Assembly: GCA_006218065.1 (NCBI GenBank)
Contig: VBWE01000044.1
Coordinates: 1 to 50,859, forward strand
Length of the DNA stretch: 50,859 bases
Direction of reading: 5' to 3'
From: Bacteroidota bacterium
Lineage (GTDB): Bacteria; Bacteroidota; Bacteroidia; Palsa-965
Shown here: positions 1 through 50,859 of the stretch, piece after piece
Layout: every line of letters begins with the position of its first letter
Numbering within the stretch: position 1 is the first letter of the stretch
Program-made: the position numbers and the translations under genes
Notes under the pieces: model-generated
What the model was told of the DNA's origin: nothing
The model's input: the letters and a program-made list of their open reading frames with translations, nothing else
The model's database searches: none

Positions 1-1334
1 GTAACTGTTGCAGAACCGGTACATTGTCCGTTACATAAAATGTTTGTTTGTCCGCCGGTGGTGCTCAGTGCCGGTGGTTGTGTGATCGTGAACGTTCGTG
101 TTGTTGTGCATCCGCCGGCGCCTGTTACCGTCACAGTATAAGTTCCCGCGCATAAACCGGTGGCCGATGTTCCTGTTCCGCCGCTTGGCGCCCACGAGTA
201 GGTGAATGGACCGGTGCCTCCTGTCACGGTGACCGTTCCTGATCCTGTACATTGACCATTACATAGAATATTGGTTTGTGCGCCTGTTGTGGTAATTGCA
301 CTTCCGGTGCTTGTGACGGTGACAACAGCGGTTGATGTTGGTGAACAGGATAACGCATCCGTTACAGTTACGGTGTATGTTCCGGGGCAAACGTTATTTA
401 CGGTTGCAGTTGTTTGTCCGCCCGGCGCCCAGGAATAAGTAAAAGGTCCGACACCGCCGGTTGTTGCTACACTCATGGTTCCGGTGCAACCCGAACAACC
501 GGAAGGAGTCATTGACGGGGTTAACGTAAGTGCGTTTGAACAGGCCAGGAAATCGACGAATACGCCGGAATCATAAAAACAGTCACCGGCATCGGCGATA
601 GCCAGTTTAAAGTGATACGTCTGGCACGGACAGAGTGAAATGTTCCGCGTGAGTATCGTTGTAAAACCATCGTATTGAATAGTTGCGCCGCCTGTATTGT
701 TCACATAATATGCACTGTTCGTCGTTGGACTGACGTTATCGATACTAACAGGCGTAACGTTGTTTGGCAGTGTGGCGACGTTGGTGTTATTGTAAAAACC
801 CGGTTGGCAGGCAGGCCCGGGACCGGTGATGAAAAATCCGAAGGCATCGTTGAACGAGGAGTTAACGAACTCCGGGTATTCTTCCGACCCGAAAACGAAT
901 GTGATCGTCAGCGTATTGCACTGCGGAACGATATCGAATTCGAGCACGCAAAGATCTTCGTTCGCCTGCGGGTCAATGGTAGTCAGCTGCGGGTCGCTGC
1001 CGGATGTTCCGTTACAGGTACCCAAACTTGTACTGTTGTTTGGCCCGATCGCATTGTTGGCAGAACCGGTAGTCAGCAGGATACCGTTGGAGATACCCAT
1101 GTTCGTGGTATTACCATTGCTGAATGTTCCGTAGGCATTGGTTGCGCAGTTCAGGTTGACGTTGCTGACTGTAAGACCTTGCCCTGCAAGTGCAGCCAGC
1201 AAGGCTGCTGCGGAGACGCCCTGGTTAACAACAAGCTGAGCCTGTAAACCGAGAGAGAGAAATGTAAATACGGCGACAAGAGAAAAAATCCGGCGCAATA
1301 TTTTTCCAGGAGAGAACGGGTAAGTTTGGGTCAT
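1..1334 (-). CDS. Choice-of-anchor-L / SprB-repeat surface protein, N-terminal part (runs off the left edge)
   Basis: The reverse strand reads from ATG at 1334 without a stop to base 1, about 444 residues, so the C-terminus lies outside the window. Residues 1-33 form a signal peptide (basic start, hydrophobic core, ending LGLQAQ). Residues 34-270 match the choice-of-anchor L domain of Bacteroidota surface proteins: an early segment about a text-like Asn/Thr-rich fold, the motif FGSEEYPEFV, and a Cys-rich end before the repeats. After that come SprB-type repeats of the kind SGGTGPFTYSWAPSGG...AGTYTVTVTDA. By homology this is an exported adhesin; the missing end probably carries a T9SS tail. 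It is transcribed after the giant adhesin at 1582-15796 and separated from it by a terminator and its own promoter. The fold assignment comes from sequence pattern only. Confidence 0.85.
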   Translation of the reverse strand, partial: MTQTYPFSPGKILRRIFSLVAVFTFLSLGLQAQLVVNQGVSAAALLAALAGQGLTVSNVNLNCATNAYGTFSNGNTTNMGISNGILLTTGSANNAIGPNNSTSLGTCNGTSGSDPQLTTIDPQANEDLCVLEFDIVPQCNTLTITFVFGSEEYPEFVNSSFNDAFGFFITGPGPACQPGFYNNTNVATLPNNVTPVSIDNVSPTTNSAYYVNNTGGATIQYDGFTTILTRNISLCPCQTYHFKLAIADAGDCFYDSGVFVDFLACSNALTLTPSMTPSGCSGCTGTMSVATTGGVGPFTYSWAPGGQTTATVNNVCPGTYTVTVTDALSCSPTSTAVVTVTSTGSAITTTGAQTNILCNGQCTGSGTVTVTGGTGPFTYSWAPSGGTGTSATGLCAGTYTVTVTGAGGCTTTRTFTITQPPALSTTGGQTNILCNGQCTGSATV

Positions 1335-1382
1335 GCGTAGTGTGTGAAGTGTGTTCGTTTGCCTAAAACACAGATAATGAAC

Positions 1383-1413
1383 CAAATATAATGAACGGGG
1401 AGCAGAAAGTCAA
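1383..1413 (-). promoter_or_regulatory. Bacteroidota-type promoter for the 1334 gene
   Basis: On the reverse strand TTG (1411-1413) is followed after 20 nt by TATATTTG (1383-1390), an exact match to the TTG-N19-21-TAnnTTTG consensus. The start codon is about 50 nt downstream, leaving a plausible leader. Confidence 0.7.
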
Positions 1414-1521
1414 GACCCGGTATGGAAACAATGAACTTCCCCGGTTTATTGAGAAGATAGTAAATAGTTTTTTTTAGATATAAGTCTGTTTTATTAAGAC
1501 AAACGAAGATTTTGTATAGAC

Positions 1522-1550
1522 AAAAGAGGCTCCACCGGAGCCTCTTTTTT
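1522..1550. terminator. Intrinsic terminator, 12-bp stem, works on both strands
   Basis: AAAAGAGGCTCC at 1522-1533 pairs perfectly with GGAGCCTCTTTT at 1537-1548 around the loop ACC. There are T runs on both sides. It lies 32 nt beyond the stop of the giant adhesin and would end its transcript before the next minus-strand gene. Confidence 0.85.
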
Positions 1551-1581
1551 TATTGACAATCCATTAACGGGCTATTAACGC

Positions 1582-4500
1582 CTACCGTTTTTTGTTTTTC
1601 CCGAGCAGAGTTACGTGTCCGAGGTACATGTGTTCATTTCCGGCGAAATCGTTGCACACGATTTTCCAGACATAGACATCTTCCTGCGCCATGTATTTTC
1701 CGCCGTTCGCGTGCCCATCCCAGCCCCTGTTGATATCATGCGTCTCGAAGATGAGATTACCCCAGCGGTCAAAAATGTACATCACGAAGTTATTATTGTC
1801 TATTCCAACGCCTACCGGGAAGAAGTATTCGTTCTTGCCGTCGCCGTTCGGAGTAAAACAGTTCGGCGCGAACAGGATATAATCCGGCCTGATGATTACT
1901 TCATCCGAAACCGTACTCGTACAACCGTAACTGTTGGTTACCGTGAGCGTGATAGTATATGTTCCGGTATCGGTGTAGGTGTACTGCGGATCAGCCAGGT
2001 TGGATGTGTCCGCGCTGCCCGGTGCACCGAAGTCCCACTCCCAGGTATTGTTGCCTGAAGAGCCGTCGATGAAGCTGATGGTGGAATTGACCAGTGTGGC
2101 TTCGTTCGGTGTGGGTGTAAATGCGGCTACCGGGACCGGGTACACTTCTACAAGTCCGGGCTGCACCACAACGGTTGAACAACCTTGCGCTGTAACAACG
2201 ATCAGCGTTACATCATATACACCAGCATTGTTGTACGTGTACGATGGCGTTGTTCCGCCGGCTGTTCCTGTACTGTCTCCGAAATCCCAGATGTACTGCG
2301 TTCCTATATCACTGAACGCCTGGAAGTACGTTGTCAGCGGCGCACAGCCTGCTGTATCTGTTGCACTGAAGAACGCAACCGCAGTCGGGTTCACAATGAC
2401 AACAGTCGTGTCGGATACTGCATCCGAGCAACCGTCATCGATCGTAACAATAAACACTGCCGGCGACTGGCTTGTATTTACAGTTACCGTTTGTGTCGAT
2501 CCTGTAAAGCCGTTACTCCAGGTATAAGTATAAGGTCCGCCGTTACCGCCGCCGCCGGTCGCTGTCAGTGTTGCCGTCTGGCCGTTGCAGATCGTTACCG
2601 TTGGTGATGTAACAGTAAGTGCAGGCAGTACGACAACTGTAACCGGCATAGTCGGCGACTGGCAGCCGTTCGTATCCACTACAAATACGCTGTACGTAAC
2701 GTTCGTCGTGCTGTTTACAGTAAACGGTCCGGGTGTGGTATTTCCGTTATCCCAGAAGTACTGGTATCCCGGTGTTCCGCCCTGGCCGGCTGCCCATACC
2801 TGCGTAACCTGGCCGTAGCATACGGTATCAGGCGGGCTAACCAGTACGATCAGCGGAGCGGGTTGAGTTACGTTAATTACTGCCGTTACCGTACAACCGT
2901 TTGCATCGGTGATCGTGCACGTATATGTTCCTACGCCAAGTCCGTTCGCCGTATTGCTGGTTTGGTTCGTCGGTGTCCAGTAGTAGCTGTAAGGCGGAGT
3001 ACCGTCTTTAACGATAACGGTTGCAGAGCCTGTCAGCGTACCGTTACACAGCGGTGCGCTGAAGAAAGTGGAATCGATAGCGGGAGATCCCATATCGATC
3101 ACCGTTGCCGAAACAGAACCCGTACATCCGTTCGCATCGGTAATGATGCACGTATATGTACCGGCGAAAAGATTTGCAGCGAGCTGTGTCGTTTGTGCCT
3201 GCGGATCGTTCCACTGGAAAGTATATCCCGGTGTTCCGCCCGAAACGGCCAGGTTGATTTTACCGTTGTTGCTTCCGCAGGACGCATCGGTAACAGCAGG
3301 TATCGCCGTTACAGGAGTCGGTTCTGTAATGTTGTACGAAGAGTTGAACGTACATCCGTTCGCATCGATGATCTGCAGTGCATAGGTTCCGGCTGCGAGG
3401 TTGAATGCCTGCGGTCCGCCGCTGACGTTCGGTGTCCACGAATATGTGTATCCCGGCGTGCCTCCCGATGTGTTTACCGAAACCGATCCGTTGCTTCCGC
3501 CGTTGCACGATGCATCAGTTTGAGAAACAAGCGTTGCGGTTACCTGTGTGGGCTGCGTGATGGTTGCAGTAGATGTAGCCGTACATCCGTTGGCATCTGT
3601 TATGGTAACGATGTACGATCCCTGGCAGAGTGCAGTTGCTGTCTGGCTGGTCTGTGCACCCGGATCATTCCAGGAGTACGTGTACGGTGTTGTTCCGCCG
3701 CCGGCGCCTACTGTGGCGATACCGTTACACGATCCGAAGCAGCTGGCGTCGCTCGTTGAGATAATCGCGGAGAGCAACTGTGTCGGTTCGAAAATATTTA
3801 CACTTGCCGAAGCAACGCAACCTGCAGCATCCGTAACCGTTATGGTCTGCGGTCCTGATCCGAGGTTAGTCGCGAATGCGGAAGTCTGACCGTTCGACCA
3901 GAGCAGGTTGTAAGGCTGTGCGCCGCCGCTGATGTTTGCCTGCGCAGTACCGTTGTTCGCACCGAAGCAGGTTACATCCGTAACCGGGTTGATGTTTACA
4001 ACCGGTGCAGCGATATCGTTTACGTTGGCCACACCGATCGCCGAACAACCGTTCGCATCAGTTACGGTTACCGTGTACGAGTTGCCCTGGATATTGTTTG
4101 CGCAGGAGGTAGTCTGCTGCGCAGGATCATTCCACGAATACGTGTACGGACCAACGCCGCCGATGATCTGCGCGCATGCACTTCCGTTCGCCTGTCCGCA
4201 ATTCGACGGCGAAGTGGTTGTGATGTTCACACCGAGAATAGTCGGCTCGGTAATAGCGATCTGGTTTGTTGAAGTACAACCGTTCGCATCGGTGATCGTT
4301 ACGCTGTAAGTGCCGGCGCAGAGGTTCGTAACGTTCGGCGTAGTCTGGAATGCAGGATTCCAGAGGAATGAATACGGGCCTACACCGCCGTTATAGACAA
4401 CTGTTGCAGTACCGTCGCAGGTACCGTTACAGCTTGCGTTTGTTCCGAGAATACTGGTTGTAATCGCAATCGGTTCGGTGATGGTTACTGTCGTCGTTGC

Positions 4501-7500
4501 CGAACAACCGTTCGCATCAGTTACGTTAACCGTGTATGTACCTGCGCACATATTGTTCACCGATGCGGATGACTGGTTGCCCGGCAGCCACATGAATGAA
4601 TACGGTGCAGTACCGCCTGTTGTTGTCGCTGTTGCAGAGCCGTCGCAGGCGCCTGCGCAGGAAACGTTCGAGGATTGCGAAATGCTTGCCGCAAAAATGG
4701 CAGGCTGTGTGATGGTTGCTCCTGCCATCGCCGTGCAACCGTTGAAGTCGGTTACCGTTACAGAGTACGAACCGGCGCACAAGTTACCGGCCGTCATCGT
4801 TGTTTGCGTGGAAGGATCGTTCCAGAGGTATGTGTACGGACCTGTTCCGTTGATCACTGTCGCTGTTGCCGTTCCGTTGCATGCATTATAGCAACCGACG
4901 TTGGTAACTGTTGTGTTGGCGATCATCACCGGCGGATTGGTCAGCGTAACGGTCTGAGACATCACGCAGCCATTTGCATCGGTAGTTGTTACAATGTACT
5001 GTCCTGCGGAAAGACCGGAAACAGCCGGCGTGGTTTGACCGCCCGGAGACCAGCTATATGTATAAGGAGTGGTTCCGCCGTTTACACTGATGGATGCCGT
5101 TCCGTTCGACTGACCGAAGCAGGACGGATCTGTACTGATGAGGTTTCCGGCAAGCGCGTTCGGTTCGGTGATGGTTACCGATGTTGAAGCAACGCAGCCG
5201 TTCACATCCGTTGCAGAGACGGTGTACGTTCCTGCGGTAAGGTTTGTCGCGGTGCCTGTGGTCTGCGCATTGCTCCATACGTATGTGTATGGCGCTGTTC
5301 CGCCGTTCACGCTGATCGTCGCATTACCGTTGTTGCCGCCGTTACACAGTACATCGACCTGCGAAGCGATTGACGCTACAGGACCTGCAAGGTTGGCGAT
5401 GGTAACGCCGATCGTTTGCGAGCATCCGTTGGCATCCGTTACAGTAACGATATAAGTACCTGCTGCAAGTCCGTTTACGCCGGGCGTCGTTTGTCCGCCG
5501 GGATTCCACAGGTATGTGTAAGGCTGAGTGCCGCCCTGTGCAGTCACTACTCCGCTGCCATTCGACTGGTTACAGTTTGCATCAACATGTGTTTCCGTGA
5601 GGACGATGCCGCCGGGCTGCGTGATATTTACAGTTGCGGTAATCGAACAACCGTTGATATCGGTAATCACGCAGGAGTATGTTCCGATGCCCAGGCCGGT
5701 AGCTGTTGGTGTAGTCTGGTTGCTCGGCGACCACAGGTAAGCATACGCGCCTGTGCCTCCCGACGGGTTAACCGTAGCCGATCCGTTGGATGCGTTATTA
5801 CAGTTTACGTTGACCTGCGTGCTGGTGTACGTGATGGCTGTCGGTTCAGTAATCGTTGTTGTTGCAGAAGAAGTGCATCCGTAAGTATCCGTAACGTTCA
5901 CGGTATAAGTTCCCGGAACAAGGTTGGTCGCTGTTGATGTGCTCTGGTTACCGGGCTGCCAGTTATACGTGTACGGCGGGTTGCCGCTGATCGAAACAGT
6001 TGCCGATCCGTTGCCCACTCCGAAACAGCTCACGTTGATCGAAGAAGAGATCACCGCTGTGCCGCCGGTATTCTGGCCGACGTTTACTGTTGCTGTCGTG
6101 GCGCAGCCGTTGGCATCCGTAACGTTCACCGTGTAGCTGCCTGTCGGAATATTCGATGCGGTAGATGTTGTTTGCCCGCTCGGGTTCCAGGAATATGTAT
6201 ACGGTCCTACACCGCCGCTGACAACAACCGAAGCCGATCCGTTCGATGCGGTGCAGGTTGCGTTGGTTGAAGAAGTAACCGTGCTGAGTACAAGCGGTTG
6301 CGTCAAAGAAGTGTTTGTCGCTGTTACGCATCCGTTCGCATCCGTGATCGTGCAGGTGTACGAACCGGCTGTGAGACCTGATGCAGTTGATCCTGTTCCG
6401 CCACTCGGTGTCCAGTTGTAGCTGTACGGACCCGTACCGCCGGTTACCGAAACCGTGATGGCTCCATTGCTGCCTGCGTTGCAGGTAATGTTTGTCGAAC
6501 TGGTGATCGAACTTGCAAGAACAGCAGGTTCTGTAATCGTTACTGTGATCGTTGTCGAACACGCGCTTGCATCCGTAATCGTACAGGTGTATGTTCCTGC
6601 GGCGAGTGCGTTGGCCGTAGGCGCAGAACCGCCCGACGGAGCCCAGCTATATGTGTACGGCAATGTGCCGCCGGACATGCTTACTGTTGCCGATCCGTTG
6701 CTGCCACCGTTGCACGATACGTTTGTAACAGACGCTATGGAAGCCGTACCGCCGGAAATATTATTGATTACCCCGGAGCCGTTTACCTGGCAACCGTTTC
6801 CATCGGTAACTATTACGTTGTATGCACCGGCTGACAAACCGGTAACCGTTGCTGTTGTCGCACCGCCGGGGGACCAGAGATATGTGTACGCCGGCGTACC
6901 TCCGCCGGCAGCTACAGAAACCTGGCCGTTAGGTTGTCCGCAGGTAGTATTCACTGCGGTAACCGTTGCGGTAAGTTGTGTCGGCTGCGTGAGTGTAACG
7001 GAAGCAGTGATTGTACAACCGTTTGCATCCGTTGCGGTAACCGTGTATGATCCTGCAGTCAGGCCGGTTGCGTTCTGCGTCGTTTGTCCGCCGGGGTTCC
7101 AGGAATACGTGTAAGGTGATACACCGCCGGTAACTGTAACTCCTGCCGTTCCGTTGTTTCCGCCGAAGCAGTTCACATTGGTCAGGGATGTTGTTGCAGA
7201 AAGCGCTGTCGGTTGCGTGATGCTTACCGTGCTTGTCGTTGTACAGTTGTTGATGTCGCTGATCGTTACCGTATAACTGCCTGCAGTAAGACCTGTGGCT
7301 GTTGTTGATGAACCGCCGGCTGGTGTCCATGTGTACGTGTAGCCCGGTGTTCCGCCGCTTGCAGTTACCGTAGCCGAACCGTTGTTTCCTGCATTGCAGG
7401 ATACCGGTGTGCTTGCCGTGATGGATGACGTAAGCAGCGTAGGTTCTGTAATTGTAACAGTGGCTGTCGTGGCACAACCGACTCCGTCTGTAACGGTTAT

Positions 7501-9180
7501 CGTGTAAGTGCCGGCTGTCAGGTTTGTTGCGGTTGCAGCTGTTCCGCCGCTCGGTGTCCAGGCATATGTATAAGGTAAAGTACCACCGACCATAGTTGCC
7601 GTAGCCGAACCGTTGCTTCCGCCGTTGCAGGTTACCGGGGTAGAAGCGGTGATCGAAACGTTACCGCCGGATATGTTGGAGATGTTTGCGGTATTGCTGG
7701 TTGTACAACCGTTGCCATCTGTAACGGTAACGGTGTAGTTACCGGCCATGAGGTTGATCACTGTAGCGGTTGTTTGCCCGCCCGGAGCCCAGAGGTATGA
7801 ATACGGTAAGATACCACCTGATGCTGTTACCGAAACCTGTCCGTTCGCCTGTCCGCAGTTTGAACTTACCGATGAAGTTGTGGTGCTGAGCAGGGCCGGT
7901 TGCGTGATGTTGAATGTAGCTGTGTTCGTACATCCGTTCGCATCGGTAACCGTGCAGGTGTATGTGCCTGCATTCAGGTTCGTTGCTGTAGCCGTCGTTT
8001 GTCCGCCGGGGTTCCAGGAATAAGTATAAGGTCCTGTACCGCCGCCCGCGTTAATTGTTGCAGAACCGGTTGATCCGCCGCTGCAGACTACGTTAACCTG
8101 TGATGAAACGAGCGAAACCGCCGTCGGTTGTGTAATGCCGACGGTGCTGGTTGTTGTACAACCGTTGATATCCGTAATGGTAACGGTGTAGTTTCCGGAG
8201 ATCAATCCCGTCGCAGTTGCTGCGGCACCTCCGGACGGAGTCCAGTTGTAGTTATATCCGGGCGAACCACCACTTGCAGATACGGTAGCTGTTCCGTTGT
8301 TACCCCCGTTACAGCTTACCGGTGTGGAACCTGTGATGGTTGAAGTAAGCGCGGCCGGCTGGGTGATTGTGCAACCAACAGCATCGGTAACGGTTACAGT
8401 ATAAGTTCCTGCAGTAAGGTTATTGGCTGTAGTTCCTGTTCCGCCGCTGGGCGACCATCCGTAAGTGAACGGACCAGTGCCGCCGGACATGGTTACAGTA
8501 GCTGAACCGTTGGTGCCACCGAAGCACAACACGTTTGTCGAAGCAGAAATACTTGCCGTGCCGCCGGTAAGGTTGCTCACTGTAGCTGTAGCAGTAACGG
8601 TACAACCGTTTGCATCAGTAACTGTTACAGTATAAGTTCCTGCAAGCAAACCGGTAACAGACGAAGTGGTCTGTCCGCCGGGCGCCCAGAGGTATGAGTA
8701 AGCAGTCGTTCCACCGGAAGCAGTAACCGAAACCTGTCCGTTTGCCTGTCCGCAGTTGGTATTCACTGCGCTTGCTGAAGCGGTAAGTTGTGTGGGCTGC
8801 GTGATGTTGAATGTTGCCGTAGTGGTACAACCGTTTGCATCGGTGATGGTGCAAGTGTATGAACCAGAAGCAAGACCTGATGCAGTTGAGGTTGTTTGTC
8901 CTGACGGATTCCAGAGATAGGTGTAAGCCGGGGTGCCGCCGCTTGCATTCACAGTAGCCGAACCTGTGGTTGCTGCGAAGCAGGTAACGTTAACCTGTGA
9001 AGTTGTTGCAGTAAGTGCAGTGGGTTGTGTGATGCTGACCGTACTTGTTGCAGTACAACCGTTGATGTCTGTGATCGTTACAGTGTATCCGCCTGCTGTA
9101 AGTCCGCTTGCGGTGGATGATGCACCGCCGCTGGGCGCCCAGTTGTAAGTATATCCGGGCGAACCACCGCTTGCAGACAC
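1582..9180 (-). CDS. Giant SprB-repeat adhesin, C-terminal part with T9SS type B sorting domain (downstream of a frameshift)
   Basis: About 2,530 residues. The first ATG in this frame lies inside a repeat and there is no signal peptide; the frame stays open and homologous up to the junction near 9247, so this is the back half of the 9197-15796 gene. It contains about 28 SprB-type repeats of about 76 residues (pattern CNGGNNGSATV...GGTxPYTYxWxP...GTYTVTVTDANGC...ITQP). Two PKD domains with WDFGD-like cores follow at roughly residues 2250-2430. The last 90 residues are a gliding-motility-associated type B tail: FTPNGDGKNEYF, then IFDRWGNLIFE, then GWDGxxNGG and a final basic KNKKR. In F. johnsoniae, SprB with this tail is a mobile cell-surface gliding adhesin secreted by T9SS with help from SprF. 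If the frameshift is real, this half would not be exported. Confidence 0.9.
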   Translation of the reverse strand: MSASGGSPGYTYNWAPSGGASSTASGLTAGGYTVTITDINGCTATSTVSITQPTALTATTSQVNVTCFAATTGSATVNASGGTPAYTYLWNPSGQTTSTASGLASGSYTCTITDANGCTTTATFNITQPTQLTASASAVNTNCGQANGQVSVTASGGTTAYSYLWAPGGQTTSSVTGLLAGTYTVTVTDANGCTVTATATVSNLTGGTASISASTNVLCFGGTNGSATVTMSGGTGPFTYGWSPSGGTGTTANNLTAGTYTVTVTDAVGCTITQPAALTSTITGSTPVSCNGGNNGTATVSASGGSPGYNYNWTPSGGAAATATGLISGNYTVTITDINGCTTTSTVGITQPTAVSLVSSQVNVVCSGGSTGSATINAGGGTGPYTYSWNPGGQTTATATNLNAGTYTCTVTDANGCTNTATFNITQPALLSTTTSSVSSNCGQANGQVSVTASGGILPYSYLWAPGGQTTATVINLMAGNYTVTVTDGNGCTTSNTANISNISGGNVSITASTPVTCNGGSNGSATATMVGGTLPYTYAWTPSGGTAATATNLTAGTYTITVTDGVGCATTATVTITEPTLLTSSITASTPVSCNAGNNGSATVTASGGTPGYTYTWTPAGGSSTTATGLTAGSYTVTISDINNCTTTSTVSITQPTALSATTSLTNVNCFGGNNGTAGVTVTGGVSPYTYSWNPGGQTTQNATGLTAGSYTVTATDANGCTITASVTLTQPTQLTATVTAVNTTCGQPNGQVSVAAGGGTPAYTYLWSPGGATTATVTGLSAGAYNVIVTDGNGCQVNGSGVINNISGGTASIASVTNVSCNGGSNGSATVSMSGGTLPYTYSWAPSGGSAPTANALAAGTYTCTITDASACSTTITVTITEPAVLASSITSSTNITCNAGSNGAITVSVTGGTGPYSYNWTPSGGTGSTASGLTAGSYTCTITDANGCVTATNTSLTQPLVLSTVTSSTNATCTASNGSASVVVSGGVGPYTYSWNPSGQTTSTASNIPTGSYTVNVTDANGCATTATVNVGQNTGGTAVISSSINVSCFGVGNGSATVSISGNPPYTYNWQPGNQSTSTATNLVPGTYTVNVTDTYGCTSSATTTITEPTAITYTSTQVNVNCNNASNGSATVNPSGGTGAYAYLWSPSNQTTPTATGLGIGTYSCVITDINGCSITATVNITQPGGIVLTETHVDANCNQSNGSGVVTAQGGTQPYTYLWNPGGQTTPGVNGLAAGTYIVTVTDANGCSQTIGVTIANLAGPVASIASQVDVLCNGGNNGNATISVNGGTAPYTYVWSNAQTTGTATNLTAGTYTVSATDVNGCVASTSVTITEPNALAGNLISTDPSCFGQSNGTASISVNGGTTPYTYSWSPGGQTTPAVSGLSAGQYIVTTTDANGCVMSQTVTLTNPPVMIANTTVTNVGCYNACNGTATATVINGTGPYTYLWNDPSTQTTMTAGNLCAGSYSVTVTDFNGCTAMAGATITQPAIFAASISQSSNVSCAGACDGSATATTTGGTAPYSFMWLPGNQSSASVNNMCAGTYTVNVTDANGCSATTTVTITEPIAITTSILGTNASCNGTCDGTATVVYNGGVGPYSFLWNPAFQTTPNVTNLCAGTYSVTITDANGCTSTNQIAITEPTILGVNITTTSPSNCGQANGSACAQIIGGVGPYTYSWNDPAQQTTSCANNIQGNSYTVTVTDANGCSAIGVANVNDIAAPVVNINPVTDVTCFGANNGTAQANISGGAQPYNLLWSNGQTSAFATNLGSGPQTITVTDAAGCVASASVNIFEPTQLLSAIISTSDASCFGSCNGIATVGAGGGTTPYTYSWNDPGAQTSQTATALCQGSYIVTITDANGCTATSTATITQPTQVTATLVSQTDASCNGGSNGSVSVNTSGGTPGYTYSWTPNVSGGPQAFNLAAGTYALQIIDANGCTFNSSYNITEPTPVTAIPAVTDASCGSNNGKINLAVSGGTPGYTFQWNDPQAQTTQLAANLFAGTYTCIITDANGCTGSVSATVIDMGSPAIDSTFFSAPLCNGTLTGSATVIVKDGTPPYSYYWTPTNQTSNTANGLGVGTYTCTITDANGCTVTAVINVTQPAPLIVLVSPPDTVCYGQVTQVWAAGQGGTPGYQYFWDNGNTTPGPFTVNSTTNVTYSVFVVDTNGCQSPTMPVTVVVLPALTVTSPTVTICNGQTATLTATGGGGNGGPYTYTWSNGFTGSTQTVTVNTSQSPAVFIVTIDDGCSDAVSDTTVVIVNPTAVAFFSATDTAGCAPLTTYFQAFSDIGTQYIWDFGDSTGTAGGTTPSYTYNNAGVYDVTLIVVTAQGCSTVVVQPGLVEVYPVPVAAFTPTPNEATLVNSTISFIDGSSGNNTWEWDFGAPGSADTSNLADPQYTYTDTGTYTITLTVTNSYGCTSTVSDEVIIRPDYILFAPNCFTPNGDGKNEYFFPVGVGIDNNNFVMYIFDRWGNLIFETHDINRGWDGHANGGKYMAQEDVYVWKIVCNDFAGNEHMYLGHVTLLGKNKKR
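8312..8350. repeat. 39-nt identical repeat next to a short in-frame deletion
   Basis: These 39 bases are identical to 9209-9247. Just after base 8350 the SprB unit lacks 5-6 codons: it reads DAVGC directly into TITQP, where sister units have TTTATVTITQP. The spacing of equivalent landmarks (8561 to 7664) is 897 bp instead of about 912. Confidence 0.75.
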
Positions 9181-9196
9181 GGTAGCCGTTCCGTTG

Positions 9197-12100
9197 TTAC
9201 CTCCGTTGCAGCTTACCGGTGTGGAACCTGTGATGGTTGAAGTAAGCCGTTGTTGTACATCCGCCGACAGTTGTTACTGTTACGGTGTAAGTTCCTGCGG
9301 TCAGGTTTGTTGCTGTCGCAGCGGTTCCGCCGCTCGGGGCCCAGGCATATGTATAAGGAGTAACGCCGCCGCTGGCTGTAACGGTTGCACTGCCGGTACT
9401 TCCGCCGTTACAAAGAACAGGAGAAGAACTTGCAGATGCCGTTACCGCGGTCGGCTGAGTGATTGTTACTGTTGCCGTGGCGATGCAGGAAGATGCATCG
9501 GTTACGGTTACCGTGTACGTTCCTGCAGCCAGGCCCGAAGCTGTTGCAGCGGTTCCGCCGCTGGGTGTCCAGGCGTATGTATAAGGAGAAGTGCCTCCGC
9601 TTACGTTAACCGTAGCCGAACCGTTTGTTCCGCCGTTGCAGGTTACGTTTGTCGAAGCAGAAATAGTTGCCGTGGGGCCCGAAGTATTGTTTACTGTAAC
9701 AGTATTTGTTGCCGTACAACCCGAAGCGTCGGTCGTGGTTACTGTGTAAGATCCGGCGAGCAGGCTTGATGCTGTTGTGCCTGTTCCACCGCTCGGCGCC
9801 CACAGGTATGTGTAGCCGGGGTTACCGCCGCTCACGCTCACGCTTGCCGATCCGTTCGAGTTTCCGCAAGTGGCATTGGTGCTGCTCATGGTCAGCGTCA
9901 TGCCTGTGGGTTGTGTGATGGTAACTGTCGCAGTGCCCTGGCATCCGACACCGTCGGTGATTGTAACGGTGTATGTACCGGCAGTAAGGTTGTTTGCTGT
10001 TGCGCCTGTTCCGCCGCTCGGTGTCCAGTTGTACGAGTAAGGTGCGGTTCCGCCCGAAGCCGTTACTGTAGCCGATCCGGTGTTGCCGCCGTTGCAGGTT
10101 ACGTTCGTAGATGAAATGGTTCCGGTTACCTGCGTCGGCTGCGTAATGGCAACCGTTGCCGTACTCTGGCACCCGGAGGCAGTGGTAACTGTTACTGTAT
10201 AGTTTCCTGCAGCAAGTCCGGTTGCGCTTGCACCTGTACCGCCGCTCGGCAGCCAGTTGTAAGTATAAGGAGATGTTCCTCCCGCGGCGCTTACCGATGC
10301 GGAACCGTTCGTTCCTCCGAAGCAGGTTACGTTATTGGATGAAGTAACCGTAACAGTCGCAGAACCGGTATTCGCTACGTTGACTGTTTGTGTTGCGGTA
10401 CATCCGGCGGCATCTGTGATCGTGCAGGTGTAATTGCCTGCTGCGAGGCCGGTAGCTGTTGCGCCTGTTCCGCCGCTCGGCGCCCACGAATATGTATAAC
10501 CGGGCGTACCGTTGCTTGGCGTAACCGTAGCAGAACCGTTATTGCCTCCGCAGTTTGAGTTCGTTGAACTTGCTGTGCTTGTGATCTGCGTAGCCTGCGT
10601 GATGTTGAAGGTTCTTGTGGTTGTACAACCGTTAGCGTCGGTGATGGTAACAGTGTACGAACCGGCTATAAGTCCTGTTGCTGTTGAAGCAGTACCGCCG
10701 CTGGGCGCCCAACTGTATGTGTACGGGCTTGTTCCGCCGCTTGCCGTAACTGAAGCAGAACCTGTCGATCCTCCGAAGCAAACTACGTTTGTCTGAGAAC
10801 TTGTTGCTGTTACTGCGGAAGGCTGGGTGATGGTGAGCGTTTGTGTTGCGGTACATCCGCCGGCACCGGTGATTGTTACCGTATATGTTCCCGCTGCGAG
10901 GCCTGTAGCTGTTGCACCTGTTCCGCCACTCGGTGTCCAGTTGTAAGTATAAGGACCTACGCCGCCACTTGGGGTAACCGTAGCAGAACCTGTTGATCCG
11001 CCGTTACACAATACGTTTGTATGGGCTTCTGTGGAAGTAATTGCAGTCGGCTGCGTAAGCGTTACCGTCGCAGTGGATGTACATCCGCTGGCAGTAGTTA
11101 CAGTAACCGTGTAAGTTCCCGCAACCAGGCCGGTTGCACTCGAACCTGTTCCGCCGCTCGGTGTCCATGCGTACGTATAAGGAGTAGTTCCGCCGCTGGC
11201 TGAAACAGTTGCTGTTCCGTTATTTCCGCCGAAGCAGGTAATGTTCGTTGAAGAAGTAATCGTTACAGTCGCAGAGCCGTTGTTGATGACCGTTGCTGTT
11301 TGTGTAACTGTACATCCGCCGGCTCCTGTTACAGTAACTGTATACGTTCCTGCCCCGAGACCGGTGGCTGTCGCACCCGTTCCGCCGCTGGGCGCCCAGG
11401 AATAAGTATACGGACCGACACCGCCGCTCGCGGTAACGGTTGCTGTTCCGTTGTTACCGCCGCAGTTCGAATTGGTCGTTACTGTTGTGGCAGAAAGTGC
11501 GGTGGGTTGTGTGATGGTAATTGTGCGCGTAGTAGTACAACCGTTTGCATCGGTGATGGTAATGGTATACGTTCCTGCTGCGAGACCTGTAGCTGTTGCG
11601 CCTGTTCCGCCGCTGGGCGACCAGCTGTACGTATAAGGACTGATTCCGCCGGAAGGAGTAACCGTTGCAGAACCCGTTGCTCCGCCGTTACAGGCTACGT
11701 TTGTCTGGGCTGTTGTTGCACTTACCGGGGTGGGTTGCGTGATGGTTACTGTTTGTGTTGTTGTACATCCGCCTGCGCCGGTTACTGTGCAGGTATATGT
11801 TCCTGCCGCGAGACCGGTAGCTGTTGCGCCTGTTCCGCCGCTGGGTGTCCAGTTGTAAGTATAAGGACCGACGCCTCCGCTCGGGGTAACCGTTGCAGAA
11901 CCTGTTGATCCGCCGTTACACAAAACGTTTGTATGCGCTTCCGATGTAGTGATCGCGGTGGGTTGTGTAAGTGTAACGGTTGCCGTTGATGTACATCCGC
12001 TCGCTGTTGTTACGGTAACAGTATATGTTCCGGCAACGAGTCCTGTTGCACTCGTTCCTGTTCCGCCGCTCGGTGTCCAGGCGTACGTATAAGGAGTGGT

Positions 12101-15100
12101 TCCGCCGCTGGCTGAAACAGTTGCCGTTCCGTTATTACCTCCGAAGCAACTGATGTTTGACGAAGAAGTAATCGTTACAGTCGCAGAACCGTTGTTGATA
12201 ACCGAAACGGTTTGTGTCGTTGTACATCCGCCGGTGCTTGTAACAGTAACGGTATATGTGCCTGCTCCGAGACCGGTAGCTGTTGCACCTGTTCCGCCGC
12301 TGGGCGCCCACGAATACGTATAAGGACCGACACCGCCGCTGGCTACTACGGTTGCTGTTCCGTTGTTACCGCCGCAGTTTGCGTTGGTTGACGAAGTTGT
12401 TGCAGAAAGCGCCGTGGGTTGTGTGATGGTGATCGTTCGTGTGATCTGGCAACCGTTTGCATCGGTGATAGTAACCGTGTACGAACCTGCTGAAAGACCT
12501 GTCGCAGAAGAACCTGTTCCACCGCTGGGCGACCAGCTGTATGTATAAGGACCAACGCCGCCCGAAGGTGTAACTGTTGCAGAGCCTGTTGCTCCGCCGT
12601 TACACGTTACGTTTGTTTGTGCGGTTGTTGCCGTGATGGCCGAAGGCTGTGTAATGCTGAATGTTTGCGTCCGGGTACAACCGTTTGCATCCGTTACGGT
12701 AACGGTATATGTATTTGCAGTAAGGTTGGTTGCGGTAGAACCTGTTCCGCCGCTGGGCGCCCACGAATAAGTATACGGTCCCACACCGCCGCCGACTGTA
12801 GCAGTAGCCGATCCGTTGTTGCCGGCATTACATGAAACGTTCACCTGGCTGGGTGTAATCGTAAGCAGGGGCGGCTGTGTGATGGCCACTGTTGCCGTAG
12901 ATGTACAACCGTTCGCTGTAGTTACTGTAACGGTGTAAGTACCAACCCCGAGTCCCGTTGCTGATGCACCGGTACCTCCGCTGGGTGTCCATGCGTATGT
13001 GTAAGGTGTTGTTCCGCCGCTTGCCGTAACTGTCGCGGAACCATTGTTGCCCCCGTTACAGCTTACATTCGTGGATGAAGAAATCGTAGCTGTTGCTGCG
13101 CCGATATTCGTGATCGTAACGGTGCGTGTAATTGTACAGCCGTTGGCATCCGTTACTGTTACGGTGTAGGTTCCCGCGCCGAGACTGCCCGCCGTTGCAC
13201 CCGTTCCGCCAGAAGGAGCCCAGGAATACGTATAAGGCGATGTTCCGCCGCTGGGCGTAACTGTTGCAGATCCGTTATTGTTTCCGCAGGTTGCCGTAGT
13301 GGTGCTGGTCGTTGCTGCAAGTGCGGGCGGTTGCGTGATGTTGTATGTTCTTGTGATCGTACAACCGTTCGCATCCGTAACAGTAACAGTATAAGTACCT
13401 GCACAGCGGCCGGTCGTAGTTGCACCGGTTCCGCCGCTGGGCGCCCACGAATACGTATACGGTCCGACACCGCCTGCCGGCGTTACTGTCGCAGAACCTG
13501 TACAACCACCGTTACAGAGCACGTTGGTCTGCCCGCCTGTTGTGGATAATGCGGGCGGCTGTGTAATAGTGATGGTTCCTGTGGCTGTACAACCGTTTAC
13601 AGATGTAACCGTTACGGTGTATGTTCCTGGGGGACGGTTGGTCGTGGTTGCACCGGTTCCGCCGCTGGGCGTCCAGTTGTAGGTGTAGCTTCCGCCGGGA
13701 GTAACGGTTGCTGTTGCAGAGCCCGTGCTTCCGCCGTTACAAAGTACGTTCGTACCTGTGACTGTTACTGTCGGTGTGGGGTAAATGGTAATTGCCTGTG
13801 TATAGGTCGAGGTACAGGAACCTTGCGTAGTAGTGAGCGTAACGGTATATGTACCTGCTGTGCTCCAGGTTACGCCAGTCGGGTTTTGTGCCGTGGAAGA
13901 TGGCGGAGTACCGCTGGGGAAGGTCCACGCATATGTAACACCGACGCCGGTTGTACCGGTATTGGTGAAGCTGAAACTGTTCCCGGATAAACACTGGTTG
14001 GCAACCGGCGCAAAACTGGCCGTTACCGATCCTGAAGTGGCTACCGTAACTGTGGTTGTACGGATACAACCGTTGGCATCGGTTACAGTTACCGTGTACG
14101 ATCCTGCGAGAAGCCCTGTTGCAGAAGATCCTGTACCGCCGCTCGGCGCCCAGCTGTAGGTATATCCCGGTGTTCCGCCTGTTGCGGTTACCGTTCCCGA
14201 ACCGTTCGCCTGTCCGCAGGTTGCTGCCGTTGAAGACGGCGTAAGACTTATCTGTGTCGGTTGTGTGACTGTAATGGTTTGTTGCGTGGAACAGCCGGAG
14301 CCGTTTGTAGCGGTAACCGTATATGTTCCTGCCGCAAGGCCGGTTGCTGTCTGGTTCGTTCCGCCGCTCGGCGCCCAGCTGTAAGTATAAGCTCCCGCCG
14401 GGTTCGGTGTGATGGTTGCCGAACCGTTGGTGCCGCCGAAGCAGCTCACGTTGGTATGACTCTGCGTCGAGGTCGGGCCTGCAACAGTAAAGTTGATGCA
14501 CGCAGGAGGTCCGACGTTGCCGCAAAGATCGGTTACCGATCCGGAAGCATTCGTAAGACAAAACGTGTACGTTCCCGCAGCAGTTAAAGCGGGACTGACG
14601 GTCATGGTAAATGTGTTGTCATACGTCGCACCGGAAGAACATCCCGCGGAAGTCCAGCCGGAAACAGTGTAAGGTCCACCGGGACCGGTCAGTGCGAAGT
14701 CGCCGTTCTGTACCGTATTGCAAAGAATATTTTCATCGAAATTAAACGTGATCGTAGTCGAACCACAGGTTGGTGTCGGGACAAATGACAAAAGGTTCGG
14801 CGGGTTGTTATCGAAAATCTGTGCGGTAGATGATCCGAAGTTGATCGTGTAACCGTTCTGCGAAGAAGAGAAGTTGGAAACGTTGATCACATACGTCTGT
14901 CCGGCAACAACGGGAACAACCACGTTGTTCTGTCCGCCGCAGGGGCCGGTTGTATTGTTGTTCGGTCCCGTGGTTCCGCCGCAGCCCAGGTTGGCAGAAA
15001 AGTTACAGCTTACTTCCAGGCCGGCATTGGTATAAATATCAGAGCAGTTGTTGTTGGTCAGGTTGTAAACGGCCCAGTCGTAATCTTCCGTTCCTACGTT

Positions 15101-15796
15101 CGGTGTGATGGTGAAGTTCAGGTTACCGCTGGTTTGTACGGTGAAAGTGTACCATACGTCGTTCAATTCACCGGCACCGAGACAGGAAGGGCCGGAGTTG
15201 ATCTCGTTCAAGATATTTCCTTGGCCGACATACGAAGTTGTTGTAGAGTAAGTATTCTGACAAATCGGAATCGCGCCGAGACAGTCCTGGGTATTCGGAA
15301 CGGGAATAGTAACGCAGAGCTGTCCTGTACCGACGTTGTTATTGCCGTAATCCCACACCATGATGAAAACGGTGGATCCGGGCGTGAGCCCCGTAAAACC
15401 GAGCTGGGGCATAAAACCCGGGCCGCTGTCGTCGTCGCAGCCAAGCAATGTGAGCGAACTGCATGAACCGGTATAAACGGCCATGCCGCAGTCGGTCAGT
15501 GTGCCCGCAGTCGTCTGCAGGTTGATTGCGCCGCCGGCAGGAACGGTGACGGAATACCAGATATCACCACCGCTGAATGACGCGCAGCCCGGGGCAGGAA
15601 CGCCCGGGGCAAGTGTCGCTCCCGTGTTGTTGAACGTGGTATTGACACAACTGGCGCTTGCTGTCAGTGGTGTCGCGCTGCACGGGTTATCATTGGCCGG
15701 TTGTGCAAATGCCGGGAATGATAAAAGCAGTGCGAAAAAACCAGGAAAAAAATTCCGGATTTTCTTTCGTGAAAAAGTGCGTAGCGATTGTTTCAT
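9197..15796 (-). CDS. Giant SprB-repeat adhesin, N-terminal part (ends at a frameshift)
   Basis: About 2,199 residues. Residues 1-31 are a signal peptide ending PAFAQ. Residues 32-175 and 176-340 look like two pre-peptidase/jelly-roll type domains (GGDIWYSVTVPAGG; NDVWYTFTV). Residues 345-455 resemble an SbsA-type Ig-like domain. SprB-type repeats follow, interrupted at about residues 555-650 by a PKD-like domain. The last residues (AYFNHHRFHTGKLQRR) are out of frame; shifting frame there restores LTSTITGSTPVSCNGG and leads straight into the 1582-9180 frame. The two together span 14,215 bp, one more than a multiple of three. It starts 33 nt after the stop of the small gene at 15830-16168, so both are probably one transcript. 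Role: exported cell-surface adhesin, possibly for gliding or attachment. Confidence 0.9.
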   Translation of the reverse strand: MKQSLRTFSRKKIRNFFPGFFALLLSFPAFAQPANDNPCSATPLTASASCVNTTFNNTGATLAPGVPAPGCASFSGGDIWYSVTVPAGGAINLQTTAGTLTDCGMAVYTGSCSSLTLLGCDDDSGPGFMPQLGFTGLTPGSTVFIMVWDYGNNNVGTGQLCVTIPVPNTQDCLGAIPICQNTYSTTTSYVGQGNILNEINSGPSCLGAGELNDVWYTFTVQTSGNLNFTITPNVGTEDYDWAVYNLTNNNCSDIYTNAGLEVSCNFSANLGCGGTTGPNNNTTGPCGGQNNVVVPVVAGQTYVINVSNFSSSQNGYTINFGSSTAQIFDNNPPNLLSFVPTPTCGSTTITFNFDENILCNTVQNGDFALTGPGGPYTVSGWTSAGCSSGATYDNTFTMTVSPALTAAGTYTFCLTNASGSVTDLCGNVGPPACINFTVAGPTSTQSHTNVSCFGGTNGSATITPNPAGAYTYSWAPSGGTNQTATGLAAGTYTVTATNGSGCSTQQTITVTQPTQISLTPSSTAATCGQANGSGTVTATGGTPGYTYSWAPSGGTGSSATGLLAGSYTVTVTDANGCIRTTTVTVATSGSVTASFAPVANQCLSGNSFSFTNTGTTGVGVTYAWTFPSGTPPSSTAQNPTGVTWSTAGTYTVTLTTTQGSCTSTYTQAITIYPTPTVTVTGTNVLCNGGSTGSATATVTPGGSYTYNWTPSGGTGATTTNRPPGTYTVTVTSVNGCTATGTITITQPPALSTTGGQTNVLCNGGCTGSATVTPAGGVGPYTYSWAPSGGTGATTTGRCAGTYTVTVTDANGCTITRTYNITQPPALAATTSTTTATCGNNNGSATVTPSGGTSPYTYSWAPSGGTGATAGSLGAGTYTVTVTDANGCTITRTVTITNIGAATATISSSTNVSCNGGNNGSATVTASGGTTPYTYAWTPSGGTGASATGLGVGTYTVTVTTANGCTSTATVAITQPPLLTITPSQVNVSCNAGNNGSATATVGGGVGPYTYSWAPSGGTGSTATNLTANTYTVTVTDANGCTRTQTFSITQPSAITATTAQTNVTCNGGATGSATVTPSGGVGPYTYSWSPSGGTGSSATGLSAGSYTVTITDANGCQITRTITITQPTALSATTSSTNANCGGNNGTATVVASGGVGPYTYSWAPSGGTGATATGLGAGTYTVTVTSTGGCTTTQTVSVINNGSATVTITSSSNISCFGGNNGTATVSASGGTTPYTYAWTPSGGTGTSATGLVAGTYTVTVTTASGCTSTATVTLTQPTAITTSEAHTNVLCNGGSTGSATVTPSGGVGPYTYNWTPSGGTGATATGLAAGTYTCTVTGAGGCTTTQTVTITQPTPVSATTAQTNVACNGGATGSATVTPSGGISPYTYSWSPSGGTGATATGLAAGTYTITITDANGCTTTRTITITQPTALSATTVTTNSNCGGNNGTATVTASGGVGPYTYSWAPSGGTGATATGLGAGTYTVTVTGAGGCTVTQTATVINNGSATVTITSSTNITCFGGNNGTATVSASGGTTPYTYAWTPSGGTGSSATGLVAGTYTVTVTTASGCTSTATVTLTQPTAITSTEAHTNVLCNGGSTGSATVTPSGGVGPYTYNWTPSGGTGATATGLAAGTYTVTITGAGGCTATQTLTITQPSAVTATSSQTNVVCFGGSTGSASVTASGGTSPYTYSWAPSGGTASTATGLIAGSYTVTITDANGCTTTRTFNITQATQITSTASSTNSNCGGNNGSATVTPSNGTPGYTYSWAPSGGTGATATGLAAGNYTCTITDAAGCTATQTVNVANTGSATVTVTSSNNVTCFGGTNGSASVSAAGGTSPYTYNWLPSGGTGASATGLAAGNYTVTVTTASGCQSTATVAITQPTQVTGTISSTNVTCNGGNTGSATVTASGGTAPYSYNWTPSGGTGATANNLTAGTYTVTITDGVGCQGTATVTITQPTGMTLTMSSTNATCGNSNGSASVSVSGGNPGYTYLWAPSGGTGTTASSLLAGSYTVTTTDASGCTATNTVTVNNTSGPTATISASTNVTCNGGTNGSATVNVSGGTSPYTYAWTPSGGTAATASGLAAGTYTVTVTDASSCIATATVTITQPTAVTASASSSPVLCNGGSTGSATVTASGGVTPYTYAWAPSGGTAATATNLTAGTYTVTVTTVGGCTTTAYFNHHRFHTGKLQRR
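9209..9252 (-). other. Frameshift junction within the giant adhesin gene
   Basis: At 9247/9248 the repeat 9209-9247 joins directly to the Cys-rich part of the previous unit, and about 26-29 bp coding for the expected TVTITQPTA segment are missing. Landmarks at 8561 and 9675 are 1,114 bp apart, where five 228-bp units would give 1,140. Adding 26 or 29 bp restores one frame for the whole gene. Confidence 0.8.
10356..13092. repeat. 912-bp higher-order repeat (four SprB units)
   Basis: Equivalent landmark bases in the NNGSATVTITSS-type spacer fall at 10356, 11268, 12180 and 13092, three intervals of exactly 912 bp (304 residues, four units of 76). Within each block the four units keep the same order of subtypes (for example SNISCFGGNNG, HTNVLCNGG, QTNVACNGG, TNSNCGGNNG). 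Confidence 0.8.
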
Positions 15797-15829
15797 GATG
15801 ATCGGGGAGGAAGAGTAGGTCTGTGTAGA

Positions 15830-16168
15830 TTATTCGTATTTCTCGGTGAACGCGGAGATATCCCCGTTATGGGCGACGATCACTTTTTTAAGATGTTCGG
15901 GCATCACGCCTTTTTTGGCGGTAACTACAATTGTTCCTGTAGCAAAGTCGGTACTGCTGGTAAGCACACCGCTGATCCCGAGCAGGTCGTTGTTCAGCTG
16001 CGCTGCATCCTGGGCGGTTTGAAGCCCGGTGATCACCAGCGTGTAGGTATGCACGCCTTTAACATTGTTTCCCTGGTTCGACGCCTGCGCGCTGGCTTGC
16101 GTACTGACCAAAAAAGAAATAAACAGGATAACAAAAGATACCCTGAAAAAGAGTCGACTTTTTCTCAT
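15830..16168 (-). CDS. Small secreted protein with a ferredoxin-like (HMA-like) fold
   Basis: 112 residues. Residues 1-28 are a signal peptide (MRKSRLFFRVSF, hydrophobic core, QASAQ). The mature part (HTYTLVITGLQTAQDAAQLN, then GISGVLTSSTDFATGTIVV, then MPEHLKKVIVAHNGDISAF) has the beta-alpha-beta-beta-alpha-beta rhythm of heavy-metal-associated domains, but it has no CxxC and no other cysteine, so metal binding is unlikely. It is the first gene of a likely operon with the giant adhesin, 33 nt upstream of it. I do not recognise a named family; a helper or companion in adhesin export or surface assembly is only a guess from position. Confidence 0.7.
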   Translation of the reverse strand: MRKSRLFFRVSFVILFISFLVSTQASAQASNQGNNVKGVHTYTLVITGLQTAQDAAQLNNDLLGISGVLTSSTDFATGTIVVTAKKGVMPEHLKKVIVAHNGDISAFTEKYE

Positions 16169-16578
16169 GATTAAGCTGGTAAATGTGTTACTGAAATTGT
16201 GTTTGCCTTATTGTTTACAAAGCTATAACAATTCATCACGTTTCAAAATGTCCGAATGGGTTTTTCCGGCCCACCTAAATCGTTTCATGTACCGATGTAA
16301 CTGGTTAATTTTCAATGCTTTCTACGAACGGATGAATAACATCCATGAATAATAGCAAATGTCCGACGAATTTATATTTTTGAAAGACCAGCCCGGAAGG
16401 AAAATGCCGGTGGAATGAGTTTTCAAAAAATATCAGCATTAAATCAGGATCATCGGGAACCCGGTCTTCGGATTGTTGCGCGTAAATGACACGATTTACT
16501 GCTGCCGCATGAACATTCTTTTCCTAATTTAGCTGCCGTTTTCACACAGGAATTAACGACGACTCAAATCCGTATATC
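16169..16578. other. Divergent intergenic region between the adhesin operon and mdh
   Basis: 410 nt without a convincing gene. It holds the minus-strand promoter described separately. A TATTTTTG box at 16375-16382 and a TAATTTAG at 16525-16532 on the plus strand are candidate -7 boxes for mdh; neither has a clear TTG at the right distance. Confidence 0.5.
16218..16246 (-). promoter_or_regulatory. Promoter for the small-protein/adhesin operon
   Basis: On the reverse strand TTG (16244-16246), 18 nt, then TAGCTTTG (16218-16225), matching TAnnTTTG. The start codon at 16168 is about 50 nt further on. Confidence 0.6.
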
Positions 16579-17520
16579 ATGAAAATAACCGTAGTAGGCG
16601 CCGGCAACGTAGGCGCTACATGCGCCGATGTTATTGCGCACAAAGAACTGGCCAACGAAGTAGTGCTGGTCGATATCAAAGAAAACTTTGCTGAAGGAAA
16701 AGCGCTCGACATCTGGCAGACAGCGCCCGTCAACATGTACGATACGCGCCTCCGCGGCTCCACGAATGATTATTCGAAAACGGCCGGATCGGATGTTGTG
16801 GTCATTACTTCCGGGCTTCCGCGCAAACCCGGCATGAGCCGCGATGATCTTATTTCAACCAATGCGGCGATCGTAAAAAGCGTGACCGAACAGGTGGTGA
16901 AATATTCGCCTGATACGATCATCATCGTGGTATCCAACCCGCTCGATGTAATGACGTATTGCGCATACCTCACCGCGAAAATCGATCCTTCGCGCGTTTT
17001 CGGTATGGCCGGCGTACTGGATACTGCGCGTTACCGTGCATTCCTCGCCGAAGCGCTCAACTGCTCACCCAAAGACATCCAGGCTGTACTGATGGGCGGC
17101 CACGGCGATACGATGGTTCCGCTTCCGCGCTATACAACAGTCGGCGGAATCCCGGTTACCGAACTCATCGATTCCAAAGCGCTCGACGCCATCGTCGACC
17201 GTACGAAAAAAGGCGGCGGTGAAATCGTGAACCTGCTCGGCACTTCGGCCTGGTATGCTCCCGGCGCTGCTGCCGCACAAATGGTAGAAGCCATCGTGCG
17301 CGACCAGAAACGTATTTTCCCCGTTTGCGCATGGCTGCAGGGCGAATATGGCCTGAACAATATTTACATGGGCGCACCCGTGAAACTCGGCCGCAAAGGA
17401 ATCGAGCAGATCATCGAACTCAAACTCAATACCGCCGAAATGCAACTCGTAAACGATTCTGCAAAAGCGGTAAAAGAAGTCATGAGCGTACTCGACGGTA
17501 TGAATACGACTACCGCTTAA
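16579..17520 (+). CDS. mdh: Malate dehydrogenase
   Basis: 313 residues, the usual length for the LDH-like bacterial malate dehydrogenase; it interconverts malate and oxaloacetate with NAD in the TCA cycle, in the cytosol. The NAD-binding GAGNVG is at residues 7-12, with Asp32 at the end of the second strand, which favours NAD over NADP. The substrate loop LPRKPGMSR (80-88) has Arg82 and Arg88. Asp148 and Arg151 in GVLDTARYR and the catalytic His175 in GGHGDTMVP complete the active site; Arg82 marks malate rather than lactate specificity. It stands alone, with a terminator hairpin after it. Start at ATG 16579 fits the beginning of the first strand (MKITVVGAG). Confidence 0.97.
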   Translation: MKITVVGAGNVGATCADVIAHKELANEVVLVDIKENFAEGKALDIWQTAPVNMYDTRLRGSTNDYSKTAGSDVVVITSGLPRKPGMSRDDLISTNAAIVKSVTEQVVKYSPDTIIIVVSNPLDVMTYCAYLTAKIDPSRVFGMAGVLDTARYRAFLAEALNCSPKDIQAVLMGGHGDTMVPLPRYTTVGGIPVTELIDSKALDAIVDRTKKGGGEIVNLLGTSAWYAPGAAAAQMVEAIVRDQKRIFPVCAWLQGEYGLNNIYMGAPVKLGRKGIEQIIELKLNTAEMQLVNDSAKAVKEVMSVLDGMNTTTA

Positions 17521-17543
17521 ACTTCTGCGCATTTTAAAAACAG

Positions 17544-17570
17544 GAAGGTTGGGCTTTTCGTCCAACCTTC
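17544..17570 (+). terminator. Hairpin after mdh
   Basis: GAAGGTTGG (17544-17552) pairs with CCAACCTTC (17562-17570) around a 9-nt loop. The following TTCATT is a weak U-tract, so termination may be partial. The next gene starts 21 nt later, so this may also be its leader structure. Confidence 0.6.
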
Positions 17571-17591
17571 TTCATTATCCATACTCCGATT

Positions 17592-18029
17592 ATGATCACA
17601 TCAGTGCCCATACGCTTTCTCAAGATCGAGCATGACGGATTTCACCTGCTGATCAAAACGCAGATCAACGGCAAAAGCGCCAGCATACTTATCGATACGG
17701 GCGCATCCAAAACCGTTTTCGATAAAGAGCGCCTGGCGAAGCTCATCAAAACGGAACTGATCCGCGAGCACGACCGGCTTTCCACCGGGCTGGGCACAAC
17801 GAATATGCAGAGTCACCAGGCCGTGATCAAAAAATTCAAACTCGGTGACCTTGTCGTGGAAAATTACATGAGCGTGGCGCTCGACCTGAGTCACGTAAAT
17901 GAAACCTACGCCCGGCTCGGCTACAAGCCGATCGACGGCGTGCTCGGCAGCGATATTCTCAAAGAATACAAAGCGGTGATCGATTACGAGAAAAAAATAT
18001 TGAAACTGAAGTTTTCCAAAAAAAAGTAA
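17592..18029 (+). CDS. Retropepsin-like aspartic protease (clan AA)
   Basis: 145 residues with no signal peptide, so probably cytosolic. The catalytic motif IDTGASKTVFD has Asp35 in the DTGAS form, followed near the end by the hydrophobic-Gly segment GVLGSDILKEYKAVIDY, both typical of single-domain retropepsin-like proteases (Asp_protease_2 type). One active Asp per chain means a homodimer would be needed for activity, as in retroviral proteases. The substrate is unknown. It lies between mdh (same strand, terminator between) and the convergent DCC gene. A long inverted repeat follows its stop. Confidence 0.85.
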   Translation: MITSVPIRFLKIEHDGFHLLIKTQINGKSASILIDTGASKTVFDKERLAKLIKTELIREHDRLSTGLGTTNMQSHQAVIKKFKLGDLVVENYMSVALDLSHVNETYARLGYKPIDGVLGSDILKEYKAVIDYEKKILKLKFSKKK

Positions 18030-18043
18030 AACCGATTGTAAAA

Positions 18044-18126
18044 CCGATTTGAAAATGACTCAATTTGAAAATGCCCCCGCCCCAGGTCATCTTCTCAATT
18101 TTCAAATTGGATAATTTTCAAATCGG
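18044..18126. terminator. 29-bp inverted repeat between convergent genes, probable bidirectional terminator
   Basis: The arm 18044-18072 (starting CCGATTTGAAAATGACTC) is almost perfectly complementary to 18098-18126 (ending ATTTTCAAATCGG), with a few mismatches in the middle. Each arm is itself two near-copies of a word like ATTTGAAAATG. It sits between the stops of the 17592 and 18138 genes, which point at each other. Confidence 0.65.
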
Positions 18127-18137
18127 AATTCCAACGA

Positions 18138-18551
18138 TTAAGACAGGAATTTCTTCCTCACCTCCGGCGTCGGCACCATGCACGATTCCTTTTTCCCCCA
18201 CCAGCGATACCGGTTTTTGGCGATGATGTTGTAAACAATATCGCGGATGAAGGGCGGAACGATGATAAATCCGTACATCAACGGCCACAAGCCGTTCAGC
18301 CGCCGCGCAATACGCAGCGCAGCCGTCGTTTTAAAATACGATTTCCCGTTTTCAATTAAGATTATGCTGTCGAGAAATTTTTCGGGAATCTGAAATTTTA
18401 CTTTCAGTTTTTCGCCGGCTTCGGATTGCAGCGGCGTGAAACGGAAATAATCTTTTTTATCGTGACGGATAATAAAGTTGATCGAGTTGTTGCAGAAATT
18501 GCATACGCCGTCAAACAATACGATCCGCCCGGGTAATTCTTCTTCGTTCAT
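18138..18551 (-). CDS. DCC-family (DUF393) thiol-disulfide oxidoreductase-like protein
   Basis: 137 residues. The N-terminal motif VLFDGVCNFC gives the DxxxC...C signature of the DCC family (also called DUF393 or YuxK), a thioredoxin-like fold proposed to act on thiols; its substrate is not known. The rest fits: FTPLQSEAGEKL, an LPEK-like segment, and a C-terminal YRWWGKKESC with an extra Cys. No signal peptide or clear membrane segment, so cytosolic. The start is taken at ATG 18551 because it leads directly to the first strand of the domain. Confidence 0.85.
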   Translation of the reverse strand: MNEEELPGRIVLFDGVCNFCNNSINFIIRHDKKDYFRFTPLQSEAGEKLKVKFQIPEKFLDSIILIENGKSYFKTTAALRIARRLNGLWPLMYGFIIVPPFIRDIVYNIIAKNRYRWWGKKESCMVPTPEVRKKFLS

Positions 18552-18904
18552 TAGTATTGCCCGGTTAAAATAAAACGGTCATTCTTTTGGACCAGGCGGG
18601 GAGACGTCCACGAAAAGTGCGAACCGTTTCGAGCCAGCCTGCTGCAGGAAATTTGCAGCTTCGTCGTGGCAGCGGTAATCAGTGAAATTATTGCGCCGGA
18701 TAATGACCGGCGAGAAAGGGTTGGTTTTCGTGGCGCCTTTTTTTGCTTACTTTTTTGGGCGAGCAAAAAAGTAAGGCACAGACTCGTGAGTGAAAAACGC
18801 CGCTTTTGAAAATCAAACTTCATGTTTGTAAAAATTGGTTCAAAGACTTACGAACGTTGATTTTAAACAAAACCTGATTTTGTAATAGCGGACAACAGGT
18901 TCGT
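18552..18904. other. Intergenic region with a perfect hairpin, no convincing gene
   Basis: 353 nt upstream of the DCC gene and downstream of the cytochrome/propeller gene. A 90-codon open frame (18551-18823, reverse) is rejected as non-coding. The main structure is the hairpin at 18746-18775. Confidence 0.5.
18746..18775. repeat. Perfect 12-bp hairpin
   Basis: CTTACTTTTTTG (18746-18757) and CAAAAAAGTAAG (18764-18775) pair perfectly around GGCGAG. T runs lie in the stem rather than after it, so this is not a classic terminator. It is 130 nt beyond the stop of the 18905-20386 gene and could be a 3'-end structure or a dispersed palindromic repeat. Confidence 0.6.
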
Positions 18905-20386
18905 TCATCTCCTGTAAGCCGCAGAATACGGATCCACGGACAACTCAATATTCTTCCCGGGAACAAGCTGCAGCGTATTCATATCGATAAACGTCACATA
19001 CCCGTTTCGTCCGCCGCAGGCCGTGCTGTGGTGCGGCGCCGGTCCTCCCGATGTTACATTCCTGTTCGCCACGATCACTTCGTTGTTCGAATCATTTACG
19101 GCCAGCCCGTGCGGCTGATGCCCGGCATAAATACTTGCAACCACCGTATTCGTATTATAGTTAATCACGTATACCGATCCGTGTTTTCCCGGAAAACTGA
19201 TGCTGTCATCCATACAGGTAACAAAAAGATACGGGTGATTGTTCGAAAAACTCATTTCCACCGCGTCCATGCCGATGGGGATAACCGCCATCAGCGTATC
19301 GGTTGCGGCGTCAACCACGCGTACTTCGCCGCTTCCCTGGCAGGTTACGAAATACCGGCTGCCGTCAGGTGAAAAAGCGACTTCATGGATTTTCAGATTC
19401 GACGCGTCGTTCTGCGGCATCCCGTCGAGCGTGATAAAATCGAAACTCGCCGCACCGATAATGGAAACGTCGATTTTGGTGATATAATTTCCTGCCTGCG
19501 CGGTGACGTACAGCGTATTTCCGTCAGGGCTCACAAACGATCCGTGCGGCTGTGTCAGGATTCCACTGCCCTGGTACGTATCCACCACCTGCATTGTATT
19601 GAGGTTGACGCGCACCACTTTTCCCTGCGTGGAAAAATCGACAGCGTAACCGTACAACCCGTCGGGAGAAATGGACAGCGTATTCCAATATCCCGCACCG
19701 ATGATCGCCTCACCCACGTAACCTTCATCCGCGCAACGGTATTTTTGAAGCGAATTTCCGCCGAGTGAAACCACGTACCAGTAATTTTCGTCGGGCGAAA
19801 TTTTTACGTTGTGCGGCGCTTCCACCTGGTTGCTGTTGCCCACTTTGATGTACCGCATCTGCAACCCGGTTGCGGCGTCGAGCACGGCGACCACGTCGCA
19901 GCCCTGGTTGGTGACGTAATATTTTTTCCGGAAAGGATTGTCCGCAAATTTCACTTCACCCCGCGCATTCGGCGCACCCGAGGCAACCCAGTTCAGCAGT
20001 GTGCTCACTTCTTCGGGCGAAAGCGGTTCGGCGTTCAGCGGCATCGAAGGAACGGCCGTTACGCCAAGCTCCGGGTAAATATTCGAGTAAAGGCAAAGCG
20101 AACTGAATTCAGCGGCGTACGGAATAGTAACTGCCCCGTTCCGGCTGCCTTCGAACATATTTTCCCAACTCATGAGCGATAAACCCGCGGCAGCTTCCTT
20201 GCTGATATTATTATGACAGCCGCTGGTTGCACATTTGGCGAGGATAATTTTTCCCGGCTCTTTCGGATAGCTGCTCGATTCGAGATCGTAAACGGGATCG
20301 TCTTTCCGGCAACCCAATTGGAAAACAACAAGCATCAACAGGCCTGCAGCCAGTGATAAGGAAAAACAGCGCATCCGCATATTCAT
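18905..20386 (-). CDS. Lipoprotein with a cytochrome-like CX4CH domain and a YVTN beta-propeller
   Basis: 493 residues. A lipoprotein signal ends VFQLGC with Cys26. Residues 45-145 form a heme-c-like domain: C52-ATSG-C57-H58, a possible Met ligand in SMPL (Met115) and the end motif NWVASGAPN. The Cys spacing is CX4CH rather than CXXCH. From about residue 155 to 490 there are seven or so YVTN/YncE-type blades (VAVLDAATG, ISPDENYWYVVSLGGNSL, SPDGNTLYVTAQAGNYI, INYNTNTVVASIYAGHQPHG). The protein is probably at the cell surface or in the periplasm; a redox or binding role is inferred. It follows the 82-residue gene by 49 nt and may belong to the same transcript. A small protein at 22890-23243 carries the same cytochrome-like domain. 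Confidence 0.8.
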   Translation of the reverse strand: MNMRMRCFSLSLAAGLLMLVVFQLGCRKDDPVYDLESSSYPKEPGKIILAKCATSGCHNNISKEAAAGLSLMSWENMFEGSRNGAVTIPYAAEFSSLCLYSNIYPELGVTAVPSMPLNAEPLSPEEVSTLLNWVASGAPNARGEVKFADNPFRKKYYVTNQGCDVVAVLDAATGLQMRYIKVGNSNQVEAPHNVKISPDENYWYVVSLGGNSLQKYRCADEGYVGEAIIGAGYWNTLSISPDGLYGYAVDFSTQGKVVRVNLNTMQVVDTYQGSGILTQPHGSFVSPDGNTLYVTAQAGNYITKIDVSIIGAASFDFITLDGMPQNDASNLKIHEVAFSPDGSRYFVTCQGSGEVRVVDAATDTLMAVIPIGMDAVEMSFSNNHPYLFVTCMDDSISFPGKHGSVYVINYNTNTVVASIYAGHQPHGLAVNDSNNEVIVANRNVTSGGPAPHHSTACGGRNGYVTFIDMNTLQLVPGKNIELSVDPYSAAYRR

Positions 20387-20435
20387 ATGTTATAAAGGTA
20401 CGAATTATCGGAAGTACAATCCGGCGCACAGCGGT

Positions 20436-20684
20436 TCAGGTATCGCTTTTGTCTTCGGCAATTTCATCCACGAAAAATGTTTTCCCGTCGAGCGAACCGG
20501 ATGCCGTTACTTTTTTCCCGAGCCATGTTTCGAAAAACTTTCCCATGAACGGATTTTCCCCCGGCTTGCGCAGGATGTAGCTGTCCGTGGCGGTTTTCAG
20601 CAGGAAAGCCGCATGCTCGCTTTTCGAACCTTTGAAAACGGTGTCGCGGATAACCGTGCCGGTAAGTTTTTTATTTGCGCTCAT
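20436..20684 (-). CDS. Small protein of unknown function, overlaps the C25 protease gene
   Basis: 82 residues, no signal peptide. The pattern KLTGTVIRDTVFKGSKSEHA, LKTATDSYILR, LGKKVTASGSLDGKTFFVDEI suggests a small all-beta barrel such as an OB-fold: a closing strand after a GKKV-xxxGxL turn is typical. This is a fold guess only. Its ATG at 20684 lies 14 nt inside the end of the protease gene (stop at 20671), so the two are very probably co-translated and may work together. No family recognised. Confidence 0.7.
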   Translation of the reverse strand: MSANKKLTGTVIRDTVFKGSKSEHAAFLLKTATDSYILRKPGENPFMGKFFETWLGKKVTASGSLDGKTFFVDEIAEDKSDT

Positions 20685-22170
20685 ACAAACGGACGATTAT
20701 ATCGTCGCCGGTTTCTTTGAAAACAAGAATCCGCGGATGATGTTTTTTCCTGCCTGCGTGTTTCTTTTCCAGGTAAAAATAATGTTTTTCATTCCCCGTT
20801 TTTTTGTTGCCGAAGCTGAAAGCCACGGAAGAAAAATCGCGGAAACCGAGCTGCCTGACCAGCGGCGAAAAAAGTTTATGGCGCCCGGCGGAAATTTTCA
20901 CGGTTTTTCTTTTCGGCAGTTCGGTCGAATCGCCGACGCGGTTGCCGTTTTCATAAAGCTGTTTGCGGCGCGCTTTCCGGTACGCGTTTATTTCGGATTC
21001 GCTGACGTACCTGAGTTTCCCTTTTGCAAATACGGTTGTTGTCCGTTCATGGTCCACCAGGTGAAGCGACGGATCACCCAGCAGCAGGAACTGCATGATC
21101 GTTTTCAGCTCCACCGCATCGATGCGCGGTCCCGAAACGTTGATGAATTTCTGCCGCGCTTCAAGAAAAGCCCGCCCGGTGGAATACCCTTTCAGCACGT
21201 TGATCACGAAATACTGGGTGATCAGGTCGGCGCCGCCCTGGCCTTCGGTCGGACCATAGGCCACGGTGGTGCTGCCCACGTAAGCCACGGCGTTCTGCAG
21301 CAGGTACTTGTTCGATATGCTCATGTCCTGGCCCTGCGCCTGGTCGAAAAGCTCGGCGCCGTAGCAGCATTCCGCCGCGACAAAAGTTCCAGGCTTCAGT
21401 TTTTTATCCAGGAAAGCCGAAGAAAAAGCGACCGGGTAATCGTCGCCGTCCTGCCCGTAAAAACGGGAATCACGCAAACCGCCGTGACAATTGAAAAAAT
21501 GCACGCGCGTTTGGTTCAGCTGCCCTTTGGCGGGCGGACTGATAAGCAAACCGGACGTGCTGCTGAAAATATTCGCCACCGAAACAGAGGAAGAAGCGAT
21601 CCATTCTTTGGCCGTAACCGCAAGCCAGTCGGCATAATCTTTCCGTTTCAGCTTTTGGGTCCCGGCGATGTTATCGATAAGCCTGGTGAGATAGGTGTGA
21701 TCCCTGCCGCCGGTGATGTCCGGCACCCGCCCGATGACGCGGGTAGGAGCGAGAAAATTCCGCCCGTCGCGCGAATACCCGTAATCGGAAGCATACGGCA
21801 GATCGCTGTCGATGATGGTACCGTCCTCGTCGTTGGTGAGATTCGTGAGCTTGATGTGCGGAACCACATCGCGCGCGCCGAGCAATAACAGGTAATCGGG
21901 TTTGAAGTAGCGGAATATTTTGTCGACAGTGTCTTTATTCTGATGGCCGTTGCTTGCCGAGCGGACAGGAACGGCGCCGTATTTTTTCACAGTGGCATCG
22001 TCGAGATAAACTAATTTCGTGGTCATGCCCCGGGCGGCGTCGGCGGCAATAAAATTTGCAAGACTGTTCTCGACCAACGAAAAATTGACGCCGTATTTTT
22101 TGCGCAGTGCGGATTTGTTCGTGACAATAATTTTATCGACAGTTGCCATAGCATGAAGAGTTTGTTTCAT
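20671..22170 (-). CDS. Cytosolic gingipain-like cysteine protease (peptidase family C25)
   Basis: 499 residues. The caspase/gingipain fold is clear: an N-terminal sub-domain with PDYLLLLGARDVVPH (91-105) and SDLPYASDYGY (122-132), then a catalytic His229 in FFNCHGG and a catalytic Cys at 268 or 269 in FVAAECCYGA. Helices and strands after it (AYVGSTTVAYGPTEGQGG, GRAFLEARQKFI, FLLLGDPSLHL) match C25 ends. Known C25 enzymes (gingipains, PorU) are exported, with signal peptides and long C-terminal tails; this one has neither, so it should act inside the cell. A start at Met8 is possible instead of Met1. It overlaps the small gene downstream. Target and trigger unknown. Confidence 0.85.
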   Translation of the reverse strand: MKQTLHAMATVDKIIVTNKSALRKKYGVNFSLVENSLANFIAADAARGMTTKLVYLDDATVKKYGAVPVRSASNGHQNKDTVDKIFRYFKPDYLLLLGARDVVPHIKLTNLTNDEDGTIIDSDLPYASDYGYSRDGRNFLAPTRVIGRVPDITGGRDHTYLTRLIDNIAGTQKLKRKDYADWLAVTAKEWIASSSVSVANIFSSTSGLLISPPAKGQLNQTRVHFFNCHGGLRDSRFYGQDGDDYPVAFSSAFLDKKLKPGTFVAAECCYGAELFDQAQGQDMSISNKYLLQNAVAYVGSTTVAYGPTEGQGGADLITQYFVINVLKGYSTGRAFLEARQKFINVSGPRIDAVELKTIMQFLLLGDPSLHLVDHERTTTVFAKGKLRYVSESEINAYRKARRKQLYENGNRVGDSTELPKRKTVKISAGRHKLFSPLVRQLGFRDFSSVAFSFGNKKTGNEKHYFYLEKKHAGRKKHHPRILVFKETGDDIIVRLYERK

Positions 22171-22219
22171 GCTAAACTAAATGTTTAATTCCTCTTTGTG
22201 AAGAGTTGTTGAAAACAAA

Positions 22220-22243
22220 CCGGGGATGTGCGGGATTCCCCGG
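22220..22243 (-). terminator. Hairpin after the DUF4265 gene
   Basis: CCGGGGA (22220-22226) pairs with TCCCCGG (22237-22243). On the reverse strand the stem is followed by TTTGTTTTC, a reasonable U-tract, 22 nt past the DUF4265 stop. Confidence 0.55.
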
Positions 22244-22264
22244 AGAGCGTATCAATCATTATGC

Positions 22265-22732
22265 TCATGTGCTGTGCCCGCTTGCCAGGCAAGATTCTGC
22301 ATACCCGATTATTTCCTGGGCTTCAAGTTCGTCCAGTTTTTGTTTTATGTTTTTATAGTTTGTGTTTGCCGGAACTTCCATGGAAAAATACCCGTCGTTT
22401 ACTCTTTCGGAAATACAACCCAATTCGCTGAACAAGTCGCGAACCTGATTGATGTCCTTGGTATCGTCCATAACTATAACCTGGATCGTTGAGTTTCCTG
22501 AATATTCAACTGTCCTGCGATAAGTCAGCATCTGCTCTTTTTCATCATGCTCAGCAAAGACAATATCGTCTGAGGCAACCAACGGAGCATAAAATGGAAT
22601 ACTGTCGAGTTTGAAAAGTCCTTTATCCCGGTCAACAATTATCGCCCACATGGTTTCAACTGTTTCTTCGTCCAGGATATCGCTGTGAAAACGGAATAAT
22701 ATTTTAACGTGATTGTTGTTTGTGATTTCCAT
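22265..22732 (-). CDS. DUF4265 domain protein
   Basis: 155 residues, no signal peptide. It matches DUF4265 through most of its length: VKILFRFHSD near the start, then ETVETMWAIIVD, LDSIPFYAPLVASDDIVFAE, YRRTVEYSGNSTIQVIV, and FSELGCISERVNDGYFSMEVP. Members are soluble proteins of unknown function, some found close to toxin or immunity genes. Base composition looks more AT-rich than the flanking genes, which may mean recent arrival. It has no operon partner in view: a terminator separates it from the C25 gene. Confidence 0.75.
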   Translation of the reverse strand: MEITNNNHVKILFRFHSDILDEETVETMWAIIVDRDKGLFKLDSIPFYAPLVASDDIVFAEHDEKEQMLTYRRTVEYSGNSTIQVIVMDDTKDINQVRDLFSELGCISERVNDGYFSMEVPANTNYKNIKQKLDELEAQEIIGYAESCLASGHST

Positions 22733-22889
22733 TTCAGTCCAAATGTTTCTGATTTATTTCGTGCGTTTCCTCTTTACCCGGCACCATTTTTAGGTGGATG
22801 AAATTGGGGATATTAGAAACTCTTCTCTATTGCTAAGCGGATTCAATAGCGTTCGAAATTAAGTCAAAAAAACAGCTTGGATTGAACGT

Positions 22890-23243
22890 TTAATTATTCG
22901 GCGCCCCGCTATCAATCCAGCACTTGATCTTGATCCGTTGTTCACGATTCAGCGGCCCCGAAGGCGGCATATCGCGTTCCACGATCACCCGGCTCTGCAG
23001 CCTGCCGTTGTCCGCAACCGTTTTCAAACCGGCATACGTCGTGAAATCACCGTTGGATGAACCCGTGCCGTGGCAGCCGGAACTGTTGCAGTTCGCCGTG
23101 ATGATCGGTTTAATATCCGCCGCATAATTGGAAGTCGTCGTGCTGCAATCTACGTCATCCAGGTCCTTGTCGCAAGCCGCCCAGCTGAGCAGGAATACGG
23201 AAGCGACAAAAGTCAGTACGATAGTTTTCGGTGTGATCTTCAT
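22890..23243 (-). CDS. Small CX4CH cytochrome-like lipoprotein
   Basis: 117 residues from ATG 23243. An open frame continues 45 codons upstream, but only the chosen start gives a lipoprotein signal (MKITPKTIVLTF... ending SWAAC, Cys24), and the upstream part runs through a 14-bp hairpin. The domain has C52-NSSG-C57-H58, a possible Met92 ligand in DMPPSGPL and the end CWIDSGAPNN. Both Cys and the His fall at the same residue numbers as in the propeller lipoprotein at 18905-20386, and the end motif WxxSGAPN is shared. It probably carries a c-type heme or a degenerate version of it in the periplasm. The Cys spacing differs from the standard CXXCH. Confidence 0.75.
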   Translation of the reverse strand: MKITPKTIVLTFVASVFLLSWAACDKDLDDVDCSTTTSNYAADIKPIITANCNSSGCHGTGSSNGDFTTYAGLKTVADNGRLQSRVIVERDMPPSGPLNREQRIKIKCWIDSGAPNN

Positions 23244-23252
23244 GCTATCAAA

Positions 23253-23286
23253 ACGCCGTGAATACGAATTTACGTATTCACGGCGT
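23253..23286. promoter_or_regulatory. Perfect 14-bp hairpin in the leader of the CX4CH lipoprotein gene
   Basis: ACGCCGTGAATACG (23253-23266) and CGTATTCACGGCGT (23273-23286) pair perfectly around AATTTA. It ends 9 nt before the start codon at 23243, on the leader of the mRNA. It could be an operator or a translation-control hairpin. Confidence 0.6.
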
Positions 23287-23348
23287 ATGATTGTCCAATT
23301 AAATGTTAGAAAAGTCAGATAACTGTGCCGCCGGAACGGCGAAATAAA

Positions 23349-23434
23349 AACGCACAACGCCAAACGCTCAAGTATCAATATTCATCGGAACAATTCATTG
23401 ATGATTGTACATTGTGCGTTTGACATTGTGCGTT
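23349..23434. repeat. Inverted repeat with tandem-word arms, between the TonB receptor and lipoprotein genes
   Basis: Arms 23349-23371 and 23412-23434 are complementary at 20 of 23 positions. The right arm contains ATTGTGCGTT twice (23411-23420, 23425-23434). It lies beyond the stop of the TonB receptor gene and may end its transcript. Confidence 0.6.
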
Positions 23435-23464
23435 CAAATGCCCGGGAAAGAGTAAAGACTTCTG

Positions 23465-25948
23465 TCAATGCTGCTCTATAATAATTCCTTCCAGGTCGTC
23501 TTCACCCGCTTTTTTAACCGGCGCTTTTTTGAACGTGAGCGGAACAAAAATCTTGACCGTGAAATTCCGGCCCGGACCGTAAATGCCTCTTTTCCCGTTC
23601 AGCGGATTTTCCGGCGCATATTTCAGGCGGCTGAGATGATCCTGGTACATGGCATCCTTGATATTGTTCACGCTGAACAATATCGTGAAGCAGTTCTTCC
23701 CTTTCGCCGTTACGATATCCGTTCCCGCGCCGGCGTGCAATAACGTGTACGCCGCAGTAGCCGTTTCCGTTCCGAAAGCGCTGTAAAAATTGTTTTGCGC
23801 AAAAGCATGATCCGTTTCGAATTTCAAAAACAGGTTCCGGAAATATTTTCCGCTCTTCTCGAAATGCGCGCGAAGTTCCGCACGGTAACGCGGAGCCGGC
23901 GTAAACGGAATCGTCGTCATGCTGTCTGCCTGGTCCGCGAGTGAAGCCATCACCAGCGCGAACGAGTTTTCGAAATGCAGCCAGTCCAGCGGATGCGGGT
24001 GAAGATCAAAACTGATTTCCCCGCCGAACCGTTTGGCATTTCCCTGCACGTAGCTGAATGCCGGTGCAGGATCGGAAGGATCGGGAATGGAATCGCCGCC
24101 GTTCGCGCTGCGGAGCTTTTGCAGGAAAATAAAATCGCGGATCGTTCCGGCAAAACCGTCGAGCTCGAGCGAAATATGACGGCCGTCGAAAATAAATCCT
24201 GCATCCAGCTGGCGGCCGCTTTCCGCACGAAGGTTTTCGTTGCCGTACTCGTAACGGAAAGCGCCTTCATGCACGCCGTTCGAAGCAAGCTCGGCCAGGT
24301 TCGGCGCGCGGAAACCGAGCGCACCGTTCAGCTTCGCGATCAGCCGCGAAGTGATTTTAAACGAAAGCCCGAGACTGGCCGACGGGCTGTTGAAATTCCG
24401 TTCAAGCGCGTGGAATTTTACGGATGAAAGCAGTTCCGGCTCCGTGGTCGGCTGGTCCAGGCTGTCGAGCCAGAGCGATTCCCCGCGCAGCCGGCGCTGG
24501 TCGAAACGCAATCCCGCAGAAAAAAACCAGCGGCCTGCAATACGCTGCGTAACGAGGTACGCGCCGGCATCGAACAGGCTGTAGTCCGGGATCAGTTGTT
24601 CTTCCCCGGCATTCGTATTTTGCTGGTACATGCCGTTTGCGCCCGCGCTCGTTTCCCAGGTTCCGAAAATCGATTTCGTCCAGCGCAGATCGTAGTTCGC
24701 GGTCTGCAGCAAAAATTCCAGTTCCGTCGCTTCCGGGTTCAGCGGGTCGGCGAATTCTTTCCGCGTGTTCTGCTGGTATGCCGCGGAAAAAGAAAGCTTG
24801 TGCTGCCCGATGAAAAACTTACTGTCGCTCTGGATGCGCAGGTGACGTACATCCTGCCGGGGAATATCCGTTTCCCGTTTGTCGAGATCGGTTTGCGTGG
24901 CGGCGACTTCTTCCACGGTGCTGTCGTTTATAGCGACGAGTTTGATGAAGTTGCCGAGACTGTCGCGCTCGCCTTCAACCAGCCCCGGCTGCTGGTGAAA
25001 CGAAGAAAAACGCAGGTACGTGTATCCCCATTTTTTATTTACGCCGGCGTACCCGTTCACGTTGAATTCGCTGAAACCGGAATTGTACACGCGTCCGTCT
25101 GTTGCGTTCGTGAAATTCCCCGCGCTCTTCTGCGAGGCGCGCAGCAGCCAGTTGAACCCGTCCAGGTTCCCCTGGTTGAGCGCCGACCATCCGTACAGGC
25201 GGCTGTTGCTTTGATATTCGCCGGACAGATTTCCTGTAACTGTTCCCGGCTGCGCGGAATTGGTGGAAATAAAATTCACCACGCCGGCAAGCGCATCCGA
25301 TCCGTACATCAAACTTCCCGGTCCTTTGATGATCTCTACCTGCTCCACGCTGTTCGCGTCGATTTCCACGCCGTGTTCGTCGCCCCACTGCTGGCCTTCC
25401 TGGCGGATGCCGTCGTTCAGCACGAGTACGCGGTTATAACCGAGACCGCGGATCACCGGCTTGCCGATGGACGCGCCGGTACTGATCTGCGAAACACCCG
25501 GAAGCGCACTGATCGCCGCCGTGATATTGGTGGTGGCCGACTGGCGCAGTTCTTCGATGCGCATCGTGGCTACCGGTACCGGGTTCAGCAAACGCTGCGT
25601 GGCGCCGGTGGTGCCGGTTATGGTTACTTCGTTTATTTCGGTGGCTGCGTGATGCAGTTCCACGTCGAGTTTGCTTTTCCCGCTGATGCTGATCACTTTG
25701 GTTTGCGGCGAATAACCGGTGCAGCGCACTTCGATGAGAAAAGAACCGGCGGGCAGATTCGTGATATAATAATAACCCAGCGAATCCGTCAGCACGCCGC
25801 GTTTGAGATCGTGCACGATGACCGCTGCGCCGCGGATACCGTGGTGTTCTTCACTGTCGCTGATTGTACCGCTGAGCATATTCTGCCCGTGAAGCGGTAT
25901 GTGGCCTGCTGTAATGAAAAGAAGAAACAGCAGAAAGGGATGTTTCAT
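23465..25948 (-). CDS. TonB-dependent outer membrane receptor (probable metal uptake)
   Basis: 827 residues from ATG 25948. The frame is open 21 codons further upstream, but this start gives a clean signal peptide (MKHPFLLFLLFITAG...PLHGQ). Residues 23-105 form a carboxypeptidase-regulatory-like domain (SGTISDSEEHHGIRGAAVIV). The plug follows with the motif of a metal-receptor-like group: GIRQEGQQWGDEHGVEID, then VEIIKGPGSLMYGSDALAGV. The rest is the 22-strand barrel. Bacterial ZnuD-like receptors have a similar GQQWGxxHG plug segment. It lies 114 nt after a His-rich secreted protein on the same strand, which supports transport of a metal such as zinc, copper or nickel, driven by TonB. The metal cannot be told from sequence. 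Confidence 0.9.
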   Translation of the reverse strand: MKHPFLLFLLFITAGHIPLHGQNMLSGTISDSEEHHGIRGAAVIVHDLKRGVLTDSLGYYYITNLPAGSFLIEVRCTGYSPQTKVISISGKSKLDVELHHAATEINEVTITGTTGATQRLLNPVPVATMRIEELRQSATTNITAAISALPGVSQISTGASIGKPVIRGLGYNRVLVLNDGIRQEGQQWGDEHGVEIDANSVEQVEIIKGPGSLMYGSDALAGVVNFISTNSAQPGTVTGNLSGEYQSNSRLYGWSALNQGNLDGFNWLLRASQKSAGNFTNATDGRVYNSGFSEFNVNGYAGVNKKWGYTYLRFSSFHQQPGLVEGERDSLGNFIKLVAINDSTVEEVAATQTDLDKRETDIPRQDVRHLRIQSDSKFFIGQHKLSFSAAYQQNTRKEFADPLNPEATELEFLLQTANYDLRWTKSIFGTWETSAGANGMYQQNTNAGEEQLIPDYSLFDAGAYLVTQRIAGRWFFSAGLRFDQRRLRGESLWLDSLDQPTTEPELLSSVKFHALERNFNSPSASLGLSFKITSRLIAKLNGALGFRAPNLAELASNGVHEGAFRYEYGNENLRAESGRQLDAGFIFDGRHISLELDGFAGTIRDFIFLQKLRSANGGDSIPDPSDPAPAFSYVQGNAKRFGGEISFDLHPHPLDWLHFENSFALVMASLADQADSMTTIPFTPAPRYRAELRAHFEKSGKYFRNLFLKFETDHAFAQNNFYSAFGTETATAAYTLLHAGAGTDIVTAKGKNCFTILFSVNNIKDAMYQDHLSRLKYAPENPLNGKRGIYGPGRNFTVKIFVPLTFKKAPVKKAGEDDLEGIIIEQH

Positions 25949-26061
25949 AAGGCTGTTTTGTTTTTGTGAAATGTCCGTGATCATTCCGCAGGTATATGCG
26001 AAATGCAGCAATGCTGATCCCCGAAAAGGGAAACAGGGTTGCTAAGAAAAATTCGGGTAAA

Positions 26062-26382
26062 TCAGCAGGCGGGCGGGCCGCGCAGCGCGGGAAGGTTGAA
26101 GTCGGTATAATAAACTTCAGCCGGGGAAGAAATGGAATATTGAAAACCGATTATCTGTACAGCGAAATAAAACGCGTGATCCTCTGCAACGAAAACCGGC
26201 GATTCGATATTCAGGATTTCGCAGTGCGTATGTTCTTCTTCAAGCGAAATACCCGCGGTGATGTGATCGTGATGCGTATCCTCGTGATCGTGAAAAGCAT
26301 CGTGCAGGAATTCCCTGGGCAGGATCGCCAGCGAGAATGCGGCGAGCAGGAAAAGCGCAAGACCTGATTTTAATTTTTTCAC
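26062..26382 (-). CDS. Small His-rich secreted protein, partner of the TonB receptor
   Basis: 106 residues. A signal-like start (MKKLKSGLALFLLAAFSLAI) is followed by a His/Asp/Glu-rich stretch HDAFHDHEDTHHDH at about residues 27-40 and a further HTHCE, all strong metal-binding candidates. The C-terminus LRGPPAC resembles the RGPP end of small DUF2946-like proteins next to metal receptors. Export and metal binding are inferred. It is transcribed before the TonB receptor on the same strand, so the pair probably serve metal handling at the cell envelope. Confidence 0.75.
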   Translation of the reverse strand: MKKLKSGLALFLLAAFSLAILPREFLHDAFHDHEDTHHDHITAGISLEEEHTHCEILNIESPVFVAEDHAFYFAVQIIGFQYSISSPAEVYYTDFNLPALRGPPAC

Positions 26383-26430
26383 GGCGGATTATTGACGGAC
26401 AAAGATGCGGATATTTTTCAAATGTTTTTA

Positions 26431-26610
26431 TGGCAGTTTACCGGTTTGCAGTTTACCGTTTGCAGTTTACCGGTTTGCAGTTTACCGTTTGCAGTTTACC
26501 GTTTGCAGTTTTGGTATTACAGGGACGTCGTCAAAATCTGCGTACTCCTTGTTTAAACAAGTCGAACTGCCAATTGCTAACTGCAAACGGTAAACGAGTT
26601 CCATTCCGAC
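26431..26610 (+). repeat. Dispersed structured element, copy A
   Basis: The left arm, 26431-26510, is about six copies of a 14-15-bp word (TTTGCAGTTTACCG). It is followed by a core at 26511-26539 (starting TTGGTATTACAGGGA), then a 12-nt palindrome TTGTTTAAACAA (26549-26560), then inverted copies of the arm words (AACTGCCA 26565-26572; CTGCAAACGGTAAAC), and an end GTTCCATTCCGAC (26598-26610). The core matches copy B at 27 of 29 bases. It lies between the His-rich gene and a lipoprotein gene, in no open frame that looks coding. Confidence 0.75.
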
Positions 26611-26670
26611 GAAAAACGATCCGGGTTTGTAACAGGTACGCGGAGGATCCTGATCGGGATTAAACAGATC

Positions 26671-27042
26671 TTAGTGAACCTCGACAACCACGTGCCGCTC
26701 GCCTTCGCCTTCCTGTATATCGTAGGAAATTCCGCCGCCGAGCGTATCTCCGGCCAGCGTATCCACGCCAAGCACATAAACATAATAGTATCCGCGGCGC
26801 AGGTTGATGAACGTGGCGTGCCCGCCGAAATCGGCGACTACATTTTCATCGTAAAGCCCGGTATTCGGTCCGGGGTAATCCTGCGCATTGTACTTCAGGT
26901 AAACCTGGCTGCCGGGAACTGTTCCCACGCCGCCCTGTTTCAGAATATGTACGTTGAGAATAGCTTCTCCGCCCGTTCCGCCTTTATGGCAGGAGGCAAA
27001 AGTAAAAATGATACATGCGGTAAACAGGAGCAGGCGTTTCAT
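26671..27042 (-). CDS. Small lipoprotein, unknown function
   Basis: 123 residues. A lipoprotein signal ends FTFASC (Cys18). The mature part reads as an all-beta domain: AILNVHILKQGG, GSQVYLKYNAQDYPG, then FGGHATFINLRRGYYYVYVLGVDT and a charged end GERHVVVEVH. A closing strand like this is typical of small Ig-like or carboxypeptidase-regulatory-like domains. Its ATG lies 6 nt beyond the stop of the 27049 VCBS gene, so the two are almost certainly one operon, transcribed VCBS gene first. No named family. Confidence 0.75.
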   Translation of the reverse strand: MKRLLLFTACIIFTFASCHKGGTGGEAILNVHILKQGGVGTVPGSQVYLKYNAQDYPGPNTGLYDENVVADFGGHATFINLRRGYYYVYVLGVDTLAGDTLGGGISYDIQEGEGERHVVVEVH

Positions 27043-27048
27043 ATGGGA

Positions 27049-29274
27049 TCAGCGCTGGAGGATTAGTTTACGATGCGATTTCTTTCCGTTAATCTCAACG
27101 GCGCAAATATACATGCCTTTTGCAAACCCGTCGAGGTTGAGCGTGGTGCGCTGCATGTTTACCGGCTGGCTCAGGACTTGCTGTCCGACGGCATTGTACA
27201 TCACCAGGCGGATATCGCTGAACACACTGAAGCCGGGAATATTAACCGTAACTGATGCGCTGGCAGGATTCGGGTATAGTTCGAAACCGGCGTCATCCGC
27301 AGCAACCAGCGAGCCGGTCGATACGTTGTTGTCTCCGTAAAACAGGGAAACACCGCCCGAATAATTGCCCAGTGCGAGGTCCATCAGCCCGTCGTTATTC
27401 AGGTCGCCGCCGTTCAGGTACGTGCGGCTGCCTTCGCGGAGACCGAGGTACGTGGAATCGACCAGGTTGAATGTCCCGGCCAGGTTGCCGTCGATATTGT
27501 CGAATTTCCAGAGGTAACCGCTTTCCGAACCGACGATCATTTTATAGCTGCCGCCTTCATCGTACATGAACGGGGCGCTGTAGCCCGTACTGTAAAACGG
27601 TGCGCGCACATCAATGCCGCCGAAAGTCTGCGTGGTCAGTGCAAAGTTGGGCGAACTGCTTGTGCCGATATTATTATAATAACTCACAAACCCGTTCTGC
27701 CTGCCGATCAGCAGATCCAGTTTCCCGTCGCGGTCAACGTCGATCAGCTGCGGGTTGGCGAAACTGCCGATATCGATGCCCTGGTAATTCGCCTGCGCGA
27801 GGATAAAATTGTCGGGATTGCCGGCCTGTTTCTGGTAGTAGTGAAGCTTGCCGTTGTAATCGCCGATGAGCATGTCCTTGTCCCCGTCGCCATCCAGGTC
27901 GCCGAATGTAATGGCGATGTTCAGCAAACCGCTTCCTGAGGCGAAAATGCCCGCAAAATCTGTAGTCTGAAGCGTAAACGCAGGATTCGAAGCATTGCCG
28001 GTATTTTTGTAAAGCGCGATTTTCGAATGATAAAGCCCGCTGTTGTAATACCCGTAATTACCCACGAATAAATCCTTGTCGCCGTCGTTGTCGTAATCGA
28101 AAAATACCGGGTAAGCGCCTTCGCCCACTTCGATCATATTAGCCTGCAGGAAATCATTCTGCTGGAAACTCACCCGTGTACTGTCGGTTGCGTACAGGTT
28201 TTCATAATACCAGATGCTGTGAAAGTTTTCCGCCGCATTCGATACGTTCGGGCTGAAGAGCAGGTCCTTTTTATTGTCGTTGTTGATGTCCACCTGGTAC
28301 CCGCAGTTGAAAATATTCTGCATCACGGTCGTGCTGTACGAGGGGTAAACCGCATCCACGGAATCCATATTGGCCGAAGCGGGCGTTCCCCCGTTGCGCA
28401 CCATGGTAACGCCGTTGTAGCTGATGTCGCCGAGCAGCACTTCCTTGTCGTTATCGGAGTCGATATCGATGCATTCGATGCAGGAGCCCGCGTGAAGCAG
28501 GTCGGGCGGGGAAGGACTGTTCTGCAGGCTTTCGTTCGGCGAAGGAGCGGCTATGCGGCAGCTCTGGTTGAGCGCGATACTTGCATTCAGCGAGTTTTCG
28601 GCAAAATTTCCCCAGCAATAACTGCCGAGATCGAACTGGATGGTATCCTGGCAGCCTACGCCGTTTTCCACGGTCATATTAATATGGTGTTCGATAAAGT
28701 TGCCGAGGATGCTGAACGTAAGGATGTCCAGGTCGCCGTCATTATCAATGTCCCGGATCGCCGGAATATCCACCAGGCTGACGTAGAGGTTGACATTATT
28801 CGGGGTTCCTGTCGGATTGTAATCGGAATAAATCAGGTTATACCGGAGTGTGAACTGCAATCCGTTCGCTACCGACGAAGTATTCCGGAAAACCCGCATG
28901 CCGGGACTTTGGTAGGTGAAAATATCGGCTTTCCCGTCGCAGTCGTAATCGCGCAGCAAAACCCAGTCGTGCAGGTCGGACGGAAAAAGCGCCTGGTACT
29001 GGGGTGCATGCACATAATCCACCTGGTTGGCCGTGCCCTGGTTGAGAAACGTTACTACTTTATTGCCTGTACGGTCGAAAACGAATAAATCCTGTATCCC
29101 GTCCATATCCAGGTCGATCTCCGAAAACTGGCAAAAATTCAACCCGCCGGCCCAGGGATAGATCAATTGGCTCGTATTGGTTACCGGAACAGAGTCGACG
29201 CGGACAAAACCAGGTTGTGCGTAACTTATATTTATAGCCAGCAAAAGCACTGGAATCAGGCGAAAAGCGTTCAT
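27049..29274 (-). CDS. VCBS/FG-GAP-repeat secreted protein with T9SS type A sorting domain
   Basis: 741 residues. A signal peptide (MNAFRLIPVLLLAINISYAQ) opens it. Along residues 40-650 there are repeated FG-GAP/VCBS-type Asp-rich loops: DLDMDGIQDLFVFD, DYDCDGKADIF, DIDNDGDLDILTF, DYDNDGDKDLFVG, DLDGDGDKDMLIG, DVDRDGKLDLLIG, DLNNDGLMDLALG. These form calcium-binding blades of an integrin-alpha-like propeller. The last 80 residues (FELYPNPASASVTVNIPGFS ... KSHRKLILQR) are a type A T9SS sorting tail, with YPNPA and a basic end. It should be exported and may be anchored at the surface. A small lipoprotein gene follows 6 nt on. Confidence 0.93.
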   Translation of the reverse strand: MNAFRLIPVLLLAINISYAQPGFVRVDSVPVTNTSQLIYPWAGGLNFCQFSEIDLDMDGIQDLFVFDRTGNKVVTFLNQGTANQVDYVHAPQYQALFPSDLHDWVLLRDYDCDGKADIFTYQSPGMRVFRNTSSVANGLQFTLRYNLIYSDYNPTGTPNNVNLYVSLVDIPAIRDIDNDGDLDILTFSILGNFIEHHINMTVENGVGCQDTIQFDLGSYCWGNFAENSLNASIALNQSCRIAAPSPNESLQNSPSPPDLLHAGSCIECIDIDSDNDKEVLLGDISYNGVTMVRNGGTPASANMDSVDAVYPSYSTTVMQNIFNCGYQVDINNDNKKDLLFSPNVSNAAENFHSIWYYENLYATDSTRVSFQQNDFLQANMIEVGEGAYPVFFDYDNDGDKDLFVGNYGYYNSGLYHSKIALYKNTGNASNPAFTLQTTDFAGIFASGSGLLNIAITFGDLDGDGDKDMLIGDYNGKLHYYQKQAGNPDNFILAQANYQGIDIGSFANPQLIDVDRDGKLDLLIGRQNGFVSYYNNIGTSSSPNFALTTQTFGGIDVRAPFYSTGYSAPFMYDEGGSYKMIVGSESGYLWKFDNIDGNLAGTFNLVDSTYLGLREGSRTYLNGGDLNNDGLMDLALGNYSGGVSLFYGDNNVSTGSLVAADDAGFELYPNPASASVTVNIPGFSVFSDIRLVMYNAVGQQVLSQPVNMQRTTLNLDGFAKGMYICAVEINGKKSHRKLILQR

Positions 29275-29324
29275 GCGTACTTATTTTAGGAATGTATTTG
29301 CCCTGCCGGGGAGAACGGCTCATA

Positions 29325-29332
29325 CAAATATA
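29325..29332 (-). promoter_or_regulatory. -7 box for the VCBS gene
   Basis: TATATTTG on the reverse strand fits TAnnTTTG, about 50 nt before the start codon at 29274. I see no TTG at the normal distance upstream. Confidence 0.55.
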
Positions 29333-29398
29333 AGGAAAGCTGAGTAACTGTTTGAAATTCCTCCGGAGAGCCGTTTTACAGGAAAACTGTTGCTATAG

Positions 29399-29542
29399 GT
29401 CGGAATAGATCCAGCGGCAGGAGGCAGTGGCAGCAGCAGTCAGCCCGGTAAACCCGGAGCAGGTAAATTTTGACGACATCCCTGTAATACCAAGACTGCC
29501 TGCTGCCGACTGCCGCTGCCACTGAAGTAAGAGCTATTCCGA
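29399..29542 (-). repeat. Dispersed structured element, copy B (inverted relative to A)
   Basis: Read on the reverse strand, it has the same layout as copy A: an arm of GGCAG-type words (about 29494-29522), the core 29465-29493 (27 of 29 bases identical to copy A), a small hairpin (CCGG 29445-29448 with CCGG 29454-29457), inverted arm words (29413-29441) and the end GATCTATTCCGAC. The whole is bounded by TCGGAATAGATC (29400-29411) and GAGCTATTCCGA (29531-29542), inverted with one mismatch. Confidence 0.75.
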
Positions 29543-29583
29543 AGGAATTTTATACAGACTCCGCGTTTCGCCAAAAAAGGGAA

Positions 29584-29614
29584 TTGGTAAATCACAACTG
29601 AAATTCTATATTTG
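29584..29614 (+). promoter_or_regulatory. Promoter for secDF
   Basis: TTG (29584-29586), 20 nt, TATATTTG (29607-29614): an exact Bacteroidota consensus. The leader to ATG 29705 is about 85 nt. Confidence 0.7.
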
Positions 29615-29704
29615 CACCCTCAATTTTGGGACGGTGTCTTTTGTCGTCAGACTTTCGGCTGAAAACCCCAACCCGCAAGCAATAATTAACGAGTAAAAAT
29701 ATAT

Positions 29705-32700
29705 ATGCAAAACATCAGAGGCGCAATCCGGGCTTTTGCCATTCTTATGGCCGCGTGCTGCCTGTATTACCTGTCGTTCACCTGGGCGACAACCAGCCAC
29801 GAAAAGAAAGCCGATCAGTATGCGCAAGGATACGTCGGTTCAAAGGCCATCGTTGAAAAAGCAAAAGCTGCAGCAAACGGAGATCCGCTCAAAGAGCGTG
29901 AATTTCTCGATTCGGTAATCGACGCACGTACGCGTTATTACCTCGAGGATTCCATGCCTTCGAAAAACATCTGGCTCTGGCACACCTACCAGCAAAGTAA
30001 AGACAAAGAGATCAACCTCGGTCTTGACCTTAAAGGTGGTATGAACGTTACCATGGAGGTCTCCGTTGTCGACATCATCAAAGCGCTTGCAGGAAATCCG
30101 AATACGCCCGAGTTCAACAACGTGATGAACCGTGCGCTGGAGATGAGCAAAACGAGCAACGATAATTTCGTTACCATTTTCGGAAGAGCCTTTGCAGAAA
30201 AAAATCCGAACGGCAGCCTGTCGAACCTCTTTCACGCACAGATGAAAGACAAGTTCGAGTTTAACGCTACGAACGATAAAGTGCTCGATGCGCTCCGCAA
30301 GGAAGCCGACGATGCCGTTGACCGCGCCAAACTGGTACTCGAAAAACGTGTCAACAAATTCGGCGTCGCCCAGCCCAATATCCAGAAACTCGAAAGCTCG
30401 GGCCGCATCCTGATCGAATTGCCGGGTGTGAAAGATCCCAAACGTGTACGTAAACTGCTCCAGGGAACAGCGAACCTCGAATTCTGGGAAACATATAATA
30501 ACGAAGAGATCATCCAGGGCTTCGTTACGGCCAACGAGAAACTCAAAATCATGATGGGCCTGGCGGTGGATTCGACAGCAATCGATTCACTCGCTAAAAT
30601 AACAGCCGACTCGACAAGGAAAGCCGACTCTTTAAAATATGCCGGCAAATCGAAAGCCGATTCGATCAAGATCGCCAAAGCCGATTCCGTTAAAAAAGAT
30701 TCGATCGCCAAAATCGCCGGCAGCAGCCTGCTCAGTGATCCGAAAGACACCTCGAAAGCCGGCAGCAAAGACCGCAACCCGCTTTTCGAAGTCATGCAGC
30801 TCATGGCCGACCAGAAACAGGTTTTCCCCGGTCCGCGTGTCGGAACTTCCCCGCTGAAGGATACTGCCAAAGCAGGCGAATACCTGCGCATGCCCGAAGT
30901 GAAAGCCGTTTTCCCGGGCAACCTGCGTTTTGCCTGGTCCGTGAAACCGGTTACAGACAATAACGGCCGCGAGTTTTACGAACTCATCGCACTCAAAGCA
31001 AAGCCTGACGGCAGCGCTTCCATGTCGGGCGACGTAGTTATCGATGCCAGCAAACAGTACAACCAGATGAGCGGCGCTTCACCCGAAGTTTCCATGGAAA
31101 TGAACGGGCAGGGCGCACAGGAATGGAAACGCCTCACCGGTTCAAACGTCGGTAAATCAATTGCTATCGTACTCGACGGTTACGTTTATTCTTACCCGAC
31201 CGTGCAGGGCGAAATCGCCGGCGGACGTTCTTCGATCACCGGTAATTTCACTTCGCGCGAAGCGGATGACCTGGTAAACGTGCTCAAAGCCGGTAAACTG
31301 CCTGCTCCCGCGCGTATCGTGGAAGAGGTAGTCGTCGGTCCCACGCTGGGCGCCGAAGCGATCAAGGCCGGTGTCATTTCGTTCCTTGTCGCGCTGCTCG
31401 TGGTACTCATTTACATGGCGTTCTACTATAACCGCGCTGGTCTCGTTGCCGACATCGCGCTGTTCGTGAACGTGTTCTTCGTGATGGGTGTACTTTCCTC
31501 GCTGGGCGCCGTACTTACACTGCCCGGTATCGCAGGTATCGTACTCACCATTGCCCTTTCCGTGGATGCGAACATCCTGATCTTCGAACGCGTGCGGGAA
31601 GAATTGCGCGCAGGCAAGGGAATTTCACTGGCTATCGCCGACGGCTACAAACATGCCATGTCGTCGATCCTGGACTCGAACCTCACGACGCTTATCCTCG
31701 GTATCATCCTGTACTCGTTCGGTACCGGTCCGGTGCAGGGCTTCGCCACTACGCTCATCATCGGTATCCTCAGCTCGCTGTTCTGCGCCATTTTCATCAC
31801 GCGCCTCGTGTTCGACGGCATGCTGAAGAAGAACAAAGACATCAAGTTCTCGGTTAAGGCTACGGAAAACGTACTCCGCAATACCAAAATTGATTTTGTC
31901 GGAAAACGTGTTTACTACTACCTGTTCTCCCTGGCTATCATTACAGTCGGTGTTGTTTTCTTCTTCAAGCACGACAGCAAATTCAACCTCGGTATCGATT
32001 TCTCCGGCGGACGTACCTATACGGTCGGCTTCAATAAAGAAATGAGCCAGGACGCAGTACGCGATGCGCTTGCTGTGCAGTTCCCCGGCGCTTCGCTCGA
32101 AGTTAAAACAGCCGGATCGTCGAACAGGCTCAAGATCACTACAAACTACCGTATCGATGAAAAAGGTACGGACGTAGACGACCAGGTTCGGTCAAAACTG
32201 GATGACGGTCTTACGAAAACAGCCGGCAAAGGCGGGTATAAAGTAGAAGGCTCCATCAAGGTGGAAGCCTCGATCGCCAAAGACTTCGTATCGAAATCCT
32301 ATCTCGTCGTGATTATTTCCTGCCTGATGATGTTCATCTACATCCTCTTCCGTTTCCGGAAATGGCAGTATGGTCTCGGTGCCGTAGCGGCCCTCCTGCA
32401 CGACGTACTCATCGTACTTTCCTGTTACGTAATATTCGACGGTATCCTGCCCTTCTCGCTGGAAATTGATCAGCACTTCATTGCGGCGGTACTCACGGTA
32501 ATGGGTTATTCCATGACGGATACCGTAGTGGTGTTCGACCGTATCCGCGAATTCCTGACGGAGAAAAAGCAGGAACTTGCAACCAGTGAAAAACGCAGCC
32601 TGATCAACTACGCACTTAATGCGACGCTCAGCCGGACCATCAATACCTCGATGATCACTTTCTTCGTACTGCTCGCCATCTTTATTTTCGGCGGCGATAC

Positions 32701-32836
32701 GATCCGCGGCTTCTCCTTCGCCCTGCTCATCGGTATCGTGATCGGTACGTACTCTTCGCTTTGCATTGCTACGCCGATCGTTATGGATTTCGATCGCCGT
32801 TCGGCTGCAAAACCGGATGCTGCGAAAAAAGCCTGA
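29705..32836 (+). CDS. secDF: Fused protein translocase subunit SecDF
   Basis: 1,043 residues, SecD and SecF in one chain as usual in Bacteroidota. It uses the proton gradient to pull proteins through SecYEG. Residues 10-27 are the first membrane helix. A long periplasmic part follows, with an insertion rich in Ala/Lys/Asp/Ser at about 290-345 (ADSTRKADSLKYAGKSKADS). The SecD membrane block starts about residue 548 (AGVISFLVALLVVLIYMAFY) and includes DANILIFERVREELRAG near 621. The SecF half starts about residue 722 and has GYSMTDTVVVFDRIREFL near 933. It supplies the Sec export needed before T9SS for the surface proteins in this window. A strong terminator follows. Confidence 0.97.
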   Translation: MQNIRGAIRAFAILMAACCLYYLSFTWATTSHEKKADQYAQGYVGSKAIVEKAKAAANGDPLKEREFLDSVIDARTRYYLEDSMPSKNIWLWHTYQQSKDKEINLGLDLKGGMNVTMEVSVVDIIKALAGNPNTPEFNNVMNRALEMSKTSNDNFVTIFGRAFAEKNPNGSLSNLFHAQMKDKFEFNATNDKVLDALRKEADDAVDRAKLVLEKRVNKFGVAQPNIQKLESSGRILIELPGVKDPKRVRKLLQGTANLEFWETYNNEEIIQGFVTANEKLKIMMGLAVDSTAIDSLAKITADSTRKADSLKYAGKSKADSIKIAKADSVKKDSIAKIAGSSLLSDPKDTSKAGSKDRNPLFEVMQLMADQKQVFPGPRVGTSPLKDTAKAGEYLRMPEVKAVFPGNLRFAWSVKPVTDNNGREFYELIALKAKPDGSASMSGDVVIDASKQYNQMSGASPEVSMEMNGQGAQEWKRLTGSNVGKSIAIVLDGYVYSYPTVQGEIAGGRSSITGNFTSREADDLVNVLKAGKLPAPARIVEEVVVGPTLGAEAIKAGVISFLVALLVVLIYMAFYYNRAGLVADIALFVNVFFVMGVLSSLGAVLTLPGIAGIVLTIALSVDANILIFERVREELRAGKGISLAIADGYKHAMSSILDSNLTTLILGIILYSFGTGPVQGFATTLIIGILSSLFCAIFITRLVFDGMLKKNKDIKFSVKATENVLRNTKIDFVGKRVYYYLFSLAIITVGVVFFFKHDSKFNLGIDFSGGRTYTVGFNKEMSQDAVRDALAVQFPGASLEVKTAGSSNRLKITTNYRIDEKGTDVDDQVRSKLDDGLTKTAGKGGYKVEGSIKVEASIAKDFVSKSYLVVIISCLMMFIYILFRFRKWQYGLGAVAALLHDVLIVLSCYVIFDGILPFSLEIDQHFIAAVLTVMGYSMTDTVVVFDRIREFLTEKKQELATSEKRSLINYALNATLSRTINTSMITFFVLLAIFIFGGDTIRGFSFALLIGIVIGTYSSLCIATPIVMDFDRRSAAKPDAAKKA

Positions 32837-32855
32837 TTGTAAATCATTCCTTTTT

Positions 32856-32887
32856 AAAAGCCCTGTTCGTAAAGAACGGGGCTTTTT
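32856..32887 (+). terminator. Intrinsic terminator after secDF
   Basis: AAAAGCCCTGTTC (32856-32868) pairs with GAACGGGGCTTTT (32874-32886), one G-U, loop GTAAA, and T5 at 32883-32887 ahead of ATTTT. Its tail runs into the tatA promoter. Confidence 0.9.
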
Positions 32888-32895
32888 ATTTTGCC

Positions 32896-32903
32896 TAACT
32901 TTG
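32896..32903 (+). promoter_or_regulatory. -7 box overlapping the start region of tatA
   Basis: TAACTTTG fits TAnnTTTG. It ends only 5 nt before ATG 32909, so a transcript from it would have almost no leader. Confidence 0.45.
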
Positions 32904-32908
32904 CAGCG

Positions 32909-33376
32909 ATGTTGCCGCAAATCATACTCTTTCTGAATCTCGGGGCCGGTGAAATTTTCCTGATCATCCTCGTGGTCATTATGTTTTTCGGCACCAAGAA
33001 TCTCCCGCAGCTTGCCCGCGGATTAGGTAAAGGCATTCGTGATTTTAAAGAAGCCGCCGGCAATATCCAGCGCGAGATCCAGACCAGCGCCGACGAAATC
33101 AGGCAGAACACCAACCTCGGCAAAGAGATGCAGGAAATCACCGAAGCAGCAGCCATCATGCAGGGTGATATCCAGGAAGGCCTGAACAATATCGATCGCC
33201 AGATTACGGAGAGCGCGAAAGAGGAGGAGAAAAAAGAAACGGATCAGCTTCCTCCTGCAGACCCGGAACAGGAAGGCGAAGCGGAAAAAACGGATACGGA
33301 AAACACGACGCCCGAAAATAATACGCAGGATACCGATACGGACAACCCCATTCCCGGGTCTATCAAGCGAGGTTAA
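32909..33376 (+). CDS. tatA: Twin-arginine translocase subunit TatA/TatE
   Basis: 155 residues from ATG 32909. An in-frame TTG at 32891 would add six residues (MPNFAA), but it lies upstream of a promoter-like box and ATG gives the normal family start. The short membrane helix (about 12-28, EIFLIILVVIMFFG) is followed by the TatA hinge and amphipathic helix (FFGTKNLPQLARGLGKGIRDFKEA), the diagnostic motif. After it comes a long acidic tail rich in Glu, Asp and Thr, longer than in E. coli TatA. It forms the pore of the Tat system that exports folded proteins. tatB/tatC are not in view. Confidence 0.93.
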   Translation: MLPQIILFLNLGAGEIFLIILVVIMFFGTKNLPQLARGLGKGIRDFKEAAGNIQREIQTSADEIRQNTNLGKEMQEITEAAAIMQGDIQEGLNNIDRQITESAKEEEKKETDQLPPADPEQEGEAEKTDTENTTPENNTQDTDTDNPIPGSIKRG

Positions 33377-33413
33377 CTCAAGTCCTTATATATAGCCCTT
33401 TGTAATTACTCCG

Positions 33414-33441
33414 CTAGTCGACGTCTCCAGACGTCGACTAG
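33414..33441. repeat. Perfect 28-nt palindrome
   Basis: CTAGTCGACGTCT (33414-33426), CC, then AGACGTCGACTAG (33429-33441): 13 complementary bases on each side with only two between. As RNA the hairpin would have a four-base loop (TCCA). It is 38 nt past the tatA stop, without a T run beyond, so it is not a typical terminator. Confidence 0.75.
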
Positions 33442-33450
33442 TATTTACTC

Positions 33451-33583
33451 CTTTCCACAATCCCCTTTCCACAATCCCCTTTCCACAATCCCCTTTCCAC
33501 AATCCCCTCACAATCCCCTTTCCACAATCCCCTTTCCACAATCCTCTTTCTACAATCCCCTTTTCATAATCTCCTTTCCACAG
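33451..33583. repeat. 14-bp tandem array, about 10 units
   Basis: The unit CTTTCCACAATCCC is repeated perfectly from 33451 to 33506. One shortened unit follows (CTCACAATCCC, 33507-33517), then more copies that become less exact toward 33583 (CTTTCTACAATCCC, CTTTTCATAATCTC). It has no spacers, so it is not a CRISPR array. Confidence 0.85.
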
Positions 33584-33767
33584 TTTTCCAGGGTTTCCTT
33601 CCGCATGCTCCCTTTGTTTTTCAAAAAACGGTCTCCCGGGTAAATCCTGCCCCGGATTTTGCCCATGCTGTCCGAAAAACTATACTTTTTTAGAGCATAC
33701 CCCTTGTTTTTGGTGCCTGTTAATAAAAAAAGATGCATTTTCCCGGGAGTACCCCCCTAAAAATAGA

Positions 33768-33775
33768 TATCTTCG
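33768..33775 (+). promoter_or_regulatory. Candidate -7 box for glnN
   Basis: TATCTTCG, one base from TAnnTTTG, about 50 nt before ATG 33825. Confidence 0.4.
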
Positions 33776-33824
33776 CGCAGGAAAATCATAAAATCACAAT
33801 CTCAGCACAAAAAAACAGCAAAAA

Positions 33825-36017
33825 ATGGCCATTATCCGCTTCAAAGCACTTGAAGAAACCCTGGGCCGCCGCCCGGTAGCGGTGGAAACCCCGGCAGCGA
33901 CGGTTGCCGCCTATTTCGGTGAAAATGTTTTCGGTATCGACGCTATGCGCCAGTACCTTTCTTCCGACGGGTACGGAAGCGTACTCGCCGCCATCCAGAG
34001 CGGCGCACGCATCGAGCGCAAACTGGCCGATGAAATTGCCGCAGGTATGAAAGCCTGGGCCACGTCGAAAGGCGCCACGCATTATACGCACTGGTTCCAG
34101 CCGCTTACCGGGACGACGGCGGAAAAGCACGACGCTTTTTTTGAACCCGTGGAAGGCGGGCGCGCCATCGAGAAATTCGGAGGCTCGCAACTGGTGCAGC
34201 AGGAGCCTGATGCCTCGAGTTTTCCGAGCGGCGGTATCCGGAATACTTTTGAAGCGCGCGGCTACACCGCATGGGATCCGACCTCGCCGGCTTTTGTGAT
34301 CGATAAAACGCTTTGTATTCCTACCATCTTTATTTCCTATACCGGCGAAGCGCTCGATTACAAAACTCCGCTGCTCAAAGCGCTGAGTGCACTCGATAAA
34401 GCCGCCGTGGATGTTTGCCAGTACTTCGATAAAAACGTAACGAAAGTAATCGCCACACTCGGCTGGGAGCAGGAATATTTCCTGGTGGACAGTGCGCTTT
34501 ATAATGCGCGTCCCGATCTCGCTTTTACAGGCCGCACGCTTTTCGGCGCATCGCCCGCAAAAGGCCAGCAGCTCGAAGATCATTATTTCGGTTCGATCCC
34601 GATGCGTGTGCAGGCGTTCATGCGCGATCTCGAAATTGAAGCGCATAAACTCGGCATCCCGATCAAAACGCGCCACAATGAAGTCGCCCCGAACCAGTTC
34701 GAATGCGCGCCGATCTTCGAAGAGATCAATCCTGCCGTGGACCACAACCAGCTGCTGATGGATATTATGGAGAAAATCGCGCAGCGGCATAATTTCCGCG
34801 TACTGCTGCATGAGAAACCTTTTGCAGGCGTGAACGGAAGCGGCAAGCACAACAACTGGTCGATGGCCACCAACACAGGCAAAAACCTGCTCAGCCCGGG
34901 CAAAACACCGAAGACCAACCTGATGTTCCTGACGTTTTTTGTGAATATCATTAAAGCGGTTTACGACAACGCTGACCTGATGCGCGCTGTCATCGCATCG
35001 GCCGGCAACGATCACCGCCTCGGCGCAAACGAAGCCCCGCCCGCCATCATTTCGGTTTTCCTCGGCTCCCAGTTATCCGCGATTCTCGACGAAGTGGAGC
35101 AGAAGGTGAAGAAAGACGGGAAGATGACGCCGGAAGAAAAAACGCAGCTCAAACTGAACATCGGCAAAATTCCGGATATCCTGCTTGATAATACCGACCG
35201 CAACCGTACTTCGCCGTTCGCATTTACCGGCAATAAATTCGAATTCCGCGCGGTCGGTTCATCCGCCAACTGCTCGGGCGCGATGACCGTTATAAATACG
35301 ATCATGACGGATCAGCTCATCCGGTTCAAAAAAGAAACCGATGCGCTCATAGCCAAAGGAAAAGACAAGGACGAGGCCATCCTGCAGGTGCTTCGTAATT
35401 ATATCGTGGAAAGCAAGGCCATCCGTTTTGAAGGAAACGGCTACGGCGATGAATGGGTAAAAGAAGCGAAAAAACGCGGCCTGAATAATTTCAAAACCAC
35501 GCCCGAAGCGCTCGAAGCGTTTAATAATAAAAAATTCATTGCGCTTTTTGAAAGACACAATATTCTTACCGCGCGCGAGCAGCATGCACGTTACGAGATT
35601 TACCTCGAGACGTACGTGAAAAAAATACAGATCGAAGGGCGTCTCATCGGTGATCTCGCCACGAACAACATCATACCTACAGCCATCCAGTACCAGAACA
35701 GGCTGATCGAAAACGTACGCGGGCTGAAAGAAATCCTCGGTGTAGCGGAATTTAAAAAAGCAGCAGCCACGCAGCTCGAAATGATCATCGAAATTTCCGA
35801 ACACATCGCCGGTATCCGGACCAAAGTGGATGAAATGACGGAAGCGCGCAAAAAAGCCAACGCCATGACCGATTACCATGAAATGGCGGAAGCGTATTGC
35901 CACAAAGTGAAACCGTATTTCGAGGTGATCCGCAAGCATGTGGACGATCTTGAAATGATCGTGGACGATGAGGCCTGGCCCTTGCCAAAGTATCGTGAAC
36001 TGCTGTTTACGAAGTAA
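33825..36017 (+). CDS. glnN: Glutamine synthetase type III
   Basis: 730 residues, the usual length of GSIII (GlnN), much longer than the type I enzyme. It makes glutamine from glutamate, ammonia and ATP in the cytosol. GSIII marks are clear: KHDAFFEPVEGG and FEARGYTAWDP in the N-terminal part, GWEQEYF (213-219) with metal-binding Glu215 and Glu217, KTRHNEVAPNQFE (about 285-297), NGSGKHNNWS (337-346), NRTSPFAFTGNKFEFR ending near 476, and the GSIII-specific C-terminal region. It is preceded by a long region with a palindrome and a tandem array and ends with a terminator. GSIII is regulated by nitrogen in some species; no NtrC-like site is seen here. Confidence 0.97.
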   Translation: MAIIRFKALEETLGRRPVAVETPAATVAAYFGENVFGIDAMRQYLSSDGYGSVLAAIQSGARIERKLADEIAAGMKAWATSKGATHYTHWFQPLTGTTAEKHDAFFEPVEGGRAIEKFGGSQLVQQEPDASSFPSGGIRNTFEARGYTAWDPTSPAFVIDKTLCIPTIFISYTGEALDYKTPLLKALSALDKAAVDVCQYFDKNVTKVIATLGWEQEYFLVDSALYNARPDLAFTGRTLFGASPAKGQQLEDHYFGSIPMRVQAFMRDLEIEAHKLGIPIKTRHNEVAPNQFECAPIFEEINPAVDHNQLLMDIMEKIAQRHNFRVLLHEKPFAGVNGSGKHNNWSMATNTGKNLLSPGKTPKTNLMFLTFFVNIIKAVYDNADLMRAVIASAGNDHRLGANEAPPAIISVFLGSQLSAILDEVEQKVKKDGKMTPEEKTQLKLNIGKIPDILLDNTDRNRTSPFAFTGNKFEFRAVGSSANCSGAMTVINTIMTDQLIRFKKETDALIAKGKDKDEAILQVLRNYIVESKAIRFEGNGYGDEWVKEAKKRGLNNFKTTPEALEAFNNKKFIALFERHNILTAREQHARYEIYLETYVKKIQIEGRLIGDLATNNIIPTAIQYQNRLIENVRGLKEILGVAEFKKAAATQLEMIIEISEHIAGIRTKVDEMTEARKKANAMTDYHEMAEAYCHKVKPYFEVIRKHVDDLEMIVDDEAWPLPKYRELLFTK

Positions 36018-36040
36018 AACGGGAATATGTATTTCAAAGC

Positions 36041-36069
36041 AGCCTGTCCATGCCGGGCAGGCTGTTTTG
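36041..36069 (+). terminator. Intrinsic terminator after glnN
   Basis: CAGCCTGTCC (36041-36050) and GGGCAGGCTG (36056-36065) form a 10-bp stem with one G-U pair around ATGCC, followed by TTTTGTTT. Confidence 0.85.
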
Positions 36070-36083
36070 TTTGCAAAGGATTA

Positions 36084-36248
36084 AGAAGCTGTTTAAAATT
36101 CATTTCAAATGTTTGTTATGCGCCTTTTTGAGCCATACTTCGTTATGTTTTTTGACCGTAGCAGCTACGCTATGGCCTACAAAACATGCCTCGCCTGGCT
36201 CAAAAATGCATCATAACATTCCAAAGAAATGAAATTTAAACAGCTTCT
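36084..36248. repeat. 165-nt long inverted-repeat element
   Basis: End arms 36084-36106 (AGAAGCTGTTTAAAATTC...) and 36226-36248 (...TTTAAACAGCTTCT) are complementary at 22 of 23 bases. Inside, GAGCCA and TGGCTC and two ATGTTTT/AAAACAT arms pair too, meeting at a centre GTAGCAGCTACG. Most other positions pair as G-C, A-U or G-U, so the whole can fold into one long hairpin. It lies between the glnN terminator and a promoter at 36262. Confidence 0.75.
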
Positions 36249-36261
36249 AAGGATGGATTTC

Positions 36262-36269
36262 TACCTTTG
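36262..36269 (+). promoter_or_regulatory. -7 box for the sensor kinase operon
   Basis: TACCTTTG fits TAnnTTTG exactly. Its position shows that translation must start after 36270, which supports ATG 36297 over the earlier in-frame ATG 36267. Confidence 0.6.
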
Positions 36270-36296
36270 TTAACGGCAAACAGACTTCCCGGATAT

Positions 36297-38627
36297 ATGC
36301 ACGATTTGAAACAAGAATTGTTTCTTCGCAGGTTATTACTTCTTCTTTTCTCCTTCACCTTATTTCCCGGGATTACGATTGCGCAGAATAATTCCAGCCT
36401 GGACTCGCTCTGGAAAATCGTGTACAATTTCAAAGGCCGCGACAAAGAAACCCTGAAGAAGAAGAAACAGCAGCTTTCCGATATGTTCGGCGTTGCGATG
36501 TACGGCGATATTCCCGAAGCGCTTCGTGTTGCGGATTCGCTTGCTGAAACCTGCAGGCTGCTCGGTGATTCGATGGCCTATTACGAAGCGAAGTACCGCC
36601 ACAAAGCCAATGTGTACGAATCGGTTTACGACCACCGGAAAGTTTTTGAAAATCTCCGCAAATATGCTGACGCGGTTACCCGGCTTGGCGGAACGAATGG
36701 TTATGCTTATGTGGATATCGGTAACCAATACTTCAGCATGTCGCTGAATGACATGGCCCGGCAGTATTACCAGAAAGCGGACGAGATATTCACGAAAGAG
36801 CATGATTTCGGAGGCAGTTGCACCGTACTGGATAACCTGGGCCTGATCTGGCGCGAAAAAAAGAACCTGGATTCCTGCATGCATTATTATAATCGCTCGC
36901 TTGTGCTGCGTCGCGACAGCATGAAAGACCCGTACCTGGAAGCGTATACCTACCTGAAGATCGGCAATGCGCTGGGCCAGTTCGATCGGAAGGAAGAGGA
37001 ACTGGACTATATGCAGCGTTGCCGATCGATTTTCGACCGGCCTGCTTTTGAACAGTACAAAGATTTCGTTTCGCTGCGGGAATCGCATATTGTCTGTTAT
37101 CGCATCCTGGGGAAAATGCAGATCGATAAAGGAAATAAAGACAGCGCCCGGTTTTTTATAGAAAAGGCGGATGAAATGACAAACCGGTACGATGCCAAAC
37201 GTCAATTGCCGCTTGTATTTGCTGTGAAAGCGAGCCTGATGCTGCTCGAGAAAAATTACCCGGCAGCATGGGAACTGATTCAGAAAAGCGAGGTCCTGAT
37301 GAAAGAACGCGGCGACGGCTGGGGTTTGCTGGATAATTATAAACTCAAGATCGCGTATTATGAACAGCGCGGCGATTTGCGAAATGCGAATTTGATCTAC
37401 CGGCAGCGCGAACAGTTGCTCGATTCACTGAGCCTGGTTACGAATGACGACCAGATGCTGCTGGTGAACAATGCCATGCTGCAGTACGATAATGATTCAA
37501 AAATCGAAAAACAGAATAACGAGATCCTGCGGAAGAACGAGCAGGTGGAACAGCAGCAGCGGGAAAAATATTTTCTTTTTGCCATCGTTGCGGCGATGCT
37601 GCTGGTGATCTCAGGCGGTTTTTATTTTTTCTTCCAGATCAGGCGCAAGAACAGGCTTATTGAAAAATATAACAGTGAGCTGGAAGTCGCCAACTCGACG
37701 AAGGAAAAATTTCTTTCCCTCATCAGTCATGACCTGCGCAACCCGTTCAATACGCTGATCGGCATGTCGAACCTGCTGGTGGCGAATGCGCGGAATAATG
37801 ATCTCGCACAGGTGGTTTCAAATGCCGAAGTCATCAATGAATCGTCGCGGAAAGCCTATGTGATGCTGGACAACCTGATGCAATGGGTGAGTCTTCAGAA
37901 AGAAAAAATACAGGTAAGAAAAGAGCATGTGGATATTCATGTCCTGGTAGACGAAATCATGCTGCTGTTCAGGAACCAGGCTCTTGCACAAAGCGTAACG
38001 ATTGAAAAAGACATCCGTGTCCGGACTGTTTACACCGATCGTAACCTGGTCCAGGTGATGCTGCGCAATCTTTTGTCCAACGCTATCCGCCATATCCCGG
38101 CAGGCGGGAAAGTTATTTTGAGGATAACCTGCGAAAATGAACAGGTTACGATCGAAGTGGAGGATAACGGCACCGGTTTGGATGAAGAAACGCTGAAAAC
38201 GCTTTTCGGGAAAAAGAGCGGTATGGGTATCGCGCGTAAAGGCGGGGGATTGGGGCTTGAACTGGTGCAGGAATTCGTGCATCAGCTCGGTGGAACTATT
38301 CATGCGGAAAACCGCCAGGGCGGAGGTGCGCGTTTCATCATTGTTCTGCAGGCGGCCGTTTCCGGGGAAGAGAAGAACAGGGCTGCTGCGGGATCAGCAT
38401 ATGCTGTCTTTACGCTTTCACCGCAGGAAAAGCAAATATTACTTCCGCTGGCCGATGAAATGATGCACTATGAAATTTTTGATACCACCGAATTGCGTAA
38501 TTTGATAGATGGTTTTCCGGATAAGGATTTTGTTGCCGTTGCAGAATGGAAGCGTAGAATGCTCCAGGCCGTTTTGCATACGAATACCGGCAAATATGAA
38601 AGTTTGTTGAAAATGATCAGGGACTGA
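36297..38627 (+). CDS. TPR-containing membrane histidine kinase
   Basis: 776 residues from ATG 36297, chosen because the in-frame ATG 36267 lies inside the promoter box and only this start gives a signal-like helix (MHDLKQELFLRRLLLLLFSF...IAQ). Residues 30-400 are a periplasmic array of TPR-like helices (for example LDNLGLIWREKKNLDSCMHYYNRSL). A membrane helix spans about 425-448. A coiled coil leads to the HisKA domain, with phospho-acceptor His478 in ISHDLRNPF, and then the ATPase: N box LLSNAIRH near 590, DNGTGLDE near 622 and GLGLELV near 650. About 85 residues after the ATPase form an extra helical piece, unusual because such a tail normally follows a receiver. It is followed by its response regulator 1 nt later. 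Confidence 0.93.
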   Translation: MHDLKQELFLRRLLLLLFSFTLFPGITIAQNNSSLDSLWKIVYNFKGRDKETLKKKKQQLSDMFGVAMYGDIPEALRVADSLAETCRLLGDSMAYYEAKYRHKANVYESVYDHRKVFENLRKYADAVTRLGGTNGYAYVDIGNQYFSMSLNDMARQYYQKADEIFTKEHDFGGSCTVLDNLGLIWREKKNLDSCMHYYNRSLVLRRDSMKDPYLEAYTYLKIGNALGQFDRKEEELDYMQRCRSIFDRPAFEQYKDFVSLRESHIVCYRILGKMQIDKGNKDSARFFIEKADEMTNRYDAKRQLPLVFAVKASLMLLEKNYPAAWELIQKSEVLMKERGDGWGLLDNYKLKIAYYEQRGDLRNANLIYRQREQLLDSLSLVTNDDQMLLVNNAMLQYDNDSKIEKQNNEILRKNEQVEQQQREKYFLFAIVAAMLLVISGGFYFFFQIRRKNRLIEKYNSELEVANSTKEKFLSLISHDLRNPFNTLIGMSNLLVANARNNDLAQVVSNAEVINESSRKAYVMLDNLMQWVSLQKEKIQVRKEHVDIHVLVDEIMLLFRNQALAQSVTIEKDIRVRTVYTDRNLVQVMLRNLLSNAIRHIPAGGKVILRITCENEQVTIEVEDNGTGLDEETLKTLFGKKSGMGIARKGGGLGLELVQEFVHQLGGTIHAENRQGGGARFIIVLQAAVSGEEKNRAAAGSAYAVFTLSPQEKQILLPLADEMMHYEIFDTTELRNLIDGFPDKDFVAVAEWKRRMLQAVLHTNTGKYESLLKMIRD

Positions 38628-38628
38628 T

Positions 38629-39483
38629 ATGGAAATTTTTGAAAATAAAACGATCCTTGTTGCCGATGACGATTCCGGAAACCGGGAACTGGTTGTCAGT
38701 ACGATGAGTGGTTTGTCCAGGAATATTAAAGTGCTTTCTGCTGCACACGGCGGCCAGGTTTTCGATGTGCTGGAAAAACGCAAAGTGAACGTGCTCCTGC
38801 TCGACTGGGAGATGCCGGTGATTAACGGTTTTGAAACGCTTATAAAGATTAAAGAAAACGAGAAATGGAAAAACCTGCCGGTACTGATGTACACCGGCGT
38901 AATGACCGCGACGGAAAACCTGGTAAAGGCACTGGAAGCAGGGGCGGCTGACTTTATCCGTAAACCTGCTGAGCCTATCGAACTTATTGCACGGATAAAA
39001 TCGGTACTCACGCTGCAGGAAAATTTCGAAGCGAGAATTCTTGCTGAAAAAGAAATATCCGAAATACATCGCCGCGAGAATGACGGGCTTAAAGACGAAC
39101 TGAATAGCTATCTCGTGCAGCTTTCCCGTAAAAATGAAGTGCTGATCGAACTGCGTGAAAGATTAAATACCGGCGAAAAGAACAACCAGCTCGTTACCTA
39201 TATCGAAAGCATCGTCAACGGCGAAAATTACTGGGACGATCTTTTTCAGCGCTTCAGCCGTTTCGACAAACAATTCCTGGATAAACTTCACAAAAAGCAC
39301 AATGATCTTTCTCCCGCAGAAACCAGGTTCTGTCTCCTGATTAAAGCCGGTATGACTTCAAAAGACATCGGCAGCCTGATGAACGTAACTGCTGCAGCTG
39401 TAGAGAAATCCCGCTACCGTATCCGGAAGAAACTCGGACTTCAGCCGGAAGACAGCTTTGAGAAATACATTTTTTCGATCTGA
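38629..39483 (+). CDS. Response regulator with receiver and LuxR-like HTH output
   Basis: 284 residues. The receiver domain (1-125) has acidic ADDD near residue 11, the phospho-acceptor Asp59 in LLLDWEMPV, Thr in YTGVM and Lys in FIRKPAEP. Residues 130-200 form a coiled-coil linker (LAEKEISEIHRREND). The end, from about 225, is a LuxR-type helix-turn-helix: LSPAETRFCLLIKAGMTSKD, then IGSLMNVTAAAVEKSRYRIR, then KKLGL. It follows the kinase stop by 1 nt, so the two form a pair; phospho-transfer from His478 to Asp59 is inferred. Target genes are not visible. Confidence 0.92.
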   Translation: MEIFENKTILVADDDSGNRELVVSTMSGLSRNIKVLSAAHGGQVFDVLEKRKVNVLLLDWEMPVINGFETLIKIKENEKWKNLPVLMYTGVMTATENLVKALEAGAADFIRKPAEPIELIARIKSVLTLQENFEARILAEKEISEIHRRENDGLKDELNSYLVQLSRKNEVLIELRERLNTGEKNNQLVTYIESIVNGENYWDDLFQRFSRFDKQFLDKLHKKHNDLSPAETRFCLLIKAGMTSKDIGSLMNVTAAAVEKSRYRIRKKLGLQPEDSFEKYIFSI

Positions 39484-39701
39484 GAAACTGTTAGAATAAA
39501 TTATTGTACCCGTCGAACAGGTGGATGTACGCTCAACTCCGGGCAGGCGCGATAGATTCTTTGTATCTGCTACCCGAATACCATGATATTAATTTAAACC
39601 TCACCCGGAAGACTCCGGCTTTTCCTGTTAATCATCGTTATAAACGTTGTTGTCCGGTTTTTGTCCGGGGTCCCGATTCTTATTTCCGGTCGCTTACAGG
39701 T

Positions 39702-39709
39702 TAGTTTTG
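39702..39709 (+). promoter_or_regulatory. -7 box for the second adhesin operon
   Basis: TAGTTTTG fits TAnnTTTG and ends 30 nt before ATG 39740. It excludes the earlier in-frame ATG at 39647 as a start. Confidence 0.6.
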
Positions 39710-39739
39710 CCCCGCTTTAACTACAGACCCGTAGCAATT

Positions 39740-42700
39740 ATGAGACATAGACTAACTATTTTATTTGCCTTGTGGAGTTTTTTCACGTTCGGGCAAGTAA
39801 TCACACCGTTTTCTATTCGTTACCAGACTACCCAGAAAGGAGGTATCCGGTACATTTCAAACACCGCGGTTACCTGCAACGGCGGTGGCGGCTGCGGGAC
39901 CGCACAGGCGCAGAATCCTCCGGCCGGTAATGGTTACGATAATAATTTTACGGCCGCGTATACGGATATTGACGGAGACGGGACAACCTTCCAGTCTTCA
40001 TCGGATAGTCTTGCACTTCCGCTTTGCAGCGAAATTTCCTGGGCCGGATTATACTGGGGTGGTGAAATGACCGCAGCCGGCGCGCAGTATGCTGTGCGCA
40101 ACCAGTGCCGGATTAAAGTCAATAACGGTGCGTATCAGAATCTTACTGCTTCCGCACTGCAGGATAATACGGTTGGTTTTAATACCTACCACTGCTTCCT
40201 CGACGTCACCTCGATTGTCCAGGCTGCCGGTGTCAATGCACGTTTCACAGTTGCCAACGTTGCTGCCCGCGTAGGCGGAACAAACCGTTTTGGCGGATGG
40301 ACAATCGTCATCGTGTACAAAAACGATTTACAGCCCACGCGTAACCTGACCGTTTTCAACGGCCTGTCGAACGTTTCAGCAGCTAACCCGAATACGGATA
40401 TTACAGTAAGCGGTTTTCTCACGCCGGTATCCGGACCGGTGACCTTTGAAGTCGGCGATGTTACTTACGACGGTGATCGCAGCCTCACTGGCGACCAGCT
40501 TTTGTTCAATGGCGGCAGCGGTTTTGTGAATATCTCGGATGCGGATAATAACGCCAACGATATTTTCAACAGTACGCTTTGCTATAATGGAATAGCTAAA
40601 ACCGCTCCGTTTATCAATCCCGGTTTTCTCAATACACTGGGATATGATGCCGACATTTTTCTCCCGAATAATGCCGCACTGAATTATATCGGCAACAGCG
40701 CCAATACCGCAACGCTGCGTTTGACAACCGCAGTAGGCGGCGAAACGTACCTGACCCAGGTCGTTACCATGGCGATCGACGTATACGAACCGGATCTGCG
40801 CGCTGCTGTCCGCGCACTCGATATCAACGGCGGATTGGTTCAGCCCGGCGATACAATTGAGTACACGATTGTCGGAAAAAATATCGGATCGGATCCGTCC
40901 ATCAACACGTTCATTACGGATACACTCGAACCCAACGCAATCTACGTACCGGGATCACTCCGTATTACATCCGGACCGAATATCGGCGCAAAAACGGATG
41001 CCGCCGCTGATGATCAGGGCGAATACGATGCCGCACTGCGCTACATTAAAGTGAGGATCGGAACAGGCGCCAACGGAACTACCGGCGGAACAGTGCTCAA
41101 TTCGCCACTGGGAGTGGACAGCACGCAGATTAAATTTCGCGTTACCGCAACTGCCGATTGCATTATTCTTCTTTGCGATAATGTTGTTAACGCGCGTGCA
41201 TATATTTTCGGAACCGGTAACGTTTCCGGAAACCCCTGGTCGAACGGAAGCAACCCGGATATTTTCGACGGTTTCGGTTGCCCGATTGCCGGAACAACCA
41301 CTACGCCGATCCAGGCTGCTATCTGCCCGGCGGTCACCGCATCGAGTAATTCACCGGTATGTACAGGCGGAACAATCAATCTCAGCTTATCATCGACATC
41401 TACGTACGCAACATACTCCTGGACAGGCCCCGCAGCCTTTACATCCACATTGGCGTCGCCGTCGAGGACTGGCGCTACCGGTGCAATGGCAGGTACATAC
41501 ACCTGCGTAATTACCGTTGGTGTTTACGCGTGTTCATATACAGTTACCACAACGGTTGCAGTGAATGCACCACCTACAGCTGCGGCGGCCGGTCCCGATC
41601 AGGTAATCTGTTCAACCGCAGGTTCGGCAACCATGGCCGGGAATACGCCGGGAGTCGGAACAGGAGCCTGGTCGCAGATAAGCGGACCGGTTTCAGCTAC
41701 GATAACCACACCGGCCTCGCCTTCTACCATCATTACGGGAATGACTACTCCCGGAACATACGTATATCAATGGACAATCACGTCGACCTGTGCAAACAGT
41801 ACGGACCAGGTCCAGGTAACGGTAAATGCACCGCCTACAGTATCCGCTGCAGGAACTGATGCAAGTGTATGCGGATTGACAGCAACATTCGCAGGCAATA
41901 CGCCTGCAACAGGAACCGGTACATGGACGCAGGTTGCAGGCCCGGGGACAAGCGTTTTCAGTAACGCAAACTCGCCCACATCAAACGTTACTGTTTCCGT
42001 AGTTGGCGCTTACACTTTCCGCTGGACGATTGCGAATTCACCCTGCACCGCTTCGCAGGATAATGTGATCATCACATTTGTCGCAACGCCGACAACCTCG
42101 AATGCAGGACCTGATCAGACTATTTGTACTACCAGTGGATCGGCGACAATGAACGCGAATAATCCGGCTGCCGGTACAGGAACCTGGACACAGGTCAGCG
42201 GTCCCATCACGGCAACGATCACCAACCCGTTGCTGCGCACTACTACGATCACCGGCATGACAACCGCCGGAACATATACGTTCCAATGGACGATCACCAA
42301 CGCGCCTTGCGCAGCTTCCAGCGACCAGGTTGTCATAACTGTAAACGCACCACCCACCGCTTCCAATGCAGGACCTGATGCAAGCGTTTGCGGATTGACA
42401 GCAACACTCGCCGGCAATACGCCTGCAACAGGAACCGGCACATGGACACTGGTCGCCGGCCCCGGTACGGCAAGTTTCAGCAACGCAAACTCGCCCGCAT
42501 CAAACGTTACGGTTTCCGTAGTCGGCGCTTACACTTTCCGCTGGACGATTGCGAATGCACCTTGCACCGCTTCGCAGGATAATGTGATCATCACATTTGT
42601 TGCAACGCCGACAACCTCGAATGCAGGACCTGATCAGACCATCTGTACTACCGGCGGATCGGCGACAATGAACGCGAATAATCCGGCTGCCGGTACAGGA

Positions 42701-45700
42701 GCCTGGACACAGGTCAGCGGTCCGGTCGCGGCAACAATCACCAACCCGTTGTTGAGTACCACTACAATCACCGGTATGACAACCGCCGGAACATATACAT
42801 TCCAGTGGACAATTACCAACGCGCCTTGCGCAGCTTCCAGCGACCAGGTTGTCGTAACTGTAAACGCACCGCCCACTGCTTCGGCTGCGGGATCTGATTC
42901 AACAGTTTGCGGATTGACAATGATGCTCGCCGGTAATACGCCTGTAACAGGAACCGGCACATGGACACTGGTCGCCGGTCCGGGTACGGCAAGTTTCAGC
43001 AACGCAAACTCGCCCACATCAAACGTTACTGTTTCCGTAGTCGGCGCTTACACTTTCCGCTGGACGATTGCGAATGCACCCTGCACCGCTTCGCAGGATA
43101 ACGTGATCATGACATTCCTCGCAGCGCCCGCAACATCGAACGCGGGTCCGGATGACAGCATCTGCGGCCTGGCCGCGACACTGGCGGGCAATACCCCGGT
43201 AACCGGTACAGGCGCATGGACATTGATCTCCGGTCCCGGCACAGCAACATTTACCAATGCAGCGCTGGCGAATTCCGATGTAACGGTTTCTGCAAGCGGT
43301 GTGTATACATTCCAGTGGACGATCAGCAATGCTCCCTGCTCACCTTCGCAGGATAATGTCGATATTACTTTTGTTCCGGCTCCGACAACTGCGGCAGCCG
43401 GCGGCGATCAGGCTGTCTGTGGATTGACAGCCGTTTTCACCGGGAATACTGCAGCAGCAGGAACCGGAACATGGATACAAATCAGCGGACCGGGAACAAG
43501 CAGTTTCAGCAACGCGAATTCGGAAACAGCTACGGTAACAGTAACAGTTTCCGGCACTTATGTTTATGAATGGACGATTGCGAATGCGCCTTGTGTTTCA
43601 TCAAGCGACCAGGTGCAGATTACGTATTCGGATATACCTACTGTTTCAGCAGGAGGTTCCGATCAAAGTGTCTGCGGTCTCACGGCAACGCTGGCTGCGA
43701 ATACGGCTTCTGCCGGCACCGGCGGATGGTCGATGGCTGGCGGTCCCGGAACGATAACATTCACCAACAGCGCATCGCCTGTTTCTGATGCGACTGCATC
43801 TGTATTCGGAACGTATGCGCTCGTCTGGACCATTTCGAATGCGCCCTGTGCTTCGTCAACGGATACCGTACTGGTCACGTTCGTGGATAATCCGACAACT
43901 GCATCTGCCGGAATGGATTCTGTAAACTGCGGACTGCAGATGAATCTTTACGGAAACGTACCAACGGTTGGAACGGGAACCTGGACAGTAATCAGCGGTC
44001 CCGGAACCGTCAGCTTTACCAATGCAAACGCGGCGAACACTTCAGCAACAGTTACGATTGCAGGAACCTATGTACTGGAATGGACGATTTTCAATGCATC
44101 GCCTTGCGCAGCTTCCGCAGATCAGGCCACGATAACTTTCCAAACCTGCGACCACGACGGCGACGGTATTCCGGATAATATCGATGTCGATGACGATAAC
44201 GACGGTATCCTGGATACGATCGAAGGATCGGCCGACACCGATGGTGACGGCATACCGGATTATTTCGATCTCGACAGCGATAACGACGGCATTACTGACG
44301 TTATCGAAGCCGGCGGAACAGATGCTGACGGCGATGGCATCATCGACGGATTCACCGACCTGGATGGAGACGGTTTAAGCGATAACGTTGATCCGAGCCA
44401 GGGCGGCACACCGCTGCCGGTACCGGATACCGACGGCGACGGCATACCGGATTATCTCGATCTCGACAGCGATAATGATGGCATTACCGATGTTATCGAG
44501 GCCGGCGGAACGGATGCGAACGGCGATGGTATCATCGACGGGTTCACTGATGCGGACAATGACGGCCTGAGTGATAACGTTGATCCCACACAGGGTGGAA
44601 CTCCGCTGCCCACACCGGACAGCGATGGCGACGGTATCGCGGACTATCTCGATCTCGACAGCGATAATGACGGCATTACCGATGTAACGGAAGCCGGCGG
44701 AACGGATACGAACGGCGATGGTATCATCGATGGATTTGCAGATGCGGATAATGATGGCCTGAGCGATAATGTGGACCCGACGCAAGGCGGAACTCCGCTG
44801 ACCACACCCGATACGGATGGTGACGGTATCGCCAACTATCTCGACGTCGACAGCGATAACGACGGTATTACCGATGTGATGGAGAACGGCGGCGCAGATG
44901 CAAACGGCGACGGACAGATCGATGGTTATGCCGATACCGATGGCGACGGGTTGAGCGATAACGTTGATCCGGACAACGGCGGAACACCACTTGTGGTCGG
45001 TAACATGGACGGGGACAGCGCTCCGAATTATCTCGACATCGACAGCGATAACGACGGCATCACGGATATTATCGAAACCGGCGGAACGGATGCGAACGGC
45101 GACGGCATGGTGGATAATTTCACCGACACCGATAACGACGGCCAGGCCGATAGTGTTGATCCGAATAACGGCGGTACTCCGAATACATCCACAGGCGCAG
45201 ACACGAACAACGATGGCCGCCCGGATTCTTATCCGAATGATAATGCCGATGGCAGCGGCAATATGGATTACCTCGATATCGATGCGGACGATGACGGTAT
45301 CGTGGATAATATCGAAGGCCAGTCAACATCGGGTTACATTCCGCCCACAGGCAATGATACCGACGGCGACGGACTGGACGATGCGTACGATGCGAACAGC
45401 GGTTTCGGCGGAGCAGGCGTAGCGCCTGTGAATACGGACGGAACGGATGCGCCGGATTATCTCGATACAGATACGGATAACGACGGAGTATCCGACCTGG
45501 TGGAAGGAAATGACTTTAACAACGATGGTCAGCCGGATACGCAGCCTTCGGGTAACGATACCGACGGCGACGGATTGGATGACGCTTACGATAACGTTTC
45601 AGTCAGCGGTGTAAATAACGTAACGAACAACGACGGTCCTCCGACAGGCACGACTTTCCCGAACCTGGATAATAGTACGACTTCGGAACTCGACTGGAGA

Positions 45701-47482
45701 GAACAGCTCGACTGGGACAACGACGGCATCGGAAACGTAGACGATATCGATGATGATAACGACGGCATTACCGATGTTGTTGAAAACGCTACCGCTTCGA
45801 ATGGCGGCGATACCGACGGCGACGGAATTCCCGATCAGTTCGATCTCGACAGCGACAACGACGGCATGGCCGATGTAATCGAAGCCGGCGGACCCGATCC
45901 GGATAACGATGGCATTGTGGGCACAGGTCCGATCACGGATGCAAACAGTGACGGGCTCAATGACGCGCAAGGCCCGAACGGACTTACTCCGCCTGATTTC
46001 GACGGCGACGGAAATCCGGACTTCCAGGATCTTGATTCGGACAACGACGGCATCAGCGATCTCATCGAAAGCGGACGTCCTTCGGCAGACGATGCCAACA
46101 GCGACGGCGTACTCGACGGACCGGATTCCGATAACGACGGTATCCTCGACCAGGCCGATACGAACAACGGCGGATCATTCGTCAATGCGCCTCCCGATAC
46201 CGACGGCGATTCACATCCCGATTACACGGACCTCGACAGCGATAACGACGGCATCAACGACATCATCGAATCGGGTAACGAACTGGCTGATGCAAACAGC
46301 GATGGAGTAGTTGACGGCGCCGATACGGATGATGACGGCATTATGGATGCAGCCGATGGCAGCAGTTCATACGGTGACGCGGCATCCACAAGCGACGACC
46401 CGACAGATACTGACGGAGACAACGTTCCGGATTACCAGGATCTCGACAGCGATAACGACGGCATTGACGATATCATCGAAGCCGGTAACATGGCGCTGGA
46501 TGCCAACAGCGACGGTATTGTAGATGGTATCGATACGGATAACGACGGCATCATCGACGCAGCTGACGGCAGCAACGGTACTTATGGCGATGCGCCTTCC
46601 TCTTCGGATGATCCGGTGGACACGGATAACGACGGCGTTCCCGATTACCAGGATCTGGATGCGGACAACGATGGCATCGACGATGTGATCGAAGGCGGCA
46701 ACGGCTCGCTGGATGCGAACGGCGACGGTATCGTGGATGGTGTGGATACTGACGGCGACGGGATCATTGATTCGGTTGACGGCAGCAACGGAACTTTCGG
46801 TGATGCGCCAACTACCGGTGATGATCCCGCGGATACCGATGGCGACGGCATTCCGGATTACCAGGATCTCGACAGCGACGGTGACGGAATCAGCGACGTA
46901 ATCGAAGGCGGTAACGGTGATCTGGATACAAACGGCGACGGTGTGATTGATGGTGTGGATACCGACGGCGACGGCATTATCGATTCGGTTGACGGCAATA
47001 ACGGCACATGGGGCGACGCTCCGGGCGCCGGCAGCGATACGCCGCCTGATACTGATGGCGACGGTACACCGAACTATATCGACCTGGATTCGGATGGCGA
47101 CGGAATCAGCGACGGTGTGAACGATGAAATCCCGGCTGAAGATTGTGACGGCGACGGTACCAACAACTACCTCGATCCGGATCCCTGCGACCTGGTTATC
47201 CCGCAAGGCTTCTCCGTGAACGGCGACGGCATCAACGATTACTTCGAGATCAAAGGCATCACGGCTTACCCGGACAATACGATCACCATCTTCAACCGCT
47301 GGGGAAATATCGTGTACGAAGCTGCCGGCTACAACAACGGCTCGGTTCGCTGGGATGGCGCCAACAGCAACAAGCTGAGCATGGGTAACGGTTTCGCGCC
47401 GGAAGGAACGTACTTCTACGTACTCGATCTCGGCAACGGTTCACCGGTAAAAAGCGGGTACGTATACCTGAACACGAAATAA
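39740..47482 (+). CDS. Giant T9SS type B adhesin with Ig/PKD-like and thrombospondin type 3 repeats
   Basis: 2,580 residues from ATG 39740. The signal peptide is MRHRLTILFALWSFFTFGQ. Residues 20-500 hold a Bacteroidota-typical N-terminal region (ISWAGLYWGGEM...FGGWTIVIVYKND) and a DUF11-like segment (PGDTIEYTIVGKNIG). Residues 540-1470 are PKD/Ig-like repeats (VCGLTATLAGNTPATGTGTW...ANAPCTASQDNVIITF). From about 1,472 to 2,475 there are roughly 15 thrombospondin type 3 units (DTDGDGIPDYLDLDSDNDGI), Asp-rich and calcium-binding. The last 95 residues form the type B sorting domain (GFSVNGDGINDYFEIKG, IFNRWGNIVYE). The downstream PorP/SprF and PorE-like genes are the likely export and anchoring partners. 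Confidence 0.93.
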   Translation: MRHRLTILFALWSFFTFGQVITPFSIRYQTTQKGGIRYISNTAVTCNGGGGCGTAQAQNPPAGNGYDNNFTAAYTDIDGDGTTFQSSSDSLALPLCSEISWAGLYWGGEMTAAGAQYAVRNQCRIKVNNGAYQNLTASALQDNTVGFNTYHCFLDVTSIVQAAGVNARFTVANVAARVGGTNRFGGWTIVIVYKNDLQPTRNLTVFNGLSNVSAANPNTDITVSGFLTPVSGPVTFEVGDVTYDGDRSLTGDQLLFNGGSGFVNISDADNNANDIFNSTLCYNGIAKTAPFINPGFLNTLGYDADIFLPNNAALNYIGNSANTATLRLTTAVGGETYLTQVVTMAIDVYEPDLRAAVRALDINGGLVQPGDTIEYTIVGKNIGSDPSINTFITDTLEPNAIYVPGSLRITSGPNIGAKTDAAADDQGEYDAALRYIKVRIGTGANGTTGGTVLNSPLGVDSTQIKFRVTATADCIILLCDNVVNARAYIFGTGNVSGNPWSNGSNPDIFDGFGCPIAGTTTTPIQAAICPAVTASSNSPVCTGGTINLSLSSTSTYATYSWTGPAAFTSTLASPSRTGATGAMAGTYTCVITVGVYACSYTVTTTVAVNAPPTAAAAGPDQVICSTAGSATMAGNTPGVGTGAWSQISGPVSATITTPASPSTIITGMTTPGTYVYQWTITSTCANSTDQVQVTVNAPPTVSAAGTDASVCGLTATFAGNTPATGTGTWTQVAGPGTSVFSNANSPTSNVTVSVVGAYTFRWTIANSPCTASQDNVIITFVATPTTSNAGPDQTICTTSGSATMNANNPAAGTGTWTQVSGPITATITNPLLRTTTITGMTTAGTYTFQWTITNAPCAASSDQVVITVNAPPTASNAGPDASVCGLTATLAGNTPATGTGTWTLVAGPGTASFSNANSPASNVTVSVVGAYTFRWTIANAPCTASQDNVIITFVATPTTSNAGPDQTICTTGGSATMNANNPAAGTGAWTQVSGPVAATITNPLLSTTTITGMTTAGTYTFQWTITNAPCAASSDQVVVTVNAPPTASAAGSDSTVCGLTMMLAGNTPVTGTGTWTLVAGPGTASFSNANSPTSNVTVSVVGAYTFRWTIANAPCTASQDNVIMTFLAAPATSNAGPDDSICGLAATLAGNTPVTGTGAWTLISGPGTATFTNAALANSDVTVSASGVYTFQWTISNAPCSPSQDNVDITFVPAPTTAAAGGDQAVCGLTAVFTGNTAAAGTGTWIQISGPGTSSFSNANSETATVTVTVSGTYVYEWTIANAPCVSSSDQVQITYSDIPTVSAGGSDQSVCGLTATLAANTASAGTGGWSMAGGPGTITFTNSASPVSDATASVFGTYALVWTISNAPCASSTDTVLVTFVDNPTTASAGMDSVNCGLQMNLYGNVPTVGTGTWTVISGPGTVSFTNANAANTSATVTIAGTYVLEWTIFNASPCAASADQATITFQTCDHDGDGIPDNIDVDDDNDGILDTIEGSADTDGDGIPDYFDLDSDNDGITDVIEAGGTDADGDGIIDGFTDLDGDGLSDNVDPSQGGTPLPVPDTDGDGIPDYLDLDSDNDGITDVIEAGGTDANGDGIIDGFTDADNDGLSDNVDPTQGGTPLPTPDSDGDGIADYLDLDSDNDGITDVTEAGGTDTNGDGIIDGFADADNDGLSDNVDPTQGGTPLTTPDTDGDGIANYLDVDSDNDGITDVMENGGADANGDGQIDGYADTDGDGLSDNVDPDNGGTPLVVGNMDGDSAPNYLDIDSDNDGITDIIETGGTDANGDGMVDNFTDTDNDGQADSVDPNNGGTPNTSTGADTNNDGRPDSYPNDNADGSGNMDYLDIDADDDGIVDNIEGQSTSGYIPPTGNDTDGDGLDDAYDANSGFGGAGVAPVNTDGTDAPDYLDTDTDNDGVSDLVEGNDFNNDGQPDTQPSGNDTDGDGLDDAYDNVSVSGVNNVTNNDGPPTGTTFPNLDNSTTSELDWREQLDWDNDGIGNVDDIDDDNDGITDVVENATASNGGDTDGDGIPDQFDLDSDNDGMADVIEAGGPDPDNDGIVGTGPITDANSDGLNDAQGPNGLTPPDFDGDGNPDFQDLDSDNDGISDLIESGRPSADDANSDGVLDGPDSDNDGILDQADTNNGGSFVNAPPDTDGDSHPDYTDLDSDNDGINDIIESGNELADANSDGVVDGADTDDDGIMDAADGSSSYGDAASTSDDPTDTDGDNVPDYQDLDSDNDGIDDIIEAGNMALDANSDGIVDGIDTDNDGIIDAADGSNGTYGDAPSSSDDPVDTDNDGVPDYQDLDADNDGIDDVIEGGNGSLDANGDGIVDGVDTDGDGIIDSVDGSNGTFGDAPTTGDDPADTDGDGIPDYQDLDSDGDGISDVIEGGNGDLDTNGDGVIDGVDTDGDGIIDSVDGNNGTWGDAPGAGSDTPPDTDGDGTPNYIDLDSDGDGISDGVNDEIPAEDCDGDGTNNYLDPDPCDLVIPQGFSVNGDGINDYFEIKGITAYPDNTITIFNRWGNIVYEAAGYNNGSVRWDGANSNKLSMGNGFAPEGTYFYVLDLGNGSPVKSGYVYLNTK
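41871..42918 (+). repeat. 519-bp tandem duplication inside the second adhesin
   Basis: The same 10-base landmark (GCGGATTGAC) occurs at 41871, 42390 and 42909, intervals of exactly 519 bp (173 residues, two Ig-like domains). The second copy is highly similar to the first base by base, which indicates recent duplication. Confidence 0.85.
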
Positions 47483-47497
47483 TAAACAGTGAATTCA

Positions 47498-47543
47498 TTC
47501 TCCTGCTGCGGTTTCGGTAACTATCCGGGCTGCAGCAGGAGAA
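47498..47543 (+). promoter_or_regulatory. Intercistronic hairpin between the adhesin and PorP/SprF genes
   Basis: TTCTCCTGCTGC (47498-47509) pairs perfectly with GCAGCAGGAGAA (47532-47543), loop of 22 nt. An A-rich run and the next start codon follow, with no T run, so it is not a terminator on this strand. It could stabilise or cut the mRNA and set the ratio of the two proteins. Confidence 0.65.
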
Positions 47544-47558
47544 CAAAAAAATAAAAAA

Positions 47559-48500
47559 ATGAAAAAGTACATCAGCATCGCGATCTTCATTGTGGGAGGC
47601 CTCCTGCTTACGCCGGGATTATATGCACAGCAGGATCCGCAGTTTACGCATTATATGTACAATACGCTGTCCGTAAACCCGGCTTACGCCGGAAGCCGCG
47701 GACTGCTGAACATCAGCGCGCTTCACCGCCAGCAATGGATCGGCCTGGATGGTGCGCCGATGACACAAACCGTTTTTGTACACAGCCCGCTGCGCAACCG
47801 CAAAATGGCCCTCGGTTTTTCGGCGGTGAACGATCGTATCGGTCCGCTCAACCAGACTTTCCTTTACGGAGATTATTCGTACACCGTGAAACTGACGGAA
47901 CTGCTCAGACTTTCTTTCGGTGTGAAAGCCGGCGTACACTGGTTCCAGCCGAAAATTTCCACGCTCAGCACCATTGCTGCCAATGATCCCTCATTCGTCA
48001 ACAGCACGGTAGAAAATACGATCAAACCGAATGTCGGCGGCGGAATTTACCTGCATCACGAAAACTGGTACTTCGGAGCCAGTTCGCCGCGTATGATCGA
48101 GAGTAATTTCAACCTGGGCAACAGCTCTTCCGGCGATACGACACAGATCAGGGAACTGCGTCACTATTTCTTTATCGCGGGCGGCATATTCCCGGTAAGT
48201 CCGGCCATTAAACTCAAACCGACGGCGAAACTGAAAATGGTGCAGAACGCGCCGTTTTCTATCGATGCGACCGTGGAAGCGTTGCTGGATAATCGCTTTT
48301 CCATCGGCGCCGGTATGCGGCTGAATGATTGTTTTTACGGGATGGTGGGATACCAGTTCTCCGATCAGTTTAAAGCAGGCCTGTCGTATGATTTCAGCAC
48401 GACAAAAATTCAGAAAGTCAGCAACGGCACGGTGGAAATCATGCTCAGTTATGATTTCCTGTTCAATAACAACAAACTGAAATCACCGCGTTATTTCTAA
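47559..48500 (+). CDS. PorP/SprF family T9SS outer membrane protein
   Basis: 313 residues with a signal peptide (MKKYISIAIFIVGGLLLTPGLYAQ). The family start QDPQFTHYMYNTLSVNPAYAG is unmistakable, followed by a HRQQWIGLDGAP segment and a beta-barrel pattern to the end. In F. johnsoniae, SprF is required for secretion of SprB, and PorP/SprF homologues pair with proteins carrying type B tails. It lies 76 nt after the giant type B adhesin and 14 nt before the OmpA/TPR gene, so a dedicated partner for that adhesin is the best inference. Confidence 0.95.
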   Translation: MKKYISIAIFIVGGLLLTPGLYAQQDPQFTHYMYNTLSVNPAYAGSRGLLNISALHRQQWIGLDGAPMTQTVFVHSPLRNRKMALGFSAVNDRIGPLNQTFLYGDYSYTVKLTELLRLSFGVKAGVHWFQPKISTLSTIAANDPSFVNSTVENTIKPNVGGGIYLHHENWYFGASSPRMIESNFNLGNSSSGDTTQIRELRHYFFIAGGIFPVSPAIKLKPTAKLKMVQNAPFSIDATVEALLDNRFSIGAGMRLNDCFYGMVGYQFSDQFKAGLSYDFSTTKIQKVSNGTVEIMLSYDFLFNNNKLKSPRYF

Positions 48501-48514
48501 ATCAGCATAACTGC

Positions 48515-50749
48515 ATGACCATGAAAAATTTCATTCTCCTGTTCACCTTTTTTCTTTTTGCCGGCGGATTATTTTCGCAGGATATGATGCGGAAGCGCGC
48601 CGATAAATATTACGATCGTTTCGCCTATTCGAAAGCGGCCGGCATCTACGAACAACTTTCAACAGCTCCCCGGACCGATGAACAAATGATGCGCCGCCTC
48701 GGCAATTGTTATGTAAAACTCGGCCAATGGGGCAAGGCGGAGCAGTGCTACGCAAAGCTGGCCAACGGCGCGAGCCCCGATGCCGAAATTTATTATAACT
48801 ACGCGCAGGCCCTGAGAGGAAACGGCAAGTATTCCGAAAGCCTTCCCTGGATGGAAAAATTCAGCCAGGCGCAATCCGCCGACAGCCGCGGTAAAGCGTA
48901 TTCGCAAAGCGCCAGCTTCATTGAAGCGATTGAAAAACAGCAGCCGTATTTCGAACTGCAGCCGCTTGACATCAACAGCAGTGAAGCCGATTTCGGCGCC
49001 GCTTTTGATAACGGGAAAATCGCTTTTGCTTCCGCCCGCGGCGAATCGCCTTCGGTGAAAACATTCCATACCTGGAATGGCCGCCCTTTCCTCGATATTT
49101 ATGTTGCCGACCGCGATCCGCAGGGAAAACTCAGTAACGCATCCACACTGAACAAAACCGTAAACACGAAATACCACGAAGGCCCGGCCTGTTTTTCCGC
49201 CGATGGCAACACCCTGTTTTTCACGCGCAACAATTATTTCAAAAAGAAATACGGTAAAGACGCGAAAGGTGTCAATAACCTGAAAATTTTCCGGGCCGTT
49301 TTAAAAGATGGCGCCTGGACAGAAGAAAATTTGCCGGTGAACAGCGACGATTATTCCGTGGGACACCCGGCGCTGACCGCCGACGGACAATGGCTTTATT
49401 TTGTAAGCGATATGCCCGGCGGGCGCGGCGGCACTGACCTGTACCGGATGGAAGTAAAAGCGGACGGCAGTTTCGGAACACCGGAAAATCTCGGCGAAAA
49501 AATCAATACCGAAGGAAATGAAATGTTCCCGTTCGTCGATGCGGACAATAATATCTTCTTTGCATCGAACGGTCATGTCGGTCTTGGCGGCCTGGATATT
49601 TTCTACGCTTCTGCCGGTCATAAAGGCGGCTTCGGAAAAATCATGAACGTAGGTAAACCGGTGAATACGCAATGGGATGATTTTGCACTGGTGCTCGACA
49701 AAGAAAATAAATCCGGTTACATCAGTTCGAACCGGGAAGGCGGAAAAGGAGACGATGACCTGTATGCGCTGAACATGCTCCGCCCGCTTCGCGTTTCGTA
49801 TATGATAAAAGGAATTGTAAAAGATAAAAACGGCGGCGCACCACTCGAAGGAACTGTTGTTGTACTCAAAGACGAACAGGGTAATACGATTAAAAATCTT
49901 ACCACAGGCCCTTCCGGCGAATATGCTTTCGACGTGGAACCTGCAAAAAACTACACACTGGATGTAACGAAAGAAAAATATTTCGAAGGGAAAAACCTGT
50001 TCAATACAAATGAACTTGCCGAAAAAACGGAAATGATCCGTGACCTGGAACTGGAAAAAGATCCGGGCCTTTCCTTGTACTGCCTGGTTACCGATAAGCA
50101 AACCAAAGCGCCGCTGGAAGGAGTAAAAATTACGATACTCGATAATATGAACGGGCAGAACTTCGCCGATTTGTCCACACCTGTTTCGGGCGATTTTCGT
50201 AAACCGGTCAACGGCAAAAAAATCGGCGACCGGCTGAGTTACCAGGTCAGGCTGGATAAAAACGGTTACCTCGGCAAAACAGTCGTGTTCAATACGGAGA
50301 TTACCAAAGAAGGCGAGATCAAAGTACATGAGGCGCTCGATCTTACGCTGGATAAAATTGCCGTCGGCGCCGACCTCGCAAAAATTATCGATATCAAACC
50401 GATCTATTTTGATCTCGGGAAATGGAATATCCGCAAGGATGCCGCGATTGAACTCGACAAAATTGTGAAAGTGATGAAAGAAAATCCCGGTATGATCATC
50501 GAACTCGGCTCACATACCGACTGCCGTTCCAGTGCACAGTCAAACCTTGTACTCAGTGATAAGCGTGCAAAAAGTTCGGCTGCGTATATTATTTCGAAAG
50601 GCATCGAAAGTTCACGCATCTCCGGCAAAGGTTACGGCGAAGCCAAACTGATCAATGGCTGTGCCTGTGAAGGCGCTGTAAAATCAACCTGCAGCGAAGC
50701 CGAACACCAGGCCAACCGGCGTACGGAATTTATTATTGTAAAAATGTAA
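48515..50749 (+). CDS. PorE-like TPR / beta-propeller / OmpA protein
   Basis: 744 residues (or 742 from Met3). Signal peptide MTMKNFILLFTFFLFAGGLFSQ. Residues 23-145 are TPR helices (ADKYYDRFAYSKAAGIYEQL). Residues 150-430 are a PD40-type propeller (ACFSADGNTLFFTRNNY, ALTADGQWLYFVSDMPGG, SSNREGGKGDDDLYAL). Residues 435-615 contain two carboxypeptidase-regulatory-like domains. The last 110 residues are an OmpA-type peptidoglycan-binding domain, with Asp669 in SHTDCRSS and Arg684 in LSDKRAK and NRRTEF near the end. This is the architecture of P. gingivalis PorE, which ties the T9SS to peptidoglycan. With PorP/SprF 14 nt upstream, it probably anchors the adhesin export site. Confidence 0.93.
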   Translation: MTMKNFILLFTFFLFAGGLFSQDMMRKRADKYYDRFAYSKAAGIYEQLSTAPRTDEQMMRRLGNCYVKLGQWGKAEQCYAKLANGASPDAEIYYNYAQALRGNGKYSESLPWMEKFSQAQSADSRGKAYSQSASFIEAIEKQQPYFELQPLDINSSEADFGAAFDNGKIAFASARGESPSVKTFHTWNGRPFLDIYVADRDPQGKLSNASTLNKTVNTKYHEGPACFSADGNTLFFTRNNYFKKKYGKDAKGVNNLKIFRAVLKDGAWTEENLPVNSDDYSVGHPALTADGQWLYFVSDMPGGRGGTDLYRMEVKADGSFGTPENLGEKINTEGNEMFPFVDADNNIFFASNGHVGLGGLDIFYASAGHKGGFGKIMNVGKPVNTQWDDFALVLDKENKSGYISSNREGGKGDDDLYALNMLRPLRVSYMIKGIVKDKNGGAPLEGTVVVLKDEQGNTIKNLTTGPSGEYAFDVEPAKNYTLDVTKEKYFEGKNLFNTNELAEKTEMIRDLELEKDPGLSLYCLVTDKQTKAPLEGVKITILDNMNGQNFADLSTPVSGDFRKPVNGKKIGDRLSYQVRLDKNGYLGKTVVFNTEITKEGEIKVHEALDLTLDKIAVGADLAKIIDIKPIYFDLGKWNIRKDAAIELDKIVKVMKENPGMIIELGSHTDCRSSAQSNLVLSDKRAKSSAAYIISKGIESSRISGKGYGEAKLINGCACEGAVKSTCSEAEHQANRRTEFIIVKM

Positions 50750-50768
50750 GTTGCGGATCCCTCCGATC

Positions 50769-50800
50769 AAGCCCGGTTTTTTCGAAAACCGGGCTTTTTT
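50769..50800 (+). terminator. Strong intrinsic terminator
   Basis: AAGCCCGGTTTT (50769-50780) pairs perfectly with AAAACCGGGCTT (50785-50796) around a TTCG tetraloop, followed by a T run to 50800. It ends the adhesin/PorP/PorE-like operon. Confidence 0.93.
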
Positions 50801-50859
50801 GTAGTCCGGGGACTCACCCCCCGGCCCCCTCTCTCCGCCTTCGACATGTCGGCAGAAAC

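Follow-up and report, generated by a model that had tools for sequence, protein, structure and literature searches.

Gene organization

The window spans contig C72 in full (50,859 bp); the draft genome to which it belongs totals 5.26 Mb, distributed over 81 contigs. The two large open frames described in the earlier note are present at 1582–9180 and 9197–15796. Both lie on the minus strand. ORF1 (9197–15796, 2199 aa, ATG start) encodes the N-terminal part of a giant SprB-repeat protein with a signal peptide (MKQSLRTFSRKKIRNFFPGFFALLLSFPAFAQ), an N-terminal domain, PKD and 22 SprB repeats, followed by a final stretch of 16 out-of-frame residues. The C-terminal part, ORF2 (1582–9246, minus strand), contains further SprB repeats, two PKD domains and a CHU_C / Bac_Flav_CTERM type B sorting domain of the type IX secretion system (T9SS). 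ORF2 was called at 1582–9180 (2532 aa) from a mechanical GTG start; its open frame reaches back to 9273, and the homology to the repeats begins at approximately 9246. PF13573 (SprB repeat) matched ORF1 at 22 stretches (E 9.9e-195) and ORF2 at 27 (E 1.2e-239). The sorting domain at the end of ORF2 (1615–1869, minus strand) scored 47.3 bits for CHU_C (cut-off 27) and 49.4 bits for TIGR04131 (cut-off 35). The start of ORF1, judged by hydropathy and by eye and not with a predictor, has the features of a Sec signal peptide: a KK/R region, a hydrophobic core FFALLLSFPAFA (hydropathy 2.13) and an AFA-Q cleavage-like site. A start with a signal peptide of its own for the downstream half, which had been named as an observation that would speak against a split gene, was looked for near the beginning of ORF2, and no credible one was found; the only hydrophobic stretches, weak ones, lie within PKD regions near its far end and were rejected as candidates. 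As assembled, signal peptide and sorting domain are not in a single open frame, the frame being broken at around 9247.

Five genomes from a sister genus, which belongs to the same family, contain orthologues of the locus. Their proteins of 789–820 aa share 64–66 % identity with the N-terminal domain of ORF1, and their genes adjoin a malate dehydrogenase gene divergently, as in the window, where the malate/lactate dehydrogenase gene (16579–17520, plus strand) serves as the conserved synteny marker; the dehydrogenases are 86–87 % identical. In each of the five orthologues, one open frame holds the N-terminal domain together with a C-terminal stretch that aligns with the end of ORF2, the PKD/CHU_C region being 34–38 % identical across approximately 330 aa. 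These syntenic one-frame orthologues strengthen the reading of ORF1 and ORF2 as one gene. Together with the domain matches they bear out the earlier proposal of a single gene whose first half carries the signal and whose second half carries the T9SS tail. The gene, of approximately 14.2 kb, codes for one adhesin-like surface protein with SprB repeats and a type B T9SS tail, a new member of a well-known kind, with a combined length of approximately 4,740 aa when both frames are counted. A search of genome contigs for the junction sequence from the same species or genus yielded distant relatives only, and viral contigs yielded none.

The next SprB gene, in tandem to the split gene, is cut by the contig end (1–1385, minus strand), and its frame continues on contig C40 through a 53-bp overlap. 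Joining the starts of C72 and C40 gives a frame of 2308 aa with a CHU_C (type B T9SS) tail; this left-edge gene is therefore cut by the contig end only and is whole once both contigs are joined. A PorP/SprF-like carrier was not seen adjoining the split gene, whose downstream side runs into C40. The PorP_SprF gene of the window (47559–48500) adjoins a different CHU_C giant gene. It is part of an operon-like set (39647–50749) that is similar in layout to porP-porE of type B cargo and consists of a PKD/CHU_C giant of 2611 aa, the PorP/SprF carrier and an OmpA/PD40 protein (48515–50749). Elsewhere in the window, two tandem arrays of 14-bp units are located between larger open frames, one at 33450–33582 (unit CCTTTCCACAATCC, 9.7 copies) and one at 26433–26511 (unit GCAGTTTACCGTTT, 5.5 copies), and the gene at 20671–22170 (minus strand) encodes a protein with a partial Peptidase_C25 (gingipain-type) match in residues 263–371.

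Position and size of the frame break

The coding signal passes to the +1 frame within 9239–9268 (minus strand). In windows of 45 nt, codon log-odds strongly favoured the ORF1 frame as far as the window that ends at 9239 (+16.1); from 9238 on they favoured the +1 frame just as clearly (+17.3), which places the switch in the codon-preference windows 9268–9209. On the protein level, ORF1 reads ...GGCTTTA and continues with the non-homologous YFNHHRFHTGKLQRR up to its stop, while the homologous sequence resumes in the other frame as LTSTITGSTPVSCNGG..., so that the continuation of the protein across the junction, as formerly reported, was found again. Repeat homology and codon signal place the break at the same point, approximately 9247, within the overlap of the two frames (9273–9197). 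Among the parseable linkers of both ORFs, the cysteine-to-cysteine spacer is nearly always 24–25 aa long. Given this near constancy, 26 or 29 nt of the SprB-repeat linker are lacking at the break, in agreement with the 26–29-bp loss first estimated. Neither a simple-sequence tract nor a homopolymer or short tandem tract is present at 9247. Downstream of the break the ORF2 frame runs for 7.7 kb without a stop and with undisturbed codon usage, thus any real lesion would have to be very recent.

The 39-bp exact repeat at the break

Three features had escaped the earlier note: the location of the break at the edge of an exact repeat, a second short linker in the same gene, and breaks in two other SprB genes. 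The longest exact repeat of the gene measures 39 bp and occurs on the minus strand as copy A (9209–9247), whose upstream edge is the break, and as copy B (8312–8350), 897 bp downstream. This spacing equals 299 codons, and the break lies upstream of both copies. Downstream of the edge, the copies remain identical at 27–30 of 30 positions for approximately 90 bp, then the identity drops toward the background of the array. The linker at copy B is in frame, but with 19 aa it is shorter than the usual 24–27 aa, corresponding to an in-frame loss of approximately 18 nt at the same linker position. SprB linkers measured 22–28 aa in nearly every parsed case, and the only two anomalous linkers of the gene are those at copies A and B; in-frame linkers below 22 aa were absent from the 20 control genes.

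Across 96 nt, five differences separate the copies, all of them at third codon positions, and no amino acid is changed. The synonymous nature of these five changes indicates that the reading frame stayed under selection after the copies arose; a real break would hence be younger than the copies. A frameshift born with the copying event itself was rejected on the same grounds. The coincidence of break and repeat edge was not accepted as proof of an artefact, since any exact match necessarily stops where one copy has an indel, and the coincidence is partly built in. While this much is trivial, it is not trivial that the longest exact repeat of the gene is the one concerned, yet this is no proof either.

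Other SprB genes and contig ends

A profile derived from the split gene was used to search 30 stretches of this genome for SprB-like units, and 38 open frames with such units were present in the stretches read. Three of 280 neighbouring unit pairs were separated by an out-of-frame break, one each on contigs C72, C18 and C43. The break on C18 (contig position ~75634) affects a second SprB gene and lies approximately 580 bp from the contig end; the SprB frame after the break runs on into C17, whose end overlaps that of C18 by 59 bp and which carries the CHU_C tail. A third SprB gene is affected on C43 (contig position ~46649), approximately 480 bp from the contig end, and here the break coincides precisely with the end of an exact repeat of 59 bp, the second copy of which forms the contig terminus. 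In the controls, 20 SprB genes chosen from a list of strong hits in 13 single-contig and 4 near-closed genomes, none of 309 neighbouring pairs was broken out of frame. The excess of breaks in this assembly over the controls is suggestive only and not significant alone (Fisher p = 0.11). Among relatives, nearly all of them draft assemblies, one of 266 pairs was broken (contig C56 of one relative).

A comparison of the termini of nearly all contigs revealed, N-masked contigs aside, no end overlap (dovetail) above 59 bp and several of 53–59 bp, a pattern suggestive of de Bruijn assembly at a k of around 60. Of approximately 79 contig breakpoints, five independent ones fell inside SprB arrays, whereas the share of these arrays in the genome predicts 1.1 (rough Poisson p = 0.005). 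The pairs C72/C40 and C18/C17 each represent two halves of one SprB gene, with exact overlaps of 53 and 59 bp, respectively. Breakpoints concentrated in the arrays and SprB genes split between contigs mark the SprB family as the part of the genome in which the assembly is least reliable.

Origin of the frame break

We consider it rather probable that the frame break at ~9247 is an assembly error and that the gene is continuous in the cell itself; new biology is probably not involved. A de Bruijn assembly with short k may have dropped 26 or 29 nt from a linker between repeats, just where the 39-bp repeat has its upstream edge, nucleotides that would still be present in the cell. This reading is favoured by the recurrence of breaks in the assembly and their absence from the control pairs, by the enrichment of contig breakpoints in SprB arrays, by the position of the break where the longest exact repeat begins and by the restriction of anomalous linkers to the two copies of this repeat. 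The open 7.7 kb of ORF2 with intact codon usage, together with copies that differ synonymously only, and the five sister-genus orthologues holding both ends in one frame point in the same direction. Against it, the 39 bp of the repeat fall below the largest k apparently used, about 60, so that good coverage should have resolved them, and the break on C72 is 9 kb away from a contig end, unlike those on C18 and C43, both at less than 600 bp. Of the two origins left open by the earlier note, artefact or true lesion, the artefact is thus the better supported one through recurrent breaks and contig ends, on circumstantial evidence that does not amount to proof.

A recent loss of linker DNA in the sequenced lineage or in a part of the population, through slippage during replication or inexact recombination among the SprB repeats, is possible, if somewhat doubtful. 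The sequence as deposited shows the gap, and SprB arrays are prone to slippage; the in-frame loss at copy B is an example of such a deletion that became fixed, unless it is itself an artefact. A real deletion is at odds with the lack of decay downstream, with the intact control pairs and with the two further breaks in the same assembly, both close to contig ends. Translation would end 16 codons past the break, and the tail-less product would not be sorted to the surface. T9SS cargo without the C-terminal domain is expected to remain periplasmic and not to be secreted. In a sprF mutant an unexported SprB fusion stays protected from external protease inside the cell (PMC12635249). The earlier note had expected a real break to lead to a secreted protein without its sorting tail. 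Taken as a habit of the species, the three out-of-frame linker deletions might form a silent stock of giant adhesin genes that recombine with intact neighbours and vary the surface, a highly unlikely reading.

A phase-variable switch, considered in the earlier note, would turn the gene on and off, either through slippage that can be reversed or through recombination of repeat copies. The 39-bp direct repeats at 897 bp distance in a repeat-rich family would suit such a switch, but the break has no homopolymer or short tandem tract on which slippage could act. Recombination between the 39-bp copies was rejected as a switch: both copies are downstream of the break and their spacing is a multiple of three, thus a crossover deletes repeats in frame and the frame stays broken. 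With no slippable tract at the break and no frame-restoring recombination between the 39-bp copies, phase variation is very improbable. Still less credence is given to a programmed +1 ribosomal frameshift that joins both frames and turns the gap into merely a shorter linker. The frames do overlap and the shift is +1, but inspection by eye of ACA ACG GCT TAC TTC revealed no known +1 signal (an SD followed by a hungry codon or an in-frame stop), and the remaining SprB genes read through in one frame. Moreover, the linker would be approximately 9 aa short, a length absent among the in-frame linkers of the controls.

The assembly error, if it is one, is chiefly a warning that frame breaks and contig ends can interrupt giant SprB-repeat genes in draft genomes of Bacteroidota. 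Adhesin counts, apparent pseudogenes and 'tail-less' T9SS cargo derived from such drafts can mislead, as exemplified by the left-edge gene. A true lesion, on the other hand, would offer a natural test of the fate of giant T9SS cargo that has lost its sorting domain.

Comparison with known systems

A literature search for frame breaks in SprB genes as such retrieved no paper. The break resembles indels in repetitive genes of short-read assemblies in its position at an exact-repeat edge, in the contig ends within the same family and in the number of genes hit. It differs from them in that the break of the split gene does not adjoin a contig end. The sister-genus proteins have the same N-terminal domain, PKD/CHU_C C-terminal region and divergent neighbour as the split gene, but they are encoded in one frame of 789–820 aa without the long SprB array, compared to ~4,740 aa here. 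The long array was either gained in this lineage or lost in the sister genus, a large change in size between genera.

SprB of Flavobacterium johnsoniae is a giant repetitive gliding adhesin and a type B cargo of the T9SS (PMC9143113, PMC12635249), and cargo of this type is anchored by PorP/SprF-like proteins (PMC9143113). The split gene shares with SprB the signal peptide, the long PF13573 arrays and the C-terminal CHU_C / TIGR04131 type B domain. In contrast to SprB, its downstream neighbour is another SprB gene and not sprF.
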